Source: Centipeda infelix ATCC 43532
Lineage (GTDB): Bacteria > Bacillota > Negativicutes > Selenomonadales > Selenomonadaceae
NCBI RefSeq assembly: GCF_000234095.1
Contig: NZ_JH376797.1
Coordinates: forward strand, 384,493 to 448,492
Direction: 5' to 3'
Length of the DNA stretch: 64,000 bases
The notes under the pieces: generated by a model
What the model was told of the DNA's origin: nothing
What the model saw: the letters and a program-made list of their open reading frames with translations, nothing else
The model's database searches: none
In this document: positions 1 to 64,000 of the stretch, in pieces
Layout: each line of letters begins with the position of its first letter
Numbering within the stretch: position 1 is the first letter of the stretch
Program-made: the position numbers and the translations under genes

Positions 1-1
1 T

Positions 2-178
2 CTCCCCGCGCAGCTCAGTCCCGATGAAGTGCGGCAGCTTGTCGAAACTGCCGTTGCCGAGGTCGGCGCAACGACCGCAAAGGATATGGGCAAGGTCATG
101 GGGGTTCTCATGCCGCGTGTAAAGGGGCGTGCCGACGGAAAACTTGTGAATGAAATTGTCCGCGCTCTCTTGAAATAA
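2..178 (+). CDS. yqeY: YqeY/GatB-like protein, C-terminal end (partial)
   Basis: Only the last 58 residues are in the window; the start lies to the left. The reading frame ends at TAA 176-178. The tail contains AKDMGKVMGVLMPRVKGRAD followed by GKLVNEIVRALLK, the typical C-terminus of the YqeY family, which is related to the tRNA-binding tail domain of GatB. Its cellular role is poorly defined. It belongs to the chromosomal backbone. Confidence 0.8.
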   Translation, partial: LPAQLSPDEVRQLVETAVAEVGATTAKDMGKVMGVLMPRVKGRADGKLVNEIVRALLK

Positions 179-213
179 ATGTTCTGATATCGTAAACTCC
201 CCGTACATTCCTT

Positions 214-243
214 TTGACAAAGGCGCGGGGATTTTCGTATAAT
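214..243 (+). promoter_or_regulatory. recA promoter
   Basis: TTGACA at 214-219 and TATAAT at 238-243 with an 18-base spacer lie 35 bases before the recA start. I see no clear LexA-type palindrome here. Confidence 0.65.
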
Positions 244-278
244 TGGAACGAGAATAACATATTAAAGGAGCGGATGAT

Positions 279-1412
279 ATGGCGGAGAAGGACAAGAAGG
301 ACAGCAAACGCGACAAGCCCATGACGCGCGATGAGGCACTGGAAAACGCGCTCAAGCAGATCGAGAAAAATCATGGCAAGGGCGCGATCATGCGTCTTGG
401 CGAAGCCAAGGCAAATATGAATATTGAGGTGATATCGACCGGCATCCTGCCGCTCGATATTGCCCTTGGCGTTGGAGGCATCCCGCGCGGCAGAATTATT
501 GAGGTTTACGGCCCCGAATCCTCCGGTAAGACAACCGTCACCCTCCACATGATTGCAGAGGCACAAAAGGCAGGAGGACTTGCCGCATTTATCGATGCAG
601 AGCACGCGCTCGATCCGGAGTATGCGCGCAAACTGGGTGTCAACACCGAGGATCTCCTCATTTCCCAGCCGGATACGGGCGAGCAGGCACTTGAGATCGT
701 GGATGCGCTTGTACACAGCGGTGCCATCGACATCATCGTGGTAGACTCCGTCGCGGCACTCGTTCCAAAGTCTGAGATTGAGGGCGACATGGGATCGTCC
801 GTCGTCGGTCTCCAGGCACGTCTGATGAGCCAGGCGATGCGCAAACTCACGGGCATCATCAGTAAGACCCGTACCGTTGCCGTCTTCATCAACCAGCTGC
901 GCGAAAAGATCGGCGTCACCTACGGCAATCCGGAAACGACAACAGGCGGCCGCGCACTGAAATTCTACGCCTCCGTGCGTATTGACGTGCGCCGTGCAGA
1001 CTCCATCAAGCAAGGAACGGAGTCCCTCGGCAACCGTACGCGTGCGAAGATTGTCAAGAACAAGGTCGCACCGCCCTTTAAGACGGCAGAGTTTGACATC
1101 ATCTATGGCGAGGGTGTCTCGCGTCTTGGCAGCATCATCGACATGGCGGTCGATCTGGATCTCATAAACAAAAGCGGCGCATGGTACTCCTATGAGGGAA
1201 CACGTCTCGGGCAGGGTAAGGAAAACGCAAAGGCGACCTTGGAGGAAAAACCGGAACTCATTGCTGAGATTGAAGAAAAGATCCGTACCAAACTCCTCGT
1301 CGAAGGTGTAACCCCGAAAAAGAAGGGCGGATCAAAAAAATCCTCCGCCGATACAGATCAAGAAACATCGGATCTTCCGGAGGAAGAAGCGATGTCGGAG
1401 ACGGATGAATGA
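279..1412 (+). CDS. recA: RecA recombinase
   Basis: RecA forms ATP-dependent filaments on single-stranded DNA, performs strand exchange and stimulates LexA self-cleavage. The 377-residue length is normal. The Walker A motif GPESSGKTT is at about residues 77-85, [16 protein letters not shown] is the Walker B region, and the conserved stretch [20 protein letters not shown] follows. The Lys/Ser/Glu-rich tail is the usual variable acidic C-terminus. ATG 279 is preceded by AAAGGAG. The stop overlaps the recX start by four bases, so the two are probably co-translated. The family assignment is certain. Confidence 0.99.
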
Positions 1413-1900
1413 GCGATGCTCACGATACGGGAGTGAAGCGTTCTCGAAAGTCCGCAGATAAAACGGCTCTGATGACGGCAGTTGACTATCTTGCACGGCA
1501 GGCACACAGCGAACAGAAGCTACGTGAAAAACTCACGCGCAAGGGCTTTCCCGAAGAGGAGATCGAGGCCGCCATCACCCGTCTCATCGAGCGTCACTAT
1601 CTTGACGATACGGATCTCTGCACTCAACAGTTCATGTATCTCTACAACGAAAGTCGGTATTCCGTTCGTCAGATCTGTGCGAAGCTCATGCAGCGCGGCT
1701 TCGATCACAACCTTGTATGGAGTGTTGTCCCCGAGGATACCTACGAACGGGAAACAGCAGCTGCCGAGCGCGTGCTTGCAATGAAGTTCAAGCCAACAGA
1801 CAACTATCAAAAGATGATGGCAAATCTCTATCAGAAGGGGTTTTCCGTCGATGTATCACACGCAGCCGTGCGAAATTTTACGGAAGATGCAGAAGATTAG
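1409..1900 (+). CDS. recX: RecX regulator of RecA
   Basis: RecX binds RecA filaments and limits their activity. The 163-residue protein has the RecX three-helix repeats, with [20 protein letters not shown] in repeat 1 and [20 protein letters not shown] then [12 protein letters not shown] in repeats 1-2. Its start codon overlaps the recA stop (ATGA), the common recA-recX arrangement. The third repeat ends with [14 protein letters not shown]. Nothing appears damaged. Confidence 0.95.
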
Positions 1901-1916
1901 AGAGAAAGGGACATCT

Positions 1917-3476
1917 ATGATGAACAGACCCGAGACCTCGGAAATGATTTTGGTGCTGGACTTCGGTGGACAGTACAACCAGCTCATTGCGCGCCGTGTG
2001 CGGGAGAATCACGTTTACTGTGAAGTACATCCACATACATTGTCCATAGATCGCATTCGAGAACTTGCACCGCGCGGCATTATTCTGACAGGCGGTCCGA
2101 ACAGCGTCTATGGAGCGGAAGCCATAACGGCACCAAAAGAACTCTTTGCACTTGGGATTCCCATACTCGGCATCTGCTACGGTGCCCAGCTGATGGCACA
2201 TCTCTGCGGCGGGCGCGTTGAAACGGCTCCCACGAGCGAATACGGGCGGACAGAAGTCGACATCACGGACAAAGCGTCCCGTCTGTTTGACGGGATTCCA
2301 TCCAAAAACATTTGCTGGATGAGCCACACGGACTATATCAGCGAGCTCCCTGCAGGCTTCCATACAACGGCAAGCACCCCCGTCTGTCCGATTGCTGCGA
2401 TGGAGAATCCGAGTCAAGGGCTTTATGCTGTGCAGTTCCATCCCGAGGTCATGCACACAGAACACGGCACGGAGATTCTGCGTAATTTCGTCTATCACGT
2501 CTGCAAATGTACGGGCACCTGGCGCATGGATTCCTTCGTTCAGAAGACCATCGAGGAACTGCGCGCAAAGATCGGCACAGGACGTGCGCTCTGTGCGCTC
2601 TCGGGCGGTGTAGACTCCTCCGTTGCAGCAGTTCTGCTCTCCAAGGCAATCGGCAGCCAGCTCACCTGCGTCTTTGTCGATCACGGTCTCCTGCGAAAGA
2701 ACGAGGGGGATGAGGTCGAAGCCGTTTTCGGAACATCCGGCACCTACGATGTCAACTTCATCCGCATCAATGCGCGTGACCGCTTCTATGCAAAGCTCAA
2801 GGGAGTAACCGAGCCTGAGGCAAAGCGCAAAATCATCGGTGAGGAATTTATCCGCGTATTCGAGGAAGCGGCGCATGAGATCGGTGCAGTGGACTTCCTC
2901 GTGCAGGGAACAATCTACCCCGATGTCATTGAGAGCGGACTTGGCAAATCCGCGGTCATCAAATCACATCATAACGTCGGCGGACTTCCCGATCACGTCG
3001 ACTTCAAGGAGATTGTCGAACCGCTCCGTTTGCTCTTTAAGGATGAGGTGCGTGCAGCCGGGCGTGAGCTCGGAATCCCGGATCATCTTGTCGACCGACA
3101 ACCGTTCCCGGGACCCGGTCTTGGCATCCGCATCATTGGCGAGGTGACAGCAGAGAAGGTTCAGATCGTGCAGGACGCGGATGCCATCTACCGCGAGGAG
3201 ATTGTAAAGGCAGGTATTCAAAAGAAGCTTGGACAGTATTTTGCCGCGCTTACCAATATGCGCTCCGTCGGCGTCATGGGCGATGGACGCACCTATGACT
3301 ATGCTGTTGTGCTGCGTGCCGTCGAGACCAGCGACTTCATGACGGCAGAGGCGGCGCAGCTTCCGTGGGAAATCCTGTCAAAGGTGACCACGCGCATTGT
3401 CAACGAGGTACACGGCGTCAACCGTGTCCTCTATGACTGCACAGGAAAACCTCCTGCAACCATCGAACTCGAATAA
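1917..3476 (+). CDS. guaA: GMP synthase (glutamine-hydrolysing)
   Basis: GuaA converts XMP, ATP and glutamine to GMP in purine synthesis. The N-terminal class I amidotransferase domain has the nucleophile in GICYGAQ (about Cys87) and [11 protein letters not shown]. The ATP-pyrophosphatase domain has the P-loop SGGVDSS at about residue 231, and the C-terminal dimer domain ends in KPPATIELE. The 519-residue length is normal. ATG 1917 was chosen because GAGAAAGGG lies just before it; the frame is open further upstream inside recX. The 3' end of guaA is a known integration site for genomic islands, and an integrase gene follows directly. Confidence 0.98.
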
Positions 3477-3505
3477 ATAAAAATAGCGCAGAGATCCTTA
3501 TATAT
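3450..3505. other. putative left attachment region at guaA 3' end
   Basis: The change from chromosomal genes to element genes occurs here, between the guaA stop and the integrase 3' end. The exact core cannot be fixed because the matching right-end repeat lies outside the window. This is inference from gene order and the known use of guaA as an integration site. Confidence 0.35.
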
Positions 3506-3528
3506 CAAGGTTCTCTGCGCTTATTTAT
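3486..3528. terminator. bidirectional terminator between guaA and int
   Basis: GCGCAGAGA (3486-3494) pairs with TCTCTGCGC (3512-3520), with an inner CCTT/AAGG pairing and a T-rich tail. It can end both guaA and the oppositely directed integrase gene, whose stop lies inside the loop. Confidence 0.75.
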
Positions 3529-4692
3529 TTTCTGTGACCCCCGATTGACCCCTTTTGTTGCAGGATCACTTTCGATGGTGTCAATGATCATATCGCGCTC
3601 CTGCGGATACAGGTGAGCGTAGGTTTGTAGTGTAGTCTCGATTTTTTCATGACCGAGGCGTTGTGAAATCGCTATGATCGGTATTCCTCGGTGAATGAGA
3701 TAGGAGGCATGAGAGTGTCTAAGATCATGAAGGCGAATTTTCTCTATGCCAACCTGTGCAGCTACACGCCTCATTTCATAAGATAATCCATGTTTACCGG
3801 TTTCAAATAATCGTGCGTTTGGATTGATTGAATGCTGCGCTTGGATAAACTGCTGGACTTCATCGACAAGAAATGCAGGGATGCTGACATCTCGGCGGCT
3901 CTTTGGTGTCTTAGGCGGGCCGATTATAGTCTTGTTATCTAGCCGTGCGTAGCTTTTGGTTATGTGTATCAAATTTTTGTCAAAATCAAAGTCCTCCAGG
4001 GTCAGTGCCAAAAACTCTCCAACACGCATCCCTGTCCAGAAAAGGATTAAAAAAGAAATTCTGTATAGTGGAGTAGTGGTGTGATTGATAAATTTTTGAA
4101 AATCATCAACCGTCCAGAATCTCATTGCATCGGCATGACTCTTTCCGATCATCCCTGCTCGTTTTGCTGGGTTAGTTGGTAGACCATAATAATTTACGGC
4201 AAAGTTGAAGATGGCTGCAACTTGATTGTTGATAGTACGGAGGTATGTCTCTTGATAATCGCCTTTGACAAGTTCGTTTTGCCACTGCCGTATTTTTGCA
4301 GGAGTAATCTGGTCGCAAGGCAAATTTGCGAAGAACGGCAACACCTTTGAGGTGAACATATATTCTTTGCTTCGATATGTTGTAGGTCTTATACGTGGTT
4401 TTATGTCCTCCATGTATAGATCATATAACGCTTTGAAGGACATAGAATGTGAACCTTGTTTCTGCCGATGAAAATCCTGCTCAAAAAGCTGAGCGTCTTT
4501 TTTCTTTGCGAAACCTCGGCGTGTGGTCTCTTTTTTTTCACCTGTCCAGTCGGTATATTTGATCTTTACGTACCATGTTCCGCGCTTTGTGTCTTTATGA
4601 ACGGACAAGCGATCATCCCTTTCCGGTTTGAATTCTATAACATACTTTCCACAGCCACGGCTCTCATCAAGTTTGATCTGGCATGAACACAC
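3505..4692 (-). CDS. int: tyrosine site-specific integrase
   Basis: This is the phage/ICE integrase expected to insert and excise the element at guaA. It has an N-terminal arm-binding region (TKRGTWYVKIKYTDWTGEKK), a SAM-like core-binding domain and the catalytic domain. Catalytic residues visible are Arg in GMRVGEF (about 222), HDLRHSH (about 321-327), the later GH of RLGHEKIETT and Tyr in TLQTYAHLY (about 360). GTG 4692 gives 395 residues but has a weak ribosome site and a hairpin just upstream. TTG 4608, preceded by GGAAAGGGA, gives a more typical 367-residue protein. It is transcribed toward guaA. Confidence 0.93.
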   Translation of the reverse strand: MCSCQIKLDESRGCGKYVIEFKPERDDRLSVHKDTKRGTWYVKIKYTDWTGEKKETTRRGFAKKKDAQLFEQDFHRQKQGSHSMSFKALYDLYMEDIKPRIRPTTYRSKEYMFTSKVLPFFANLPCDQITPAKIRQWQNELVKGDYQETYLRTINNQVAAIFNFAVNYYGLPTNPAKRAGMIGKSHADAMRFWTVDDFQKFINHTTTPLYRISFLILFWTGMRVGEFLALTLEDFDFDKNLIHITKSYARLDNKTIIGPPKTPKSRRDVSIPAFLVDEVQQFIQAQHSINPNARLFETGKHGLSYEMRRVAAQVGIEKIRLHDLRHSHASYLIHRGIPIIAISQRLGHEKIETTLQTYAHLYPQERDMIIDTIESDPATKGVNRGSQKINKRREP

Positions 4693-4695
4693 AGA

Positions 4696-4729
4696 AAAAA
4701 GCCCTGGGTCATCACTCCCGAGGCTTTTT
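4696..4729. terminator. hairpin with A and T runs just upstream of int
   Basis: AAAAAGCC (4696-4703) pairs with GGCTTTTT (4722-4729), with weaker inner pairing. It can act on either strand. On the minus strand it separates the integrase from the upstream repressor gene and sits next to the longest possible int start. Confidence 0.6.
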
Positions 4730-4908
4730 CATCGGTATAACGGTGTCTATCTATACGTTCTTGTAGATTATACCGCCTATAGATATATCTTTCATGCCAC
4801 AGAGAGAGGGTTTCTTTGGATGTGATGCATCGGAATTCCCAGTAATATCCAAAACATCATTTTTTGAAGAGCCTTATGTAAATCCGGAGAGCACGAGACA
4901 AAAAGGCA

Positions 4909-5268
4909 CTACTTTTTTTTCGCCACAGCCTCCACAGCTGTCTTTTTTTTATGCTTTAGGTAGTTGATATACTGGCGTATTTCGTTTGCCATTTCTGGAG
5001 TAATATCCTCTATATCTCGCAAGACTTCTTCCTGATGGGAAGAAGTCTTTTCTTGTGTGATAGGTGAAGGGTCGTTCGTTCGGCCCAGCAAATAGTCTAG
5101 GCTAACATTAAAGAAATCTGCTATTCGGATCAGCATTGTAGTATCTGGATCCCGTTTCTCATTTTCATAAAAATTATATGATTGCCGACTTATGTTCAGT
5201 ATTTTTGCTAAATCTGTTTGGCTTAGGTTATGTTGCTCACGCAATAGTTTCATTCTGTTCATCTGCAA
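4909..5268 (-). CDS. XRE-family repressor (CI-like)
   Basis: This 119-residue protein has an N-terminal helix-turn-helix (LREQHNLSQTDLAKILNISR then QSYNFYENEKRDP) and a short variable tail rich in Lys. It is transcribed divergently from a second XRE gene at 5424, across a region with four similar operator sites. This is the layout of a phage-like lysogeny switch. I infer that it represses excision/early functions; the ligand or inactivation route is not visible. Confidence 0.85.
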   Translation of the reverse strand: MQMNRMKLLREQHNLSQTDLAKILNISRQSYNFYENEKRDPDTTMLIRIADFFNVSLDYLLGRTNDPSPITQEKTSSHQEEVLRDIEDITPEMANEIRQYINYLKHKKKTAVEAVAKKK

Positions 5269-5274
5269 CCCCCT

Positions 5275-5405
5275 GTTACATTATGTCAACTATTTGTAGC
5301 AACTTCAATATGTGCAACATAATATAGCGATCTAAAATAATTAGCTACATTCTGTTGACAATAAGAAAAATATAACGTATTATTTCCTTGTCAACATAAT
5401 GTAGC
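5275..5405. promoter_or_regulatory. four operator sites between divergent XRE genes
   Basis: Sites with the core ACATWATGT and flanks GYTAC/GTYRAC lie at 5275-5290, 5314-5328, 5344-5359 and 5390-5405, two in each orientation. The third covers the -35 box of the rightward promoter and the fourth lies downstream of its -10 box, so binding would block it. The site at 5275-5290 lies at the repressor gene start, which suggests autoregulation. Confidence 0.7.
5355..5383 (+). promoter_or_regulatory. rightward promoter of the 5424 regulator operon
   Basis: TTGACA (5355-5360), a 17-base spacer and TATTAT (5378-5383) give a strong sigma-70-type promoter. The operator at 5344-5359 overlaps its -35 box. 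Confidence 0.75.
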
Positions 5406-5423
5406 AGTTTGGGTGGTGAAAAA

Positions 5424-5651
5424 ATGAAGTGGTTGACAGAAATGCGTATCAAAGGAAATCTATCTCAAATAGAAGTAGCGAAGAAATGTGCTATTAGCCG
5501 TCAATATTACAATTTTATCGAAAATGGATTGCGTCGCCCATCTCCTGAAGTGGCCAAGCGCATTGCTGATGTTCTTGGCTTTGGGAGTGAGTGGTATAGG
5601 CTGCTTGAGGCTGAGGAATCGGCAAATAAAAAGCCCGCAAGTGCGGGCTGA
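5424..5651 (+). CDS. small XRE-family regulator
   Basis: A 75-residue single-domain HTH protein (MRIKGNLSQIEVAKKCAISR, QYYNFIENGLRRPSPEVAKR). It is the rightward partner of the 4909-5268 repressor, like Cro. ATG 5424 is preferred over TTG 5409 because GGGTGGTG lies at the right distance. The last codons form a GC-rich hairpin (5631-5649). Confidence 0.8.
   Translation: MKWLTEMRIKGNLSQIEVAKKCAISRQYYNFIENGLRRPSPEVAKRIADVLGFGSEWYRLLEAEESANKKPASAG
5631..5649 (+). terminator. GC-rich hairpin at the end of the XRE gene
   Basis: AGCCCGC/GCGGGCT with an AAGT loop overlaps the stop codon region. No T-run follows, so it may attenuate or protect the transcript instead of terminating it. Confidence 0.35.
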
Positions 5652-5664
5652 GAGGATGGTTCGT

Positions 5665-5853
5665 ATGGAAAACAAGAAACCTACGAGTAATTTTATACGT
5701 CCAGATGAAGTTGCAGAGATTTGCGCGGTCTCCATGTCCAAAGCGTATAAAATCATTGCTGAACTCAATGCGGAGTTGCGCAAACGCGGGAAATTCACGA
5801 TTCGCGGAAAAACAAATCGTCGTTTTTTCGAGGAACAATATCTTGAAGTTTGA
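5665..5853 (+). CDS. excisionase-like small DNA-binding protein
   Basis: 62 residues. FIRPDEVAEICAVSMSKAYK looks like a winged or MerR/Xis-type helix-turn-helix of the kind found in ICE excisionases and helper proteins, and the tail is basic (RGKTNRRFFEE). ATG 5665 follows AGAGG by nine bases. It lies in the early operon with the integrase nearby, so a role in directing excision is plausible but unproven. Confidence 0.6.
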   Translation: MENKKPTSNFIRPDEVAEICAVSMSKAYKIIAELNAELRKRGKFTIRGKTNRRFFEEQYLEV

Positions 5854-5873
5854 TGAGCGAGGAGGGGATTTCC

Positions 5874-6203
5874 GTGCTCCGATGGGAAACTCATGATGTC
5901 AAGTTTGCTGGAGATCGTCGTACATGCCTTGCACGGCTTGATTACGGGCAAAAATGGATTGTCAGCGACGTGAATATGACGACACGGACATTTCGAGATT
6001 TTATACGTAGACTTGCAAAATATGCTAGTGCACAGAGTATCGAGGTTAAATATATGTATGATGGAGAACAACAGACTGAGCGGGACACTGTGTTGTTACG
6101 CCTCGAGAATTACCGAGAACAGAGAAACGGCTATGACTTCCAGCGTGTATTGAAAGCCTATGGCATCAACATCAACAGTTTTTGGAACACTGCTCATTCG
6201 TAA
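5874..6203 (+). CDS. hypothetical protein
   Basis: I do not recognise this family. GTG 5874 is preceded by GGAGGGG at good spacing (109 residues). ATG 5853, which overlaps the previous stop, would add seven residues. The protein is soluble and slightly basic, with a central TTRTFRDFIRRLAKYASAQS helix and an RVLKAYGININSFWN end. It belongs to the early operon. Confidence 0.6.
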   Translation: MLRWETHDVKFAGDRRTCLARLDYGQKWIVSDVNMTTRTFRDFIRRLAKYASAQSIEVKYMYDGEQQTERDTVLLRLENYREQRNGYDFQRVLKAYGININSFWNTAHS

Positions 6204-6216
6204 TGTTTTCAAAGAA

Positions 6217-6246
6217 ATATCCGTACCGATGGGACGGTACGGATAT
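6217..6246. repeat. perfect 12-bp inverted repeat
   Basis: ATATCCGTACCG (6217-6228) and CGGTACGGATAT (6235-6246) flank a six-base loop in the 177-base gap before 6381. No T-run follows. It could be an operator or an RNA hairpin. Confidence 0.6.
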
Positions 6247-6380
6247 GTGAAGCAGAATCTGCGCTATGCTGATATAAGACTATCCACAGTCAATCCTCAT
6301 TGTGCAAACTCTCTGTTGATTATATCAAATATCAAAAGAGGGGACAAGGGGGCATTATACAAGGGCTTAGAGGGAGGAAT

Positions 6381-6956
6381 ATGATGTCAGGCGAAATTGA
6401 GAAAAATCCAACGGAGTATATCCACGAACTCGAGGAGAAAATTCGGCAACTAGAATCCCGAGAGCCCAAGCTCGAGCGTATTGTCGAGATTACGCCGGCA
6501 GACTATGAGAGTTTGAAGCGTGAGAATCGAAAGATGGAGCAGCAGATACGAAAGTACCGACAGATTTTATCCGTCGGTGGGGTATCGGAACTGTCTCTGC
6601 TGATTGATCAGTACATTGAGACGAGCAAGAAACAGCTGAAAAAGATTTCAGGTGAGATCAACATCTCCAATTTTGACAAGATCCATATCCAACAAATTAT
6701 CCAGCTTACGGATTATATAAATGCCGTGCAGCAGGAGTTTAATGCATTCATTTCGATGCATACAGAGGGGAAATGGGTAGTACATCCGATTTATCGAAAA
6801 CTCGAGTCAGACATTCGTCAAATTAACGAGATGCTGTCATGTAAAACAAACTTCTATAGGATTGAGGAGTCTCGATTGGAAGAATTTCATCAGACACTGC
6901 TCCAGATGATTGAGGTCATTGGCAGCTACTTTGAGGCCGCCAATGAAGAGCAATGA
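6381..6956 (+). CDS. coiled-coil hypothetical protein
   Basis: 191 residues with no recognised domain. Residues 8-70 are strongly coiled-coil (YIHELEEKIRQLESREPKLE, ESLKRENRKMEQQIRKYRQI). The rest is predicted helical. ATG 6381 directly follows AGGGAGGAAT. It overlaps the next gene by four bases (ATGA) and so is probably co-translated with that HTH protein. Confidence 0.7.
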   Translation: MMSGEIEKNPTEYIHELEEKIRQLESREPKLERIVEITPADYESLKRENRKMEQQIRKYRQILSVGGVSELSLLIDQYIETSKKQLKKISGEINISNFDKIHIQQIIQLTDYINAVQQEFNAFISMHTEGKWVVHPIYRKLESDIRQINEMLSCKTNFYRIEESRLEEFHQTLLQMIEVIGSYFEAANEEQ

Positions 6957-7147
6957 CGTTTGGTGAAAAGCTTCGGAACTTGCGAGAGGAACGAGGCTTT
7001 TCTCAAACGGATCTTGCGGGAATCACCGGTTTTACACGGCGGTCTGTCTATAACTGGGAAAGAGACAAGAAGCACCCCAAAAATATTGCAACACTTGAGG
7101 TATTAAGTCGTGCGCTGGGAGTAGATCTCACATATTGGTGGAACTAG
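6953..7147 (+). CDS. short XRE-family HTH protein
   Basis: 64 residues, essentially one helix-turn-helix: KLRNLREERGFSQTDLAGIT, RRSVYNWERDKKHPK, LEVLSRALGVDLTYWW. The start overlaps the preceding stop. The 3' end overlaps by four bases with the convergent XRE gene at 7144-7458. A regulatory role is likely; the target is not visible. Confidence 0.75.
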   Translation: MTFGEKLRNLREERGFSQTDLAGITGFTRRSVYNWERDKKHPKNIATLEVLSRALGVDLTYWWN

Positions 7148-7458
7148 GCATTATCCGTCAAGTATGTAGTGATTAGACGGCGAGTTTCTTCATGTTGGTG
7201 CTTTAGCTCTTGACGAAGATCATTGAGTGCTTGTTGTATGGGTATGTCCTTATGTTCTATTCCAAAAAACTCATCTGCTGATATGCCGAATAATGACACC
7301 ACCTTATAGAGTTCTTCAGCTGGCAATTTTGTGACACCTTGCTCGTAGTTTTGATAGGTTCGTGTTGTTATTCCGAGCTTCTCCGCAATTTCTACTTGCG
7401 ATAACCCCTGCTGCTTTCGGACGAGCCGCAAACGGTCTGATATTTTTATCATCAACAT
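7144..7458 (-). CDS. XRE-family regulator
   Basis: 104 residues with an N-terminal helix-turn-helix (LRLVRKQQGLSQVEIAEKLG, TTRTYQNYEQGVTKLP) and a C-terminal helical tail (LRQELKHQHEETRRL). ATG 7458 or ATG 7452 is the start; the latter has better spacing to AAAGGAG. The short divergent region before 7560 has related motifs (CTTTCGTGTGA on the minus strand, TTTTGTGTGTA on the plus strand) that could be its operators. Confidence 0.8.
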   Translation of the reverse strand: MLMIKISDRLRLVRKQQGLSQVEIAEKLGITTRTYQNYEQGVTKLPAEELYKVVSLFGISADEFFGIEHKDIPIQQALNDLRQELKHQHEETRRLITTYLTDNA

Positions 7459-7559
7459 TCTCCTTTTCGGTCACACGAAAGAACTTGTATCTATTTTACC
7501 AATTTTTGTGTGTAAAGGATAGGGAAATATGGTCAAATTACATAAAGGAGTGTACAAAA

Positions 7560-8180
7560 GTGAACGAGTTCATATCTTGCAGTATTAAAGATCGGAAACC
7601 ATATCAAAAAATCAAATCAAAAATGTCTGTTCTGTTTCATAAATGGATTGATTTTCTTAATCACTACAACATTTTCTTTGTGCTCCTGTTTGGCCTCTTA
7701 GTGCTTATCGTGATCTCTTTTATGCTCTGTTTTATTACATCTTCTCAGATTTTGAGTAGAAATGCAGTTATTGCAAATTTGGGGTGGGTTCGTTCCAACG
7801 TAGGAAAGACATTTGTCGGATATGTGCCAGTCACATATGAAAGAGACATACATGTGAAAACTGGCGAATCTCCAAAAGAAATTATCACGACAGGATGTAG
7901 TGTTGCAGAGGGCGTAAATCATGCAGAGCGCATATACATACGGGGGATTTATCCGGATAAAGATGAGGCACTTGCCTTTTTGGATAAGCACTCAAAAGGC
8001 AGTCGTGTAACAGTATTTTTGGAGGAAGGGGAACTTATCTATCGTGTTCGCGAAGACATGCTCGAGGTTGGATCCTTTCGTGTAAGTGATTCTTACGTTC
8101 CCTGGTATGACGCAGAGCCTGTAGAAATACTCGATCATGAGGCGTTTCAGCCCGGACAAGTGGAATCAGGTTCATATTAG
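7560..8180 (+). CDS. single-pass membrane protein, unknown function
   Basis: 206 residues from GTG 7560, which follows AAAGGAG. A short cytoplasmic N-terminus leads to one hydrophobic segment (about residues 40-65, FFVLLFGLLVLIVISFMLCF). An extracytoplasmic domain of about 140 residues with no familiar motif follows. The longer upstream frame runs through the promoter region and is not used here. The neighbours are accessory genes. Confidence 0.6.
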   Translation: MNEFISCSIKDRKPYQKIKSKMSVLFHKWIDFLNHYNIFFVLLFGLLVLIVISFMLCFITSSQILSRNAVIANLGWVRSNVGKTFVGYVPVTYERDIHVKTGESPKEIITTGCSVAEGVNHAERIYIRGIYPDKDEALAFLDKHSKGSRVTVFLEEGELIYRVREDMLEVGSFRVSDSYVPWYDAEPVEILDHEAFQPGQVESGSY

Positions 8181-8207
8181 AACAACAGATGACAAGGTGG
8201 TAATACG

Positions 8208-8537
8208 ATGAAGATCGCTGATAATGTTTTTGGAGGAAAAATTGTTTTTATATCTGGTGCGATCACCGGTGTAGAAGGGTATCGAAAGATATTCGCGGCT
8301 GCAGAACAATGGCTGCTTGAGCAGGATTGCACGGTACTCAATCCTGCTGTGCTGCCGCCGAGCGGTCTGGAATGGGAGGCGTACCTGCGCATCACAAAGG
8401 CGATGGTACGCGAAGCGGATGCCATCTATGTGCTCCAAAACTGGGAGCACAGCCAAGGCGTTCGAGAGGAGATTGCTCTCGCAGAGAGCCTTGGCAAAGA
8501 GATTATCTACGAGCCACGAAAGGCGGTGATCGTATGA
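8208..8537 (+). CDS. DUF4406 protein (nucleoside deoxyribosyltransferase-like)
   Basis: 109 residues. It opens with KIVFISGAITGVEGYRKIF, has VLNPAVLPPSGLEWEAYLR, ADAIYVLQNWEHSQGVREE and ends with LGKEIIYEPRKA. This matches DUF4406, a phage and ICE family related by fold to nucleoside 2-deoxyribosyltransferases. The substrate is unknown. A broken second copy of its 3' half lies at 10176-10346. Confidence 0.8.
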   Translation: MKIADNVFGGKIVFISGAITGVEGYRKIFAAAEQWLLEQDCTVLNPAVLPPSGLEWEAYLRITKAMVREADAIYVLQNWEHSQGVREEIALAESLGKEIIYEPRKAVIV

Positions 8538-8607
8538 CACCTATTGATCCGATGGCGATTTTCTGACTTCTTTTCATGATCGTAGCAGGCCATAAATCGA
8601 GAAAGCG

Positions 8608-8862
8608 GTGAACGTTGTGGGAAATGCTCGTGTGCTTTATCCGTATTATCGTATTGGCTTTGGGGCAAGAGACACTGCCATAAAGCAATTCCTCGAAAGT
8701 CCTTTTTGGCGTGGTCTTTGTTCTGAAGATGAAGATCTGGCAGAAGAGCATTACACTGAGGAGGCGGCAGAAGAGTTTTTTGTCACCTATCAAGTCTTAT
8801 TTGACCATGATGGAAAGAACATTCTTTCTCCTCAATGGCTTGTAGATGCAATGAAGGAGTAG
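8608..8862 (+). CDS. hypothetical small acidic protein
   Basis: 84 residues from GTG 8608. No family recognised. The middle is acidic (CSEDEDLAEEHYTEEAAEEF) and it ends ILSPQWLVDAMKE. It lies between the DUF4406 and PAPS-reductase-like genes and may belong to the same accessory module. Confidence 0.5.
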   Translation: MNVVGNARVLYPYYRIGFGARDTAIKQFLESPFWRGLCSEDEDLAEEHYTEEAAEEFFVTYQVLFDHDGKNILSPQWLVDAMKE

Positions 8863-8921
8863 CTGCTATTTTGCGCATTGAATCAGGACGTATGAAAATG
8901 GTAAATGAAATTTAGGAGTGG

Positions 8922-9734
8922 GTGAGTGTGCTCAAAGAAAACACTCTTTACGGCGTGGTAGATAAGGTTAAAGTTGCAATTAAGAGATTGCAGCTACATG
9001 TGCCTCCCGAGGGGTACTATGTAGCCTTTTCTGGAGGGAAAGATAGCTGCGTCGTATATGACCTCTGTAAGAGAGCAGGGGTCAAATATGATGCTCACTA
9101 TAATGTGACAGGCGTAGATCCTCCTGAGTTGGTGAAATTCATTCGTCTCTGTTATCCGGAGGCGTGGGAAGGTCGCAATATGCCCATCAGGACAATGTGG
9201 CAGCTCATTCCCGAAAAGCGGATGCCGCCCACGCGTATGGTGCGCTATTGCTGTCAGGTTCTCAAGGAGGGCGGCGGCAAAGGTAGATTTGTCGTTACGG
9301 GTGTGAGGCACGCCGAATCTACGCGACGTGCCAATCGGAAAATAGTGGAGACGTGCAATCAGCACCGCAATAAACAATATCTGCATCCGATCATTGACTG
9401 GTCGGATGCGGATGTATGGGAGTATATACGCTCCCGCAATCTGCCGTATTGCAGCCTCTACGATGAGGGGTACAAACGCCTCGGCTGCATTATGTGCCCG
9501 TATCAGGGCAAGGCGGGGATGCTACGCGACGCAGAGCGTTGGTCTGCATATGCGAGAGCATACGAGGAAGCATTTCAACGTATGCTTGATAAGAGACGTG
9601 CAGATGGTTTTCCTACACAATGGGAGACTGGTGCGGATGTTATGAAGTGGTGGATCGAACAGGATCATCGTTTGAAAGAAAATGATAAGCAGCTTAGTTT
9701 GTTCGGCATGCGGATGGATGAAAACTCTGTGTAA
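8922..9734 (+). CDS. PAPS-reductase-like PP-loop protein
   Basis: 270 residues with the PP-loop motif FSGGKDSCVVYDL (about residues 33-45), the ATP-pyrophosphatase signature of the phosphoadenosine phosphosulfate reductase superfamily. A Cys-rich C-terminal part (RYCCQVLKEGGG; YKRLGCIMCPYQGK) could hold a metal or Fe-S cluster. Mobile-element members are often not true sulfate-assimilation enzymes; roles in sulfur transfer or nucleic-acid modification are possible. GTG 8922 and GTG 8928 are both usable; the second has better spacing to AGGAG. Confidence 0.8.
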   Translation: MSVLKENTLYGVVDKVKVAIKRLQLHVPPEGYYVAFSGGKDSCVVYDLCKRAGVKYDAHYNVTGVDPPELVKFIRLCYPEAWEGRNMPIRTMWQLIPEKRMPPTRMVRYCCQVLKEGGGKGRFVVTGVRHAESTRRANRKIVETCNQHRNKQYLHPIIDWSDADVWEYIRSRNLPYCSLYDEGYKRLGCIMCPYQGKAGMLRDAERWSAYARAYEEAFQRMLDKRRADGFPTQWETGADVMKWWIEQDHRLKENDKQLSLFGMRMDENSV

Positions 9735-9815
9735 GGAGAAGGGGGGGATATTTGCCGGAAATATGTACTGTTGAAGAGCGCGAAAGTGCATGATTATTAG
9801 ATTTTGGGGGATATC

Positions 9816-10157
9816 ATGAGCAACATACAAGCATCTAATATGCAGGTGACGGAAGAACGTATCAGACAATATCCCAGAAATGTGCTTGAACACGGTGCTG
9901 GAATAGTTGGCACATCTGTCATGCAGGATCCAAACTTACATGTGATTGCAAAGACAATTTACTCTTATCTCTGCGCATATGGCGATACGGATTGTCTCCC
10001 CAGAGATCAGATTTGCTATGACCTTAACATCAACAAGAATACCTACGCGAAGTATATGAGGCAGCTAGTGGATTGTGGATATATTACCCGAATTCAAACA
10101 CGGGACGAGAATAACTATTTTTACCGAAACATCTACGAGATCAATTCTGAGGTGTAG
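9816..10157 (+). CDS. winged-helix replication/regulatory protein
   Basis: 113 residues from ATG 9816, preceded by GGGGG. The core HVIAKTIYSYLCAYGDTDCL followed by RDQICYDLNINKNTYAKYMR and QLVDCGYITRIQ is a typical winged helix of plasmid replication and phage proteins. Probably DNA-binding. A pseudogene fragment follows immediately. Confidence 0.65.
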   Translation: MSNIQASNMQVTEERIRQYPRNVLEHGAGIVGTSVMQDPNLHVIAKTIYSYLCAYGDTDCLPRDQICYDLNINKNTYAKYMRQLVDCGYITRIQTRDENNYFYRNIYEINSEV

Positions 10158-10175
10158 AGTTTCTTGTAGAGTGGT

Positions 10176-10346
10176 CTGGAATGTGATGCGTATCTTCGCA
10201 TCACAACGACGATGGTACGCGAAGCGGATGTTGTCTATGTGCTCCAAAACTGGGAGCACAGCAAAGGCGTTCACGAGGAGCTTGCTCCCGCGGCGCGTCT
10301 TGGCAAGGAGATCATCTACGAACCACGAAAGGCGGTCATCGTATAA
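10176..10346 (+). pseudogene. DUF4406 3'-end fragment
   Basis: A 57-codon remnant closely matches the 3' half of the 8208-8537 gene (8367-8537) with the same length and the same ending EIIYEPRKAVIV. No start codon or N-terminal half (the glycine-rich first strand) is present. It is probably the remains of a tandem duplication or a deletion between two copies. Confidence 0.8.
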
Positions 10347-10388
10347 GAAAATTCATGGTTGCAGAAAAGACTAAGAGGAGAGCAAACA

Positions 10389-10640
10389 ATGATGGCTACC
10401 TATAACGTGTCATTTGAATACAGTCTTATGGGGAGCGTCTATATCGAGGCAGAGAGCGAAGAAGAGGCAAAAGAAGTGTTCCTGAATAAATATGATGGAA
10501 GATGCGAGAAATTGCCGGAAGATTCGAGGGCATCTTTTGAGGATATGGAACTGGAAGTTACGGGTATCGAATTAGAGGATGAAGATGATATAGAGATAAT
10601 TGAAGTCATGAGAGCAGGGCGTTATGACGATCACCATTGA
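10389..10640 (+). CDS. hypothetical small acidic protein
   Basis: 83 residues from ATG 10389, preceded by AAGAGGAG. TYNVSFEYSLMGSVYIEAES starts a beta-strand-rich fold like DpnD/PcfM-type small proteins, followed by an acidic tail (ELEDEDDIEIIEVM). The function is unknown. It overlaps the next gene by 17 bases. Confidence 0.6.
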   Translation: MMATYNVSFEYSLMGSVYIEAESEEEAKEVFLNKYDGRCEKLPEDSRASFEDMELEVTGIELEDEDDIEIIEVMRAGRYDDHH

Positions 10641-10899
10641 TCCTAGAGCGTTGACTGCAACGGTTTTCATCCTTCTAACATTTTATTTTTTTGTTAGAAG
10701 AGATGGCTTACGGCTAATGATTATGACCGTTATGATGTTTTTCGTTAGTTATTTTAATCTGGCGAGAGATCTTCCGAGGGAAGCTGTAATTTCTGCGATG
10801 GACGTTTTTCTTGTTTTTCTTGCTGGAGCAGCTGTTGTTGTTCTGTATTCTGTGTATTGTTTCACAAGGAAGGGCAAAGAGGAAAAGCGCATGAAGTGA
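10624..10899 (+). CDS. small membrane protein
   Basis: 91 residues with two to three hydrophobic segments (ALTATVFILLTFYFF, LMIMTVMMFFVSYF, VFLVFLAGAAVVVLYSVYCF) and a basic C-terminus. ATG 10624 lies within the end of the previous gene, implying coupled translation. Function unknown. Confidence 0.6.
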   Translation: MTITIDPRALTATVFILLTFYFFVRRDGLRLMIMTVMMFFVSYFNLARDLPREAVISAMDVFLVFLAGAAVVVLYSVYCFTRKGKEEKRMK

Positions 10900-10912
10900 G
10901 GGGAGCATATCG

Positions 10913-10999
10913 ATGGAATCCATTGATTTCCGTGTCATCATAGCGATGCTTGGCGTAATGGGATGGGGACTTGTTTTTCACTATAAGGGGCAGTCATGA
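10913..10999 (+). CDS. 28-residue membrane peptide
   Basis: ATG 10913, with GAGGGGAG about eight bases before it, encodes MESIDFRVIIAMLGVMGWGL and eight more residues, giving one short hydrophobic segment. Its stop overlaps the M23 peptidase start (ATGA), so it is likely translated and coupled to that gene. Function unknown. Confidence 0.5.
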   Translation: MESIDFRVIIAMLGVMGWGLVFHYKGQS

Positions 11000-11451
11000 A
11001 CAGAAAACTTTTCTCTGTGGGAGCAGTGCTATTCCTGCTGCTTTTCCCGTTCTGCGTTCATGCAGCCGATCTTCCTGTCACGTCTGCGTTCGGATGGCGT
11101 TACCATCCGATCTCAGGAGAGTGGTCTTTTCATGCGGGTGTAGATCTCGGATATGCAGCAGGAACGCCTATTCCTGCGCTCTTTGACGGTGTTGTGATCC
11201 AAGCCGGCGACTATGCGGACGGTTATGGTAATCAAGTGCTTCTCTATCATCCGTTATTTGATGGATATACACGCTATGCTCATATGTCCGAGGTTGATGT
11301 CAGAGTCGATGAGTATGTGGGACAGGGCACGATTATCGGTCTTGTTGGTGCAACGGGACGCGTGACCGGACCGCATCTGCACCTCGAGTACATTATTCGA
11401 GGGGTAGACGGGAATTATATGTATGCTGATCCACTTGTTTTGTGGCAATAG
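10996..11451 (+). CDS. secreted M23 metallopeptidase
   Basis: 151 residues. A signal peptide (residues 1-23, cut after VHA) precedes a LytM/M23 domain that cleaves peptidoglycan cross-links. Zinc ligands visible are His46 and Asp50 (FHAGVD) and the HLH motif at about residues 127-129 (TGPHLHLEY). In this setting it probably helps open the cell wall for the transfer apparatus. Related domains occur in the 45944 protein. Start overlaps the 28-residue peptide gene. Confidence 0.85.
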   Translation: MNRKLFSVGAVLFLLLFPFCVHAADLPVTSAFGWRYHPISGEWSFHAGVDLGYAAGTPIPALFDGVVIQAGDYADGYGNQVLLYHPLFDGYTRYAHMSEVDVRVDEYVGQGTIIGLVGATGRVTGPHLHLEYIIRGVDGNYMYADPLVLWQ

Positions 11452-11466
11452 GAAAGGTGAAGAACG

Positions 11467-12591
11467 ATGGCAGCGACAAGCCTTCTGATTTCGGAATCCC
11501 CGCTTACCGTTCAGCCGAATCTCGCCGTTCTCATTGGTCTGAATGAGGCGATATTTCTTCAACAACTGCAATACTGGATCAGCCGTGAAGCTGGAATCTG
11601 CGACGAGTATGGTCGCCGCTGGATTTATAATACGGTCAAGCAGTGGAATGTTCAATTTCCGTTCTGGTCAGAAAGTACCATTAAACGCACCATCAAGTCT
11701 CTTGAAGATCAAGAAGTGATGATTTCGACGGTGATCGGAAATTCGTATAACAAGACGAAGGCCTATACCATTAACTATGAGCTGATCGAAGAACTTAGTA
11801 AGAAAATCGTACATAGGCAATTTCAGGCGAGCATAGAAAGTGTTGATCGGCGTATCTCTGCACCTCCACCGATGCGCGAGAAGATGGAATATACCGAAGA
11901 AGCCTCTGCTCCAGATCTCATGAAGCAAGAATATGAGGTCACTGATATATCGGAAGATGGCACAGAAGGTCAAAAAATCAAAACTGATGAACCACGCATA
12001 AGTGTCAAAATGACACTACATGAGGAGCAAGGTGAACCGTATCGTAGTGTCAAAATGACACCACAAGACAGACCCCAAGAAAACCCAATAACGGCGCGGG
12101 ATTGCGTGCCTCCCTCGCGCGCGCACGTAACAGAGACTACAACAACAGAGAACACGCATAGAATACATGAAACAACAACAGGCGATGTCCGAAGTCTTTG
12201 TGCTGCACTCGGTATATCCAGTCCATCATTGGAGCGGTTTATTCGTCGCTATGGCGAGGAAAAAGTATATGAGAAGGCCCGATTTTTGGAGATTGCCATG
12301 CAGACGAAGACCGTCCGGAATCCAACGGGCTGGCTTCATTCTGCCCTCAAGGAAAACTATACATTTTCGCCTAGATCACCACAGGGGGAAGCCCCCTCCG
12401 AACAAACAATGCCCGCCCTGTCTTATGTTCCCCCTGCGCCCAGTTCTGTGCTTACAGAGCAGAACAGAACTGTGAAACGTAACCTGCGTGAGGTTTTGGC
12501 TCATCAAATTGCCGTTGAGGGGGAGGGCTCTGCGTTTGCCCAGGAGTACCTGCGCAGATACGGAAATGCAGAGGGACGATCCAGTCCTTGA
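11467..12591 (+). CDS. replication initiator-like protein
   Basis: 374 residues. The N-terminal 120 residues form a winged-helix domain (LIGLNEAIFLQQLQYWISRE, FPFWSESTIKRTIKSLEDQE). A low-complexity linker follows (about 130-235), then a C-terminal helical domain (SLERFIRRYGEEKVYEKARF, NPTGWLHSALKENYTF) like those of plasmid and phage replication proteins. The linker DNA holds two copies of a 13-bp palindrome. I infer that the element can replicate after excision and that this gene encodes the initiator. Confidence 0.7.
   Translation: MAATSLLISESPLTVQPNLAVLIGLNEAIFLQQLQYWISREAGICDEYGRRWIYNTVKQWNVQFPFWSESTIKRTIKSLEDQEVMISTVIGNSYNKTKAYTINYELIEELSKKIVHRQFQASIESVDRRISAPPPMREKMEYTEEASAPDLMKQEYEVTDISEDGTEGQKIKTDEPRISVKMTLHEEQGEPYRSVKMTPQDRPQENPITARDCVPPSRAHVTETTTTENTHRIHETTTGDVRSLCAALGISSPSLERFIRRYGEEKVYEKARFLEIAMQTKTVRNPTGWLHSALKENYTFSPRSPQGEAPSEQTMPALSYVPPAPSSVLTEQNRTVKRNLREVLAHQIAVEGEGSAFAQEYLRRYGNAEGRSSP
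12001..12061. repeat. two palindromic iteron-like sites inside the rep-like gene
   Basis: TGTCAAAATGACA with extended flanks occurs at 12001-12017 and again at 12046-12061, exactly 45 bases apart and in the linker part of the coding sequence. Some plasmid families keep their origin inside the rep gene, so this is a candidate oriV. Confidence 0.5.
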
Positions 12592-12609
12592 GAGAACGGG
12601 GGATGTGGC

Positions 12610-13005
12610 ATGGGAAACATATCTATACCGACGCTCGGAGAGGAAATGGAGCTTTCATTTCGTCGAGAGCTTGCAGTCGTGGTCGGATTGAACGAAGCGA
12701 TATTTCTCCATCGGCTTGATCAGTTGCTTGCTACAGTGTTGTGTATTCATGAGGATGGGCACAAGTGGGTATGCAAGACAGTCGAAGATTGGCAGCGTGA
12801 GGAATTTCCATTTTGGTCAGAAAGCACGATTAAAAGGATCATCGGCTCCCTGATACAGAAAGATTTCGTAATTGCCATCAAAGCCGAAGGAAAAAGTTCG
12901 TTCGATCACACAAAGGCATACACCATCGACTATGAACGGCTGGATAAATTTTACCGCAGTCTGGCGTATCGGTTCATAGCACCAAAGCCTTATATCATGA
13001 ACTAA
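12610..13005 (+). CDS. paralogue of the replication protein N-terminal domain
   Basis: 131 residues matching the first 120 residues of the 11467 protein (VVGLNEAIFLHRLDQLL, FPFWSESTIKRIIGSLIQKD, TKAYTIDYERLDKFYRSLAY). It lacks the linker and C-terminal domain. It may bind the same DNA sites as a regulator or inhibitor of initiation. That is inference. Confidence 0.7.
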   Translation: MGNISIPTLGEEMELSFRRELAVVVGLNEAIFLHRLDQLLATVLCIHEDGHKWVCKTVEDWQREEFPFWSESTIKRIIGSLIQKDFVIAIKAEGKSSFDHTKAYTIDYERLDKFYRSLAYRFIAPKPYIMN

Positions 13006-13015
13006 TGGAGGGCAT

Positions 13016-13729
13016 ATGCTGTATTACAATAAACCTATTATGGGGATGTACTTGGCAGAGACGATGCTCAACGAACATTACAGAGCTCATAAGAAACGAA
13101 AAGAGCTTGCGGAATTAAAACATTTTGCCCGTGAGGCATCTGTCAAAGATTCCAGGTTATGGGGGAAAATACTGTTTCGCATCATGAAGCAGGAAACAAA
13201 TTATGTCTTGGTTGATATGGTCATTCGCGCTCTCCCGCAAGATTGGCAAATGTTTGTTGATCTCAAATACCGGCGTAAAGAACGAGTTATTAAACAGACG
13301 GAGATGCTTCATGTCTCCTCGTCACAGCTTGGTATATGGAATTCTGCAATTAAGCTCAATGTTCTCAATGCTTTGCAGTATCACTTGACGGTCAATGATG
13401 TTTTTCTCCGAACAAAAGTCATAAATATGCTGGAAGTTCTGGCGACGGTCATTGCGGCAAAAGAAGAGTTGGATCCTGATTTTGAGATCGTCGATGAGTT
13501 TTGGTTCCACTCGCTTGTGCAATATTATGACCAGTACAGCAAGTTGCTTGAGAAGATTGATGACTGTATATCACATCAGGACTGTCGTATGAATATTGCT
13601 GTTGCGGCAATGGTGGAGAACCCCTATGAATCCAATATTGTCTTAGCAGATAAATGTGGTATTCACTCGGCTAGTTTTGGTCGTTATGTGCGAACCTTCC
13701 AAGAGGAAGTGAAACGCTATATCTTCTGA
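13016..13729 (+). CDS. putative sigma-region-4/ArpU-like HTH protein
   Basis: 237 residues. Around residues 75-120, LPQDWQMFVDLKYRRKERVI followed by VSSSQLGIWNSAIKLNVLNA resembles the sigma-70 region 4 / phage ArpU type of helix-turn-helix. The rest is helical, and a second possible HTH near the end is IVLADKCGIHSASFGRYVRT. It is the last gene before the first transfer-type promoter, so it is a candidate activator of the transfer regulon. This is a hypothesis. Confidence 0.5.
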   Translation: MLYYNKPIMGMYLAETMLNEHYRAHKKRKELAELKHFAREASVKDSRLWGKILFRIMKQETNYVLVDMVIRALPQDWQMFVDLKYRRKERVIKQTEMLHVSSSQLGIWNSAIKLNVLNALQYHLTVNDVFLRTKVINMLEVLATVIAAKEELDPDFEIVDEFWFHSLVQYYDQYSKLLEKIDDCISHQDCRMNIAVAAMVENPYESNIVLADKCGIHSASFGRYVRTFQEEVKRYIF

Positions 13730-13739
13730 AAATGTTTTT

Positions 13740-13770
13740 GGCTCTGCCCAAATGGACAGAGCCTTGTTTG
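13740..13770 (+). terminator. terminator after the 13016 gene
   Basis: GGCTCTG (13740-13746) pairs with CAGAGCC (13757-13763), followed by TTGTTTGTT. Confidence 0.65.
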
Positions 13771-13772
13771 TT

Positions 13773-13810
13773 CAAAAGACAGGAAAAACCAAGATTTCCC
13801 CTGATATACA
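13773..13810 (+). promoter_or_regulatory. transfer-type promoter 1
   Basis: Box CAAAAGACAGGA (AGGA at 13781-13784), 20 bases, then TATACA at 13805-13810. No TTGACA-like -35. It is one of twelve similar promoters and serves the TraF-like operon. Confidence 0.65.
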
Positions 13811-13830
13811 ATGACATCGGAGGAGATCAC

Positions 13831-14349
13831 ATGAGTAAAAAAAAGAGGTTCTTTTTCTGGACGGCACTATGGTTCTATGTACTGCTTGTGGTCAATCCGT
13901 TCCATCTGCAAATTCCCACATTGATCTATATGAATACAACGGCCAGTCTCCCTGTCGGAATTTATTTTGCGATTCCAGGATTTGGTGTGCGTGATGGGGA
14001 CATTGTTGCCTATGAACAGGATGAGAAAGTCATGGAGGTCATTCGACGAAACGGTTGGATACCGAATGGAGGTCATCCCGCATTTATCAAATATGCGGCA
14101 ATCGAGGGCGGGCACTACGAGGTTGATCCAGAAAGTCTCTTGTTCAGGGTCAATGGGAAGCTGATCGGCAATGCCATGACCAGTGATGGAAAGGGACATA
14201 CAATGATTCCTCGCTGTGGTTCTTTTGAAATCACGCATGGATTCTTCTTGCCATATACATCTGCTTCCAGAAGTTATGATGGAAGATATACTGGAATCGT
14301 TTCAACACAACGAATATATAGCCGTGTCATACCATTATTGACAAAATAA
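13831..14349 (+). CDS. traF: TraF-like S26 signal peptidase
   Basis: 172 residues with an N-terminal membrane anchor (residues 7-22) and the S26 fold of conjugative TraF peptidases. The Ser nucleophile is Ser39 (TASLPVGIY) and the general base Lys87 (FIKYAA). In RP4 the TraF homologue processes and cyclises the TrbC pilin, and a TrbC/VirB2-like pilin is encoded at 25735. ATG 13831 follows CGGAGGAG. It heads an operon that continues into the partner-switching pair. Confidence 0.85.
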   Translation: MSKKKRFFFWTALWFYVLLVVNPFHLQIPTLIYMNTTASLPVGIYFAIPGFGVRDGDIVAYEQDEKVMEVIRRNGWIPNGGHPAFIKYAAIEGGHYEVDPESLLFRVNGKLIGNAMTSDGKGHTMIPRCGSFEITHGFFLPYTSASRSYDGRYTGIVSTQRIYSRVIPLLTK

Positions 14350-14362
14350 ACGAGGATATACA

Positions 14363-14878
14363 ATGCAGTATCGTCAATTTGAGTGTATTGGTCTCGACGA
14401 ATATGCTGACATACAAAAAGAAATCTACGGCATCCTATATCGGTCTTCCTTTTATTATGACTATGCATTCATGCAAGCGATTGAAGAGGCTGTTGTCAAT
14501 GCGGCACAGTATTCTGCAGATCCTCACAATGCTCATATTTTGATTGCGATGCGTGTTATGACACATAATATTGCCGTGACTATTTCCTCGCCAACACCGC
14601 CGTTCGACGCAATTGCATTTCAACAGAGGCTTAAAAATCTGACAAAAGACCCCATAGTGAAAGAAATGGACTGGGGTGAATACATTTGGCGGAGCGATAC
14701 CGGCGCAGGGATCTGGTATATGCTCACAGGCTGTGAATACCTCTGTATGGATGCTCGGGGACAATCGGTCACATTGTTCGCTCGGCGCTCCATGCCGACG
14801 GTCGGTATAACAGAAACCCGTATTGGCTTGCTTGTTCCGAGATTCCTGATAAAGCAAAATGGTGTTGTTTTTTCATAA
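14363..14878 (+). CDS. RsbW-like HATPase protein
   Basis: 171 residues resembling anti-sigma/serine-kinase proteins of the RsbW/SpoIIAB type. The N-box EEAVVNAAQYS is present (Glu42, Asn46) and a late glycine box SDTGAGIWYM at 111-119. The usual first glycine box is replaced by SSPTPPFD, so ATP binding or kinase activity may be weak. A STAS gene follows at once, completing a partner-switching pair. Its target is not visible; the window has no clear alternative sigma factor except possibly the 13016 protein. Confidence 0.65.
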   Translation: MQYRQFECIGLDEYADIQKEIYGILYRSSFYYDYAFMQAIEEAVVNAAQYSADPHNAHILIAMRVMTHNIAVTISSPTPPFDAIAFQQRLKNLTKDPIVKEMDWGEYIWRSDTGAGIWYMLTGCEYLCMDARGQSVTLFARRSMPTVGITETRIGLLVPRFLIKQNGVVFS

Positions 14879-14894
14879 AAGAACAGGAACAATT

Positions 14895-15203
14895 ATGAAA
14901 CTTACCCTGATTGACGGTAATGCTGTTACAATTCGCGTCATTGGACGGTATGATTTTCGTCATGTATCAATGATTGCAGATGAGCTTGATGATATGCTCC
15001 ATACAAATCGTATAAGAAAGGTCACAGTTGACCTCTCACATACTACTTCCGTCTCGGCAGCCGGGGTTCGTCAGCTTGTTGGCATTCAAAAATGTGTTGG
15101 TCAAAAATTCTTCCGCATCATTTCTCCTAACACATTGGTTTCATATGCCTTTATTGCGGCAGCTTTGGGGAATGTGTTTGGTCTATCCAAAGGAGATGAT
15201 TGA
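14895..15203 (+). CDS. STAS-domain anti-sigma antagonist-like protein
   Basis: 102 residues covering one STAS domain of the RsbV/SpoIIAA type: beta strands VTIRVIGRYDF and KVTVDLSHTTSVSAAG, then the helix VRQLVGIQKCVGQ and the end ALGNVFGL. At the phosphorylation site the family has DS(S/T)G, but here residues 54-57 are SAAG, so the usual phosphoserine is Ala55. It is paired with the RsbW-like gene 16 bases upstream. It may be locked in the unphosphorylated, binding-competent state. Confidence 0.7.
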   Translation: MKLTLIDGNAVTIRVIGRYDFRHVSMIADELDDMLHTNRIRKVTVDLSHTTSVSAAGVRQLVGIQKCVGQKFFRIISPNTLVSYAFIAAALGNVFGLSKGDD

Positions 15204-15680
15204 GTGATGAATGAAAAGTTGCAGGAATTGAAAACAACCTCAGCTTATCTACTGGTTTTTCTTTTCCTCGAATTATCTGCAGTAATTTATATCTCCACTA
15301 TTCATCTTTCACCGACGCAGATGTCCGACTACGAACAGGCGAAGCAGGATCTTGTGCAGATGAATCGAGAGGAAGCAAGTATTCAGCTTGCAGAAAAAGA
15401 AGACCCTCACGTTCGTCAAGGATTGAATGCGTTGCTCGTGGCAAAGCCGGAAGGGTGTGATTTTCTGGAGCTTTCTGTCGGTGATCTGAATGATGAGAAT
15501 GGGGAAAGTCACCTATATGCGTATATTACGGTCATGACGGAGAATGATAGAGTACTTCAAGCGTTTCGAGAAAATATCAACAACAATCCTGCGCTTGGAG
15601 ATGCCTCGATTGACAGTGTATATCAGGATTCCAGTGGGCATAGAATTGTGAGGCTTTCAGTGGGGAGGGCGCAGCCGTGA
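15204..15680 (+). CDS. PilN-like membrane protein
   Basis: 158 residues with one N-terminal membrane helix (SAYLLVFLFLELSAVIYIST), a short coiled coil and a C-terminal alpha/beta domain (HLYAYITVMTENDRVLQAF) like PilN of type IV pili. GTG 15204 and ATG 15207 are both possible after AAAGGAG. It is followed by PilO-like and PilP-like genes, a module not normally part of a Trb system. Assignment rests on layout and weak similarity. Confidence 0.5.
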   Translation: MMNEKLQELKTTSAYLLVFLFLELSAVIYISTIHLSPTQMSDYEQAKQDLVQMNREEASIQLAEKEDPHVRQGLNALLVAKPEGCDFLELSVGDLNDENGESHLYAYITVMTENDRVLQAFRENINNNPALGDASIDSVYQDSSGHRIVRLSVGRAQP

Positions 15681-15729
15681 TTCTGAAATTACCAGAAAAG
15701 AAAAAGAAAACATACGCTCAGCTCTCTTT

Positions 15730-16164
15730 TTGTTGTTGCTCATCAGTGGTTTGTGCGTAACAGCCGCACTTTTTCTTAGCCTAGGAAAACTCAGTGCCCT
15801 ACATCGACAAGCGGATGAGATCCGCGAAACGATGACCGAATGGCAGGAAAAGGCGAAGTTCATCAACGGGAAAGCATATCGACCGGTGCTTGCAGAACAA
15901 ATAGATGCTGTATCATCGGATATTTTTCATGCTGTCGAAGCGCACCATCTGGAACTGATCGCTTATCAATCGCTGCATCACAGCCAAGAGGAAACAGAAT
16001 TTCAAACATTTTCATTATCGGTCAAAGGTTCATATGCAAACAGTATTGCTTTTTTAGAGGACTTTCGCGCGAAGGATGCGCTCATTACGATCATGTCTAC
16101 GACGATGTATCCGCTGGAAGAAAACATACAGACGGACTTGCGCTATCGGGTTTACATAAAATAG
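15730..16164 (+). CDS. PilO-like membrane protein (start uncertain)
   Basis: About 144 residues with an N-terminal membrane helix (LLLLISGLCVTAALFLSL), a coiled coil and a PilO/GspM-like end (FSLSVKGSYANSIAFLEDF). The only in-frame start is TTG 15730, which would cut into the helix. A GTG at 15677 with GGGAGGG before it begins MILKLPEKKKK in another frame and would join this protein by a -1 shift in the A-rich run 15694-15711. The true start may depend on frameshifting, an old mutation or a sequence error. Confidence 0.55.
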   Translation: MLLLISGLCVTAALFLSLGKLSALHRQADEIRETMTEWQEKAKFINGKAYRPVLAEQIDAVSSDIFHAVEAHHLELIAYQSLHHSQEETEFQTFSLSVKGSYANSIAFLEDFRAKDALITIMSTTMYPLEENIQTDLRYRVYIK

Positions 16165-16177
16165 GGGAGCGGTATAT

Positions 16178-16711
16178 ATGTTGCTGACTCGGACAAGAAA
16201 AAAAGTTCTGGGCACAGTGTTGACAACCGGACTGTATGCATGGGTGATGGGAACGGCATACGTTACAGATCAGAACATCCAGGATAGTTTTATACGCTCA
16301 TCAATGGTTACGGATGTCGAAGGATCTCGTGAAGGTGCTATATTTGATGCCCCGGTTATTACAGTAAATCCATTCGTGCAAATCTTTGTACGCAAAGATG
16401 AGAAGAGTATATCACCAGAACGCGTGCTGCCAAGTATTCCCAGCATCAACTATCCGAGACCCAATATACCTGTCATCACGGCTCGTCCGGTAGCACTTCC
16501 ACAAGAGACCCTGCAGCAGTCAGTTGGAAATCCATCAGTCACGCATGAAGGAACACACGATAGGAGATATTCCGATCCGATTGCCTTCATCCAGTCAGGG
16601 AACGAAAGTACAGTGCCATCCGATGGAATCACTTACTACGGCGGTGAGGGCAGCCATTTGTCCTCAGATCCTAAAAGTGTAAAAGACGAACCAATGAGAG
16701 TTGATAAATGA
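16178..16711 (+). CDS. PilP-like or unknown exported protein
   Basis: 177 residues with one N-terminal hydrophobic segment (VLGTVLTTGLYAWVMGTAYV). A Pro/Ser-rich extracytoplasmic part follows with DAPVITVNPFVQIFVRKDE and LPSIPSINYPRPNIPVI. The NPF motif and position after PilN/PilO-like genes suggest a PilP-like lipoprotein analogue, but there is no lipobox. Its stop overlaps the next promoter box. Confidence 0.45.
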   Translation: MLLTRTRKKVLGTVLTTGLYAWVMGTAYVTDQNIQDSFIRSSMVTDVEGSREGAIFDAPVITVNPFVQIFVRKDEKSISPERVLPSIPSINYPRPNIPVITARPVALPQETLQQSVGNPSVTHEGTHDRRYSDPIAFIQSGNESTVPSDGITYYGGEGSHLSSDPKSVKDEPMRVDK

Positions 16712-16743
16712 CAGGATTTTCAGCGACTTTTTTTAGATAAAAT
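16704..16743 (+). promoter_or_regulatory. transfer-type promoter 2
   Basis: TAAATGACAGGA (AGGA 16713-16716), 21 bases, TAAAAT 16738-16743. It lies at the end of the 16178 gene and serves the 16769-21188 VirB8-VirB10 operon. Confidence 0.6.
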
Positions 16744-16768
16744 AAATTTTGGGTTGGAGGTGTTCTGT

Positions 16769-17374
16769 GTGATCTGGAAACATCTAGCCGGGGTATTTGC
16801 GCTGGATGTCCTGCTGATTTACTTCATGAAGCCGGAAAGTCCTTTGTATACGCTATTGCTCTCGATTCTCTTATGGCGTATCTCATGCGAGGACTTATCC
16901 GGTATCAAGACAGATATAAGGCTTCTTTTCCTGTTGTTTCTCGTTGGAGCATTTTCCCATGAAAAAGCGATCCTGACATATCTTGTCCTATGTGTTGTGG
17001 GATCGACCTTATTCTGCGCTTTTCAGTATTTCCGTTCTCCAGAACAGAATAAATTCGTGAAGTCGTATATTCCATACGATCTTGCCGGGCTTTCCATTAT
17101 ACTCCTGTACTATCTGCTTGTGCTTCCCATGCCGGATGTACTCTATCGGGCAGCGTTCCTTCCACTGGCAGATCAAACGACATGGATCTTTGGCGTGGAA
17201 GCCATATCTGTCGGTATTGGGGCATTGCTGCTAGGCAGCCACTTCCAAGGAGACTACATGCGAAAAGGGATTTTCTATGGCGTGTTGTTCGGCCTTTGCA
17301 ACCCTCTTGTTTCCCTCAGTTCTATGCTGATCGGTCATTGCCTTCGCTATGGGAAAGACCGCTTTGAGCATTAG
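16769..17374 (+). CDS. polytopic membrane protein
   Basis: 201 residues with about six hydrophobic segments. GTG 16769 is eight bases after GGAGG. The placement of acidic residues (CEDLSGIKTDIRLLF, YIPYDLAGLSIILLYY) loosely recalls prepilin-peptidase-like membrane proteins, which would suit the neighbouring Pil-like genes, but the key motif is not clear. It is the first gene of the VirB8-B9-B10 operon. Confidence 0.5.
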   Translation: MIWKHLAGVFALDVLLIYFMKPESPLYTLLLSILLWRISCEDLSGIKTDIRLLFLLFLVGAFSHEKAILTYLVLCVVGSTLFCAFQYFRSPEQNKFVKSYIPYDLAGLSIILLYYLLVLPMPDVLYRAAFLPLADQTTWIFGVEAISVGIGALLLGSHFQGDYMRKGIFYGVLFGLCNPLVSLSSMLIGHCLRYGKDRFEH

Positions 17375-17416
17375 CATAAAAATCTTATTGATAAAGGATG
17401 TTAGGGAGGTATTTTT

Positions 17417-18178
17417 TTGAAGATTGAACAAATGTTTCATCGCCCCGAGCATTTCACACCACCGACAAATTCGCAAAGCCCGGCAGAAAAAGCCGGCCGG
17501 AAGTGGGATGCTCGTGAGGGTGAGATCATTGAGCAGAATTACAATCTGCGTCGCCTCTTACTGGGGCTTGTCGTCGTCATCGTCGCACTGGCTGGAGCCT
17601 TGTGCTACAAAGCGGTTACGGAGAATACTCTCGTCTATGTAGTGGAAACAGACATTAAGACGGGAGAGGTTCGCAACGTCGGAACAGCGAACTCCATGGC
17701 GAACTATACGCCAAACGATGAGGTATACAGCTATTTTATTCGTCAGTTTGTGCAGGATATTCGCAGTGTTCCGCTAGATGAGGTCGTTTATAACAAGCAG
17801 CTGAATACAGCGTACAGCTTCCTGACAAAAGACGGTGCAAACATCCTCACATCGCGTATGGAGGCGGAAAACCGTGTAGAGAAGTTGCATCGGGCGACCG
17901 TACAAGTCACAATCAACAGCGTTATCCCCATGGAGGGCGGTAAAAGCTATCAGGTGCGTTGGTCAGAGGTGGAATATCGTGCCGGTGCCAGCAAGCGTGA
18001 AGTTACGCCATATACAGGGATCTTCACAGTTGAGATCATCAAGACAGACGACAAGGAGAAACTTGCCGTCAACCCTCTGGGAATCTATATCAAGGATCTT
18101 CGTTGGGAGCGGGACACCGAAACGAAGACCTCTAAGGATCCGAATACACAGCAAACGGCTCAGACGGTCACGCAGTAA
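17417..18178 (+). CDS. trbF: VirB8/TrbF, inner-membrane T4SS protein
   Basis: 253 residues with a cytoplasmic N-terminus of 45 residues, one membrane helix (LLLGLVVVIVALAGALCY) and a periplasmic NTF2-like domain. TrbF hallmarks are TLVYVVETDIKTGEVRNVG, YFIRQFVQDIRSVPLD and the end VNPLGIYIKDLRW. It links the inner-membrane complex to VirB9 and VirB10. TTG 17417 is chosen because GGGAGGT lies six bases upstream. Confidence 0.88.
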   Translation: MKIEQMFHRPEHFTPPTNSQSPAEKAGRKWDAREGEIIEQNYNLRRLLLGLVVVIVALAGALCYKAVTENTLVYVVETDIKTGEVRNVGTANSMANYTPNDEVYSYFIRQFVQDIRSVPLDEVVYNKQLNTAYSFLTKDGANILTSRMEAENRVEKLHRATVQVTINSVIPMEGGKSYQVRWSEVEYRAGASKREVTPYTGIFTVEIIKTDDKEKLAVNPLGIYIKDLRWERDTETKTSKDPNTQQTAQTVTQ

Positions 18179-18197
18179 AAGAAGAGGAGAATAAAGG

Positions 18198-19328
18198 ATG
18201 AAAATGAACAAAGGAAATCTCAAATTGCTTGTCTGCTGCTCACTCGTGTGTTCCGGCATCTTCGCTTCTGGCACGGTCGGAGCAGCATCGCTTTCCGAAT
18301 TTCGAGCGCGGTATGCGCCCGTAGAGCAGCAGACATCCGATCCGGAGATCAGTAACGCTGCAGAAACTGCAATGCAACATAATGAGCAGCTTCAGGTAGA
18401 ATTGGATACCCTCACGGAGCAGCTCAAGACGCTGAAAGAGCAGAAAAATGTTGGCAGCGAGGATATGATCCGCGCGATTTCTGTACGACTGGAAAATCTT
18501 GAAAAAGAACTGCGGGCACAGTCAGACTTACAAATGGAGTTGATGCAGCTGTTGGAGCACAGGTACAAAGCGTCCTACAGTGACTATGACGATACTTCAT
18601 CACGGCGGCCGCTCGTCAATCCTGTGCCATATGGCAATACTGTTTCCTATACGCAGGACGCATCCAATGCACAGGGAAACAGTACAATGACCTTTTCTTA
18701 TGCGCCCGATCAGCTCTATAAAATCTACTGTCGGACGGGGTACCTTACAGACATCGAACTGAAAAAAGGGGAACAGATCTCTTTTATCGGCGGCGGTGAT
18801 ACGAGTTCATGGGCAGTCAATAAAACAATGGTGGCCGATGTACCGCATATATACGTCAAACCAGTCGTACAATCCAGCACAACAAATATGATCATCACGA
18901 CAAACAAGAGGAGCTATCAGCTCATCCTCACTGTGAGTGATTGGTACAATCCAATGGTACGCTGGAGTTACGGCCTCGAGGATCTTCAGACCACGATCCT
19001 GCAAAATGCGAAAGATGAGCAGACCATCACAGCCAATATGAGCGTGACCGGCGTTGATAAATTGAACTTTTCCTACAAGGTATCCGTGAAAGGCAATGAC
19101 AGCTATAAGCCTGAGATGGTCTTCGATGATGGAGAGAAGACTTTTGTACGAATGAATAAGGGGGTAAAGCGTCTCCCTGCATTATTTATTCGAGAACCAG
19201 GGAAAAAAGATCTCAGCTTGGTGAACTTCAAGACAAAGGACAACTGTTATGTCATTGATCGGATTATTGACCGCGCAGAGCTGCGATTCGGTGAAACCGA
19301 TATTGTCAAAATCGAGCGCAAGAAATAA
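18198..19328 (+). CDS. trbG: VirB9/TrbG, outer-membrane core T4SS protein
   Basis: 376 residues. A signal peptide (to about residue 31) is followed by a coiled-coil region (65-120) that most TrbG proteins lack. Then come the two VirB9 domains: TTNKRSYQLILTVSDWYNPM, and FDDGEKTFVRMNKGVKRLPA with VNFKTKDNCYVIDRIIDRAE. It builds the outer-membrane ring with VirB10. The presence of a full VirB9 is a main reason to infer a two-membrane host. Confidence 0.88.
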   Translation: MKMNKGNLKLLVCCSLVCSGIFASGTVGAASLSEFRARYAPVEQQTSDPEISNAAETAMQHNEQLQVELDTLTEQLKTLKEQKNVGSEDMIRAISVRLENLEKELRAQSDLQMELMQLLEHRYKASYSDYDDTSSRRPLVNPVPYGNTVSYTQDASNAQGNSTMTFSYAPDQLYKIYCRTGYLTDIELKKGEQISFIGGGDTSSWAVNKTMVADVPHIYVKPVVQSSTTNMIITTNKRSYQLILTVSDWYNPMVRWSYGLEDLQTTILQNAKDEQTITANMSVTGVDKLNFSYKVSVKGNDSYKPEMVFDDGEKTFVRMNKGVKRLPALFIREPGKKDLSLVNFKTKDNCYVIDRIIDRAELRFGETDIVKIERKK

Positions 19329-19350
19329 TCCGTGAAAGGAGCTGACTTCA

Positions 19351-20691
19351 TTGAAATTAAAAGAGATCATAGGAAATTTCTCCGAAGTCGCCAGGCGAAA
19401 GCTGAACGTAAAAAGGGATGAAGAAGGACTTGCTATCCCCGAGGAAGAGCTTGACAAGGGGATGGATATAAAGACACCGGAAGGAAATAAATCTATGCTC
19501 AAAGGAGAGCATGATACGATTTTCGGCCTCTCAAAACCCGTTGTCGTGGGGATTGTGGTGTTCTTCTTCCTTGTCTTTGGCTTGGCGTTCTTCTACGCTG
19601 CGAGCGATGACAGCAATGCTCAAACGGAGAAGAAGTCTGCACGCGTCGAGGATATTGCGGATTCTTCGCGTGTTCAGGGTGGTACATCCGCAAAACTCTC
19701 CGATGATTACGGGGCACTCGAACGAGCGAATGCCTCGAGAACCCATCAGCACGGGCAACAAGATCCCCATAAAAACATGGATATGCCACAAGATCAGCAG
19801 CCGCACGGTGCTGCAGTACAGCCGGTAGAAAGCGTTCAGGCTATTCCACAGCAACCGGGCTATGGGGGATATGCGGAAGTCCCACGAACATCAGTCGTTG
19901 TACCTCCTCCAGGCAGTGCATATAGTCAGACGTATGCTCTGCCATCGCAAGATCAAGGAGCCTCTCGTGTTGAAGCAGAGCGCACTGCGGCAGAACGTCT
20001 TAAAGAACAATTCAAGTCTGCGATTGCATTTGTTTTTGACGGCGGTGGAAAATCTTCCGGTGCGCCATCAGATCCAGCGGGAGATCCTTCAATAACGGGT
20101 GATGGAACGACAAATACGCCTGGAAGAATTGTAAGCACAGCACAGAGAATTTCTTCACCGACATACAGTGAGCCGACAGAGCGCACCGTAATGGCTGGAA
20201 CGCTTATTCCTGCAATGCTCATGACCGGTATCAATACAGATGCTCCCGGCCCCGTCATAGCGCAGGTAATGGCTGATGTTTATGACGTGAATGGTATCAA
20301 TCTGATTATCCCGGCGGGCAGCCGAGTGCTTGGAACGATTGGAAAAACAGAAGGGAGCGGCAGTAGAAATTCGGTATCGAGCCGTATTGGCCTTTCGTTT
20401 GACACTGTAGTGCTGCCAAACGGTGGTTCATGGAGTATCGGTAATTCTATGATGGCCGTTGACGGTGTTGGTTATTCCGGCGTAAATGGGAAGTTGAATC
20501 GTCATACGGGGAGCAACTTCATGAAGGGACTATTCAACAGTGCTTTGACGGCACTTTCCACGGCAGCAGTAGATCGTGTTACATTGGATGCGTCCGCTTT
20601 TACAGCACTCACGGAAGCACAAGCACCGACAGCTACGGTCGCTCCTGGCTACACTTTTAGTATCTATGTGACGCAGAACATTGCGTTTTGA
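19351..20691 (+). CDS. trbI: VirB10/TrbI, envelope-spanning T4SS protein
   Basis: 446 residues. A cytoplasmic N-terminus of about 60 residues, one membrane helix (VVVGIVVFFFLVFGLAFFYA), a Pro/Gln-rich periplasmic linker and the TrbI barrel domain: AGTLIPAMLMTGINTDAPGP, IPAGSRVLGTIGKTEGSGSR, and YTFSIYVTQNIAF at the end. It couples ATPase energy to the outer-membrane channel. TTG 19351 follows AAAGGAG. Confidence 0.9.
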   Translation: MKLKEIIGNFSEVARRKLNVKRDEEGLAIPEEELDKGMDIKTPEGNKSMLKGEHDTIFGLSKPVVVGIVVFFFLVFGLAFFYAASDDSNAQTEKKSARVEDIADSSRVQGGTSAKLSDDYGALERANASRTHQHGQQDPHKNMDMPQDQQPHGAAVQPVESVQAIPQQPGYGGYAEVPRTSVVVPPPGSAYSQTYALPSQDQGASRVEAERTAAERLKEQFKSAIAFVFDGGGKSSGAPSDPAGDPSITGDGTTNTPGRIVSTAQRISSPTYSEPTERTVMAGTLIPAMLMTGINTDAPGPVIAQVMADVYDVNGINLIIPAGSRVLGTIGKTEGSGSRNSVSSRIGLSFDTVVLPNGGSWSIGNSMMAVDGVGYSGVNGKLNRHTGSNFMKGLFNSALTALSTAAVDRVTLDASAFTALTEAQAPTATVAPGYTFSIYVTQNIAF

Positions 20692-20699
20692 GGACGGCT

Positions 20700-21188
20700 A
20701 TGATGGATGAAAAAATGGGAAAGGTCACGAAAGCGCGTGAAGCAGTCGCAACTGATCTAAAAGCGGCAGATCCTGCAATGTGGCACAGAATCATTATGTG
20801 TATCCTGATCGGGTTTGCAGGAATCGCGCTGATCGGCGGCGTTGTCATGGATTTTGTATTGGAACGCCAAACACAGGAGCTTCGTCATATGCCGGTTATC
20901 GGGATCGCCGAAAACGCCGTTTTGCCACAAGACCAATATTTCATCTATCAGGTATATTTCGATGACACGAATCACACACATTATTTGGTCAGCTCGACAT
21001 CCGGCGGTGTTGTAGTTTCCGTCGCAGCACCGGAGGGAACAGAGGAGCCTGAAGACGTGATGAGTATGATTCACTACGATCCGGCTGCGTATCTGCTTGA
21101 AGTTGACCAGAGCGGTCGATGGTCATTTCTATCGACTTCGGTACGAGAGAATATCTTGAAGAAAATACAAGCACCTGTGGCTCCTTGA
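20700..21188 (+). CDS. single-pass membrane protein in the VirB operon
   Basis: 162 residues from ATG 20700. One membrane helix (IIMCILIGFAGIALIGGVVM, about 34-54) and a C-terminal domain of about 100 residues with no recognised motif. Last gene of the VirB8-B10 operon, so probably a transfer accessory protein. Confidence 0.6.
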   Translation: MMDEKMGKVTKAREAVATDLKAADPAMWHRIIMCILIGFAGIALIGGVVMDFVLERQTQELRHMPVIGIAENAVLPQDQYFIYQVYFDDTNHTHYLVSSTSGGVVVSVAAPEGTEEPEDVMSMIHYDPAAYLLEVDQSGRWSFLSTSVRENILKKIQAPVAP

Positions 21189-21196
21189 CAGGAATC

Positions 21197-21230
21197 AGCC
21201 CCTTATCCATTGAGACAAGGGGCTATTTTT
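21197..21230 (+). terminator. terminator of the VirB8-B10 operon
   Basis: AGCCCCTT (21197-21204) pairs with AAGGGGCT (21217-21224), followed by ATTTTT. Confidence 0.8.
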
Positions 21231-21247
21231 ATGAGATTGGATGTATT

Positions 21248-21511
21248 TTACTTCCAAAAGCTGTCTGGAACCACAAACTCAATGGTTTCTTCTGTAGGAG
21301 TTCTCCTCGATGCGGTTTGATGGTATGCGCAGCGAGACATTGCGCTCAAGAACTTGTTGCGACCGATCTCCTCGATAGCACGTTTGGATGAGATTCTACG
21401 GCCGTTCTTGGTGAGCCGTACCACCTGTGTCGCTTCCTCGATTTGCGGCAAGTGCTGTTCTCCGTTGCCGATCCGGATGAGATAGGCTTTGTCTGCTTCT
21501 GTGAATTTCAT
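21248..21511 (-). CDS. hypothetical small basic protein
   Basis: 87 residues. The start is ATG at 21511, preceded on the minus strand by GGAGGT. KAYLIRIGNGEQHLPQIEEA and LTKNGRRISSKRAIEEIGRN are notable; the Arg-rich middle suggests nucleic-acid binding. Function unknown. It is convergent with the VirB operon. Confidence 0.55.
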   Translation of the reverse strand: MKFTEADKAYLIRIGNGEQHLPQIEEATQVVRLTKNGRRISSKRAIEEIGRNKFLSAMSRCAYHQTASRRTPTEETIEFVVPDSFWK

Positions 21512-21620
21512 TTCATTACCTCCATTTGATACCTGACCGTGAGGAATCTTACTGCTCTTGTGAGCCGTACTCCCCTGCATTGTCTTTTTTTGACAGCCAT
21601 CGAATACCGCCGGAGACGAG

Positions 21621-21664
21621 AAAAGCAAGTGCGCAAAGCGGCCGGAGGCTTTACACTTGCTTTT
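21621..21664. repeat. 11-bp perfect inverted repeat
   Basis: AAAAGCAAGTG (21621-21631) and CACTTGCTTTT (21654-21664) with a 22-base loop, in the 272-base gap before virD4. Possible terminator on either strand or a protein-binding site. Apart from this and the promoter at 21718 I see nothing certain in the gap. Confidence 0.5.
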
Positions 21665-21717
21665 GGAGTCGCAGGTGGTAGGCTGATGATGGCAAAAAAA
21701 GAAATTACGTCAGGTAG

Positions 21718-21757
21718 ATAAAAGACAAGAAAAACCCCAGTTTTTTATGGATATAAT
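21718..21757 (+). promoter_or_regulatory. transfer-type promoter 3
   Basis: AAAAGACAAGA (AAGA 21727-21730), 21 bases, TATAAT 21752-21757, upstream of virD4. Confidence 0.65.
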
Positions 21758-21783
21758 GACATAGAAAGGGAAGGTGATTATCC

Positions 21784-24675
21784 ATGATGATTGATGAAGA
21801 GATCAATCGTGAGGCGCAAAAGAAAGCGTTTATTTATACTGCGTTCATTTTTGTCATTTTGACATTGATAACGCAATGGTATATTACGCAGGCAGTAGCG
21901 GAGGAGTGTAACTATCATCCCTTGCTGGGAAGTTATCTTTCCCTTGGAGACAGTAAAATATATCCTCCATACGATTATTTCCTGTGGTCATACGATGAAC
22001 ATCTCAGCAAGGCGATTCCAGATATTCTGGATGCATATTCTTCGGTTACACAACTGGTTTTGCTGCTCTCCATGGTTTGTATGGTGTTTTTGAAAAAGGC
22101 GTTTTTGAAACAAACATCACATGGGAGCGCGTCTTTCGCGTCGAAGAAAGACATTGAAAAATCGGATCTTGGATCTTATGCCTCGAAAAATGGTGGTGTA
22201 TACGAGTATAAGAAAACGAAGAAGAAACTCCTTGGTCTGATTCCCTACACGAAAAAAGAGAAGATCATCAAAGATTCCGGCGTTGTTGTCGGCATCAATC
22301 CTTATACGCATAAACTTATGCTGCATGATGGTGTTGAACATATGCTTCTAATGGCACCAACGCGCAGTGGTAAGGGTGTATGTACAATTATCCCGACAGG
22401 TCTGATCTGGAAGCACAGTATCTTCTTTTTCGACCCCAAAGGAGAACTGTGGAGTTTGACAAGCGGCTACCGTAAAAATGTACTCAAGCAAAAGGTGCTC
22501 AAGTTTCAGCCGCTTTGTACGGATGGATCTGCAGCGCGATGGAATCCTCTTGCTGAAGTTAATTATCGAACAACAGAGGAACTTTCAGACGTTCAGTCCA
22601 TTGTCTCCGTTATGGTGCGGCCGGATGGGGAATCGAAAGGCGATGACTTTTGGCCAAATTCGGCAGCAGCTTTGCTGAACGGCGTTATCCTGCACCTGCT
22701 TTACAAACATGATCGAGAGGAGCGACCGCTTCCTTGCCCGACGGACATCATGTCATTTCTTTCCAGCCCGGATAAATCAACGGAGGAATTGTTTACAGAT
22801 ATGCGGGATTATCCGCATATCAGCCCAGATGAATTCATGGAAGTAGAAGAAATCGGAGAAGACGGGAAGCCCGTTCTTGATGAAAATGGCGTTGTAAAGC
22901 GCAAGAGAAATCCGCTCAAAGAGATTTATGGGGAATACATCAAAGATTTTCGACCGTTTGTTCAGGCACTTGGAATAAAAGTGAAATCCATTGATGAGAT
23001 TCGTGTTGCCTTGCGACAAAAGATCAAGCAGGGGGAGAAAATCCAGTGGGAAACCATGGATTCCTCGGGACTGCCGACGAATGCGCCATATCATCTGCTG
23101 TTATCACATCCGAAGGTGGCTGAGTGTGCAGCCAACATTCTGAACGGTGCGCAGCAGACAACTGCGTCGATTATGCAGACGGCACAAACATCCTTAGCCA
23201 TTTATCAGGATCCGGTGGTGCAAAATAACACCAGCGTGTCTGATTTCGCCATTCGCGATCTTCTCGATCCACAGCAGGAAGTGTCGCTTTATCTTTGCAT
23301 GGAGGTCAAAGACATTGCGGCCGTCAAGCCGATCGCACGTCTTTTTATCCAGATGATCTGCTCGAAACTCATTCGAGACATGAAATTTGAGACAGATCCC
23401 AACAAACCTGCACCGAAGAAGCAACGCCTCTTGCTTATGTTGGATGAGTTTCCACAGCTGGGCAACATGAAATGTATAGAGCTTGCACTTGCCATCTGTG
23501 CGGGCTATGGCATCAAGGTCTGCATTGTCTGTCAGGATGTCAATCAGCTCAACAAAGAATATACAAAGGACAACTCCATTGGCTCAAACTGCCATGTGCA
23601 TATCTACTTCACACCGAACATTGATTCCGGTGGCGCAACAGCCGAGGTAATTTCAAAAACGCTGGGGAAGCGTACCATATCGACCATCTCTCACAGTGAT
23701 GGAGGCGGCGGATTTTTCAAGGGGTCAAATTCTACATCACAAACGGGACGAGAACTCATGACACCGGATGAGGTCAGCCAGATGAGCTCAGAAAAAGAAC
23801 TTATCTTCGTGGCCGGCCATAAGCCGATTTTTGGTGATAAGCTGCGTTATTATGAATATCAGTTTCTCATAAAAAGAACACAGATCAAATCCCCTGCGAT
23901 GAGTGATACTGTTACTCGTGTCACGAATTTCAAGGAACTGTTCCATGTGCATGAAGCAGATCGGTCAGCAAAAGAGGATGATCGGAAGCGCGTTATCGAA
24001 GATCAGGCGAAAAGAGCCGGCTTGTCGTACAGGGATTACGTCCAAAAACTCGAGGCTGAAAAAATGGAATACGAGCGCGAAGTTATTCGACGCATTACAG
24101 GGGAAGATCCTGTTGAGGAGGAACTGAATGAGCAAGAAGCTGCTGACACAAGGACTGAGACAGCAGGGGAAGAAAAACCTGTCAGCCAGTCCGAAAATAT
24201 CAACGGTGAAACAGCCGCCGATCATCGGACATGGGCAGAAAGTCCGAAAAAGGTAGATATGGAGCGCGGCATGTATAGGGGAACGGTCGAAGATGCACGG
24301 CAGTCGGCGATTCAACAAGAGATGGAGCTTAAAGAGAAAAGACGAATGAACATTTTACAAGCGACTGAAGACACTGTTGAATCATCGCCGACAGACATCG
24401 TATCGCAGCTCATTGACACAGATGTTTCTCTGCTTGCCATTATGGACACCGAAAAAGAAGATGAACAACCGAAAGAAATAACGGCTGAGACATTGCTCTC
24501 CAATTTTATTTTTGGAGAGGATGATCTTGATGAGGCCGCGCCGGATGATCTGGATATGGATGATGATTTGTTTGGTGAGGATACAGCGGCAGGAGGGGAT
24601 TCTCCCAATAGTGATAGTCCCATATCAGGTTTGGATGCCTTTTTAGGCACATTGAACAAGGAGCGTAGGGAATGA
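21784..24675 (+). CDS. traG: VirD4/TraG coupling protein
   Basis: 963 residues. The coupling protein links the relaxosome to the secretion channel and pumps DNA. Two N-terminal membrane segments (about 15-40 and 80-105) precede the RecA-like ATPase: Walker A APTRSGKGV (about 190), Walker B LLMLDEFPQLG (about 549). The C-terminal 230 residues are a long, strongly acidic extension (for example EDDLDEAAPDDLDMDDDLFG) not typical of TraG and possibly a recruitment tail. It overlaps the virB11 gene by four bases. Confidence 0.92.
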   Translation: MMIDEEINREAQKKAFIYTAFIFVILTLITQWYITQAVAEECNYHPLLGSYLSLGDSKIYPPYDYFLWSYDEHLSKAIPDILDAYSSVTQLVLLLSMVCMVFLKKAFLKQTSHGSASFASKKDIEKSDLGSYASKNGGVYEYKKTKKKLLGLIPYTKKEKIIKDSGVVVGINPYTHKLMLHDGVEHMLLMAPTRSGKGVCTIIPTGLIWKHSIFFFDPKGELWSLTSGYRKNVLKQKVLKFQPLCTDGSAARWNPLAEVNYRTTEELSDVQSIVSVMVRPDGESKGDDFWPNSAAALLNGVILHLLYKHDREERPLPCPTDIMSFLSSPDKSTEELFTDMRDYPHISPDEFMEVEEIGEDGKPVLDENGVVKRKRNPLKEIYGEYIKDFRPFVQALGIKVKSIDEIRVALRQKIKQGEKIQWETMDSSGLPTNAPYHLLLSHPKVAECAANILNGAQQTTASIMQTAQTSLAIYQDPVVQNNTSVSDFAIRDLLDPQQEVSLYLCMEVKDIAAVKPIARLFIQMICSKLIRDMKFETDPNKPAPKKQRLLLMLDEFPQLGNMKCIELALAICAGYGIKVCIVCQDVNQLNKEYTKDNSIGSNCHVHIYFTPNIDSGGATAEVISKTLGKRTISTISHSDGGGGFFKGSNSTSQTGRELMTPDEVSQMSSEKELIFVAGHKPIFGDKLRYYEYQFLIKRTQIKSPAMSDTVTRVTNFKELFHVHEADRSAKEDDRKRVIEDQAKRAGLSYRDYVQKLEAEKMEYEREVIRRITGEDPVEEELNEQEAADTRTETAGEEKPVSQSENINGETAADHRTWAESPKKVDMERGMYRGTVEDARQSAIQQEMELKEKRRMNILQATEDTVESSPTDIVSQLIDTDVSLLAIMDTEKEDEQPKEITAETLLSNFIFGEDDLDEAAPDDLDMDDDLFGEDTAAGGDSPNSDSPISGLDAFLGTLNKERRE

Positions 24676-25631
24676 ATCGCAACAGCGAACGATACAACAT
24701 AACAATGGATGCACTCATCACCTCGATGAAAGCAATCATGCCGTTTATGCAGGATAAGAATGTCTTTGAAGTATATGTGAACCCGGATGGAAAAATCTGG
24801 ACAGATAGTCTTGGAAAAGGGCGTTCGTATACCGGAAAAAATATGTCCCCGGAAGACACGAGAGGAATCATAATCGCTGTTGCTGCACTTACGGAGCAGC
24901 TGGTAGTATCGGATCGTCCTGCACTTGACGCAGAAATTCCAGCGAATTCGTTTTTTCCGAAATGTCGATTTGAGGGGAATTTGCCCAATATTGTTTCTGC
25001 GCCCACCATCAACATTCGTAAGCATCCAGAAAACATATTTACGCTGGAGAACTATGTGGAGCAGGGAACTCTGACGCAGCAGCAATATGACTTTCTGGTG
25101 GATGCAATTCATCACAAAAAGAATATTATTGCTGCCGGCGGCACAAAATCTGGGAAGACGACATTTCTCAATGCGATTCTAGCGGAGATCTCGAAGTTGG
25201 ATGATCGTGTCATCCTGATTGAAGATACGCCTGAACTTCAATGCAGCGCGATTGATTGTGTTCAGATGCGTGCTACGCCATCGTTTTCGATGGAGGATTG
25301 CCTTAAACAGGTGCTGCGCATGACACCGGATCGCATTGTTGTCGGTGAAGTTCGCTCTGGCGAGGCACTTGCGCTTCTTGACGCATGGTCAACGGGACAT
25401 GGAGGAGGGTGCTCCACAGTTCACAGCAATTCTGCTGTTGATACGCTCCTTCGTCTTGAAAATATGACCGCGCGTGTTTCGCGGAATCCGCAACAGGCTA
25501 CGATTGCACAGGCCGTACACTATATTGTCTATCTAAAATACATTGGGAAAATGAGAAAAGTGCAAGAAATCCTTGAAATCGAACGCTGGGATCCAGCCTC
25601 TAAAAAATACGTTTATCATGCGATAAATTGA
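24672..25631 (+). CDS. trbB: VirB11/TrbB secretion ATPase
   Basis: 319 residues. Hexameric traffic ATPase at the base of the T4SS. Walker A is AGGTKSGKTTFLN (about 154-166), the Asp box RVILIEDTPELQC, Walker B-like RIVVGEVRSGEAL and the His box GHGGGCSTVHSNS. N-terminal domain covers about residues 1-130. Start overlaps the virD4 stop (ATGA). Confidence 0.93.
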   Translation: MNRNSERYNITMDALITSMKAIMPFMQDKNVFEVYVNPDGKIWTDSLGKGRSYTGKNMSPEDTRGIIIAVAALTEQLVVSDRPALDAEIPANSFFPKCRFEGNLPNIVSAPTINIRKHPENIFTLENYVEQGTLTQQQYDFLVDAIHHKKNIIAAGGTKSGKTTFLNAILAEISKLDDRVILIEDTPELQCSAIDCVQMRATPSFSMEDCLKQVLRMTPDRIVVGEVRSGEALALLDAWSTGHGGGCSTVHSNSAVDTLLRLENMTARVSRNPQQATIAQAVHYIVYLKYIGKMRKVQEILEIERWDPASKKYVYHAIN

Positions 25632-25649
25632 TGAAAAAAGTTGTCGAAT

Positions 25650-25691
25650 GAAAAAACATAGGAAATTCGAGCACTTTTTTTGGAGTAATAT
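25650..25691 (+). promoter_or_regulatory. transfer-type promoter 4
   Basis: AAAAAACATAGGA (AGGA 25660-25663), 22 bases, TAATAT 25686-25691. Gives the pilin gene its own promoter. Confidence 0.6.
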
Positions 25692-25734
25692 AAAGTATGT
25701 TTGTAGGGAGTATATCAAGGAGGTATGATTTATC

Positions 25735-26094
25735 ATGGATTTTAAGAAGAAGATTAAGACCGCTGGAAAGTTCGTAAAGGAGAATAAGCTGCTGATGCTT
25801 CAGCTTGGTCTCATGGGGGCTGTCCTGGTCAGCAACGAGGTTTCTTTTGCTACTGCTGTACAAGATGATGCCTTTGCAGTTGTAACAAACCCGTTGGAGA
25901 AGCTCCAGAAAACAATCACAGGTCCTATTGCTACGGCAATCGGTACGGCCGGTGCCGGCCTTCTCGGCCTTTCTGTCACAATGAACTTCGAGAATCAGAT
26001 CGCAAAACGCGCCATTCAGGGCGTTGGCGGTGTCGGGCTTGCGCTTGGAGGCGCAACCGTCGTCTCGAAAGTCGGAACGGCGTTTCTTTTTTGA
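25735..26094 (+). CDS. trbC: VirB2/TrbC pilin
   Basis: 119 residues. A long signal region (basic start, hydrophobic LLMLQLGLMGAVLVSNEVSF, cut after FA) leads to the mature pilin with two hydrophobic segments (GPIATAIGTAGAGLLGLSVT, GVGGVGLALGGATVV). Typical VirB2/TrbC layout. The TraF-like peptidase at 13831 is the likely processing enzyme. GGAGGT lies at good distance before ATG 25735. Confidence 0.85.
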   Translation: MDFKKKIKTAGKFVKENKLLMLQLGLMGAVLVSNEVSFATAVQDDAFAVVTNPLEKLQKTITGPIATAIGTAGAGLLGLSVTMNFENQIAKRAIQGVGGVGLALGGATVVSKVGTAFLF

Positions 26095-26110
26095 AATAAG
26101 TTGATTACTT

Positions 26111-26383
26111 ATGGCAGATAGAGAAACAGAAGTCAGCTCATGGTACGATGCTGCTTTTTTCAGAGGATTGATGGAGCCAGCATTGCTTGCCGGAGTCCCA
26201 AAGCCCGTATTGATTTGGAATGCAATGTTTGCCGTCTTTCTGATCCTAAACTTCGGGTTCTTTTACATCCTGATCTTCACGTTTCTTTTGCATTTTTTGG
26301 CAATCTATGTCTGCAAAAGCGACGTTCAGTTCTTCGACTGTATCAAGTCCTATATGAACAAGAAGAGATATTACAATACCTGA
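26111..26383 (+). CDS. trbD: VirB3/TrbD-like protein
   Basis: 90 residues. FFRGLMEPALLAGVPKPVLI then two hydrophobic stretches (MFAVFLILNFGFFYILIF, LLHFLAIYVC) match the VirB3/TrbD family, which associates with VirB4. It follows the pilin gene, as in other T4SS operons. Confidence 0.8.
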   Translation: MADRETEVSSWYDAAFFRGLMEPALLAGVPKPVLIWNAMFAVFLILNFGFFYILIFTFLLHFLAIYVCKSDVQFFDCIKSYMNKKRYYNT

Positions 26384-26395
26384 CCGGTACACATG

Positions 26396-26428
26396 ACGGA
26401 AGCGGGAAATCCCGTTTCCGTTGTTTTT
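26396..26428 (+). terminator. terminator after virB3
   Basis: ACGGAAGCGGGA (26396-26407) pairs with TCCCGTTTCCGT (26410-26421), followed by TGTTTTTG. Confidence 0.75.
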
Positions 26429-26442
26429 GTTTATAGAGTCCT

Positions 26443-26483
26443 GAAAAAAGACAGGAATCCCACGCTGTTTTTTGCTCTATACT
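26443..26483 (+). promoter_or_regulatory. transfer-type promoter 5
   Basis: GAAAAAAGACAGGA (AGGA 26453-26456), 21 bases, TATACT 26478-26483, driving the VirB4 operon. Confidence 0.65.
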
Positions 26484-26545
26484 CAGATTAACAAGGGAGA
26501 AAGGAGCAGACCGCATAAAATAACTATTGTTGCGGCGACGAAAAT

Positions 26546-27646
26546 ATGGCATCACTCAATGAATTTGGACTGCAGTCTACTGCAATCGAAGAATGGATTC
26601 CGTGGGGCGGCATTGTTCGCCCTTCTGTCATGAAACAAAAAAACGGCTCTATGTTCAGCATCATCACCTATCATCCTTACACAACGGATCTTTCGACAAC
26701 ACTTCCACTTTGGGAGTTCCGGCGTGGTTGGGTCATTTGGAATGAGCACCAGCATTGTGCAGATATGCCAGGGCAAGACTATCTGATCCTTGGCTGGAAT
26801 CCATTTTATGCGACCGGGAGAACTTACGTTGAAAATGCCCTGCGTCCGAAAATCTCGATCAATGAGACTGTGGACTACTTTGAAAAAGAGGTTCACAGTT
26901 TCTTGGCAGATTTTCAAAAAATAACATCGGCCAGACTTTTGGAATATCAGGAGATCATGGATGTCCTTTCCTTTTCTCTCTCGATGGGAGACGATCGCCA
27001 GGAACTTCCGGATTGTCCCCTCTACATGGATGCATTGCTCTCGCAGGACATAGATTTCCAATTTGGCGGAAATGATATTTTCATCAATGGTAAGCGTGTA
27101 TGTGCTGTTTCTTTGCTTGCTCCGTATGAACTTGATGAAGTTTATAGCCGATTGGAGCACATGACCTATCGTCATACACGCAGACTTCTATTGTTCAATG
27201 AAAAAGAGGCGAAACGAGATTTCCTCAAATATACAGGGAAGTGGTTTCCTACAAGGTCTGTTCTCAGGCGCATGGCGACGGATGACATCATAAGTTCGTA
27301 TAACGGCTATTATACGGATACCTTCCTTTTCCATCTGGATCAGGCAAATGACGAACCGTTCCGTGCATTTTTTACAGATGTTTTAGATCGTGCATACCTC
27401 CCTTATATCGTGGAGGAATACAACTTGAAGAAAGTGTTTTGGGGAAATCTTCCAGGGCTGTACCTTGCAAATGCAGATCCACCAATCACCGGCTTTCAAG
27501 ATCTCGCCGAATTCCTTCATGCACATATCGAAGTGCAGAAAGAGAATGAGGATGTTTTGGAGAAGGCGGAGAACAGCCTCATCGACGTGAATGTTGAAGT
27601 GCAGGAAGATATCGAAGATCATGCTTATGAAGGAGTGAATGCCTAA
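26546..27646 (+). CDS. orphan VirB4 N-terminal domain protein
   Basis: 366 residues. It resembles the N-terminal half of the VirB4 protein encoded next (IPWGGIVRPSVMKQKNGSMF against LPWARIIPGSPTIVLNKDGS). No Walker A or B motif is present, so it lacks the ATPase half. It ends one base before the VirB4 start and is probably made in equal amounts. It may act as a non-catalytic VirB4 partner. Acidic C-terminal tail. Confidence 0.7.
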   Translation: MASLNEFGLQSTAIEEWIPWGGIVRPSVMKQKNGSMFSIITYHPYTTDLSTTLPLWEFRRGWVIWNEHQHCADMPGQDYLILGWNPFYATGRTYVENALRPKISINETVDYFEKEVHSFLADFQKITSARLLEYQEIMDVLSFSLSMGDDRQELPDCPLYMDALLSQDIDFQFGGNDIFINGKRVCAVSLLAPYELDEVYSRLEHMTYRHTRRLLLFNEKEAKRDFLKYTGKWFPTRSVLRRMATDDIISSYNGYYTDTFLFHLDQANDEPFRAFFTDVLDRAYLPYIVEEYNLKKVFWGNLPGLYLANADPPITGFQDLAEFLHAHIEVQKENEDVLEKAENSLIDVNVEVQEDIEDHAYEGVNA

Positions 27647-30097
27647 ATGTATCGCTTGGATCGTTTCCTGATAAAAAGTGAACCTTTGAAATATACGCTG
27701 CCGTGGGCAAGGATTATTCCGGGATCGCCGACGATCGTACTGAATAAGGATGGCTCCATCCAGACAACCTTCAGCTATCGAGGTCCGGATCTGGACTCTG
27801 CCATCAGGGAGCAGCTGTCCGTCATGACGCAAAAATTAAATTCCGTCTTCATGGCAATGGATACGGGGTGGGTTATGTTTTTCGAGTCTCAACGGATTCC
27901 TTCCACAGATTATCCAACGGACGCTTATTTTCCAGATCCGATTACCAAAATCATGGACGATGAGCGCAAGGAGTTCTTCAGCAGTGGAGACTCTCATTTT
28001 GAATCGAACTATTATGCCACGCTCTACTGGATGCCGCCAAATGATCACGAAGGTCGGTTACGGTCTTTTGTTGTTGAGGGAAAGAAACAGAAAGGTCTCA
28101 CGGAAGATGACTATCTTGTTGCCTTCAAAACAGTCGTAGAGGCAGTCTATGAAGCGTTTTTTGCGTGCCAGATCCCCTGTGAGATCCTATCGGCAGATGA
28201 GATGGTTTCCTATCTCTATTCGACCGTATCCATGCATCGCCGTAAGTTAAAACTTCCAAAGCATCCGCTGCTTTTGGATCAATTTCTCTGTGATTCTGCA
28301 CTTTCCGGTGGCTTGGAGCCGCGACTTGGCAGTAAGCACATGCGAATTGTTACGATTATTGGCTACATGGATAACACCATTTTCGGGATCTTCGATAATC
28401 TGAATCTGCAAAATTTTTCTTACCGATGGATCTCCCGTTATTACTGCCTTGGGAAATTGGACTCCTTAGATGAAGTCCACAAGAAAACAAGGGAATGGAA
28501 AGCCAAATTTAAGGGCGTTATGGATATGGTGCGGGAATTCGCAAGTGGTCAAGAAGATAACAGCAACATCAATCAGACTGCCGTCACTAAATATCAACAG
28601 GCAAAAACGGCAGAGATGTGGATCGAATCAGATATTACATCCTACGGCTATTACACATCCTGCATTGTTGTTTTGGCTGATTCGCCGGATGAAGCGGACG
28701 TGCGGGCAAAAGCCGTTGTCCAGACGATCAACAACATCGGCTTTAAGGCGAAAGTCGAGGATCTCAACAGTGTGGATGCGTGGATGGGAACACTGCCGGG
28801 CAATGTCGGTCGTAATGTACGACGACATTTGGTATCTTGTACAAATCTCATTCACATGATGCCGCTTTCAACAATATGGGCAGGTGCATCACGCAATAAA
28901 CATTTAGATGGTCCGCCGCTGCTTTATACACAGACATCCGGAAATACGCCGTTCCGATTAAGTCTGCACGTCGGTGATGTTGGTCATACTCTCGTAGTCG
29001 GCCCTACTGGCGCGGGGAAATCCGTGTTTTTGAACATGGTGGAGGCATCGTTCCGAAAATACAAAGATGCTCGCGTCTTTGTGTTTGATAAAGGAGCATC
29101 CAACTACGTCCTCACACGGGGCGTTGGAGGAACCTTCTTCGACCTCGGTAACGAGGAGTCCGGCGCATTATCGTTTCAGCCACTGGCAATGATTGATGAC
29201 GACAAAGAGCGTCAGTGGGCGCTTGAATGGATCTGTGACTATGTACGGCAGGAAAATCTTGAAATCACACCGGAGCGCAAGCAGCTGATCTGGGATGCCC
29301 TAGAAGCCGTGGCTACATCATACGTTGGGGAAAATAAGCGTCTGCGGCGCATGACGAACCTTGTGAATGCGATCCAGTCAGAAGAGCTTAAAAATGCACT
29401 TGCACCACTTTGTTCCGGCGGGCCCTATGGCCGTATCTTTGATTCGGATGTAGATAATCTCCAGCTTGGTTCATGGCAGACCTTCGAGATGGAAAAACTC
29501 ATGAACACACCGCAGATTGTCGGTACGACGCTTATGTATATCTTCCATCGAATCGAGCAGAGCCTGAAAGGGGAGCCGACCATCATCGTCCTGGACGAAT
29601 GTTGGGTGTTCTTTGACAATGAGCAGTTTGCGGCCAAGATTCGTGAATGGCTGAAAGTTCTCCGTAAGGCGAATGCTTCTGTTATCTTTGCAACGCAGTC
29701 CATTACGGATATTGTCAACAGTCCAATTTTCCATACAGTACTTGACTCCTGCTATAGCCGCATATTTCTCCCCAACAATGATGCGTTGGAAGAAACAATG
29801 AAGGAGAATTACGGTCTGTTTGGCCTCAATCGGAGACAGATTGAAATTATCGCATCGGCAACAAAAAAGCTGCATTACTACTATGTATCCTCTTACGGAT
29901 CACGTCTTTTCCAGTTGGCACTGGATGCATGTCCTGTGTCGCTTGCCTATGTTGCTGTCAATACCGAGGGGGTCATTGCTGCGAAAGAAATCTTTCGGAA
30001 GTATGGTTCGGAAGGATTCAATCGCCGCTGGCTGATGCGTTCCAATATTATCGAGGATAAATCGGCTGATCCACCGGAAGAAATTGCTGCTCAGTGA
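27647..30097 (+). CDS. trbE: VirB4/TrbE secretion ATPase
   Basis: 816 residues. N-terminal CagE/TrbE/VirB domain (1-400), then the ATPase with Walker A VVGPTGAGKSVFLN (about 451) and Walker B TIIVLDECWVFF (about 646). Conserved ATQSITDIVNSP and FLPNNDALEE follow. Essential energiser of pilus assembly and transfer. Full length for the family. Confidence 0.93.
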   Translation: MYRLDRFLIKSEPLKYTLPWARIIPGSPTIVLNKDGSIQTTFSYRGPDLDSAIREQLSVMTQKLNSVFMAMDTGWVMFFESQRIPSTDYPTDAYFPDPITKIMDDERKEFFSSGDSHFESNYYATLYWMPPNDHEGRLRSFVVEGKKQKGLTEDDYLVAFKTVVEAVYEAFFACQIPCEILSADEMVSYLYSTVSMHRRKLKLPKHPLLLDQFLCDSALSGGLEPRLGSKHMRIVTIIGYMDNTIFGIFDNLNLQNFSYRWISRYYCLGKLDSLDEVHKKTREWKAKFKGVMDMVREFASGQEDNSNINQTAVTKYQQAKTAEMWIESDITSYGYYTSCIVVLADSPDEADVRAKAVVQTINNIGFKAKVEDLNSVDAWMGTLPGNVGRNVRRHLVSCTNLIHMMPLSTIWAGASRNKHLDGPPLLYTQTSGNTPFRLSLHVGDVGHTLVVGPTGAGKSVFLNMVEASFRKYKDARVFVFDKGASNYVLTRGVGGTFFDLGNEESGALSFQPLAMIDDDKERQWALEWICDYVRQENLEITPERKQLIWDALEAVATSYVGENKRLRRMTNLVNAIQSEELKNALAPLCSGGPYGRIFDSDVDNLQLGSWQTFEMEKLMNTPQIVGTTLMYIFHRIEQSLKGEPTIIVLDECWVFFDNEQFAAKIREWLKVLRKANASVIFATQSITDIVNSPIFHTVLDSCYSRIFLPNNDALEETMKENYGLFGLNRRQIEIIASATKKLHYYYVSSYGSRLFQLALDACPVSLAYVAVNTEGVIAAKEIFRKYGSEGFNRRWLMRSNIIEDKSADPPEEIAAQ

Positions 30098-30124
30098 TGT
30101 TTCGTGTAGAAATGAGGCGTTACT

Positions 30125-30322
30125 ATGTTGTTATACTTCGTACTCTTTCTGTTTGTGAGTATTACGGCTTGGCTGCTCTATCGCATGAACCAAGTAAATA
30201 TGCATCTTGCAGAAATAGAGGATAATTTACGGATGTCAGAGCAGCATATACAAAGTCTTAGAGCCGGTTTGAAGGAGCTGATGAGATACGACGATCTTTA
30301 CGGCGAGGAGCGCAGGGGATGA
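30125..30322 (+). CDS. small membrane protein
   Basis: 65 residues with one N-terminal hydrophobic helix (LLYFVLFLFVSITAWLLYRM) and a charged helical tail. ATG 30125. Overlaps the next gene by four bases. Function unknown. Confidence 0.6.
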   Translation: MLLYFVLFLFVSITAWLLYRMNQVNMHLAEIEDNLRMSEQHIQSLRAGLKELMRYDDLYGEERRG

Positions 30323-32028
30323 GAAATATTACAGTCGAATACCTTGATCTTCTAGGCAAAATTATCGTTGAGAGAAAAAAGCAGGATTCTGGTATACCTC
30401 CTCAAAATCGACAGGCAGAAAACTATGAAAACGACCTGACCGCCTCAATTCGATTGTTGGAGAAGGGATATGATGTGAAGTCAGTCATGTCTGTCATTCG
30501 TGACAAGTCCCCAATGACGAAACTTCTTCCGGATGTACGTGCAATGGTTTTGTACACCGGAAAGGTCATGGAGAATGTCAATGATGTATGGACGATGCGT
30601 GCGGAGCGTAGCCTTTTAGAGGCCGCGGGAAGCTATCAACGTCGCATTGCAGCACAAAGATCAACATCAGCGATTCGCGGGGATTACCAAGTTGGCATGG
30701 CCATGATTTTGAAAGACGGATTCCATTTATCTCTCGTGGAGCAGGTTATTCGGCGTTCTGCGATGAATCGGGATGCGGATGAATCCTATTTCAACACACT
30801 TTTTTCTGCCCTTTCAGACGGCCAAAGCCGATATGCTGAAATTTTGGCATATGATGCGGATACCATGCATAGCGAAGTAGACGTGTATCGGAAATTTGCC
30901 CGAGAATACATGGATAGGACGCATACCACCATCCTTTCCAGCGACGATGAACAGAACATCATCGAAACGATCTATCGGGATTATATGCAGCGGCTTCAAG
31001 AAGAGCAGCCGAATTATCATAGAGATACGCAGCGTATGATGGCTTTATTGGAGGAACAAGTGCAGCCGATTCTTCGTAAGGCAATCATCCTTGCGTCACC
31101 TATTTACGTTGAGGCGGGACGCAACAAGAAAGAGTATCTTGCGGGAACTTTTTCTGTGATTCCTGAGAGCCTTGGATTCGACCGACAGAACGAATCGGCT
31201 TATACCAATCTTACAAAAGGTCTTGCAGAAGAGAAGACCGACCACAAATATGGCCGCGCAGCAATACAGCTTCTGCGCCGTCATATCCATGCTGAGGACG
31301 TAAAACGACATCTTATTACATTGGCAATCGCTGCCGCACTGACCGATCCGAGTGATTATGCTGCTTTGATTTTGGCGCGGGCGCAAGCATTTCTTGCAAG
31401 AGAAAATGCAATCAAGGCATTTGATGGACAGAATTCAGACTCGTGCATAAATGACTATATAGGGAATATGCATTGTCAATATATTGAAAAAGGCTTTGTG
31501 AATCCCGATATGGATATTGCCGCGATGAAAGAACTACTCCTCAATGGACGGTATGAGCAGGATCAGATCAAAGATGTGATGATGCGTTATTCACCAAACG
31601 CTGTATTTGATGGTGTAGATTATCTCTCATACGTTCAAAAACTTGCCGATCATGAAATTGCACGCGAGAATGAAAAACTGAGTCACTACGTTGTCATACC
31701 TCGCTCGGATATGAGGGAGAATTACGAAGAAGAGTACCAATATCAGCGGCAAAAGATGGAAGGGCGCATCCGTCTCCCGTATAACATTACGATGGATGCG
31801 AAAATCGTAAAGGCACTGTTGAACGCCGGGGTAGAATCCAGAAATCTATCACCGATGCTTTCTCGATACAAGCCAAAGAATTGGGACAAGGATTATCCTG
31901 GTGTATCGTATGGCTCTTATGTCATCAAGCAAGCCGAAAAGAATAGTCAGGAGAAGCGGCAGGTTCAAGAACAATTCATTGTTCGCACACGGACAACAAC
32001 AAACAACACAGATAATACATCTGCCTGA
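30319..32028 (+). CDS. helical-repeat protein of unknown function
   Basis: 569 residues, mostly helical, with at least four copies of a unit of about 45 residues of the form LL-x2-Gy-x4-i-x2-VI-x3-SP. Examples are RLLEKGYDVKSVMSVIRDKSP (split: RLLEKGYDVKSV, VIRDKSP), MILKDGFHLSLVEQVIRRSA, LLLNGRYEQDQIKDVMMRYS and ALLNAGVESRNLSPMLSRYK. Similar units occur in the C-termini of some ICE relaxases. A related stretch ends the DUF3990 protein at 39883. It is the last gene of the VirB4 operon. Confidence 0.55.
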   Translation: MRNITVEYLDLLGKIIVERKKQDSGIPPQNRQAENYENDLTASIRLLEKGYDVKSVMSVIRDKSPMTKLLPDVRAMVLYTGKVMENVNDVWTMRAERSLLEAAGSYQRRIAAQRSTSAIRGDYQVGMAMILKDGFHLSLVEQVIRRSAMNRDADESYFNTLFSALSDGQSRYAEILAYDADTMHSEVDVYRKFAREYMDRTHTTILSSDDEQNIIETIYRDYMQRLQEEQPNYHRDTQRMMALLEEQVQPILRKAIILASPIYVEAGRNKKEYLAGTFSVIPESLGFDRQNESAYTNLTKGLAEEKTDHKYGRAAIQLLRRHIHAEDVKRHLITLAIAAALTDPSDYAALILARAQAFLARENAIKAFDGQNSDSCINDYIGNMHCQYIEKGFVNPDMDIAAMKELLLNGRYEQDQIKDVMMRYSPNAVFDGVDYLSYVQKLADHEIARENEKLSHYVVIPRSDMRENYEEEYQYQRQKMEGRIRLPYNITMDAKIVKALLNAGVESRNLSPMLSRYKPKNWDKDYPGVSYGSYVIKQAEKNSQEKRQVQEQFIVRTRTTTNNTDNTSA

Positions 32029-32282
32029 ATCGGGGGGTGCAGGGGGCATTGCCCCATGAGGAGGCGGGTGGGGTGGCGGTAGCAGTAGGCATGGTATGGA
32101 ATACCTTCCATACGATGCTTTCTGCGAAAGCCAGATTATTATGGAACAGTGAATGAGCAGAAGGTTATTTTTTTCTTGAGAGTGCAGCAACGCAGAATGA
32201 GCGAATAGCGAATGTAGCAACGCGGAACGAAAAGAAAATGATAACCCTGCGAAATGACTGTTCCTTTCCTTTTCACCTCAAT

Positions 32283-32304
32283 TTGCAACTAAATACAGTT
32301 GCAA
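32283..32304. promoter_or_regulatory. GCAACT-N6-AGTTGC operator overlapping P1
   Basis: TTGCAACT and AGTTGCAA with six bases between. The right half overlaps the -35 box of P1. The same 6-6-6 palindrome lies at 45842-45859 in front of the HicB-like gene. Confidence 0.65.
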
Positions 32305-32351
32305 TAAAAATAATGGAATGCTATAATCTACTTGAAAAAGGAATTTCCTCT

Positions 32352-32393
32352 GTAAAATCATAGGATTTTGAAGCTGTACTTTTGGACTACTAT
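32352..32393 (+). promoter_or_regulatory. transfer-type promoter 6
   Basis: GTAAAATCATAGGA (AGGA 32362-32365), 22 bases, TACTAT 32388-32393, upstream of the methylase-helicase start at 32427. Confidence 0.6.
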
Positions 32394-32426
32394 GGAAGCA
32401 GTAGAGCTTGCATAGGAGGAAACCGC

Positions 32427-35400
32427 ATGGACGAGAAAGAACAGCTTCAGGTCGAGATACGGAATCATCTTATCGAGGTAGGTGGGAGCACTTATCAATA
32501 TAAAAATTTCCTTGATACAATCGCAAAGTTTCACAAATACTCTATCATAGAGCAGATCAATCTGCATTATCACGCACCATCTGAGGCAAGTGCCGTTGCT
32601 CCGGATTACGTTTGGAAAAATTCTTTCCGAACAACATTGCGTGATGGGGCAGTTGCAATCCCGCTCTTGGTAACACAGGACAATGAGCAATATGATGTGC
32701 GGTATGTCTATGATATGCGAGATACTCTCGCATATCAGAATGGCGAAGCTGCTTTGCAGGGGATTCCGTGGAAGTTTTCCCCTGAATACGAAAACCTCGT
32801 GAAAAGCGCATTGGATAGTGCGTCTGCACAATCAATAGATGCGGCGATTCGTGCAAAGGTTGTTGAGCTAACCACAGCCCAAAACACGGCACATGATGAT
32901 TTTATTACGGCAAGTGTTGAGTACATTGTGCGTTCCCGCCTTGGACTCTCGAATCAAACTACATTCCCGGAAGAGATGAGTATACCGCAAGATGTTCATA
33001 TTGCGGTGATTCTGGGAGAAGTTAATCAAATATCGCGCACGATCCTGGATTCGATTGGCAAGGTAATTACTGTGGCAAATAGAGAAAATGCTGCAAAGAA
33101 GGAGGCTGTTTCAAATGAAAATGACCGAAGAAATGATCCTGAAATCTCTTTATGGGACATGGGGCGATATGAGAAGGGAGTACCTGAGAAAGACGCAGCC
33201 CGAGGAGTGGCAGCGAATGCTGGAGGACGGAATACTGGATCAGTACCTGCAAGAGTACGAAGAAACGATGTACGAGAGGTCGGAGCAGATGACCGAGGAA
33301 ATCTGCCGGCGGGACAACGTGACAGAGGAACTCAAGAAGCGCGACGTAATGCAGTGGATCCACAGGTACAACAACGTTCTGGCCGAGGTGCGGGAACGTC
33401 TGACGGAAGAGATCATGCCGGCAGTCCAAGAAGCCTCAGTGTAGGGGACTTCTCTATCACGATCCCCGAGACATTGCAGTCAGAATCGGCAAATAAGATT
33501 TTTGCAGATCTTCAAACAGCACGAGAGGAAGGGCAGATTACGAGTGCGCAAGCCCGTGGAATCTACCTTTCTTTCGTGCGTGAACTTATGTCTGCCGAGG
33601 CTCTTACGACAAAAGAACAGGATGCGTTGATCGGACGTGCATATTATGAGGTCGCTGCGACATATACCAGTCCGATAGTTATTCAACAGTCTGCCCGCAA
33701 GGAACAGGTAGAGACTGTGCGCAGCGTTCAAGAGGAGACCATTCCGAAAGAAGCACCTGTCAGCAAAGAAGATACCGCATTATCCATGAATTCCTCAATC
33801 AAGACATGGTATCCGGAAAAATATCCGAATGACCAGAGTGGAACATACTTGGAGGATATTACCTTTCAGGAACTTACCGATGCACTTCCAATGGGAAGTG
33901 AGCTCTATGCATATGCGGGAATTGATTCCAGCGATGTCCGAGAGCGTTTGTTCATACAGCTTGCAGAGCTATCTGAACGCCCCTACGATGATATTTTAAG
34001 TGTTTGGACAGATTCCCCATCAGCCGACCTCGTGAAAGAACAGCTGGAGGAAACGGTCAACGATCCTGAGAATATACCAATGGATTCTTCCACTATTGAA
34101 ACAGACCCCCCCTCTGAAATTCATGAAATCGAGGAAACGGTACGTCCTGTTTACGAAGCTGAGATAGTTGATCCGCAGACAATTGAAGTTCCTGCGTCGG
34201 AAGATCATATCGAAATAAATGTGCCGCCCACCATTGATGCCGAATTTACAGAAGTAGATCTTTCCAAACTGGATTTATCTGCGGATATGTCCACGATGGC
34301 AGGGAAAAGAGCTGTGTTTGAGCGAAATATGGCAGCCATTCAAATTGCCAATCATTTGGAACGCACAGGAAATCTCCCAAACGAGCAGGAACTTGAGGTG
34401 CTGAGATCCTATTCCGGCTTTGGAGGGATCTCGGAGGCTTTTGATGCACGCAACACCACATGGCACAACGAATACGTGCGGGCAAAAGAAGTAATGACAG
34501 AACCTGAATACTTATCAGCACGAACATCTACGCTGGATGCTTTTTACACACCGCCGGAGATTGTTCAGGCAATTTATCAGGGACTTGAAAAAGCAGGTTT
34601 TAGGGAAGGGAATATACTTGATCCATCGACCGGCACAGGACGCTTTCTGCACCATATGTCGGAAGACATGAAAGAGCGCAGCCACAGAGTTGGTATTGAG
34701 CTTGACACGCTGACGGCGAAGATTGCGCGGTATGCGACGGATGGCGCAGTCATTCTGAATAACGGATTCGAGCGCACCAATTTCCCGCAAAACGCCTTTG
34801 ATCTTGCGATTTCCAATGTTCCGTTTGGAAATTATATCATCACGGATTCCAATTATGACGGGAACTACTTTGTTCACGACTACTTCCTGAAAAAAATGAT
34901 GGATCAAGTTCGGCCGGGCGGTCTTGTTGTTGCGATCACAAGTCACGGAACAATGGATAAAAAGGATGACACTCTCCGTAGAGAACTCGCTCAAAAAGGT
35001 GAGCTGATTCGTGCTGTCCGACTGCCGAACAAACTATTCGCGGGTGCGGGCACGGATGTCCTGTCGGATCTTCTGATTTTTAGAAAAAGAGAAAAAGAAC
35101 TGGCTCCGAATGCTGAGATGCCGGCATGGGTAAACGCTGATCTACAGGAATTTGTCTACTTTGACAATGGAAAGCGCGTCGAGGACGGGTATCACCTGAA
35201 TCGTTACTTTGTAGAGAATCCGACCGACATACTTGGAACACTCTCGGCACGAAACAGGGCATTTGGTGTAGAACCTTACGTTGAAGGTGACGACCGTGGG
35301 ATAAAGGCACTTGCGGATGAACTGAGTGCTGTTCTTTCTGGCATTCCGACCAATTCGTATCAGCCTCTTCCAGTTGCTCTCCCTGTCCCACAAGAGATTG

Positions 35401-38400
35401 AAAGGCCATCCAACAATCAGCCTTTCGGCTTTTATGAGCAAAATGGATCCCTCGTCTACTATACGCCACAGGGGAAAATCGAGGCAAAGGGCTTCGACAA
35501 AAAGAATGAACAAAAAATACGTTCGGCGATACGCATTCGCGATGTAATCCGTGAGATGTTTGACGCTGAGACGTATGGCTGCAGCGATACAGAGCTTGCT
35601 CAATTTCAGGACAAATTGAATCAGCTGTATGAGGAGCATACAAAAAAATACGGGCGTATTCACCAGGATAAATCCTTCCGTCGTGTTTTCTCCATGGACG
35701 CATCCTATCCGATCCTGCTTTCATTGGAGATCGTCGAAAATGATGAGTACATCGGACGGTCAGATGTTTTCTCCAAGCGCACCATCCATGCTTATTCAGC
35801 TCCAGATCACGCAGAGACACCGGGCGAAGCTCTAATGATCTCCATGCAGGAAAAAGGACGTGTCGATATTCCGTATATGGCGAAACTGACGGGAATGTCT
35901 GCCGAAGATGTTGTGCGAGACTTGGAATATACCAGTATTTTCGAGGATATGGAGACAAATTCATATCTTCCGGCCGATGAATATCTGTCCGGGGATGTTC
36001 GCGCACGCATGGAGGCTTTGGAAAAACAGATCCAAAAGTGGCAGCAAGAGATGGAGGATGTTGTAAAAGAACAAGCATTTCCTGTACCGAAGGACTTTCC
36101 GTATCGGCTGTCCGGGCGTAACTTACCTCTCGAGAAAATGGCGCGATGGAATGCCATTGGATTTCTTTCAGACGAAGATAAGAAAACACTGTTTCGGGGA
36201 GAAAACAGAGAGGCGTTTTACTATGTACTGAAACATTCCTCGGAGCAGTTTCAAAAAGAATATCTCCGTTTCTTGGAAGAAAATGCCCCAGAAACGGGGG
36301 CTGCTCTGAACGATCCTATGTTTTATTTGGAGTGCCTACGGAACAACGTCATGTTTGATTTCGATGTCAATGAAACACATCGCATATTTTCAAAGACGCT
36401 TGCATCGTTGGGACTGGATCATCGGGATCTTACCGAAGAAGCGACAGAAATTAAGATGATGGGCTTTCTTTATCAGACGTTCTCAGATTACCAGAGAGGC
36501 GCACATCCAGAAGTCTTGGAGCCACAGCGATTGGTCTCGGCACTTCAGGAACATCTGCGAACGTATGACGAGAAAATCGAAATAACGAGAAACGGTGATG
36601 ATAATCCGCTCATTTCCTATTTGCGCGATGAGATTCAGCGGGCTGGCAAGAATTTGGAGGCTCTGGAAAAAGTAAAACCGAAGGATCTGACCGCCGATGA
36701 GATCAAAATCAATTTAGGCGCAACGTGGATTCCGACGGAGGATATTGAACAATTTATTCGAGACGTACTGGAATATCGCGGGACAAATCGCCTTGTTCAG
36801 TATGCTGCCTCCACGGGAGAATGGAAGGTGGAGCATAACAGCGGGGACGCTTATCGCTCGAATCAGGTCAAGATGTATTCGACCTTTGGAACGAAAGATA
36901 CAAACGCGTTGGCCATACTCGAGGCTGCGCTCAATCACCGGCAGATTCGGATTCGTAATGATAAAGGGGTGGTGCTTGAGGAGGCATCTCTGCTTGTGGC
37001 GCAGAAGATGGATAACCTGCGGGACGAGTTCCTCAAATGGGTGTATCGGGATGAAGAACGAAAAATGCGACTGGTGAGCTACTACAACAGGCACTTCAAC
37101 AATATCGTACCGCGTGAGTTTGATGGATCTCGGCTCACCTTTCCGGGGATGAATCCGGAGATAGAATTGAAAAAGCATCAAAAAGATGCTGTTGCACATA
37201 CGTTGTATGGTGGAAACACACTCCTTGCCCATGTTGTTGGAGCAGGAAAAACTTTTGAAATGCAGGCCTCTGCAATGGAATCGAAGCGGATCGGCCTCTG
37301 TAAAAAATCGCTCATGATTATGCCAGGACATTTGACAGAACAGTTTGGTGCGGAATTCTTGCGGCTTTATCCGAATGCGAAAATTCTAGTTGCGACACCC
37401 AAAGATTTCCAGAAAGATAAGCGTGCTGAGTTTTGTGCCAAAATTACGGGGCAGGACTGGGATGCCGTCGTCATGAGCTACGAGCAGTTCGGGAAAATCC
37501 CGCTTTCATTGGAGCGGCAGGAGCAGTTTCTAAAGCGCGAAATCCAAGAACTGACGGATTCTCTCGAAGCGCTTAAAATAGCGAAAGAGGGGAGAGGCTT
37601 CTCTGTGAAACAGATGGAGAAGCAAATCAAGAAGCTGAAAAAGCAGTATGAAAGCGTCATGGAGGCGTATCAGAGCCGTCAGGATGCGACAATTACATTT
37701 GAGCAGCTTGGAATTGATCGACTGTACGTCGATGAAGCTCATTTTTACAAGAATTTGTCGTTTACGACCAAAATTCAGGGATTGAATGCCACGGGCGCAG
37801 AAAAATCGACGGATCTGCTTGCCAAAATTCAATATCTGAACGAGATCACAAATGAGCGCGGTGTTGTTTTTGCGACAGGAACACCTCTCTCAAACTCTAT
37901 GGCTGAACTTTATACCCTTCAACGGTATCTGCGGCCTAGCCGCTTGGAGAAGCAGGGACTCTATCACTTTGATGCTTGGGCAAGTGCTTTCGGGCAGGAA
38001 ACCACGACCATGGAAATCGACCCGGCCGGCAAAGGCTTCCGCGCCAAGACGCGCTTTGCACGATTCAACAACATACCGGAGCTGATGAGTATGTTCAAGG
38101 AGTTTGCGGACGTGAGAACAGCCGAGAGTTTGAAGTTGCCTGTGCCGGAATATGACATCAACATCATAAAGGCAGAGGCCTCTCCTCTGCAGAAGGAGCT
38201 TGTTGATCGCCTTGCCGAACGCGCAAAACGCATCCGGCAGCGCAAGCCGATCCGACTGCGTGAGGATGCTGATGAATCCAGCGGAAAAGGCATGGATAAT
38301 ATGCTGGTCGTCGTCAAAGAAGGACAGTCTGCTGCGCTGGATCCCCGCATTATTGATCCAAGTTATCCGGATAATCCAGCCGGGAAGGTTAATCTGTGCG

Positions 38401-39647
38401 TCAACAATGTATATGACATATACAAGGAGACAATGGATAAGAAGTCAACGCAGGTGATTTTCTGTGATCAGTCTACGCCAAACGCAAAAGCTCCATTCAC
38501 TGTTTATGGGGATATTCGGGATAAACTCATGGGAAAAGGTGTGCCGAAAGACCAGATCGCCTTCATCCATGATTATGATACACCGGAAAAGAAGGAGGCG
38601 CTTTTTACGCGCGTTCGGAAGGGCGAAGTGCGGATTCTTTTGGGATCCTCAGATAAACTCGGCGTTGGAACAAACATCCAGGATAAGTTGATCGCTTCGC
38701 ATGATTTGGACTGCCCATGGAAGCCGAGCCAGATCGAGCAGCGGTTTGGACGTATCGTTCGTCGAGGAAACGAAAATGAGAAGGTCAAGGTCTTCCGTTA
38801 TGTAACAGATGCGACCTTTGATTCGTATATGTGGCAGACGAATGAAACCAAACAGAGGTTCATCTCACAGGTCATGACGAATCGGACACCAGTGCGCGAA
38901 GCAGACGATGTGGATGAATTTACAATGACCTATGCGCAGCTGAAAGCCGCTTGCACGGGGAATCCTCTCTACAAGGAGCAGTTCGAGTTGCGTAGCGACC
39001 TACAAAAACTAGGTGCAGAGCGTGCGCAGTATTTGGAAGACCAATCCAGGCTGAACAATCGCCTGAATGTCGGACTTCCAGCGTATATCAAGACGGCCGA
39101 GGGATTCCTTCAGAATATGCGGAAGGATATTGATACGCTGAATCAGAACGTAGATGATAAGTCACTCGTTTTGGGCGGTGTAACATATAAGACCCCGAAG
39201 GAAATCGGAGAGGTGCTGGCCGATTGTGCGCGTGCGATTTATGATGGTAAATTCAAGGAAACTCCGCGCGGCCGCTATCGCGGTATGAAAATCTCGATTG
39301 TGCAGAATGAGCAGCACAAGATCGATGTCATTATGTCCGGCATGACTACAACGAGCTTCCGCATCGGTGCTACGACCCCAGAGGAAAATGCAACACGCCT
39401 GGAAGATGCTCCGCGTACCGTTTTTGAGAAACTCCCATCGGCAGAAGCAGAAGTGAAGCGGCTGTACCAAGAAGTCGAGGACTGCAAAGAGGGGCTTGGC
39501 AAGCCATTCCCGAAAGAGGAAGAGTACCAAGAAAAAACACTGCGGTTTAACGAGGTCAATTTGCTGATCGAAGAACAAAACAAGCAAGAAGATCAGCAGG
39601 TAACAAAGACTCTCGAAGCAAAACAGGAGGAAGCGGTCGCTCGCTGA
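32427..39647 (+). CDS. giant ArdC-like / N6-methylase / SNF2 helicase protein
   Basis: 2406 residues from ATG 32427, after AGGAGGA. The N-terminus (1-200, with KYSIIEQINLHYHAPSEASA) resembles the LtrC/ArdC region. Residues about 230-340 are a low-complexity Arg/Gly/Asp-rich linker that overlaps a tnpV-like gene. The methylase part has LDPSTGTGRFLHHM (about 731) and SNVPFGNY (about 795; an NPPF-type motif with V for P). The SNF2 helicase has HVVGAGKTFEMQA (about 1601), VDEAHFYKN (about 1767) and IEQRFGRIVRRGN (about 2110). ICEs commonly carry such proteins; an anti-restriction or DNA-processing role is likely. Confidence 0.85.
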   Translation: MDEKEQLQVEIRNHLIEVGGSTYQYKNFLDTIAKFHKYSIIEQINLHYHAPSEASAVAPDYVWKNSFRTTLRDGAVAIPLLVTQDNEQYDVRYVYDMRDTLAYQNGEAALQGIPWKFSPEYENLVKSALDSASAQSIDAAIRAKVVELTTAQNTAHDDFITASVEYIVRSRLGLSNQTTFPEEMSIPQDVHIAVILGEVNQISRTILDSIGKVITVANRENAAKKEAVSNENDRRNDPEISLWDMGRYEKGVPEKDAARGVAANAGGRNTGSVPARVRRNDVREVGADDRGNLPAGQRDRGTQEARRNAVDPQVQQRSGRGAGTSDGRDHAGSPRSLSVGDFSITIPETLQSESANKIFADLQTAREEGQITSAQARGIYLSFVRELMSAEALTTKEQDALIGRAYYEVAATYTSPIVIQQSARKEQVETVRSVQEETIPKEAPVSKEDTALSMNSSIKTWYPEKYPNDQSGTYLEDITFQELTDALPMGSELYAYAGIDSSDVRERLFIQLAELSERPYDDILSVWTDSPSADLVKEQLEETVNDPENIPMDSSTIETDPPSEIHEIEETVRPVYEAEIVDPQTIEVPASEDHIEINVPPTIDAEFTEVDLSKLDLSADMSTMAGKRAVFERNMAAIQIANHLERTGNLPNEQELEVLRSYSGFGGISEAFDARNTTWHNEYVRAKEVMTEPEYLSARTSTLDAFYTPPEIVQAIYQGLEKAGFREGNILDPSTGTGRFLHHMSEDMKERSHRVGIELDTLTAKIARYATDGAVILNNGFERTNFPQNAFDLAISNVPFGNYIITDSNYDGNYFVHDYFLKKMMDQVRPGGLVVAITSHGTMDKKDDTLRRELAQKGELIRAVRLPNKLFAGAGTDVLSDLLIFRKREKELAPNAEMPAWVNADLQEFVYFDNGKRVEDGYHLNRYFVENPTDILGTLSARNRAFGVEPYVEGDDRGIKALADELSAVLSGIPTNSYQPLPVALPVPQEIERPSNNQPFGFYEQNGSLVYYTPQGKIEAKGFDKKNEQKIRSAIRIRDVIREMFDAETYGCSDTELAQFQDKLNQLYEEHTKKYGRIHQDKSFRRVFSMDASYPILLSLEIVENDEYIGRSDVFSKRTIHAYSAPDHAETPGEALMISMQEKGRVDIPYMAKLTGMSAEDVVRDLEYTSIFEDMETNSYLPADEYLSGDVRARMEALEKQIQKWQQEMEDVVKEQAFPVPKDFPYRLSGRNLPLEKMARWNAIGFLSDEDKKTLFRGENREAFYYVLKHSSEQFQKEYLRFLEENAPETGAALNDPMFYLECLRNNVMFDFDVNETHRIFSKTLASLGLDHRDLTEEATEIKMMGFLYQTFSDYQRGAHPEVLEPQRLVSALQEHLRTYDEKIEITRNGDDNPLISYLRDEIQRAGKNLEALEKVKPKDLTADEIKINLGATWIPTEDIEQFIRDVLEYRGTNRLVQYAASTGEWKVEHNSGDAYRSNQVKMYSTFGTKDTNALAILEAALNHRQIRIRNDKGVVLEEASLLVAQKMDNLRDEFLKWVYRDEERKMRLVSYYNRHFNNIVPREFDGSRLTFPGMNPEIELKKHQKDAVAHTLYGGNTLLAHVVGAGKTFEMQASAMESKRIGLCKKSLMIMPGHLTEQFGAEFLRLYPNAKILVATPKDFQKDKRAEFCAKITGQDWDAVVMSYEQFGKIPLSLERQEQFLKREIQELTDSLEALKIAKEGRGFSVKQMEKQIKKLKKQYESVMEAYQSRQDATITFEQLGIDRLYVDEAHFYKNLSFTTKIQGLNATGAEKSTDLLAKIQYLNEITNERGVVFATGTPLSNSMAELYTLQRYLRPSRLEKQGLYHFDAWASAFGQETTTMEIDPAGKGFRAKTRFARFNNIPELMSMFKEFADVRTAESLKLPVPEYDINIIKAEASPLQKELVDRLAERAKRIRQRKPIRLREDADESSGKGMDNMLVVVKEGQSAALDPRIIDPSYPDNPAGKVNLCVNNVYDIYKETMDKKSTQVIFCDQSTPNAKAPFTVYGDIRDKLMGKGVPKDQIAFIHDYDTPEKKEALFTRVRKGEVRILLGSSDKLGVGTNIQDKLIASHDLDCPWKPSQIEQRFGRIVRRGNENEKVKVFRYVTDATFDSYMWQTNETKQRFISQVMTNRTPVREADDVDEFTMTYAQLKAACTGNPLYKEQFELRSDLQKLGAERAQYLEDQSRLNNRLNVGLPAYIKTAEGFLQNMRKDIDTLNQNVDDKSLVLGGVTYKTPKEIGEVLADCARAIYDGKFKETPRGRYRGMKISIVQNEQHKIDVIMSGMTTTSFRIGATTPEENATRLEDAPRTVFEKLPSAEAEVKRLYQEVEDCKEGLGKPFPKEEEYQEKTLRFNEVNLLIEEQNKQEDQQVTKTLEAKQEEAVAR
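33115..33444 (+). CDS. tnpV: TnpV-like protein nested in the methylase-helicase gene
   Basis: 109 residues in a different frame from the surrounding gene. ATG 33115 has a strong site AAGGAGG nine bases upstream. SLYGTWGDMRREYLRKTQPE, MLEDGILDQYLQEYEE, DNVTEELKKRDVMQWIHRYN and NNVLAEVRERLTEEI follow the pattern of TnpV, a small protein found with Firmicutes transposons. Both frames are intact, so this is a true dual-coding region of 330 bases. The bias of the outer protein here (Arg/Gly/Asp-rich, no fold) suggests the outer frame was overprinted on tnpV. Confidence 0.7.
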   Translation: MKMTEEMILKSLYGTWGDMRREYLRKTQPEEWQRMLEDGILDQYLQEYEETMYERSEQMTEEICRRDNVTEELKKRDVMQWIHRYNNVLAEVRERLTEEIMPAVQEASV

Positions 39648-39662
39648 AAGGGGGAGTTGTTC

Positions 39663-39842
39663 ATGTTGTCATGGATTCTTTGTATTGTTGTCGGTGTCGG
39701 CATTGGGCTGTCTATTGCAGCCCTTGCCAAGAAGGATAAGGAAAAGGATTACACTGCGATCTTCACGCAGGAAAATCCTCACCTGGAAAGGAAAATCGAC
39801 ACGCTTTTTGATGGTGTCAAAAGCCGCTTTTCTCGGAGATAA
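39663..39842 (+). CDS. small membrane protein
   Basis: 59 residues from ATG 39663, after AAGGGGGAG. One hydrophobic helix (LSWILCIVVGVGIGLSIAAL) and a charged tail ending KSRFSRR. It follows the methylase-helicase gene by 15 bases. Function unknown. Confidence 0.6.
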   Translation: MLSWILCIVVGVGIGLSIAALAKKDKEKDYTAIFTQENPHLERKIDTLFDGVKSRFSRR

Positions 39843-39845
39843 TGT

Positions 39846-39853
39846 GGTATAAT
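39846..39853 (+). promoter_or_regulatory. extended -10 promoter for the DUF3990 pair
   Basis: TATAAT at 39848-39853 preceded by a TG-type extended element. No clear -35. It lies 30 bases before the ATG at 39883, so the pair can be expressed independently of the transfer regulon. Confidence 0.5.
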
Positions 39854-39882
39854 GTCATGAGAAGATAAAGGCTGAGAGGTAT

Positions 39883-40845
39883 ATGATGTCCCACGAGAAT
39901 TTACAGGATGTCTATGCGGCAGAGCAAATGCCACAGGAGATACAAAAGCAAATAGCCGTGCTCGAATCCACGTCACAGGCGGTTCTGATCCAACAGGCAC
40001 AAAATGACCTGCAGCAATGTATCGAACAAGCCTATGACAGGGGAAGCATCTCAGAGGGGACACGCACCTATCTGAGCGCACATTATCTTCACGATGCGTT
40101 CCTGCCGGAGCAGCTTTCGCAACGGAAGATCGCCCTCTTTCATGGCTCGCTGGATGCCGTCGGCTGGCCACAGCTCTCGAAATGTCGTGCGGCAAACGAT
40201 TTCGGCAAGTGCTTTTATTGCACCGAGGAGATGGATCTGGCAAAAGAATGGTCTTGCCAATACGGAAAAGCCGGTGTTGTTTCGGGCTATATCCTCAAAA
40301 TGGACGGCCTGAACATAGTCAACCTGAACTCAGAGCAGTATCATACACTCAACTGGATCGGCACACTGCTCGAGCATCGGCAGCCGAACAATTTGGACGA
40401 TGACAGCAAAGAGGCACGGGACTACCTGATTCAGAACTTCGCCGTTGATCTTTCACGGGCAGATGTCATTGTCGGCTATCGCGCCGACGATTCATATTTC
40501 CAGTATGCAACGGACTTCCTGCGGAATCGCATCAGTCTTGACAAACTCAGTGAAGCGATGCGGTTGGGCAAACTGGGAGAGCAGGTAGCCATTAAATCCG
40601 AGCGAGCATTCAAGAGACTTGAGTTCAAACGAGCCTATCCGACGGCACAGAAATATATTGGTCTCTATATGCAGCGTGATACGCGTGCGCGAGAGACCTA
40701 TCGGAAATCCCTCAGAGGGCAAATTCGCATCCCGAACAAACTCACCATCGAGCGCATCATCCAGGAGGGGATAAAGAATGATGACGAGATCCTACTCAGA
40801 CCTCTATATCGAGGACGCACAAGAGAATCTTGGCAACATGTTTGA
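39883..40845 (+). CDS. DUF3990 ADP-ribosyltransferase-like protein
   Basis: 320 residues. Residues about 80-210 match DUF3990, distantly related to ADP-ribosyltransferases. ALFHGSLDAVG, CRAANDFGKCFYCTEEMDLA, and VVSGYILKMDGLNIVNLNSE are in family order, then DVIVGYRADDSYFQYATDFL. A C-terminal segment (RGQIRIPNKLTIERIIQEGI) resembles units in the 30319 protein. The next gene starts inside it, after an AGGAGGGG site. A toxin-antitoxin or transferred-effector role is possible. Activity is not proven from sequence. Confidence 0.7.
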   Translation: MMSHENLQDVYAAEQMPQEIQKQIAVLESTSQAVLIQQAQNDLQQCIEQAYDRGSISEGTRTYLSAHYLHDAFLPEQLSQRKIALFHGSLDAVGWPQLSKCRAANDFGKCFYCTEEMDLAKEWSCQYGKAGVVSGYILKMDGLNIVNLNSEQYHTLNWIGTLLEHRQPNNLDDDSKEARDYLIQNFAVDLSRADVIVGYRADDSYFQYATDFLRNRISLDKLSEAMRLGKLGEQVAIKSERAFKRLEFKRAYPTAQKYIGLYMQRDTRARETYRKSLRGQIRIPNKLTIERIIQEGIKNDDEILLRPLYRGRTRESWQHV

Positions 40846-41281
40846 TTATGCCGTAAACACCTGCCATATCCCCATCGAGGAAACAGCAGCCTACTTTATG
40901 GATTCCGGTGTTGCGGATCAATTCGGCAAGGGAAACCCACGCTACGTTGCGGGGCGAACCGGCTGTGAGCTCTTGTGGGACTGCCTTTGGGAACTAAATA
41001 TTGAGCAGCCTCCTCAACCTCCTGCGCTCTATGCAGAAAAATCCCCTGAATATTGGGCAGGATGGGCGCTTGCCTACTATCAATGGTTGAAAAACATCCC
41101 ATTTGAGACCATACTTGAAGCCGTACCCATGAAAAAAATTGTGCGCAGCTATTATCCGCTGCACGAAGCCGACATTCGGAAATTCGTCGAAGTCATGGAT
41201 GCATGGATGGCTGAAAAAAATGTCCATACACCACGCAGTCGGCAATCATGGACACCTAAAAATATGGAATATGCACGCTAA
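40778..41281 (+). CDS. DUF3791-like partner of the DUF3990 protein
   Basis: 167 residues. It overlaps the DUF3990 gene by 68 bases, with its own AGGAGGGG site at 40763-40770. The start YIEDAQENLGNMFDYAVNTC and AAYFMDSGVADQFGKGNPRY loosely resemble DUF3791, a common neighbour of DUF3990. The second half (PEYWAGWALAYYQWLKNIPF) is a separate helical segment. A candidate antitoxin or immunity partner. Confidence 0.55.
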   Translation: MMTRSYSDLYIEDAQENLGNMFDYAVNTCHIPIEETAAYFMDSGVADQFGKGNPRYVAGRTGCELLWDCLWELNIEQPPQPPALYAEKSPEYWAGWALAYYQWLKNIPFETILEAVPMKKIVRSYYPLHEADIRKFVEVMDAWMAEKNVHTPRSRQSWTPKNMEYAR

Positions 41282-41290
41282 GCTCACGAG

Positions 41291-41318
41291 CCTGCCGGAG
41301 ACGGCAGGTTCTTTTTGT
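41291..41318 (+). terminator. terminator after the DUF3990 pair
   Basis: CCTGCCG (41291-41297), loop GAGA, CGGCAGG (41302-41308), then TTCTTTTT. Confidence 0.8.
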
Positions 41319-41358
41319 TAAAAGAGTGGATTTTTCTGTGGTTGCGTTCGTATATACT
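41318..41358 (+). promoter_or_regulatory. transfer-type promoter 7
   Basis: TTAAAAGAGTGGA (TGGA 41327-41330), 22 bases, TATACT 41353-41358. The box is the most divergent of the set. It serves the VirB1 gene. Confidence 0.5.
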
Positions 41359-41388
41359 GGGAGGAAAGCATGGAAAGGAGAGACCCAT

Positions 41389-41928
41389 ATGCCTTATATC
41401 AAATTGTTCCTTGCGTGCGCAACCTCATGGCTGCTTTTGCTCCCACTAAGAGCAGAGGCTGCCGACGTATACAGTGTGATCTACTCCGATGCGAGTTACT
41501 ATAACGGTAATCCCGTGGAGTGCGACTGGATCGCGAATGCTGTACTTTACGCATCGGCAAGCTACAACGTCGATCCACTTCTCATTACGGCGGTAATGGA
41601 AACGGAATCGCATTTTTACATGGGAGCCGGAAGTCGTGCCGGTGCAATCGGCCTCATGCAGCTCATGCCGAATACGGCGGCCGGTATTGGTGTGAATCCC
41701 TATGATCCACTCGGCAATGTGATCGGCGGTACAATCTACCTGCGTACACAGCTCGATAATTTCGGCAGTTGGGGTGAGTATGGCGTAACCACAGCCGTCG
41801 CAGCATATAATGCGGGGCCGGGGGCAGTCTATCAATACGGCGGCATTCCTCCCTATGCAGAAACGCGGGATTATGTCGTTAAAGTTCATCGGGCATACAT
41901 GAATCTATACAACATGTGCCAGTATTAG
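41389..41928 (+). CDS. VirB1-like lytic transglycosylase
   Basis: 179 residues from ATG 41389, after GGAAAGGAG. A signal peptide (cut after AEA, about residue 23) precedes an SLT domain: catalytic Glu in AVMETESHF (about residue 71), RAGAIGLMQLMPNTA and TAVAAYNAGPGAV. It cuts glycan strands to make room for the T4SS. Confidence 0.88.
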   Translation: MPYIKLFLACATSWLLLLPLRAEAADVYSVIYSDASYYNGNPVECDWIANAVLYASASYNVDPLLITAVMETESHFYMGAGSRAGAIGLMQLMPNTAAGIGVNPYDPLGNVIGGTIYLRTQLDNFGSWGEYGVTTAVAAYNAGPGAVYQYGGIPPYAETRDYVVKVHRAYMNLYNMCQY

Positions 41929-41944
41929 AAAAGGAGGCGAGGGG

Positions 41945-42343
41945 ATGGATCTGACACAAACGGCAGGATTTTCACTGCTCTGTTTCATTCTGTGGAGTTT
42001 GCTCTATATGTACTGTACTCCTTCGACGGGCAGACTGCGGGTTTATGCGAAGATCTTTCTTACGGGAAACGCATTGCTTCTGTTTATTTCGTTGAATCTG
42101 TATTTTTCGGCGAAAAATGCGATTGAAGTCAAGCGGGTCATCGAGAAATACAGCGTAGAATCCACGGTAGATTTGCTGAAAATCATGCACGAGCCAGGAC
42201 ATACTGCAGAGATGCAGGAAAACCGCTTGTTCATTGACCAGGGGACGGATCATGAACGTATTTTCGTCCTGATGCGTGAGCCATTTTTCTACATCATTGA
42301 CCAAGGGAGAATGGTGCAGATGACAAAAGAACTGCCAAATTAA
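41945..42343 (+). CDS. membrane protein of unknown function
   Basis: 132 residues with two hydrophobic helices (FSLLCFILWSLLYMYC, IFLTGNALLLFISLNLYF) and a soluble C-terminal part. ATG 41945 lies 16 bases after the VirB1 stop, after GGAGGCGAGG. Probably a transfer accessory protein. Confidence 0.6.
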   Translation: MDLTQTAGFSLLCFILWSLLYMYCTPSTGRLRVYAKIFLTGNALLLFISLNLYFSAKNAIEVKRVIEKYSVESTVDLLKIMHEPGHTAEMQENRLFIDQGTDHERIFVLMREPFFYIIDQGRMVQMTKELPN

Positions 42344-42352
42344 GGTAAAAAT

Positions 42353-42399
42353 GAAAAAACATCGGAATCCAGAGCCTGTTTTTTTCGGTAGGATATACA
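42353..42399 (+). promoter_or_regulatory. transfer-type promoter 8
   Basis: GAAAAAACATCGGA (CGGA 42363-42366), 22 bases, TAGGAT 42389-42394; an alternative TATACA follows at 42394-42399. Drives virB5-virB6. Confidence 0.6.
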
Positions 42400-42438
42400 T
42401 TAGGGGAGACTAGATTAAAGAAGGAGTGTGTTTGACCT

Positions 42439-43233
42439 ATGAAATCCAAGAAAATTGCTGTGACTGTCGGCGTTGCATTCGGTATTGCCGCCTCGTTTCT
42501 TGCAATGATTCCATCCAGTCATCGCTCGGAAGCTGCGATTGCGGTCATTGACCAAAAGAATATCGAGGAAGCAATCAAGACGGCAATCGAGACGGCGAAG
42601 ATCCTGACGACGCAGGAAAAGGAGCTTGCTCTGATGGTTCTCAATGCCAAGAAAATTGGTCCGGCGGAGATTCAGAAAATCGTCGATACGCAGCTTGGCC
42701 ACCAGAAAAAGATGCTGGATGAAAAAATGGGGCAAAACGGTGTCCTCGGACGTATATGGCGTACTGCAACAAACAGCCCCGATGCCGATCCACTGGATGT
42801 TGCATGGCGCGACCGTATCGGTGATCTCCAATCCATCATCAACGGCAATACAACTGTGTACGACGGTATCATGAACGAGCGTCGTCGGCAGGAGACTCTC
42901 ACAGAGACCTTCAAGGATGCGGCAAAATCGGCACAAAGTACGCAGCAGACGAATATGGACATTGCCAAGTCTACACAACAGGCTCTCGAAAACTCCAACA
43001 AAGCAGAGGGAACCATGCAGGTCATGCAGGCAGGAAATGCAATCAACGCAAACAGCGTGATGGCACTGCTTCAGATGACTAAGATGTATAGTAACGCCGT
43101 TGCAGCCGAAGCATCGCACTATCAGGCAGAGAACATTCGCCGTGCCACGGTGGAAGCGAATCAGCAGAAATCGGCAGAGCGTAACATTGCAGCAGGACAG
43201 GCTGCTCTTGAAAGCATCAAGTCAAAAAAATGA
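42439..43233 (+). CDS. trbJ: VirB5/TrbJ-like protein
   Basis: 264 residues. A signal peptide (cut near SEA, residue 33) leads to an all-helical, Gln/Ala-rich body (ETAKILTTQEKELALMVLNA, GNAINANSVMALLQMTKMYS) as in TrbJ. VirB5 proteins sit at the pilus tip. A second TrbJ-like gene is at 47910. Confidence 0.78.
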   Translation: MKSKKIAVTVGVAFGIAASFLAMIPSSHRSEAAIAVIDQKNIEEAIKTAIETAKILTTQEKELALMVLNAKKIGPAEIQKIVDTQLGHQKKMLDEKMGQNGVLGRIWRTATNSPDADPLDVAWRDRIGDLQSIINGNTTVYDGIMNERRRQETLTETFKDAAKSAQSTQQTNMDIAKSTQQALENSNKAEGTMQVMQAGNAINANSVMALLQMTKMYSNAVAAEASHYQAENIRRATVEANQQKSAERNIAAGQAALESIKSKK

Positions 43234-43244
43234 TGGGAGCATGA

Positions 43245-44960
43245 ATGATGAAGCAAAAAATCCAAGCGTTATATCCTCACATACCGCTCGGAATGGCACT
43301 CATGCTGGTTATCGTTCTATTTGCGGATAGCAGTGTGGCATCTGCCGCAGGATTCAGCTCAGATATTGGTCTCAAAGCCGGAGACGGATCCTTTCAGAAC
43401 AATCTTACGACCATTACCAACGGGATGTTTACGGCGGCGCGAATTATATCAACCATCATGATCGCACTCGCAGGGCTTATGATCGTATTCAATGTCGAGT
43501 CTGCGAATAAGACGACATGGAATATTATCCTCGGCATCGGTCTTGCGCTGAACTTTGGTACCGTCCTCATGGGGGTATACGGTGGATACGTTGGAGCCGG
43601 CGGTGATCAGGCGGCATTTGAGTATAAAATGCATGTCGATGCTGATAAGAACAGCAAATGGTATGACTTCCTGCAGCCCTTTACACGGACATATATTGAT
43701 TATACAAAATCCGGGGCTGTTGCCATCATACCGGTTGCAGGAAAGCTGCTCATCGTATTGACCGCGATCTCTGCATCCATCAAAGTTTCGCTGGATCTCA
43801 TCAGCGGAGATAAGATGAAATTCCTTGTCCAGACACTCCTCGAGACAGGGTTCTATCTCTTCCTCATCCTGAACTGGTATGGGCATGGAATTGACATCAT
43901 GGGCAGCCTCTGCAACGGGTTTGAATCCATCGGCTATCATGCGGGAGGGTATACATCGGCAGATGGGGCACGCGGCAATTCTCTCATCGAGAATGCTGTC
44001 GCAATGTTCTCTACCGGCTATGGTGCTGCAGAAAAGGCATTTTCCATTTGGTCTCCCATTTCTTCACTTGTGACAATACTTTGCCTGGTGGTCATGTTCA
44101 TCCTGCTCCTTCTCGCCGGCCTAGAACTTCTCATGGCGAAGATCGAGTTTTTCACCATGGCGATGATCACCATTCCTCTGATTCCGTTCGTTGCACTTCC
44201 GCAGACGAAGTTCCTCTTTGAGAGGGCATTAGGGGCAATGTTCAACCTTGCCATCAAAGTCTCAGTCATTTCATTTCTCGCGGCAATGTCCAGTAAAATC
44301 CTTACGGACTACTGCGAGGAGTTCGCGAAGATCGCAACAGATGAAAGCTCCGGTGGAATTATCGGCAATATGCCGGTACTTATCCAGATGGTGGTCGTGA
44401 GCTTCCTACTGTATCTTCTCATCAAGAAGATTCCGGAACTCGTACAGGGGCTTCTCAGCGGTTCTCCATCGCTTTCCAGTGCAAGCATGACGCAGACGGC
44501 AAAGAATGTGACATCGACCGCAGTTGCCGCCGGTGCTGCAGTCGCATCCGGAGGCGCAAGCGTCGCAGGAAATATGGCACAAGCTGCTGCAAGCAGCTAT
44601 GGCGCAGGTGGTGCTGCTGGTGGAGGTGGTATTGCCGGCCTTGCCCGCGCTGGAATGAGTGCCATGAATACTGGGGCAGGTATGATGATGTCTGCCGCTG
44701 GACAAGGGCTATCTGAATCTATGGGAAAAAGCACTGTAGGGCGAGCTGTCAATGCAGGAAGAGCAGCTGCTCAACGCTATTTTGGAGCAGGCGGAAATCA
44801 GCAAGCCCCCACAGCAACTGGTCTTGCAATGACTGGCGCACAAAGCATCAAAGCAGGTGCACAAAGCGTAGGTAAAAATATAGCAACGGGAGTTCGTGGT
44901 GCAGCGTCTGTTGCAAGTGACGTCGTAAAAGATATTGCAAAATACTCACCAATCAAGTAA
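43245..44960 (+). CDS. trbL: VirB6/TrbL polytopic protein
   Basis: 571 residues. A signal-like N-terminus is followed by about six membrane helices between residues 50 and 400 (IISTIMIALAGLMIVFN, ILCLVVMFILLLLAGLELLM, MVVVSFLLYLLIKKIPELVQ). It ends with a long Gly/Ala-rich tail typical of TrbL. It is an inner-membrane channel component. ATG 43245 follows GGGAG. Confidence 0.88.
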   Translation: MMKQKIQALYPHIPLGMALMLVIVLFADSSVASAAGFSSDIGLKAGDGSFQNNLTTITNGMFTAARIISTIMIALAGLMIVFNVESANKTTWNIILGIGLALNFGTVLMGVYGGYVGAGGDQAAFEYKMHVDADKNSKWYDFLQPFTRTYIDYTKSGAVAIIPVAGKLLIVLTAISASIKVSLDLISGDKMKFLVQTLLETGFYLFLILNWYGHGIDIMGSLCNGFESIGYHAGGYTSADGARGNSLIENAVAMFSTGYGAAEKAFSIWSPISSLVTILCLVVMFILLLLAGLELLMAKIEFFTMAMITIPLIPFVALPQTKFLFERALGAMFNLAIKVSVISFLAAMSSKILTDYCEEFAKIATDESSGGIIGNMPVLIQMVVVSFLLYLLIKKIPELVQGLLSGSPSLSSASMTQTAKNVTSTAVAAGAAVASGGASVAGNMAQAAASSYGAGGAAGGGGIAGLARAGMSAMNTGAGMMMSAAGQGLSESMGKSTVGRAVNAGRAAAQRYFGAGGNQQAPTATGLAMTGAQSIKAGAQSVGKNIATGVRGAASVASDVVKDIAKYSPIK

Positions 44961-44963
44961 AAC

Positions 44964-45000
44964 AAGGCTTCTCAATCCACCAACCGGATTGAGAAGCCTT
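44964..45000. terminator. bidirectional terminator
   Basis: A 15-base stem, AAGGCTTCTCAATCC (44964-44978) with GGATTGAGAAGCCTT (44986-45000), between the convergent trbL and 45003 genes. Confidence 0.85.
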
Positions 45001-45002
45001 AT

Positions 45003-45395
45003 TTATCTTGCTAGAGCTGATTTCTTTGCGATTTCTGCAATGAGCTCATTCTGCTTTTCATATTCTTTTTTGAGTTCATCATATCGCTCTTTAAGCTCTT
45101 CATATCGCCCTTCCAGCTCATGTAATTTAGAGGTGTCTTCTTGGTGAAGGTATATTGAGCCTAGCATTGTTGTCAATTTAGGTGCATATTGACTCATAAT
45201 GCGATCAATATCTGTTGTTGCAAAGAACTTTATTAGATTGGAAAAATCGACTGTACCAGAGTCTCCTTTTTCAATATAATCGCGGATTTCTTTTTCTTTT
45301 TTTTGTCGGCGTTTTTCGGCCTCTTGCTGTTCAATGATCTTCCCGCGCTCATTACACTCATCATTCCACTGTTTCAAACTGGAAAAGATACCCAT
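45003..45395 (-). CDS. coiled-coil hypothetical protein
   Basis: 130 residues from ATG 45395, preceded by AGGAG. Two charged helical regions (ERGKIIEQQEAEKRRQKKEK and LEGRYEELKERYDELKKEYE) flank a middle domain. No family recognised. It follows the HicB-like gene by 37 bases in the same direction and is probably in its operon. Confidence 0.6.
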   Translation of the reverse strand: MGIFSSLKQWNDECNERGKIIEQQEAEKRRQKKEKEIRDYIEKGDSGTVDFSNLIKFFATTDIDRIMSQYAPKLTTMLGSIYLHQEDTSKLHELEGRYEELKERYDELKKEYEKQNELIAEIAKKSALAR

Positions 45396-45432
45396 GTGAA
45401 TCACTCTCCTTGTATGTGGCATTCATATAATC

Positions 45433-45798
45433 TCAAGATAACACGTCATTTTGGGGGGAATAGAGCGGCTCGTAGGCTGTGAGGATATGCTCAACAAGTC
45501 GGTTGAGATTCACACCTGTTTGTATTGCGTGGATTGCCAGTGCCCGATGTAGTGCAGGGGTGATACGGATGTTGAAGCTGCCCTTATACGGAGTTTCCGG
45601 GGTAACGTGATTGATGCTGCATTGTTCAAGATACTGATCGACCGCTTGATGAAAGTTTTTGACCAGCTCGTCAGCACTGACCGCCTGATAGGTGACTTTT
45701 TCCTGTATGCCGAGAACCCGTCCGTAGAGCACACCGTCTGTCTCCGAGATCTCTAGGGAGCCGATGTATTCCTTATATCGTAGAATATTCTTCATCAT
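45433..45798 (-). CDS. HicB-like / ribbon-helix-helix regulator
   Basis: 121 residues. The N-terminal part is a HicB-like fold (YIGSLEISETDGVLYGRVLG, YQAVSADELVKNFHQAVDQY). The C-terminal part is a ribbon-helix-helix (GSFNIRITPALHRALAIHAI, then QTGVNLNRLVEHIL). No HicA toxin gene is adjacent. Its promoter overlaps a GCAACT-N6-AGTTGC palindrome also present before the methylase-helicase gene, so it probably regulates both. Confidence 0.75.
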   Translation of the reverse strand: MMKNILRYKEYIGSLEISETDGVLYGRVLGIQEKVTYQAVSADELVKNFHQAVDQYLEQCSINHVTPETPYKGSFNIRITPALHRALAIHAIQTGVNLNRLVEHILTAYEPLYSPQNDVLS

Positions 45799-45816
45799 TT
45801 ACCTCCATCCTTTTTT

Positions 45817-45859
45817 ATTTTACAAGATTCCTCTGGAGAACGCAACTATATATAGTTGC
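45817..45859 (-). promoter_or_regulatory. promoter and operator of the HicB-like gene
   Basis: On the minus strand TTGCGT (45840-45845), 17 bases, TAAAAT (45817-45822). The operator GCAACT-ATATAT-AGTTGC (45842-45859) overlaps the -35 box. Confidence 0.7.
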
Positions 45860-45870
45860 TCATGTTAAAT

Positions 45871-45912
45871 GAAAAATGATAGGAATTTTAAGCAGCCGTT
45901 TCGCGGTAGGAT
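45871..45912 (+). promoter_or_regulatory. transfer-type promoter 9
   Basis: GAAAAATGATAGGA (AGGA 45881-45884), 22 bases, TAGGAT 45907-45912. The operator at 45842-45859 lies just upstream. Confidence 0.6.
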
Positions 45913-45943
45913 AGAAGCATATAATTACGAGAGGATTGCAGAT

Positions 45944-47893
45944 ATGAGATCAAAGTACGTTTTGTTGTTGATCGTCCTTGTTATACAGATGGTTGCGGCA
46001 GTTGGAAGTGCGGCAGGTTTATCACCTATGGACGCGCCTCTACACGGGCATGAAATTGAAGTGACAAGTGGGTTCACTCCACGCCGTGTGCACCCCCTTT
46101 CAGGAGAGGTACGTCAACACAACGGAATAGATATTGGTGGAGATGCACATGAAGCCGTTTATGCTGTGGCAGATGGAACGGTAATCTTAGCGAGATATGA
46201 GTCCAGTTTTGATGGATGGGTCATCATTGAGCATACGGCATCAGACGGCAGTAAATATCAAACATGGTACGGCGATCTTGACCCAAATGACGGGTATCTT
46301 CCTGCCAATACCATTATGAACAGCGTCGAAAATCATGTGCGAAAGGGGCAGTTGATCGGATATTTAGCGTGGGGAAAAACAGCTGTCTCAACGGGTCCTC
46401 ATTTGCATTTTGAGGTACGCATAAATGATACACCAATCAGCCCCGCGCTCTATCATCCCTATGCTCCGTGGCTTCCTGCCAACGCGACGGATGAAGGTCT
46501 TGATATGAGTCAGAAAAGCAGAGGAATGGTCTGGGATGCTGCATTTGCGTTTATGGATCCCGTAAAGAAAGCGATTGATACAGTCGCACTGGCCTGTACG
46601 AAAGCGGTGGATCTTCTCAAAGGTATTATCAAATATACGATTGCAATTCTGATGACCATAGACCTTGCAATAACGTATATTCTGCTTTCTGTAGATCGGG
46701 ACAAGGGACAGGAGCCGAATTTCAGCATATTCAAGTTGCTGGCACTCAAAATGCTGCTGTATTTGCTACTCTTCTATGTCATTACCTCATGGGGAGCTTT
46801 CGTCATCAATTCATCGAGAGACCTATTTGTCGGTTTTGGGGCATCGACCAGCGGTCTTGATATAACGCAAGCAAAACAACTGTTGGTGGATCCGACCTCA
46901 CTGGTCACGAAAGGTGCGCAGATTATTGAACCGATCTTTACCGTCTTAAATGAAACCGATGCGGGAGGTCTGGACTGGCTGGCCAAAATTGCATCAGGCG
47001 CAGTGGCAGTCATTTTCCTCATCATTATTTTTGGATCGTTCCTTCTTTTTGCCTTTGAGATCATCATGGCGTACCTCGAGTTTTACCTCATTGCCGTATT
47101 TGGCTTGGCCAACTTTGTTTTTGCCGGCGTTAAATGGTCACGGCGATTTGCAGAAAATGGTATGAATGGAATTTTCAGTGCCTCTATCAAGTTGTTTTTC
47201 TTCTGCTTCTTTGCTGCTATGCTGCAATCCGTAATGACAACAATGGTCGTAGATGATCTGATCCGAATCAAGACCGTACCGATTCAGGAGGCTGTTGGGA
47301 ATCCAAATGGAAACTTCGGCGGCCGTGAAGGGATTGACATGGTTGTTGAGGCGATTCGGCGTGTAGAGACAGGGGGACAAGATCATCCATTTCAAACGCC
47401 ATCACAAGACGGTTGGGGCTACGGAGCGTATCAGATCAGTTACGAATACTGGGATGTATGGTGTCAACGTGCCGGTTTTGAACCACCGCCGATGCCGTGG
47501 GGGGATGATTCTGAGGCTTGGTCTAGTCCAGGGTATCAGTCCAAACCCTACAGTGGATCGTGGGAGGATAAGTTTCCTCCAGCGACAACACCGTGGCCGG
47601 AAAATGTTCAGACAGCCGTGGCAAAACATCATTTGCTCGAACTTTATGATGCAAATGGAAGCTGGGAAAAGGCGGCCGGCGCATGGAATGGTGATCGTAG
47701 CGGCGGTTACTGGCGAAAGGTTGTCACTGCCTCAGATTCGATTCAAAAAACACAACACACACTCCAGATCATCATACTGTTAAAGCTCGCTATGATCTGC
47801 ATCCTGTTCGTATTTATGGGAGATAAGCTGTCACAGCTGATTATCAAGCAGTTCGGTATAAGCAATGGCTTCAAGTTCTTACCAGGCACATGA
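45944..47893 (+). CDS. M23 peptidase - VirB6-like - transglycosylase fusion
   Basis: 649 residues from ATG 45944. A signal segment (YVLLLIVLVIQMVAAVGSAA) precedes an M23 domain (HNGIDIGGDAHEAVYAVADG, TGPHLHFEVR). About six membrane helices follow (residues 215-450) in a VirB6/TrbL-like layout. After them comes a lysozyme/transglycosylase-like domain (EAIRRVETGGQDHPF, WGYGAYQISYEYW, KAAGAWNGD), then a last hydrophobic helix (IIILLKLAMICILFVFMG). The longer frame to 45869 runs into the promoter and was rejected. It may position two wall-cutting activities at the channel. Confidence 0.75.
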   Translation: MRSKYVLLLIVLVIQMVAAVGSAAGLSPMDAPLHGHEIEVTSGFTPRRVHPLSGEVRQHNGIDIGGDAHEAVYAVADGTVILARYESSFDGWVIIEHTASDGSKYQTWYGDLDPNDGYLPANTIMNSVENHVRKGQLIGYLAWGKTAVSTGPHLHFEVRINDTPISPALYHPYAPWLPANATDEGLDMSQKSRGMVWDAAFAFMDPVKKAIDTVALACTKAVDLLKGIIKYTIAILMTIDLAITYILLSVDRDKGQEPNFSIFKLLALKMLLYLLLFYVITSWGAFVINSSRDLFVGFGASTSGLDITQAKQLLVDPTSLVTKGAQIIEPIFTVLNETDAGGLDWLAKIASGAVAVIFLIIIFGSFLLFAFEIIMAYLEFYLIAVFGLANFVFAGVKWSRRFAENGMNGIFSASIKLFFFCFFAAMLQSVMTTMVVDDLIRIKTVPIQEAVGNPNGNFGGREGIDMVVEAIRRVETGGQDHPFQTPSQDGWGYGAYQISYEYWDVWCQRAGFEPPPMPWGDDSEAWSSPGYQSKPYSGSWEDKFPPATTPWPENVQTAVAKHHLLELYDANGSWEKAAGAWNGDRSGGYWRKVVTASDSIQKTQHTLQIIILLKLAMICILFVFMGDKLSQLIIKQFGISNGFKFLPGT

Positions 47894-47909
47894 GAAAGGA
47901 GATTTTTGT

Positions 47910-48794
47910 ATGAAACGCTTTTCCAACACTTCAAAGAAAGCCGTGGTGGTCTTGTGCGTTCTTTCCTTTGGATTTGCTGCGCCATCACTTAGGGTCGCCT
48001 ATGCATGGTCGATTCCCGGGGTTACAGAACCCTTTGATCCTCCGAATTATTACAGCCCAACAAGTATTTCGTGGCCGGACAGTGCACCGTCCCCATTCGC
48101 ATTGAAAGATCTGGCTGCGCAAGGCGGCTTGGTATATGACTATACTCGTCATATCAAGAGCATCCTGTACGGGACAAAGTTCGTTGCGTGGCTCGAAAAG
48201 CTGTTGGCCAAACTTGGGATAGAGGAGACACAGGCCAAACATCTATCCAACGAACAGAAACAGCAGAGTATGGGGGACATCCAAGGTCTGCAAACTTCCG
48301 TACAGAAAAACCAGGAAAAAATTGACTTGAACCCTCCAGCCTTTGACCGGAAATACGATGATGGTATTCCTGGCAAAAAACTGGATTACAGGGAAGTGTC
48401 TAAGTTTTTGTCGGATACATTTGCAACAGCCACACAGCATACAGTCAATCGCTATCGCAACATGGACAACATCATGCAAACTCTGCAAACAGCATTACAG
48501 AACTCCAATCATGCTGTGGGTGAAACACAGGCACTGCAATCCGCTGCAGTTATTGAGTCAATCAAGCAAGCGGCCATCGCGGATCTGAGTACCGCAATAA
48601 GCGATCAGATACAGATACGCAATGTTCGGCATATGCAGGAAAATGCCGATACGCAGCAGCAAGCAGAGCAACAGCTAAACGGAACATATCATCTTCTCAA
48701 CCCTGGTGATCCAAATGACTTGGTCATGCTGCAATCCTATGAAGCAGATACAGGCTATCAGTCCTATAAATCAAAACCAATGCCTGATTTTTAA
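47910..48794 (+). CDS. second VirB5/TrbJ-like protein
   Basis: 294 residues from ATG 47910, after GAAAGGAG. Signal peptide (cut after AYA), then a TrbJ-like helical body: LVYDYTRHIKSILYGTKFVA, NIMQTLQTALQNSNHAVGET, IESIKQAAIADLSTAISDQI. It pairs with the fusion protein upstream as trbJ pairs with trbL at 42439-44960. Confidence 0.65.
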   Translation: MKRFSNTSKKAVVVLCVLSFGFAAPSLRVAYAWSIPGVTEPFDPPNYYSPTSISWPDSAPSPFALKDLAAQGGLVYDYTRHIKSILYGTKFVAWLEKLLAKLGIEETQAKHLSNEQKQQSMGDIQGLQTSVQKNQEKIDLNPPAFDRKYDDGIPGKKLDYREVSKFLSDTFATATQHTVNRYRNMDNIMQTLQTALQNSNHAVGETQALQSAAVIESIKQAAIADLSTAISDQIQIRNVRHMQENADTQQQAEQQLNGTYHLLNPGDPNDLVMLQSYEADTGYQSYKSKPMPDF

Positions 48795-48811
48795 GTCATT
48801 GTCTATGATTG

Positions 48812-48851
48812 CTAAATCATAGGATTTCAGAATGCATTATCTCGCTATACT
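48812..48851 (+). promoter_or_regulatory. transfer-type promoter 10
   Basis: CTAAATCATAGGA (AGGA 48821-48824), 21 bases, TATACT 48846-48851. Confidence 0.6.
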
Positions 48852-48872
48852 GATAAAAAAGGAGGCGATGAT

Positions 48873-50783
48873 ATGCCGGATGAAGCAAACAATATAGTTC
48901 AACTGGATAAAAATGTTCAATACGATCTTCGGAATGACACGCTGCGGATCGAGCGACAGTATCTCCATTGCGTCCAGGTTGTCTTGCGGAGCGATTCTCT
49001 AGGCGAAAGAGAACGCCCCCAGGCAAAGAGCGCGTTCATCGGCGGTGCTGTCATGGAACTGGATCTTCGCCCCGAAGGGAACAAGGCGATCCTCCGTACC
49101 GCACAAGGGGAGAAAACGATCTCCATTATTGGCAGCAAGATTGAACCAAATCGTACACTGATCGGGAAAAAGAGAAATATAATTGAAATTGGGGAAATCC
49201 TTAGAAACCACTTGGTGGGCAAGGAAGCTCTACGGACATTTCTTCGTTCTCCGCCGCAGGAGAGAGATTCGCTCATCGTTTCCTATCTGGACAGTATTGT
49301 CCACAGACTTGCCCAGGAAGCCCGCCTTCTTCAACCGGAGTCAAGTGTCACGGAAGAAATGAAGATGCTGCAGCAGCGGGAGGATTTTGCCTACGGAAAG
49401 GATTATACCAGCCTGTATGATCCTGTCATATATGTGCCCCAGAAAGAGCAGGGGCTCGATGTTGAGGCGCACACAGAGAAGGAAATGCGCCCATCCGCGC
49501 GTGCGCAAAGGAGGAGCAACATGAAGAGTGAGTGGTTTGTATCAAGCAACCCGATCGACCCTGTCGCGGGTGTAATGATATATCAGGCACAACGTAAGAA
49601 GGACGTGGATGCCGTCGACTACAGTGGAAACCGCGAAGAAGCGGGTCAGTGGTTTAAGGACAAAGCGAAAGCGCAGGAAATCGTCGACAAGTTGAACGCG
49701 GCAGAGCAGGAACGCGGTGAGGCGCTTACGGCAAAGGAAGCACAGGCAATCGCCAACAGTCTTAACACGGAGGAACAGCGCAAGGAAGCCGGCAAAGAGG
49801 CACCACAGGCAACGGAAGCGCAGGGAGAAAAGAAGCAGCCGGAAAAGAAGACGACAAAAGAGCTGGTCAGTGAGGCAAGCAAAGATTTCAGTGCCCTTAT
49901 GGAAAAGGCACACGCAGATGGCAAGGCTGTTTGGCAAATGACCAGCGAAGATCGGAGCCATCTTCGCGCTCCTGTTCTTGTGTATAAGGACAAAGAGGGA
50001 AACGACAAGTCGTTCTACCCGCCGGTCGCCAATATGCTTCCAGCCGTCCAGCATCAGTTGGAAATTGGGAGCAAAGATCCTCGCTGGATCCCGGCAAAAG
50101 AGGCGGGGGCGAATCCGGATATTGCCATCCGTAAGGGGGCAAAAGCTGTGACCTTTGTCCTTTTCACAAAGGATAAAGAGCCGTATACAAAAAAATTCTT
50201 CAATATGGCAGATCTATCCGGGAAAGGCGTTCCCGCGCTTTCTCCTTCCCCCGATCTGCGTCGTGATGTATATCTGCATGATATGATCGACTATCTCGCC
50301 CGTCGGGCAGAGCGCGGTACATTCAAAGACAGCAACTACTTCATGATGTTTATGGACGCAAAGGAAGCAGCGAACAAGAGCTATCAAGCAAAAAAAGAAG
50401 TCTATGATTTCTCCAATCTGGATTACGAAACCTATATGAAGGCTCGTCTCGAAGCTCATCGGCGTTTGGATGCCATCTTGAAGGCAGATATTCAGACACC
50501 TGTGCCGGAAAAAGACTATGAGAAGACGTTTATTCAGCTGCTTGCCAAGGAGGTTCGTCAGCCCTCCAAGACAACAAACTATGTCATCCGGGCGGCGAGG
50601 AAGGCTCTGAATGAATTGAAGTGGCAGGAGAGCCACGTCAAGGCCGCAATCAAATCCTTTGTGCCGGAGGCTGCATTTGACAGCTTGGCGCGAAATGGCA
50701 AAGCACCATCCAATACATTGCTGATCGTCGCTGTGAAGGGGATCGAACCTCAGAAAAAACAGGAACAGGCAACTGTGCGCTGA
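48873..50783 (+). CDS. ArdC-like protein with N-terminal unknown domain
   Basis: 636 residues after AAAGGAGG. Residues 1-210 are unrecognised. A Lys/Glu/Ala-rich linker (250-320) leads to a segment resembling the single-stranded-DNA-binding N-domain of ArdC (PRWIPAKEAGANPDIAIRKG, AKAVTFVLFTKD, KKFFNMADLSGKG). The C-terminus is helical. ArdC proteins protect incoming DNA from restriction and nucleases. The match is moderate. Confidence 0.55.
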   Translation: MPDEANNIVQLDKNVQYDLRNDTLRIERQYLHCVQVVLRSDSLGERERPQAKSAFIGGAVMELDLRPEGNKAILRTAQGEKTISIIGSKIEPNRTLIGKKRNIIEIGEILRNHLVGKEALRTFLRSPPQERDSLIVSYLDSIVHRLAQEARLLQPESSVTEEMKMLQQREDFAYGKDYTSLYDPVIYVPQKEQGLDVEAHTEKEMRPSARAQRRSNMKSEWFVSSNPIDPVAGVMIYQAQRKKDVDAVDYSGNREEAGQWFKDKAKAQEIVDKLNAAEQERGEALTAKEAQAIANSLNTEEQRKEAGKEAPQATEAQGEKKQPEKKTTKELVSEASKDFSALMEKAHADGKAVWQMTSEDRSHLRAPVLVYKDKEGNDKSFYPPVANMLPAVQHQLEIGSKDPRWIPAKEAGANPDIAIRKGAKAVTFVLFTKDKEPYTKKFFNMADLSGKGVPALSPSPDLRRDVYLHDMIDYLARRAERGTFKDSNYFMMFMDAKEAANKSYQAKKEVYDFSNLDYETYMKARLEAHRRLDAILKADIQTPVPEKDYEKTFIQLLAKEVRQPSKTTNYVIRAARKALNELKWQESHVKAAIKSFVPEAAFDSLARNGKAPSNTLLIVAVKGIEPQKKQEQATVR

Positions 50784-50797
50784 AAGGAGATGAAGTC

Positions 50798-50887
50798 ATG
50801 GCACCGATGACAGATGAAGAAATCTACGCCGTAATCTGTGGCGACATTGATGACCTTCCGGCAGATGATGACTTGCCGAAAGACTGA
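50798..50887 (+). CDS. 29-residue acidic peptide
   Basis: ATG 50798 after AAAGGAG encodes MAPMTDEEIYAVICGDIDDL plus nine residues. A good ribosome site and position in the operon suggest it is real. Function unknown; its charge would suit a small binding partner of the preceding protein. Confidence 0.45.
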   Translation: MAPMTDEEIYAVICGDIDDLPADDDLPKD

Positions 50888-50908
50888 AATTACAAGACAA
50901 AACGATGA

Positions 50909-50932
50909 AGCCTGCACAATGCGGGCTTTTTC
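50909..50932 (+). terminator. terminator of the ArdC-like operon
   Basis: AGCCTGC (50909-50915) pairs with GCGGGCT (50921-50927) with one wobble, followed by TTTTCT. Confidence 0.7.
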
Positions 50933-50967
50933 TATCGGTCTATGTATTTCGTGGGGAGGAGAGTACA

Positions 50968-51687
50968 TTGGAATACATTATTACAAACGAAACCATGGAT
51001 CTGTCGAACAATGAAGCGTATATGCTCATGACCTGCCTCACAAGGCGTAATATTGTCGCAAAGATGTACTATGGCGTTTGTTGCCGACAAAGTAACGAAA
51101 AGACATATTCTTTCGCTTGTATTAGAAAACTTTCCTTTTTTGATGATTTTTCTATACGAGTTGCCCGTCTCATGTTTTTAGAGCTGTTGGAAGATGTCGG
51201 CGCAGACTTTATCTTTGATAAAGAGCGGCTTGATCCGCAGGAAAAAGAAACCCTTCAAACGGTTGGCTACCCAGTTATCGAAGATGTAGTTATGGATGTA
51301 TTATGTGATGCTTACGATACACGCACGGCAATCTCTCATATGATGTTTGATATGCGTATGAATGGGGCAGATCATCAGGAAGATCAAAGACAGGCAATGA
51401 ATCACTTGATAGAGCTGTCTCAGACATTTAACGGAATCGGGCACGTCATCTCTTATCGCATCACACCAACTGCTCCGCAGTCAGCAAGAGCTGGCTATCG
51501 GAATGCACTGCAATCGTTTGAAGAACTGCACAACCGTGAAATGAAATCCTATGTCTTCGGCCTGGATTCCAAATCAGATGACACCCCGTTTACTCTTTCA
51601 TGGCTTGCACCTATTCATGATGTGCTAAACCAGGCAGAGAATGAACTTCATCGACGATTATCAAATATCAAAGACATGGATGTATAG
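50968..51687 (+). CDS. hypothetical protein
   Basis: 239 residues. TTG 50968 is used because GGGGAGGA lies seven bases upstream and the longer frame crosses a terminator. No family recognised. Features: a Cys pair in YYGVCCRQSNEK and a helical middle (LIELSQTFNGIGHVISYRIT). Soluble. Confidence 0.6.
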   Translation: MEYIITNETMDLSNNEAYMLMTCLTRRNIVAKMYYGVCCRQSNEKTYSFACIRKLSFFDDFSIRVARLMFLELLEDVGADFIFDKERLDPQEKETLQTVGYPVIEDVVMDVLCDAYDTRTAISHMMFDMRMNGADHQEDQRQAMNHLIELSQTFNGIGHVISYRITPTAPQSARAGYRNALQSFEELHNREMKSYVFGLDSKSDDTPFTLSWLAPIHDVLNQAENELHRRLSNIKDMDV

Positions 51688-51721
51688 GAAGTATGGTGAA
51701 AGTTTTATCTGTCTGTTTATG

Positions 51722-51761
51722 CAAAAAGACAAGAAATATCACACGATTGAGGAAGTATACT
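51722..51761 (+). promoter_or_regulatory. transfer-type promoter 11
   Basis: CAAAAAGACAAGA (AAGA 51731-51734), 21 bases, TATACT 51756-51761. Confidence 0.6.
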
Positions 51762-51799
51762 ATTTTATGTGAAATAACATTCTCAAAGGAGTGCTTCCC

Positions 51800-52882
51800 A
51801 TGGGGCAGTATTCACTCAATCTTTTACGCATAGAATTTCGGATGAAAAATAGGTTCGGGAAATGGAAGGAATTTCAGACCTTCGAAGATGCAAACCGTTT
51901 TTTGCACATCTACAATACACGGATTGAAATGACGACGTATGAATACATCTGTTACCATGTAGTATGGGAAGATGGACATAATTTTTCCGGAACACTGCGA
52001 TTTCCTTTTTCGTGTGATGAGGAACTGCTGCTGCAAAATATCATTCGTGATATTCTGTATGATCGTCTCTATCTGGTATTTCCTTCATGCTCCCTTCAAT
52101 GGTTGCCAGAGTATTTTCTTCGTAGTCGAGCAGGTCATCGTGAATATGATACCATCCTATCCCATGCCGAGGGATTTGACCACGATCACTACAAACATAT
52201 TTGTTTCACGGCCAAGAACTACATGGAAGGTTTGTATCAAACATATCCTGGGCTATGCCGCATATATAAAAAGGCGCGGCGATTTTCCTCCTTTATTACC
52301 AGCATCCCATATCGCTCTATGGCATACAAGCGACATCTTCTGCAGTTGGCCAGAAAGTATATACGCATAGCTCTTGATATGTGTGTTCGCGGACACCGAA
52401 AGGCGGCCAGAGCGTATACGCATAAACTCTCACGCCTTTCGCAAGAGGTTTACGCTGAACGTCTGATTAAGGATGAACGGTTCACCAAGCAGGGACTGCT
52501 TCTCTATGGAATATTTCCAGGAGAAAATCTTGGGAACAAGGCTTTGTCCGAAGCAGAGCTTCTTGATTTCTCCTGCCGAATGAATTCCGTAAAAGCGGTT
52601 CATTCATATCATAGATCCACGTCATATGAACATGATCTCTTTTACCTTGTTTATTCTGAGGTGCTTGATCATATACTGCAGGAGGAAGATTGTTGTTGCA
52701 TATACGACCAAACTTCGGTAGAAGTTATTCGGAGACTTATATCGAAGAACATTCCTATATGCCGTGCGATTGAATTCATAAATCGGTATGATCCGTTTGC
52801 TGTCGGTCATCCAAATTATGGGAGAGACATCTTCCATAAGATTCATCCGCATTCCGTTATTAAGCCTTTGACAGCCGTATAG
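51800..52882 (+). CDS. hypothetical protein
   Basis: 360 residues from ATG 51800, with AAAGGA nine bases upstream. No family recognised. It is rich in Tyr, His and Arg, with helical middle (YKRHLLQLARKYIRIALDMC) and a Cys cluster (EEDCCCIYDQ). It has a transfer-type promoter of its own, so it probably works in conjugation. Confidence 0.6.
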   Translation: MGQYSLNLLRIEFRMKNRFGKWKEFQTFEDANRFLHIYNTRIEMTTYEYICYHVVWEDGHNFSGTLRFPFSCDEELLLQNIIRDILYDRLYLVFPSCSLQWLPEYFLRSRAGHREYDTILSHAEGFDHDHYKHICFTAKNYMEGLYQTYPGLCRIYKKARRFSSFITSIPYRSMAYKRHLLQLARKYIRIALDMCVRGHRKAARAYTHKLSRLSQEVYAERLIKDERFTKQGLLLYGIFPGENLGNKALSEAELLDFSCRMNSVKAVHSYHRSTSYEHDLFYLVYSEVLDHILQEEDCCCIYDQTSVEVIRRLISKNIPICRAIEFINRYDPFAVGHPNYGRDIFHKIHPHSVIKPLTAV

Positions 52883-52967
52883 GAATCCTTATGACTTGTT
52901 TATGAACCGCTTCATTCATTATTATGATGCTTTTCGTGAAGCATGTATATAAATTTCATAATCTACC

Positions 52968-52996
52968 TTGACATCTTTATGAACGAGATGTATATT
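52968..52996 (+). promoter_or_regulatory. parMR promoter
   Basis: TTGACA (52968-52973), 17 bases, TATATT (52991-52996). Transcription would begin near 53003, inside the left arm of the following inverted repeat. Confidence 0.7.
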
Positions 52997-52998
52997 TA

Positions 52999-53055
52999 CG
53001 GTATACGAAATAATTAGTTAGTTATATGCTAATTATTTCGTATACCGATTTTTTG
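52999..53055. repeat. 19-bp perfect inverted repeat with T-run before parM
   Basis: CGGTATACGAAATAATTAG (52999-53017) and its exact complement (53029-53047) flank 11 bases, followed by ATTTTTTG. It may be an early terminator (attenuator), a ParR-type operator/centromere, or both. The rest of the 212-base gap has a small ATGCTT/AAGCAT hairpin at 52927-52944. Confidence 0.75.
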
Positions 53056-53094
53056 TAACTCACGATTGTCCACGAAAATGAAGGAGGATTTTCT

Positions 53095-54249
53095 ATGCAG
53101 TTCATGGTGGCGAATGACAACGGGAATTCTGAGCAGGATCTGATAATCAACGGGCAGAGGATCAGCTCGCCGAATGTCTTTGCGCGTGTCGGGAAACTCA
53201 CGAACTTAGACGAACTCAATCCGGAGTATATCCTGAAACATATCCACGACAATCTTATTGTCTCTGTGGATGGTGCGCTCTACTATGTCGGGGCGTATGC
53301 AATGAGCAGCGGTCAACGCTGCCGGTCAATCACCGTTGGTGTCGATAATGACAAGGTGTCCAGCGATATTGTCTATGTAAACACGCTTGCGCATATCGCT
53401 GGGGAAGTAGTTGCAACCGCATTCAAGGAAAAGGGGCAGCTACCGGAGGAGGGCGAGGCTCTCAAAGCGCGTATCGACATGGCAACTGCGATTCCCGTAT
53501 CTTATTACACCAAGGCAAAAGCCGCAGAGTTTGCGGAAAAGTTCATGCGAAAGCAGCATACCGTTACGGTGTATGTAGGAGCAAGGGAGTACGTTGTATT
53601 CCTTTCTTTTGACTTTGTGAAAGCTATTCCGGAAGGGGTCACAGCTGCACACGCTTTCATGGATCGGCCGGAACTGATTCACCAAGTCAAGAATCTATCG
53701 GCCAAGAAGTTTGAGACCCTGCGTATCTTGCACATTGCGATCGGCGAGGGGACGACGGAGTTCCCAATCACCACAGGCATTGCCTTTAAGCCGGATTTCA
53801 TCACAGGAACATTCAACGGCAATGGCCATGCAATCACAAGAGTGCTGGAAAGCTTCAAAAAGGACTTCGGGCTTCAAAGCGTGACCCGTCAGGACTTCTC
53901 GCGCTATGTGCGCGATACCGGACACAAGTATCATGATGCGGCCATGTCATATTTTATACCGGCACTCGAAGATGAAGCAGAGGATATTTTGAATATGGCC
54001 GAGCAGGTTCTTTCAAGAGCGAACAATGAGGTAGATATTGTGGCCGTATATGGAGGCGGCTCAATCCTCATGCGCGATGCATTGGAGAAACGGCTTTCTG
54101 CGTTCTGCAAGAGGGCAAAGATCCGCCTCGTATACATTGATGATCCAGAGGACGCAGTGTTTATCGAAGCTGATGGACTCAACGCATTCCTGAGCAGTAA
54201 GTTGTTTCAGGTTCTCAAGAACAATGCGATGAGCGGTGAGAAAGGATAA
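53095..54249 (+). CDS. parM: ParM/StbA-like actin ATPase
   Basis: 384 residues after AAGGAGG. Actin-type nucleotide-binding motifs: ANDNGNSEQD (phosphate 1, residues 6-15), HIAIGEGTTEFPI (phosphate 2) and DIVAVYGGGSILMR (adenosine). Such proteins polymerise to separate plasmid copies, or help replicating ICEs persist. A ParR-like gene follows by six bases. Confidence 0.85.
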   Translation: MQFMVANDNGNSEQDLIINGQRISSPNVFARVGKLTNLDELNPEYILKHIHDNLIVSVDGALYYVGAYAMSSGQRCRSITVGVDNDKVSSDIVYVNTLAHIAGEVVATAFKEKGQLPEEGEALKARIDMATAIPVSYYTKAKAAEFAEKFMRKQHTVTVYVGAREYVVFLSFDFVKAIPEGVTAAHAFMDRPELIHQVKNLSAKKFETLRILHIAIGEGTTEFPITTGIAFKPDFITGTFNGNGHAITRVLESFKKDFGLQSVTRQDFSRYVRDTGHKYHDAAMSYFIPALEDEAEDILNMAEQVLSRANNEVDIVAVYGGGSILMRDALEKRLSAFCKRAKIRLVYIDDPEDAVFIEADGLNAFLSSKLFQVLKNNAMSGEKG

Positions 54250-54254
54250 GAGCG

Positions 54255-54629
54255 ATGGCCAACGAAAAGAGCGTGATTGTCAAGTCCGTCTCTCTGGAGC
54301 GGACGGAGGAGTTTGAGCGGTTTGTTGCGCGTCAGAAGAATTTCAGCCGGTCGATTCGTGTCCTGATCCAGCAAGCGATTTTTCAGCGCAATGGGGCAAT
54401 CGTCGATATTTGGGAAGAGTACGAAAAAGCCGTGCGGGACAGTGTTTTCCGGAATCAGATGAACTCTGCTCCCTATGTAGAAGAAAAATCTGATCAGAGA
54501 GGAGGCTCTCCGGAGGAAGCGGCAATCCTTGACGAATCTTACCATGAGGAACCGTCAACAAGCCGCAGCCTGTCCAGGAGCGATGAGAAAACGGACAACG
54601 ATAACGGCATTCCAGAAGGGTATCAATGA
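54255..54629 (+). CDS. parR: ParR-like DNA-binding protein
   Basis: 124 residues. N-terminal ribbon-helix-helix (IVKSVSLERTEEFERFVARQ, SRSIRVLIQQAIFQRNG) and an acidic, disordered C-terminus, the ParR pattern: the first part binds the centromere, the tail contacts ParM. Together with parM this is a type II partition operon. Assignment is by layout. Confidence 0.7.
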   Translation: MANEKSVIVKSVSLERTEEFERFVARQKNFSRSIRVLIQQAIFQRNGAIVDIWEEYEKAVRDSVFRNQMNSAPYVEEKSDQRGGSPEEAAILDESYHEEPSTSRSLSRSDEKTDNDNGIPEGYQ

Positions 54630-54639
54630 ATCCGCGCGG

Positions 54640-54674
54640 GGGCTGTCTGCCTAAAGGCAGCAGCCCTCTTTTAC
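54640..54674 (+). terminator. terminator of parMR
   Basis: GGGCTG...CAGCCC with an inner CTGCC/GGCAG stem (54640-54666), then TCTTTTA. Confidence 0.8.
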
Positions 54675-54700
54675 CGCCTGGAAGGTAGGCATCAGATTAG

Positions 54701-54729
54701 TTGCTCCTTTGCCTTGTTCGCGTTATAAT
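54701..54729 (+). promoter_or_regulatory. promoter of the kinase pair
   Basis: TTGCTC (54701-54706), 17 bases, TATAAT (54724-54729); ordinary sigma-70 type, unlike the transfer promoters. Confidence 0.65.
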
Positions 54730-54746
54730 TGGAATAGGAGGCGAGG

Positions 54747-54974
54747 ATGATGGAGAAGATAACATATAAATATAATCCGTCGGATTATGACGAGATGCTT
54801 TGTGAATATATGACTGCGTTTTATCGGGCGTATGAGGAGAAGAACCGCGTTTTTATGATTTCTGAAATGGGGCATCTCTTTTCCGAAACGAAATATGCCA
54901 TGAAAGAAGGGGATATTTCGTCAAGCGATCGTGAGGAAATGCTGACGTATTTTGGGGAGCTGCTTTATGCTTGA
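54747..54974 (+). CDS. small partner of the HipA/CtkA-like kinase
   Basis: 75 residues from ATG 54747 (or 54750), after AGGAGGCGAGG. Acidic and helical (YEEKNRVFMISEMGHLFSET). It overlaps the kinase gene by eight bases, an arrangement common in toxin-antitoxin pairs. No DNA-binding motif is visible, so it is not a typical HipB. Confidence 0.5.
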   Translation: MMEKITYKYNPSDYDEMLCEYMTAFYRAYEEKNRVFMISEMGHLFSETKYAMKEGDISSSDREEMLTYFGELLYA

Positions 54975-55887
54975 TCTGCGTGATGTGAAATGGTTGCCGA
55001 ACCGCTTCGGTGGCTCTGAGAGTAAATGGACAATGGAGTATGAGGGAAAACTCTACATGGTGAAGTTTCCCGATCCGAACCGTGCGCCGAAGCATACGGC
55101 GCTGAGTTATATCAACAATCATTATTCGGAGTACATCGGCTGTCACATCTTTCAAATGCTTGGGATGCCATCGCAAAATACCTTTTTGGGGCGTGGAACG
55201 CCGCCCAACAGCAAGAGAGAAAAGACTGTTGTTGCCTGTGAGGTGTTCTGTCAGGATAAGCCCGGCTGCCTGATCGAGTTCAGCAAGTTTTTTCTGCATG
55301 AAACAGACAGTGAAAAGCGCAAAAAGACAACGCTTGAAGATGTGATGAAGGTCATTGACGAGGATGTGACTATCAAAAACAAGGCGCAGATAAAAAATTT
55401 CTTCTGGGATATGTTTGTCGTAGATGCGCTGCTTGGAAATGGTGACCGACACCTGGATAATTGGGGGCTGATACAGTCGGAGGACGGTTCACTGTCCCCT
55501 GCGCCTGTATATGATTGTGGGTCAGCTCTTTCCCCTTTGTATTCTGACGAGCAAAAAATAACCCTTTTGGAAGACGCTGCGGGTTTTAAGAACACGGAAT
55601 TCAATCTGTGTTCCGCATATCGCTATCAGGGGCGGCGCGTTCATTATCATGAGTTTTTCAAGAATCCGCCGGAAGACCTGCGCCAGGCCATCCAGCGCAT
55701 TGTGCCTCGGATCAAAACGGCTGCTGCGCAGATCGACAACTTCATCGACCGCACAGAAGGGCTGTCGGATGTATCAAAAGCGTACATGAAAAAGTCGCTC
55801 ATGATGAGAAGGGAGCTGATCCTCCTTCCGGCACTCAAGTGCTGCAACGAAAAAGGTCATGCGTTTGTACGTGGAGGGGGCAGATAA
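54967..55887 (+). CDS. HipA/CtkA-like serine kinase
   Basis: 306 residues from ATG 54967. LLGNGDRHLDNWGLI (about 157-171) is the HipA/CtkA-type catalytic loop with Asp, His and Asn. PAPVYDCGSAL supplies the metal-binding Asp. The N-terminal lobe has YEGKLYMVKFP with the ATP-site Lys. The protein is shorter than HipA and closer to CtkA-type kinases. It may be a toxin or a kinase acting on recipient proteins. The upstream small gene is the candidate regulator. Confidence 0.7.
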   Translation: MLDLRDVKWLPNRFGGSESKWTMEYEGKLYMVKFPDPNRAPKHTALSYINNHYSEYIGCHIFQMLGMPSQNTFLGRGTPPNSKREKTVVACEVFCQDKPGCLIEFSKFFLHETDSEKRKKTTLEDVMKVIDEDVTIKNKAQIKNFFWDMFVVDALLGNGDRHLDNWGLIQSEDGSLSPAPVYDCGSALSPLYSDEQKITLLEDAAGFKNTEFNLCSAYRYQGRRVHYHEFFKNPPEDLRQAIQRIVPRIKTAAAQIDNFIDRTEGLSDVSKAYMKKSLMMRRELILLPALKCCNEKGHAFVRGGGR

Positions 55888-55913
55888 TTCCATATCGGCC
55901 AATTATATAGATG

Positions 55914-55955
55914 AAAATCACCGTGTCCTATCGTAGAACATGGTGATTTTTCTTT
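55914..55955 (+). terminator. terminator after the kinase gene
   Basis: AAAATCACC (55914-55922) pairs with GGTGATTTT (55942-55950), followed by TCTTT. Confidence 0.75.
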
Positions 55956-55999
55956 CAAAACCTATACTTTTTAGGAGTTTGTAGATCGCCAATAAAATA

Positions 56000-56061
56000 T
56001 GCTTCAAAAAGTCCTATCTACACTTTTGAAGCATTCCAAAAGTGCAATGGAGTTTTTGAAA
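56000..56061. promoter_or_regulatory. putative resolvase binding sites
   Basis: TGCTTCAAAA...TTTTGAAGCA spans 34 bases (56000-56033), a usual size for a resolvase subsite. A weaker related site (TTC-AAAA...TTTTGAA) lies at 56034-56061, next to the resolvase gene. Confidence 0.5.
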
Positions 56062-56103
56062 CAAATATGATAAAATTCTAAGCAAAGGAGGGGAACTTGC
56101 AAA

Positions 56104-56709
56104 ATGAAGATTGGATACATCCGCGTTTCTGATAAAAAACAAAATCCTGATCGGCAGATTGAAAAGATGCTGGCCATCGGAATCGAAGAACGCTTCATTT
56201 TTGTCGATCGGCAAAGCGGGAAAGATTTTGCACGACCATCATACCAGTTGATGAAGCAGGTTCTCCGTGAGGGGGATCTGCTGTATTTGGACGCGCTAGA
56301 TCGGCTCGGACGAGATTATGACGGGATCATTGAGGAATGGAAGGATATGACACGCAATATCGGCGTTGATATTGTGGTACTGGAGCAGGAATCCTTATTT
56401 GACAGTAGGCGATTTCGGGAAATGGGGGAATTGGGGAAACTGATGGAAGATCAGTTTCTCAGTCTTTTGAGTTACGTTGCAGAACAGGAGCGCAACAAAA
56501 TCCGGATGCGGCAACGTGAAGGAATCAATATTGCCCAGCGGAAAGGGGTTCGGTTCGGGCGACCGCGCGTCGAGATTACGAGGGAATTTCAAGATGTTGT
56601 AAAACAATGGCGAAACGGGGAGATTACCACAAAAGAGGCGATGCGTATATCCAACATGAAGCCGTCTACATTCTATCGACGGATAGGAGACTTAAAGGAG
56701 GAACTGTGA
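56104..56709 (+). CDS. serine recombinase (resolvase/invertase)
   Basis: 201 residues after AAAGGAGGGG. N-terminal catalytic domain with the nucleophile Ser9 (GYIRVS) and conserved Arg/Asp (LDALDRLGRD). The long E helix holds EQERNKIRMRQREGI, and a C-terminal helix-turn-helix has GEITTKEAMRISNMKPSTFY and RRIGD. It probably resolves element multimers, matching the presence of partition genes. The upstream sites fit autoregulation. Confidence 0.9.
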   Translation: MKIGYIRVSDKKQNPDRQIEKMLAIGIEERFIFVDRQSGKDFARPSYQLMKQVLREGDLLYLDALDRLGRDYDGIIEEWKDMTRNIGVDIVVLEQESLFDSRRFREMGELGKLMEDQFLSLLSYVAEQERNKIRMRQREGINIAQRKGVRFGRPRVEITREFQDVVKQWRNGEITTKEAMRISNMKPSTFYRRIGDLKEEL

Positions 56710-57224
56710 TGAAGAAGATCGTTTTGTTGTTGTTTTGTATGCTTATCTATATGCCGGCGACGTTTGCCTCAACATGGCAGGAGGATGTGGATGCCGTTAC
56801 CAACGATCCCCAGAAGATCTATGAGGTATATCGCGGAATGCCTTACGCAGACTTTGAAAAGGCATGGACAGATGTGCCAAATTGGAAGCGTAAGGAAATA
56901 AAGCCTCGTTGGCAGTTGTTTGAGAAGATCCTTGAAGGAAAGAAATCTCTACGGGAAGAGTTCCAAGTGATGGGAGACAAGACGAATGTGATCAGCATAG
57001 AAGTCGCATTCTTCACCAACGACAAGAAACTGTTGGATGAAATTTTCGATTATACGCGTTCCCGTCTCGCTCAAAAACTCGGCAACGATGGCCAGGTTGA
57101 AGGCTGTAACATTGATGATGCCGGATACGCAACCCTCATTACATGGCCAGGGACACATATTATGCTGACGCGCAGCCCTGACGAAAAAGGTGGGAAAACT
57201 TACAATACGCGCATACGGTTCTAA
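56709..57224 (+). CDS. secreted hypothetical protein
   Basis: 171 residues. ATG 56709 overlaps the resolvase stop (TGATG). A clear signal peptide (MKKIVLLLFCMLIYMPATFA) precedes a soluble domain of 150 residues with no recognised motif (RGMPYADFEKAWTDVPNWKR). Located outside the cytoplasm. Function unknown. Confidence 0.65.
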   Translation: MKKIVLLLFCMLIYMPATFASTWQEDVDAVTNDPQKIYEVYRGMPYADFEKAWTDVPNWKRKEIKPRWQLFEKILEGKKSLREEFQVMGDKTNVISIEVAFFTNDKKLLDEIFDYTRSRLAQKLGNDGQVEGCNIDDAGYATLITWPGTHIMLTRSPDEKGGKTYNTRIRF

Positions 57225-57245
57225 ATTTCGCTTGCTGCTTGATGC

Positions 57246-57280
57246 AAAGAAGCCCTCTCACATAGAAAGGGCTTCTTTTT
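57246..57280. terminator. bidirectional terminator
   Basis: AAAGAAGCCCT (57246-57256) pairs with AGGGCTTCTTT (57268-57278) with A and T runs, between the convergent secreted-protein and relaxase genes. Confidence 0.85.
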
Positions 57281-57289
57281 GTATGTTGG

Positions 57290-60268
57290 TTATAGATCAC
57301 GGTAGATTTGTTTGTTTGCTTCTTCTGCCTTGGCGGCCTCGGACATGAGCGTCCATGTTTTGAGCGCAGAGTTATCCTCCCGCATGGTTGCAACCAAACT
57401 CGCATAATGTGAGTTTCCGGAGACCGCTTCGGCGATGATAGCCGGTTTGTCTTTGGCTTTTACAGGGGCAGATACCTTATACTGTTGCGCGTTTTGCTTA
57501 TCGCCCTGCACGGCTTTTGCGAGTGCCTCCATTTGCAGTTTTGCGCGGTTCATTTTTTCTGTCGCACGTTCCAGGCGCCTCTGCAACGCATCGCATTGTT
57601 CTTGATAAGGGGCGTTTTTCTTTATGATCCCAAGAGCAATATCTTTGATTTTCGCCTTTCCCTGCGGTGAGTCAATCTGTGTTGCCAGCCTCTTTTTCTG
57701 TTGCTCCAATTCGATCTTGCGGTTTGCTAAATCACGGATTCTTTGATTCAGGTCATCACGACGAGAAGCGAGTGCGCGGTATCGTTCCTGATATTCTGTG
57801 TATCGGTCGCGATCCGCAGATGCCGGAACTGGCAGTTTCCGAAATTCTGCAATATCTTGCTCCAATTTTGCTTGATCGTTCTGCAGATAGCCTTCCTGCT
57901 TTTTCAATTCTCGGAGATCCTCGCGCAATTTTTTCAGCCCGCCCTTCGTATAGATATTGCTTGCCATCTGCAATGCACGATCCATAGACAGGACTTTCTT
58001 TTTCGCAGCTTCCAGCTGTTTTTGCAATCGCTCCGTTTCTTTCTTGTAGCCATAAAATCGTTTTCGTATGATGGAATAGAGCTGATGCGTTGTGTAGGTA
58101 TCCTGCTGATTTTCTGCGTGCGTTTCTGCGAATAATCCTTGCTCCAATGCCCGCATAGATATTTCCAAGTTCTGCTCGGCTTTTGTGAGTTTTTTGCGAA
58201 TCTGCGCATTAGCTTGCAACGTCTTGTGCGTAATTAGTTGAATCTGTTTCTGTATGTCCGTATTCTTCAATCGGATTTCTAAAGCGTCTATTTTATCTTG
58301 GAGCAGGTATTTATCATGTTGAAGGTTTGATAGCTTTTCATCGAGTGCCGGCAAGAGCTGTCGATAGGCGGCCAGTTCTTCATCTGTCGGATTTTTAGGC
58401 TCTTCCAGATTTTCTTTGAATTCCGTCCATCGCTGGATGTCCGACAGGATTTTTTTATACGTCTGATACGCATCTTTCTCCTCCTCCGTCATATACTCGA
58501 TTTTCGCATTTTCTTGTGCATCAGCAACGGATATAAGCATCCGCTGCAGGTGCTCATGGGCATGTACGGCCTCAACGAAACTATCCCGCAGTTCGCCAAT
58601 GTGTGAGGTTGCGTCATTTTCGCTCTCGATGAACTCATTTGATGATACGACTGCTTTGATGTTTTTCTTGAGCCGCCCTGTCTTCTCTTTTCGCTCATCT
58701 TCCTCCATTCCATGTGCAACAAGCTCGGCAGCAAAAAGCAAGTCTTGATATTCTTTCTTGTGGACACGATACTGCTTGATGCGCTGCACCTGCGGATTGC
58801 TGTCCTCGAGCACGCCATGCTTACTGATGTGCTCCTCCGGAATACGGTTCAAAAGATTTGCCAGTACAAGATCTCCGTTCATGCGGGCTTCCTGTTCCTG
58901 GGCTTTGAGGCTGCGATGGTCAACTCTTGCGCTGTGTCCGTACTTCTCCAATACACTGTTTACGATTTCTTCATAGGAAGCCCGTAAATGTGGGACATAG
59001 GTACGGTCTGCCCATTTGCGATCTATGGGTGCTCCATGGCTGCGCATCGCTTCTTCCGTTTTGTTTTTTACGTTCTCACGCAGCGGATAGCGAAAGTAAG
59101 CGGATCGCTTCCGCTCTTTCTTTTTTTCGACCTCATCGACCAGCCGCGTGGAGAATACCAGGTGAACGTGAAGATTATGCGTCCCATCGGACATTGCGCC
59201 AATTTTATCATGTACGGCGAGTGAGTAGTAGTGATCGGGCAGGTTCTCTTGGATGAATCTGTTGACGATCTCTAAATTCTGCTCAAGGGTCAATTCATTC
59301 TGTAATGCAAATTCCAGATCTTTATAACGAGCTGCGTTTTTAGGAGAGTAGCGGTCTGCTGCTCGAAAAAAGACGCTGGGCGAATCCTTCGCCCATTTTG
59401 GAAGATGGTGCTGCTTATAGACGCAATCTCCGCGCTCTGAATACGCCTTTTCACGGTTGATATACTCAACATGACGTTGTGCGTATATCGTATCCATGTT
59501 GCTTTCGATGTTATCTAGGATTCGCCTTGCGGTTCCTCGAGCATACTGTTTTCGTCCGTCAGATAAATCCCATCGCATAAAGGTATTGTGTGTGGCTCCG
59601 TCGTGTCCCAACTGACCACTCTCATCGCTTGACACCAACAGCGCAGCGTCCTCTGATCGAGTGCCATCCACAGAGAGTTTGGGCAGTTGACGCATTGTGG
59701 GTAGGGTTCCGATGGAAGCAGCTTTGGCATTTCCACGCTGATTTTCGTCAATGTCGGGCTTTGGAATGTTCTTGCGGACGACAACTCGTCCACCTTGTTC
59801 TCTAAATCGTTCTCGTTCATCCTGTTTCTCCTTTCGCTTCTTTTCAAGGATGCTCTGCATATTCGCATCTTTGAAAGTGACTGGCAGATCGGACAAAAGA
59901 GCAGCATGGATACATTTTGCTTTGAAGGCCAGACTGCCGTTCACTATCAAAGGCTCTGTCATGGTTTCTTTTGCGACCATGAGAGCAGTGGCGATTGTGT
60001 CATAGGATGGATCATCCGTGACGACAATCCCTTTTTCTGTATTGGTGATTTTTCCGTAGGGACTTGAATAAAGCAGAACAGTCCGGCCATCAATCGCGTC
60101 TTTTTTTCGAGTTGATGAGATGACGTTATCCATGCTCTGAGGTTGGCGTTCATCTATGTTCTTAAACTTTCCTTCACGGTTGATATAGTCCGAGTGTTCG
60201 ACGGCTGAAATCTGCGTTTTCGTCTTTGGGCGCTTGTCATTCTTGACGGTAAAATGGTATAAAGCCAT
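57290..60268 (-). CDS. mobA: MobA/MobL (MobQ-type) relaxase
   Basis: 992 residues from ATG 60268 (MALYHFTVK). The likely catalytic Tyr is Tyr28 (SAVEHSDYINREGKF). The metal-binding histidines are in THNLHVHLVFSTR (about 360). The middle fits the family (HLPKWAKDSPSVFFRAADRY, NELTLEQNLEIVNRF). Between them lies an insert of about 200 residues with an LPD7-like stretch (YDTIATALMVAKETMTEPLI, VNGSLAFKAKCIHAALL), after which YINRE recurs. Residues 600-990 are coiled coil. It nicks oriT and pilots the strand. The candidate oriT is 153 bases upstream. Confidence 0.85.
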   Translation of the reverse strand: MALYHFTVKNDKRPKTKTQISAVEHSDYINREGKFKNIDERQPQSMDNVISSTRKKDAIDGRTVLLYSSPYGKITNTEKGIVVTDDPSYDTIATALMVAKETMTEPLIVNGSLAFKAKCIHAALLSDLPVTFKDANMQSILEKKRKEKQDERERFREQGGRVVVRKNIPKPDIDENQRGNAKAASIGTLPTMRQLPKLSVDGTRSEDAALLVSSDESGQLGHDGATHNTFMRWDLSDGRKQYARGTARRILDNIESNMDTIYAQRHVEYINREKAYSERGDCVYKQHHLPKWAKDSPSVFFRAADRYSPKNAARYKDLEFALQNELTLEQNLEIVNRFIQENLPDHYYSLAVHDKIGAMSDGTHNLHVHLVFSTRLVDEVEKKKERKRSAYFRYPLRENVKNKTEEAMRSHGAPIDRKWADRTYVPHLRASYEEIVNSVLEKYGHSARVDHRSLKAQEQEARMNGDLVLANLLNRIPEEHISKHGVLEDSNPQVQRIKQYRVHKKEYQDLLFAAELVAHGMEEDERKEKTGRLKKNIKAVVSSNEFIESENDATSHIGELRDSFVEAVHAHEHLQRMLISVADAQENAKIEYMTEEEKDAYQTYKKILSDIQRWTEFKENLEEPKNPTDEELAAYRQLLPALDEKLSNLQHDKYLLQDKIDALEIRLKNTDIQKQIQLITHKTLQANAQIRKKLTKAEQNLEISMRALEQGLFAETHAENQQDTYTTHQLYSIIRKRFYGYKKETERLQKQLEAAKKKVLSMDRALQMASNIYTKGGLKKLREDLRELKKQEGYLQNDQAKLEQDIAEFRKLPVPASADRDRYTEYQERYRALASRRDDLNQRIRDLANRKIELEQQKKRLATQIDSPQGKAKIKDIALGIIKKNAPYQEQCDALQRRLERATEKMNRAKLQMEALAKAVQGDKQNAQQYKVSAPVKAKDKPAIIAEAVSGNSHYASLVATMREDNSALKTWTLMSEAAKAEEANKQIYRDL

Positions 60269-60420
60269 GCTGCTTTTATTCTCCCCGGCAGGTCGTGAAA
60301 ATCTTCGGAGCGGAGCGACGATAAGCGATAGCGCCAAGCTGCCAACGGCAGGTTCAGGGAGCGTAGGCGACCGACAAAAAAATTCGCCCGCGAAGCGGCG
60401 TAAGAATTGGGTCGAACGGC

Positions 60421-60471
60421 GTTTCAGCGTGCTGAAATGCATAAGTGAGCTTAGAGTAACTTCAGTTACTC
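60421..60471. other. candidate oriT (MobQ type)
   Basis: Inverted repeat TTTCAGC/GCTGAAA (60422-60428, 60431-60437), four bases, then TAAGTGAGCTTA (60442-60453), then a second repeat GAGTAAC/GTTACTC (60454-60471). This is the layout of RSF1010-family origins, where a repeat precedes a TAARTGCG-type nick sequence. It lies in the non-coding gap upstream of the relaxase. The rest of the 310-base gap has a TCCCATTTT/AAAATGGGA repeat at 60524-60545. Confidence 0.7.
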
Positions 60472-60578
60472 CCATTCTATCAAAACAGGCACAATAAAGT
60501 GGGAAACAAACGGGAAACTTGATTCCCATTTTGAAAAAAATGGGAGCGTGCATGGTATACTCTGATTGAATCGTAACA

Positions 60579-60902
60579 TTGGCGGCGGAGGATGTGGCGG
60601 CAGTGGAGAGCAATCAGCAGAAACTGGCACGCTTGAAGCGGCAGCTGGTTGAGACCAAAAAGCAGATGGATGTGGTTTCGGCAGATATGGATAAAGAGCG
60701 CAAAAGAATTCGATACGAAAAGCTTTTGCGTGTCGGTCTCATTGCGGAGGAAGCCGGTATTCTGGATTCCTACAATGAGAACGATCTATATCTGCTGTTT
60801 GTTATGAACCGCGACTATTTGTGCCAGCATGGGAAAATGGCTGCGTCCGGTGGATTTGCCTCCATGCATAATTTAGGGCAATCAGAGACGGAAAGGAAAT
60901 GA
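60579..60902 (+). CDS. TraD/MobC-like relaxosome accessory protein
   Basis: 107 residues from TTG 60579; GTG 60603 is an alternative with GGAGG upstream. A coiled-coil N-terminus (LARLKRQLVETKKQMDVVSA) leads to KRIRYEKLLRVGLIAEEAGI, which resembles the small TraD/MobC-type proteins beside MobQ relaxases. It is divergent from the relaxase with oriT between them. Confidence 0.6.
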   Translation: MAAEDVAAVESNQQKLARLKRQLVETKKQMDVVSADMDKERKRIRYEKLLRVGLIAEEAGILDSYNENDLYLLFVMNRDYLCQHGKMAASGGFASMHNLGQSETERK

Positions 60903-60909
60903 TTCTACA

Positions 60910-61296
60910 ATGGCAAAAAAGAATGCGATGGATCGTCTTGCAAAAAAACAAGAGCAGTTGGAGGATTTGCTGACAAAGAAAAAGGATACCGAGGAACGTA
61001 TTGAAAAAATACGAAAAGAAATGAGTGAGATCAACAACGCACAGAATAAAAAATGGACAGACGCGCTGCAAGCTGCCCTGAACAAAAACAGAAGTTCGAT
61101 TGATCTCGCACGCATACCCGTTGAGGATGTAGTTGCATGGCTGCAATCGCGCTCCAGTGAATTACCGCCGTTGCCATCGCAAGAAGCATCCGCAGAAGAA
61201 TCCTCGGAAGCTTTTCCCGAGGAGAATCCTTCTGTGGGCGACTCTTCGCCATCTCCGCAGGAGAATGTTTATGCGTCCGAAAATACGATGCAGTAG
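60910..61296 (+). CDS. coiled-coil mobilisation accessory protein
   Basis: 128 residues. Basic coiled coil (MDRLAKKQEQLEDLLTKKKD), then DLARIPVEDVVAWLQSR, then an acidic Ser/Pro-rich tail. It follows the TraD-like gene by seven bases. Probably a relaxosome or DNA-binding accessory; not assigned to a family. Confidence 0.55.
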   Translation: MAKKNAMDRLAKKQEQLEDLLTKKKDTEERIEKIRKEMSEINNAQNKKWTDALQAALNKNRSSIDLARIPVEDVVAWLQSRSSELPPLPSQEASAEESSEAFPEENPSVGDSSPSPQENVYASENTMQ

Positions 61297-61329
61297 CTTT
61301 TGACAAAAATGCGGCGAGGGTGATAATAT

Positions 61330-62247
61330 ATGGAAAAACGGCAGGTATCTCCAGACGAGGTGCGCCAGATTCTAAGCGATCATGATCTGTGGGTGAAAAC
61401 GAATCACGAATCCGGCCAACAAGCAGATTTTACAAATTGCGATTTGCGTGGATTTGATTTTTGCTCCCCCAATGAAATTCATCCGTTTCACTCCATAATT
61501 TTTCGTGGAGCCGACCTATCGGGCGTTTCCATGGAACGGCTGCATTTTAAGGATTGTGATTTTACAGGTGCGAAGATGAATCAAGCTGCAATTCTCAAAG
61601 TATGCTTTGAGAATTGTGATCTGTCTAAGGCAAACCTGTCTCTTGCACGCATATCCACTACTTTAATGCTTGATAATCAATTTTATGAAACGCGCTTTAG
61701 TAAATCCAAATTTATAGCCTGTGAATTCGAGGGAAACGCATTTCATAAAGCAAGCCTTGATAATATCGACACTGTAAAACAATGTAAAATGTCGGGGAAT
61801 CGTTTTTTCGATATGAATCCCGTGTATGCAAATCTTTCTGATACCGAGTTTTTTGATAACAAGTTTTCGCATGTAGCCTTTATGCAATGTGTTTTTGATC
61901 ATTCGCGTTTTAAGAGATGTCAATTCATACAAAGCGGCTTTCTTGATAGTTATGTTGAAAAATGTCGATTTGAACAAACAGAGATGCAAAATCGGTTTAT
62001 GCAGGTTCAGATCATGCCTCCCCAAAGAGATACCGTTCATATTACTTGTGATTTGGGGTTGCGCACAATTATGAGTCGGGATCTATTTAAGGACGAAAAG
62101 GTTTCTATGCGACTGGATGATTTTATCAAAGGTATTTCGGCAGAACGTGATATGGATCGAGCAGTCAAAGAGTTCCTGATTACATTGGGAAAAACATTTC
62201 AAGAAGCATGTAACAATTACAAAAAGAACAATGATCATATAAGGTGA
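61330..62247 (+). CDS. pentapeptide-repeat-like protein
   Basis: 305 residues. Many five-residue A/C-(D/N)-(L/F)-x-x units (FTNCDLRGFDF, FRGADLSGVSM, FKDCDFTGAKMNQA, FENCDLSKANLSLA, FKRCQFIQSGF) predict a right-handed beta-helix up to about residue 225. A helical C-terminus follows. Some such proteins mimic DNA and protect gyrase. Its target here is unknown. Confidence 0.75.
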   Translation: MEKRQVSPDEVRQILSDHDLWVKTNHESGQQADFTNCDLRGFDFCSPNEIHPFHSIIFRGADLSGVSMERLHFKDCDFTGAKMNQAAILKVCFENCDLSKANLSLARISTTLMLDNQFYETRFSKSKFIACEFEGNAFHKASLDNIDTVKQCKMSGNRFFDMNPVYANLSDTEFFDNKFSHVAFMQCVFDHSRFKRCQFIQSGFLDSYVEKCRFEQTEMQNRFMQVQIMPPQRDTVHITCDLGLRTIMSRDLFKDEKVSMRLDDFIKGISAERDMDRAVKEFLITLGKTFQEACNNYKKNNDHIR

Positions 62248-62261
62248 TAGGAGGCGTTGAT

Positions 62262-62612
62262 ATGCAGTACTGGGTGAATGCAAAAAAGCTAAATGATTTT
62301 ATCAAAATGCGCGGGCTTACCATTGAGCAGGTAGAAGCCGAATGCTATGTGAAAAAAGGACACGAACATTTTACGAAACTTGTGACCGAGGGCGGACCGA
62401 CACGTGAATTTTTTTTGCTGGGATATATCGAACGAGCTATTGATGTACCAATGACAGAATTTGTTAAATCTCATATAGGTGAAGAGGGCGACGATTCCAA
62501 TGACGTTCATGTCTTTGAAGCGCAAAAATCATGGCCACTTGACTATGACGAGAGTCATTACATCGACCAAAGCATGGGGTTGGAGAAGTTGAAGGAATAT
62601 AACTTGATCTGA
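62262..62612 (+). CDS. hypothetical protein
   Basis: 116 residues from ATG 62262, after ATAGGAGG. The first part (AKKLNDFIKMRGLTIEQVEA) has a helix-turn-helix-like pattern; the rest is acidic. It follows the pentapeptide gene by 14 bases and is probably co-expressed. Confidence 0.6.
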   Translation: MQYWVNAKKLNDFIKMRGLTIEQVEAECYVKKGHEHFTKLVTEGGPTREFFLLGYIERAIDVPMTEFVKSHIGEEGDDSNDVHVFEAQKSWPLDYDESHYIDQSMGLEKLKEYNLI

Positions 62613-62616
62613 CTTT

Positions 62617-62657
62617 GAAAAATGATAGGATTTTCAAGCCCCTTTTTGGGATATACT
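62617..62657 (+). promoter_or_regulatory. transfer-type promoter 12
   Basis: GAAAAATGATAGGA (AGGA 62627-62630), 21 bases, TATACT 62652-62657, upstream of topB. Confidence 0.65.
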
Positions 62658-62679
62658 TATCCTGAAAGGGGCTTTGTAT

Positions 62680-64000
62680 ATGCGACTGTTTATTGCCGAA
62701 AAGCCAAGTCTAGGCCGAGCGATTGCAGAAAATCTTGGAAAGGGAGTTTTCAAAGACGGCTGCATCGAGATAAACAACGGTCAAGACATTGTTACCTGGT
62801 GTTTTGGTCATATTTTGGAGCAATACGATCCAGGCGAATATGACGAACGCTATAAAAAATGGGTGATGGATGATCTTCCCATCGTTCCCGAGAAATGGAA
62901 GCTGAAAGTCAAAAAAGAGGCTGCAAAGCAATTTAAGATTATCAAGGAGCTTACAAAAAAAGCGGACTACATCATCAATGCCGGGGATCCTGATCGTGAG
63001 GGGCAGCTGCTGATTGATGAGGTTTTGCTCCATATCGGAAACAAGAAGCCAGTGAAACGAATTCTTCTGAACGCACTGGATCAGAAAAGCGTGGTACAGG
63101 CGCTTGGAGACTTGCGCGACAACAAGGATTATATCGGTCTCCGCGACAGTGCCCTCGCTCGCAGCCAGGCAGATTGGCTCGTCGGCATGAATCTTTCACG
63201 CGCCTATACGATCAAGAGCCGAGATGCTGGGTATGATTCCGTTGTTCATGTTGGTCGCGTCCAAACGCCGACGCTTGCTCTCGTTGTACGCAGGGAAGAA
63301 GAAATACAACATTTTAAGCCGACAACACACTATGCGCTGCAGGTGATCTGGCAGCATGAAAACGGTCAGATTCCAACCATGTGGAAGTTCAAGCCGGATA
63401 TGGAAGGGCTTGATTCGGAGAATCGGCTGCTTTCAAAAGATATTGCGGATGGTCTTCTTTCAAAAATCCAGTCAGCGGCGAACCATGGAGATGGTGCGCA
63501 GATTGTTGTTGTCGAGCAAAAGAAAAAGCAGGAGGGACAGCGCCTTCCATACAGTTTGTCCACGCTGCAGGTGGAAGCAGGTCGGAAATACGGTCTGACA
63601 CCGCAGCAGGTACTTGACACAATGCAGTCACTCTATGAGATGAAGCTGACAACATATCCGCGATCAGATTGCGAATATCTTCCGACCAATCAGATGGGCG
63701 ATGCATCCGTTATTCTAAAAAACATGGGGAACATCGAAGAAGATCATCTGGCCGAGTTTTCTCAGCGTGCTGATCCACAGATTGTATCTCGTGCATGGAA
63801 TGATGCGAAGATCTCTGCGCATCACGCTTTAATCCCCACTACTGTTCCTGTGGACATGGCAAAACTGTCCGATGAGCAAAAGAAACTCTACCTTCTTGTG
63901 GCCAGAGCTTACCTTGCACAGTTCTATCCAATCCATATCTACCAAGCAACAAAAGTTGTGATCTCTTGTGCGGACGAGGAATTTGCAGGAAACGGAAAAA
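62680..64000 (+). CDS. topB: type IA DNA topoisomerase III (partial)
   Basis: 440 codons are present; the 3' end is outside the window. Toprim domain: RLFIAEKPSLGRAIAENLGK and the acidic triad in NAGDPDREGQ. The catalytic Tyr is in LTTYPRSDCEYLP (about residue 326). RVQTPTLALVVRREEEI is the usual topo III stretch. ICE TopB enzymes help unwind and separate element DNA during transfer. ATG 62680 follows GAAAGGGG. Confidence 0.92.
   Translation, partial: MRLFIAEKPSLGRAIAENLGKGVFKDGCIEINNGQDIVTWCFGHILEQYDPGEYDERYKKWVMDDLPIVPEKWKLKVKKEAAKQFKIIKELTKKADYIINAGDPDREGQLLIDEVLLHIGNKKPVKRILLNALDQKSVVQALGDLRDNKDYIGLRDSALARSQADWLVGMNLSRAYTIKSRDAGYDSVVHVGRVQTPTLALVVRREEEIQHFKPTTHYALQVIWQHENGQIPTMWKFKPDMEGLDSENRLLSKDIADGLLSKIQSAANHGDGAQIVVVEQKKKQEGQRLPYSLSTLQVEAGRKYGLTPQQVLDTMQSLYEMKLTTYPRSDCEYLPTNQMGDASVILKNMGNIEEDHLAEFSQRADPQIVSRAWNDAKISAHHALIPTTVPVDMAKLSDEQKKLYLLVARAYLAQFYPIHIYQATKVVISCADEEFAGNGK

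Follow-up and report, generated by a model that had tools for sequence, protein, structure and literature searches.

In the 64,000-nucleotide stretch of Centipeda infelix ATCC 43532 DNA analysed here (the window), a small gene of the TnpV family lies wholly inside a 2406-codon gene for an N6-methylase/SNF2 helicase, in another frame of the same strand. Comparison with related loci indicates that this is a true overlapping gene pair with dual coding, tnpV being nested in a DarB-like methylase-SNF2 gene, and we put the probability of this reading at about 0.85. Both frames are open and both are constrained across homologues, from which we infer that both proteins are made. The sequence-only reading of this DNA had proposed an intact TnpV-like ORF out of frame in the giant gene, and dual coding of the shared stretch; the ORF is confirmed by profile match, ribosome-binding site and two open frames, and dual coding is supported by the constraint on each frame.

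The outer gene (32427 to 39647, plus strand) counts 2406 codons from the ATG at 32427, in an ORF that is open from a TTG at 32382 to 39647. The inner gene (33115 to 33444, plus strand) has 109 codons counted from the ATG at 33115, the ORF that ends at 33444 being open from an ATG at 33088. It is read in the +1 frame, starting from the second position of an outer codon, and both frames are free of stops across the 330 nucleotides. An AAGGAGG ribosome-binding site (33099 to 33105, plus strand) is found 9 nt 5' of the inner ATG, and was scored as AGGAGG with a spacing of 9. The inner protein matched the Pfam TnpV profile (PF14198) with 68.1 bits against a gathering cut-off of 27 (E = 7.9e-19); residues 11-100 align to positions 21-110 of the 111 in the profile, the first 20 positions being absent. 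It is the only tnpV copy in the source genome in a search at E up to 10. A chance ORF, considered as a reading of the window tnpV, was ruled out by the Pfam score. For an antisense ORF at 33067-33429, no Pfam match above cut-off was obtained.

The outer protein carries three Pfam domains in one chain, all above their cut-offs and all on the plus strand: an N6 adenine methylase (N6_Mtase, 44.6 bits; residues 704-891, positions 34536 to 35099), an SNF2-related ATPase (SNF2-rel_dom, 38.0 bits; residues 1545-1925, 37059 to 38201) and a Helicase_C domain (30.4 bits; residues 2032-2114, 38520 to 38768). Residues 1-389 had no Pfam match up to an E of 1; the N-terminal domain presumably resembles ArdC-N. 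The gene sits in a conjugative element, with VirD4-like (21784), VirB11-like (24672), VirB4-like (27647), CagX-like (18198), TrbI-like (19351) and TrbL-like (43245) genes, a ParM-like actin at 53095 and a MobA/MobL relaxase with LPD7 on the minus strand (57290-60613). With methylase and SNF2 domains in one chain and a conjugative element around it, the outer protein is DarB-like. A DUF3990 gene (E = 3e-38) lies shortly downstream of the methylase-helicase gene, at 39883-40845.

Structure prediction assigned different tasks to the two frames. AlphaFold with 38 aligned inner proteins gave an all-helical model with a mean pLDDT of 88.7. From 26 aligned N-terminal regions of the outer protein, the model was mostly confident over the first ~230 residues, with block means mostly 80-96 up to residue 230, predicting a folded N-terminal domain (32427 to 33113, plus strand); residues 243-351 had a pLDDT below 50. 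The outer residues over tnpV (230-339; 33114 to 33443, plus strand) are rich in Arg (16%), Gly (14%), Ala (11%) and Asp (10%), so composition and model both agree with the earlier description of an Arg/Gly/Asp-rich linker without a fold. In these models the fold is carried by the inner product, and the outer product is a disordered tether in the overlap.

The nearest relative of the locus is on NZ_CP017043, a plasmid of Selenomonas sp. oral taxon 920 (L012), with 73.7% DNA identity across the entire 2574-base query. Its outer ORF is open for 2403 codons (6001-13212) and contains the tnpV ORF, with AGGAGG at the same spacing as in the window. Between the two loci, identity is 77/109 (71%) for the inner protein and 64/110 (58%) for the outer protein in the overlap; the outer protein is 161/226 (71%) identical upstream of the overlap and 1649/2064 (80%) downstream. 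RefSeq annotates TnpV at 6686-7009 of this plasmid and puts the start of the SNF2 protein at 7126, so that the annotation lacks 375 codons at the beginning of the big protein. Annotation of other elements may likewise place the SNF2 start after tnpV.

The outer methylase was found in 18 of 398 evenly drawn Bacillota genomes, in 25 copies in total. A nested TnpV is present in 23 of these; of the other two, L059 is cut by a contig end and L078 is without TnpV, demonstrating that a short TnpV-free linker is possible. Together with the NZ_CP017043 plasmid and a further 80 loci from genomes (the best 80 of 582), these copies gave a set of 106 outer-gene loci, some of them near-identical or related, so that counts over the set are not independent. 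TnpV was matched in 90 of the 106, using a profile built from 22 TnpV sequences, nested ones included, which leans towards finding nests (Pfam's own TnpV profile is free of that lean); the match is full-length in 84 of the 90. The outer frame is open across TnpV in 89 of the 90, the remaining one (L143) being cut by a contig end, and the third frame is open across it at none of the loci in the set. In most complete loci the nest lies about 150-345 codons from the guessed outer start. Hosts among the best 80 of 582 include Negativicutes (Anaerovibrio and a Selenomonadaceae MAG), many Clostridia, Paenibacillus, Brevibacillus, Desulfosporosinus and a Synergistaceae MAG; loci are labelled ICE by likeness only.

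Sixteen of the 106 loci had no TnpV. Eight are cut by a contig end, two (L123 and L154) begin less than 50 nt from one, and in six (L078, L108, L126, L131, L156 and L165) TnpV is truly absent despite enough upstream sequence. In L146 it is broken across two frames in a decayed gene. On the test set by the sequence-only reading, whether homologous methylase-helicases carry stops in the tnpV frame, 90 of the 106 loci thus have a TnpV match, six truly lack it and L146 has it in broken form. At 5 of 89 loci (L127, L146, L170, L175 and L176) the methylase ORF is disconnected from the outer ORF bearing tnpV, by a stop or a frameshift; in L175 (10342) and L176 (8560) an in-frame stop follows the tnpV-bearing outer part, as if the big gene had been split in two. 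L126 carries a free-standing TnpV-like gene (1306-1624) beside its outer gene without a nest. Tandem TnpV-like genes were seen in a genome of the window's family (L087, 4401-4718 and 5061-5348 in strand coordinates).

Start signals accompany the inner frame. The best-scoring inner start is an ATG in 83 of the 84 nested tnpV genes, and AGGAG stands 5-16 nt upstream of it in 61 of 84; the start was taken as the top scorer among several candidates, which flatters these counts. As a background, AGGAG preceded internal ATGs of the same genes in 22/4319, 65/6837 and 12/712 cases in the three frames (0.5-1.7%). No start signal was seen in 4 of the 84. A second out-of-frame ORF with AGGAG, of 87 codons, was noticed at 4662 in the ~3286-codon outer gene of L066; no further case of the kind was seen among the 84 genes.

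Constraint on the inner frame was analysed over 33 disjoint pairs of nested loci, inner codon position 2 being outer codon position 3. Within the overlap, difference rates at inner positions 1, 2 and 3 were.200,.163 and.314. For outer positions 1, 2 and 3 the rates were.247,.190 and.436 in the flank upstream and.150,.094 and.406 in the methylase. The outer third position is therefore the fastest elsewhere in the outer gene and the slowest within the overlap (.163). Its share of the differences was lower in the overlap than in the flank in all 33 pairs (33/33; sign test, 2e-10), it was slowest or tied in 31 of 33, and the comparison of the window with L012 alone gave 1e-6 by Fisher's test. This reduced share of changes at the outer third position within the overlap shows that the inner frame is constrained, and the amino-acid constraint that the sequence-only reading had expected is present. 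Conservation of the outer frame alone was also considered; it would make the outer third position the fastest, and the observed one is the slowest.

The outer frame leaves a corresponding mark on the inner synonymous sites. Inner four-fold sites differed at 275/1040 (.264), compared with 894/2199 (.407) in the upstream flank and 1451/3355 (.432) in the methylase; divergence was lower than in the upstream flank in 28 of 32 pairs and higher in 4. Nested tnpV genes also diverged less at four-fold sites than free-standing ones (270/1089 =.248 versus 177/451 =.392) at equal protein identity (.73 and.72). As inner four-fold sites diverge less than both the flank and free-standing tnpV, the outer frame is constrained as well. 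None of the 84 nested tnpV genes has a stop in the outer frame; of 35 distinct free-standing ones, 34 do. At four-fold sites before AA, AG or GA, T was found at 0 of 1339 sites when nested versus 13.1% of 503 when free-standing, a lack that is in part simply stop avoidance. T is rarer in nested genes in other contexts too (10.4% versus 25.2%), in keeping with a linker that avoids aromatic residues and cysteine, and base composition may contribute. The sole free-standing case of the 35 without an outer-frame stop is the tnpV of L088, where that frame is open for 162 codons; this gene may have escaped recently or be what is left of a big gene.

The nest extends to phages. Viral contigs were scanned with the methylase alignment and the best 80 of 225 loci were taken, a few of them on contigs that are ICE-like, not phage. 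A TnpV-like ORF is nested at +1 inside an outer ORF of more than 300 codons in 58 of these 80 loci, a count that leans towards nests since the phage TnpV profile was iterated from its own hits. Comparison of this profile with the seed TnpV alignment (22 sequences, nested and free-standing) by hhalign gave a probability of 98.6. The first profile likewise detected nested TnpV in L215, L227 and L228, and Pfam's TnpV profile passed its cut-off of 27 for four of four hand-picked phage inner ORFs (28.2, 29.0, 28.5 and 30.9 bits). The 53 distinct phage inner ORFs start with ATG (42), GTG (10) or TTG (1), and AGGAG or GGAGG precedes the start in 38 of 53, versus 184 of 11571 (1.6%) start codons in the +1 frame of the same genes; here too the start was the top scorer among several candidates, which favours the signal count. 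Over 15 disjoint viral pairs, the inner rates were.289/.224/.348 and the outer flank rates.254/.204/.516, with the share of the outer third position lower in the overlap in 15/15.

Fourteen of the 16 named phages that we examined carry the nest; eight of the 16 had been picked by a match to the inner query and eight by methylase alone. The methylase-picked phages with a nest number 6 of 8: BcepIL02, POI1126, VvAW1, Itty13, USP_25 and, weakly (E = 0.002), 8P. Nested TnpV was not found in P1 darB nor in Streptococcus phi-SgaBSJ27_rum. The inner start lacks a textbook ribosome site in several named phages, and none of the annotation tables of the 14 nest-bearing phages has a separate gene for the inner ORF. 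A different arrangement is seen in Sinorhizobium phage PBC5 (L301, 2764-9306), where the upstream DarB-like CDS (gp22) runs in frame into the TnpV-like stretch, which forms its C-terminus, with the outer frame opening at 8730; this may be a frame change, a split gene or a sequencing error. The TnpV-like end of PHROG 938 may have its explanation in this arrangement.

Other readings of the shared DNA have to be weighed against dual coding. RefSeq's annotation of NZ_CP017043 (TnpV at 6686-7009, SNF2 from 7126) corresponds exactly to two separate genes without read-through, in which the methylase-helicase starts after tnpV and the outer frame is open by accident. On that same plasmid, however, the frame is open from 6001 for 2403 codons; the 0/84 versus 34/35 count of outer-frame stops and the slowed inner synonymous sites also speak against an accident, and the region 5' of tnpV has the codon pattern of the outer gene, with the third position fastest, and a confident predicted fold. 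We regard separate genes as extremely unlikely. The reverse possibility, that the inner frame is a relic of tnpV now read only as outer-frame linker, has in its favour that a few loci, such as L146, are decayed. A relic would not be expected to leave the outer third position (inner position 2) slowest or tied in 31 of 33 pairs, nor to keep its start signal and a full-length TnpV in 84 of 90 loci, and there is very little chance that it applies. Ribosomal frameshifting out of the outer frame would produce a fusion of the N-terminal domain with TnpV and no free TnpV, and the TnpV-like frame of PBC5, continuous with the upstream DarB-like part, is in favour of this reading. The PBC5 case may, however, be a sequencing error or a single frameshift, and an ATG at the expected place in 83 of 84 genes, preceded by AGGAG in 61, counts against it; we consider frameshifting very improbable.

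The sequence-only reading had also supposed that a free tnpV was captured locally and the big frame extended through it. The TnpV tree lends this some colour, as the window and L012 belong to a supported set of 9 rows, 4 of them free-standing genes, L086 and L087 being the nearest rows after L012, and L078 shows that a short TnpV-free linker is possible. A local event sits poorly with the same nest, in the same frame and at a similar place, across ICE-type genes of many Bacillota and DarB-like phage genes, and this part of the earlier reading is not upheld; we give local capture a very low probability. In the TnpV tree (179 rows) the labels change 12 times for nested-ICE, 3 for nested-phage and 9 for free-standing, of which strongly supported branches force only 3, 1 and 3. 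The tree therefore requires several switches between nested and free-standing, whose order it does not give: it has few columns and many long branches and is unrooted, so that direction cannot be read from it. The methylase tree (180 rows) contains 145 nested rows, 24 with no nest and 11 undetermined, with 17 changes, at least 6 of them forced. The rows with no nest, two of which are doubtful (L215 does carry a nested TnpV, and the methylase of L131 is the same as that of the nested L128), are scattered among nested rows, which hints at losses of the nest. This scatter of TnpV-free genes and the wide spread of the nest favour an old nest with later losses.

We therefore retain a conserved, dually coding nest, and propose how it might operate. 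One mRNA would serve both proteins, with tnpV started at its own ribosome-binding site: ribosomes in the outer frame would traverse the 330 bases as disordered linker, and others would initiate inside and make TnpV. The inner frame would carry the folded protein and the outer frame would only have to stay open and hydrophilic, its product there being a disordered tether that joins the N-terminal domain to the methylase-helicase part. TnpV might serve as a small partner or chaperone reserved for the methylase-helicase, produced in every setting that produces the big protein, as the DNA of the element enters a new cell.

Such cooperation between TnpV and the methylase-helicase, whether as partner, chaperone or otherwise, is a tentative suggestion to which we give less than even odds. 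The tnpV gene of Tn4451 stands free, close to a large serine recombinase, and help in excision has been postulated for it from its likeness to lambda Xis (excerpts of PMC3158075). The window protein matches the same family profile (PF14198) above the cut-off; unlike the Tn4451-type gene it is nested in another gene, it lacks the N-terminal 20 profile positions, and its model has no close fold match. A partner or chaperone role is deemed likelier than an excision role because the nest is seen with a DarB-like protein in both ICE-type elements and phages, and an excision role would not explain why tnpV sits in phage methylase-helicase genes. Free-standing tnpV genes also occur in elements in which no methylase-helicase was seen next to them, which weakens the partner idea and speaks against an exclusive tie. 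Equally, six bacterial loci, P1 darB, a Streptococcus phage and about a quarter of the viral loci are without TnpV, and the outer protein can thus do without it. Mobilisable elements with their own tnpV are reported, in excerpts of PMC9815147, to prefer the snf2 gene of Streptococcus suis ICEs for insertion, an odd link between free tnpV and the snf2 gene family.

Fold searches with the TnpV model gave weak matches throughout. Foldseek returned 3 matches in the PDB (best E 6.5) and 4 unnamed ones in BFVD (best E 1.3); VIA-align against 6 chains reached a best Z of 4.9, meaningless for a helical model; and a profile search of PDB sequences with TnpV gave 4 weak matches (best E 0.011). No function of TnpV is therefore drawn from its fold. 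In NCBIfam the sole match of the inner protein was far below cut-off and provided no usable name, and PHROGs gave a match to phrog_24764, of unknown function.

DarB-like polyvalent proteins have been described as a methylase-SWI2/SNF2 dyad, P1 DarB protecting DNA in cis against type I restriction (Iyer and others 2017; excerpts of PMC5512222). The outer protein of the window shares the methylase and SNF2 domains and sits among conjugation genes, and differs from P1 darB in its nested TnpV. The words "TnpV" and "overlapping" occur 0 times in those excerpts. A DarB-like protein, gp69 of JC1, was reported in virions of this Bcep22-like phage, and the excerpted text of that paper mentions no nested gene in darB (PMC9144972). 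The same source describes, in phage JC1, an Rz1 gene embedded in the Rz spanin gene; there too a small gene is wholly nested in another frame, but Rz and Rz1 are lysis proteins and not homologous to the pair described here. The overprinted genes of Escherichia coli described in the abstracts of PMC4683798 and PMC5810103, in which two proteins come from one DNA stretch, are recent or orphan overlaps, whereas the tnpV nest encodes a member of a known protein family and is conserved in several classes as well as in phages. A search of the open-licence full-text literature found no report of the tnpV/methylase-helicase overlap.

Few long nested genes are found in prokaryotes, and they frequently meet with doubt, since only one example exists or homology is lacking. 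Here a recognised protein family, its coding stretch hundreds of bases long, is encoded on the same DNA as a giant gene, both in conjugative elements carried by many Bacillota and in phages, with Proteobacteria among the phage hosts, and both frames can therefore be tested by comparison alone. The lesson for annotators is that one member of the pair is routinely dropped or truncated. A bolder view, possible but in our judgement somewhat short of an even chance, is that TnpV was born as an overprinted gene in a methylase-helicase gene, or has lived there since before the split between ICE-type and DarB-phage genes; it would then be a standard second product of DarB-type anti-restriction loci, overlooked as gene callers forbid such overlaps, and free tnpV genes of the Tn4451 type would be escaped copies. 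The locus offers a clean case of load-sharing between frames, in which one product is predicted to fold and the other to serve as a disordered tether, and DarB-like anti-restriction proteins gain in TnpV a possible, as yet unstudied companion.
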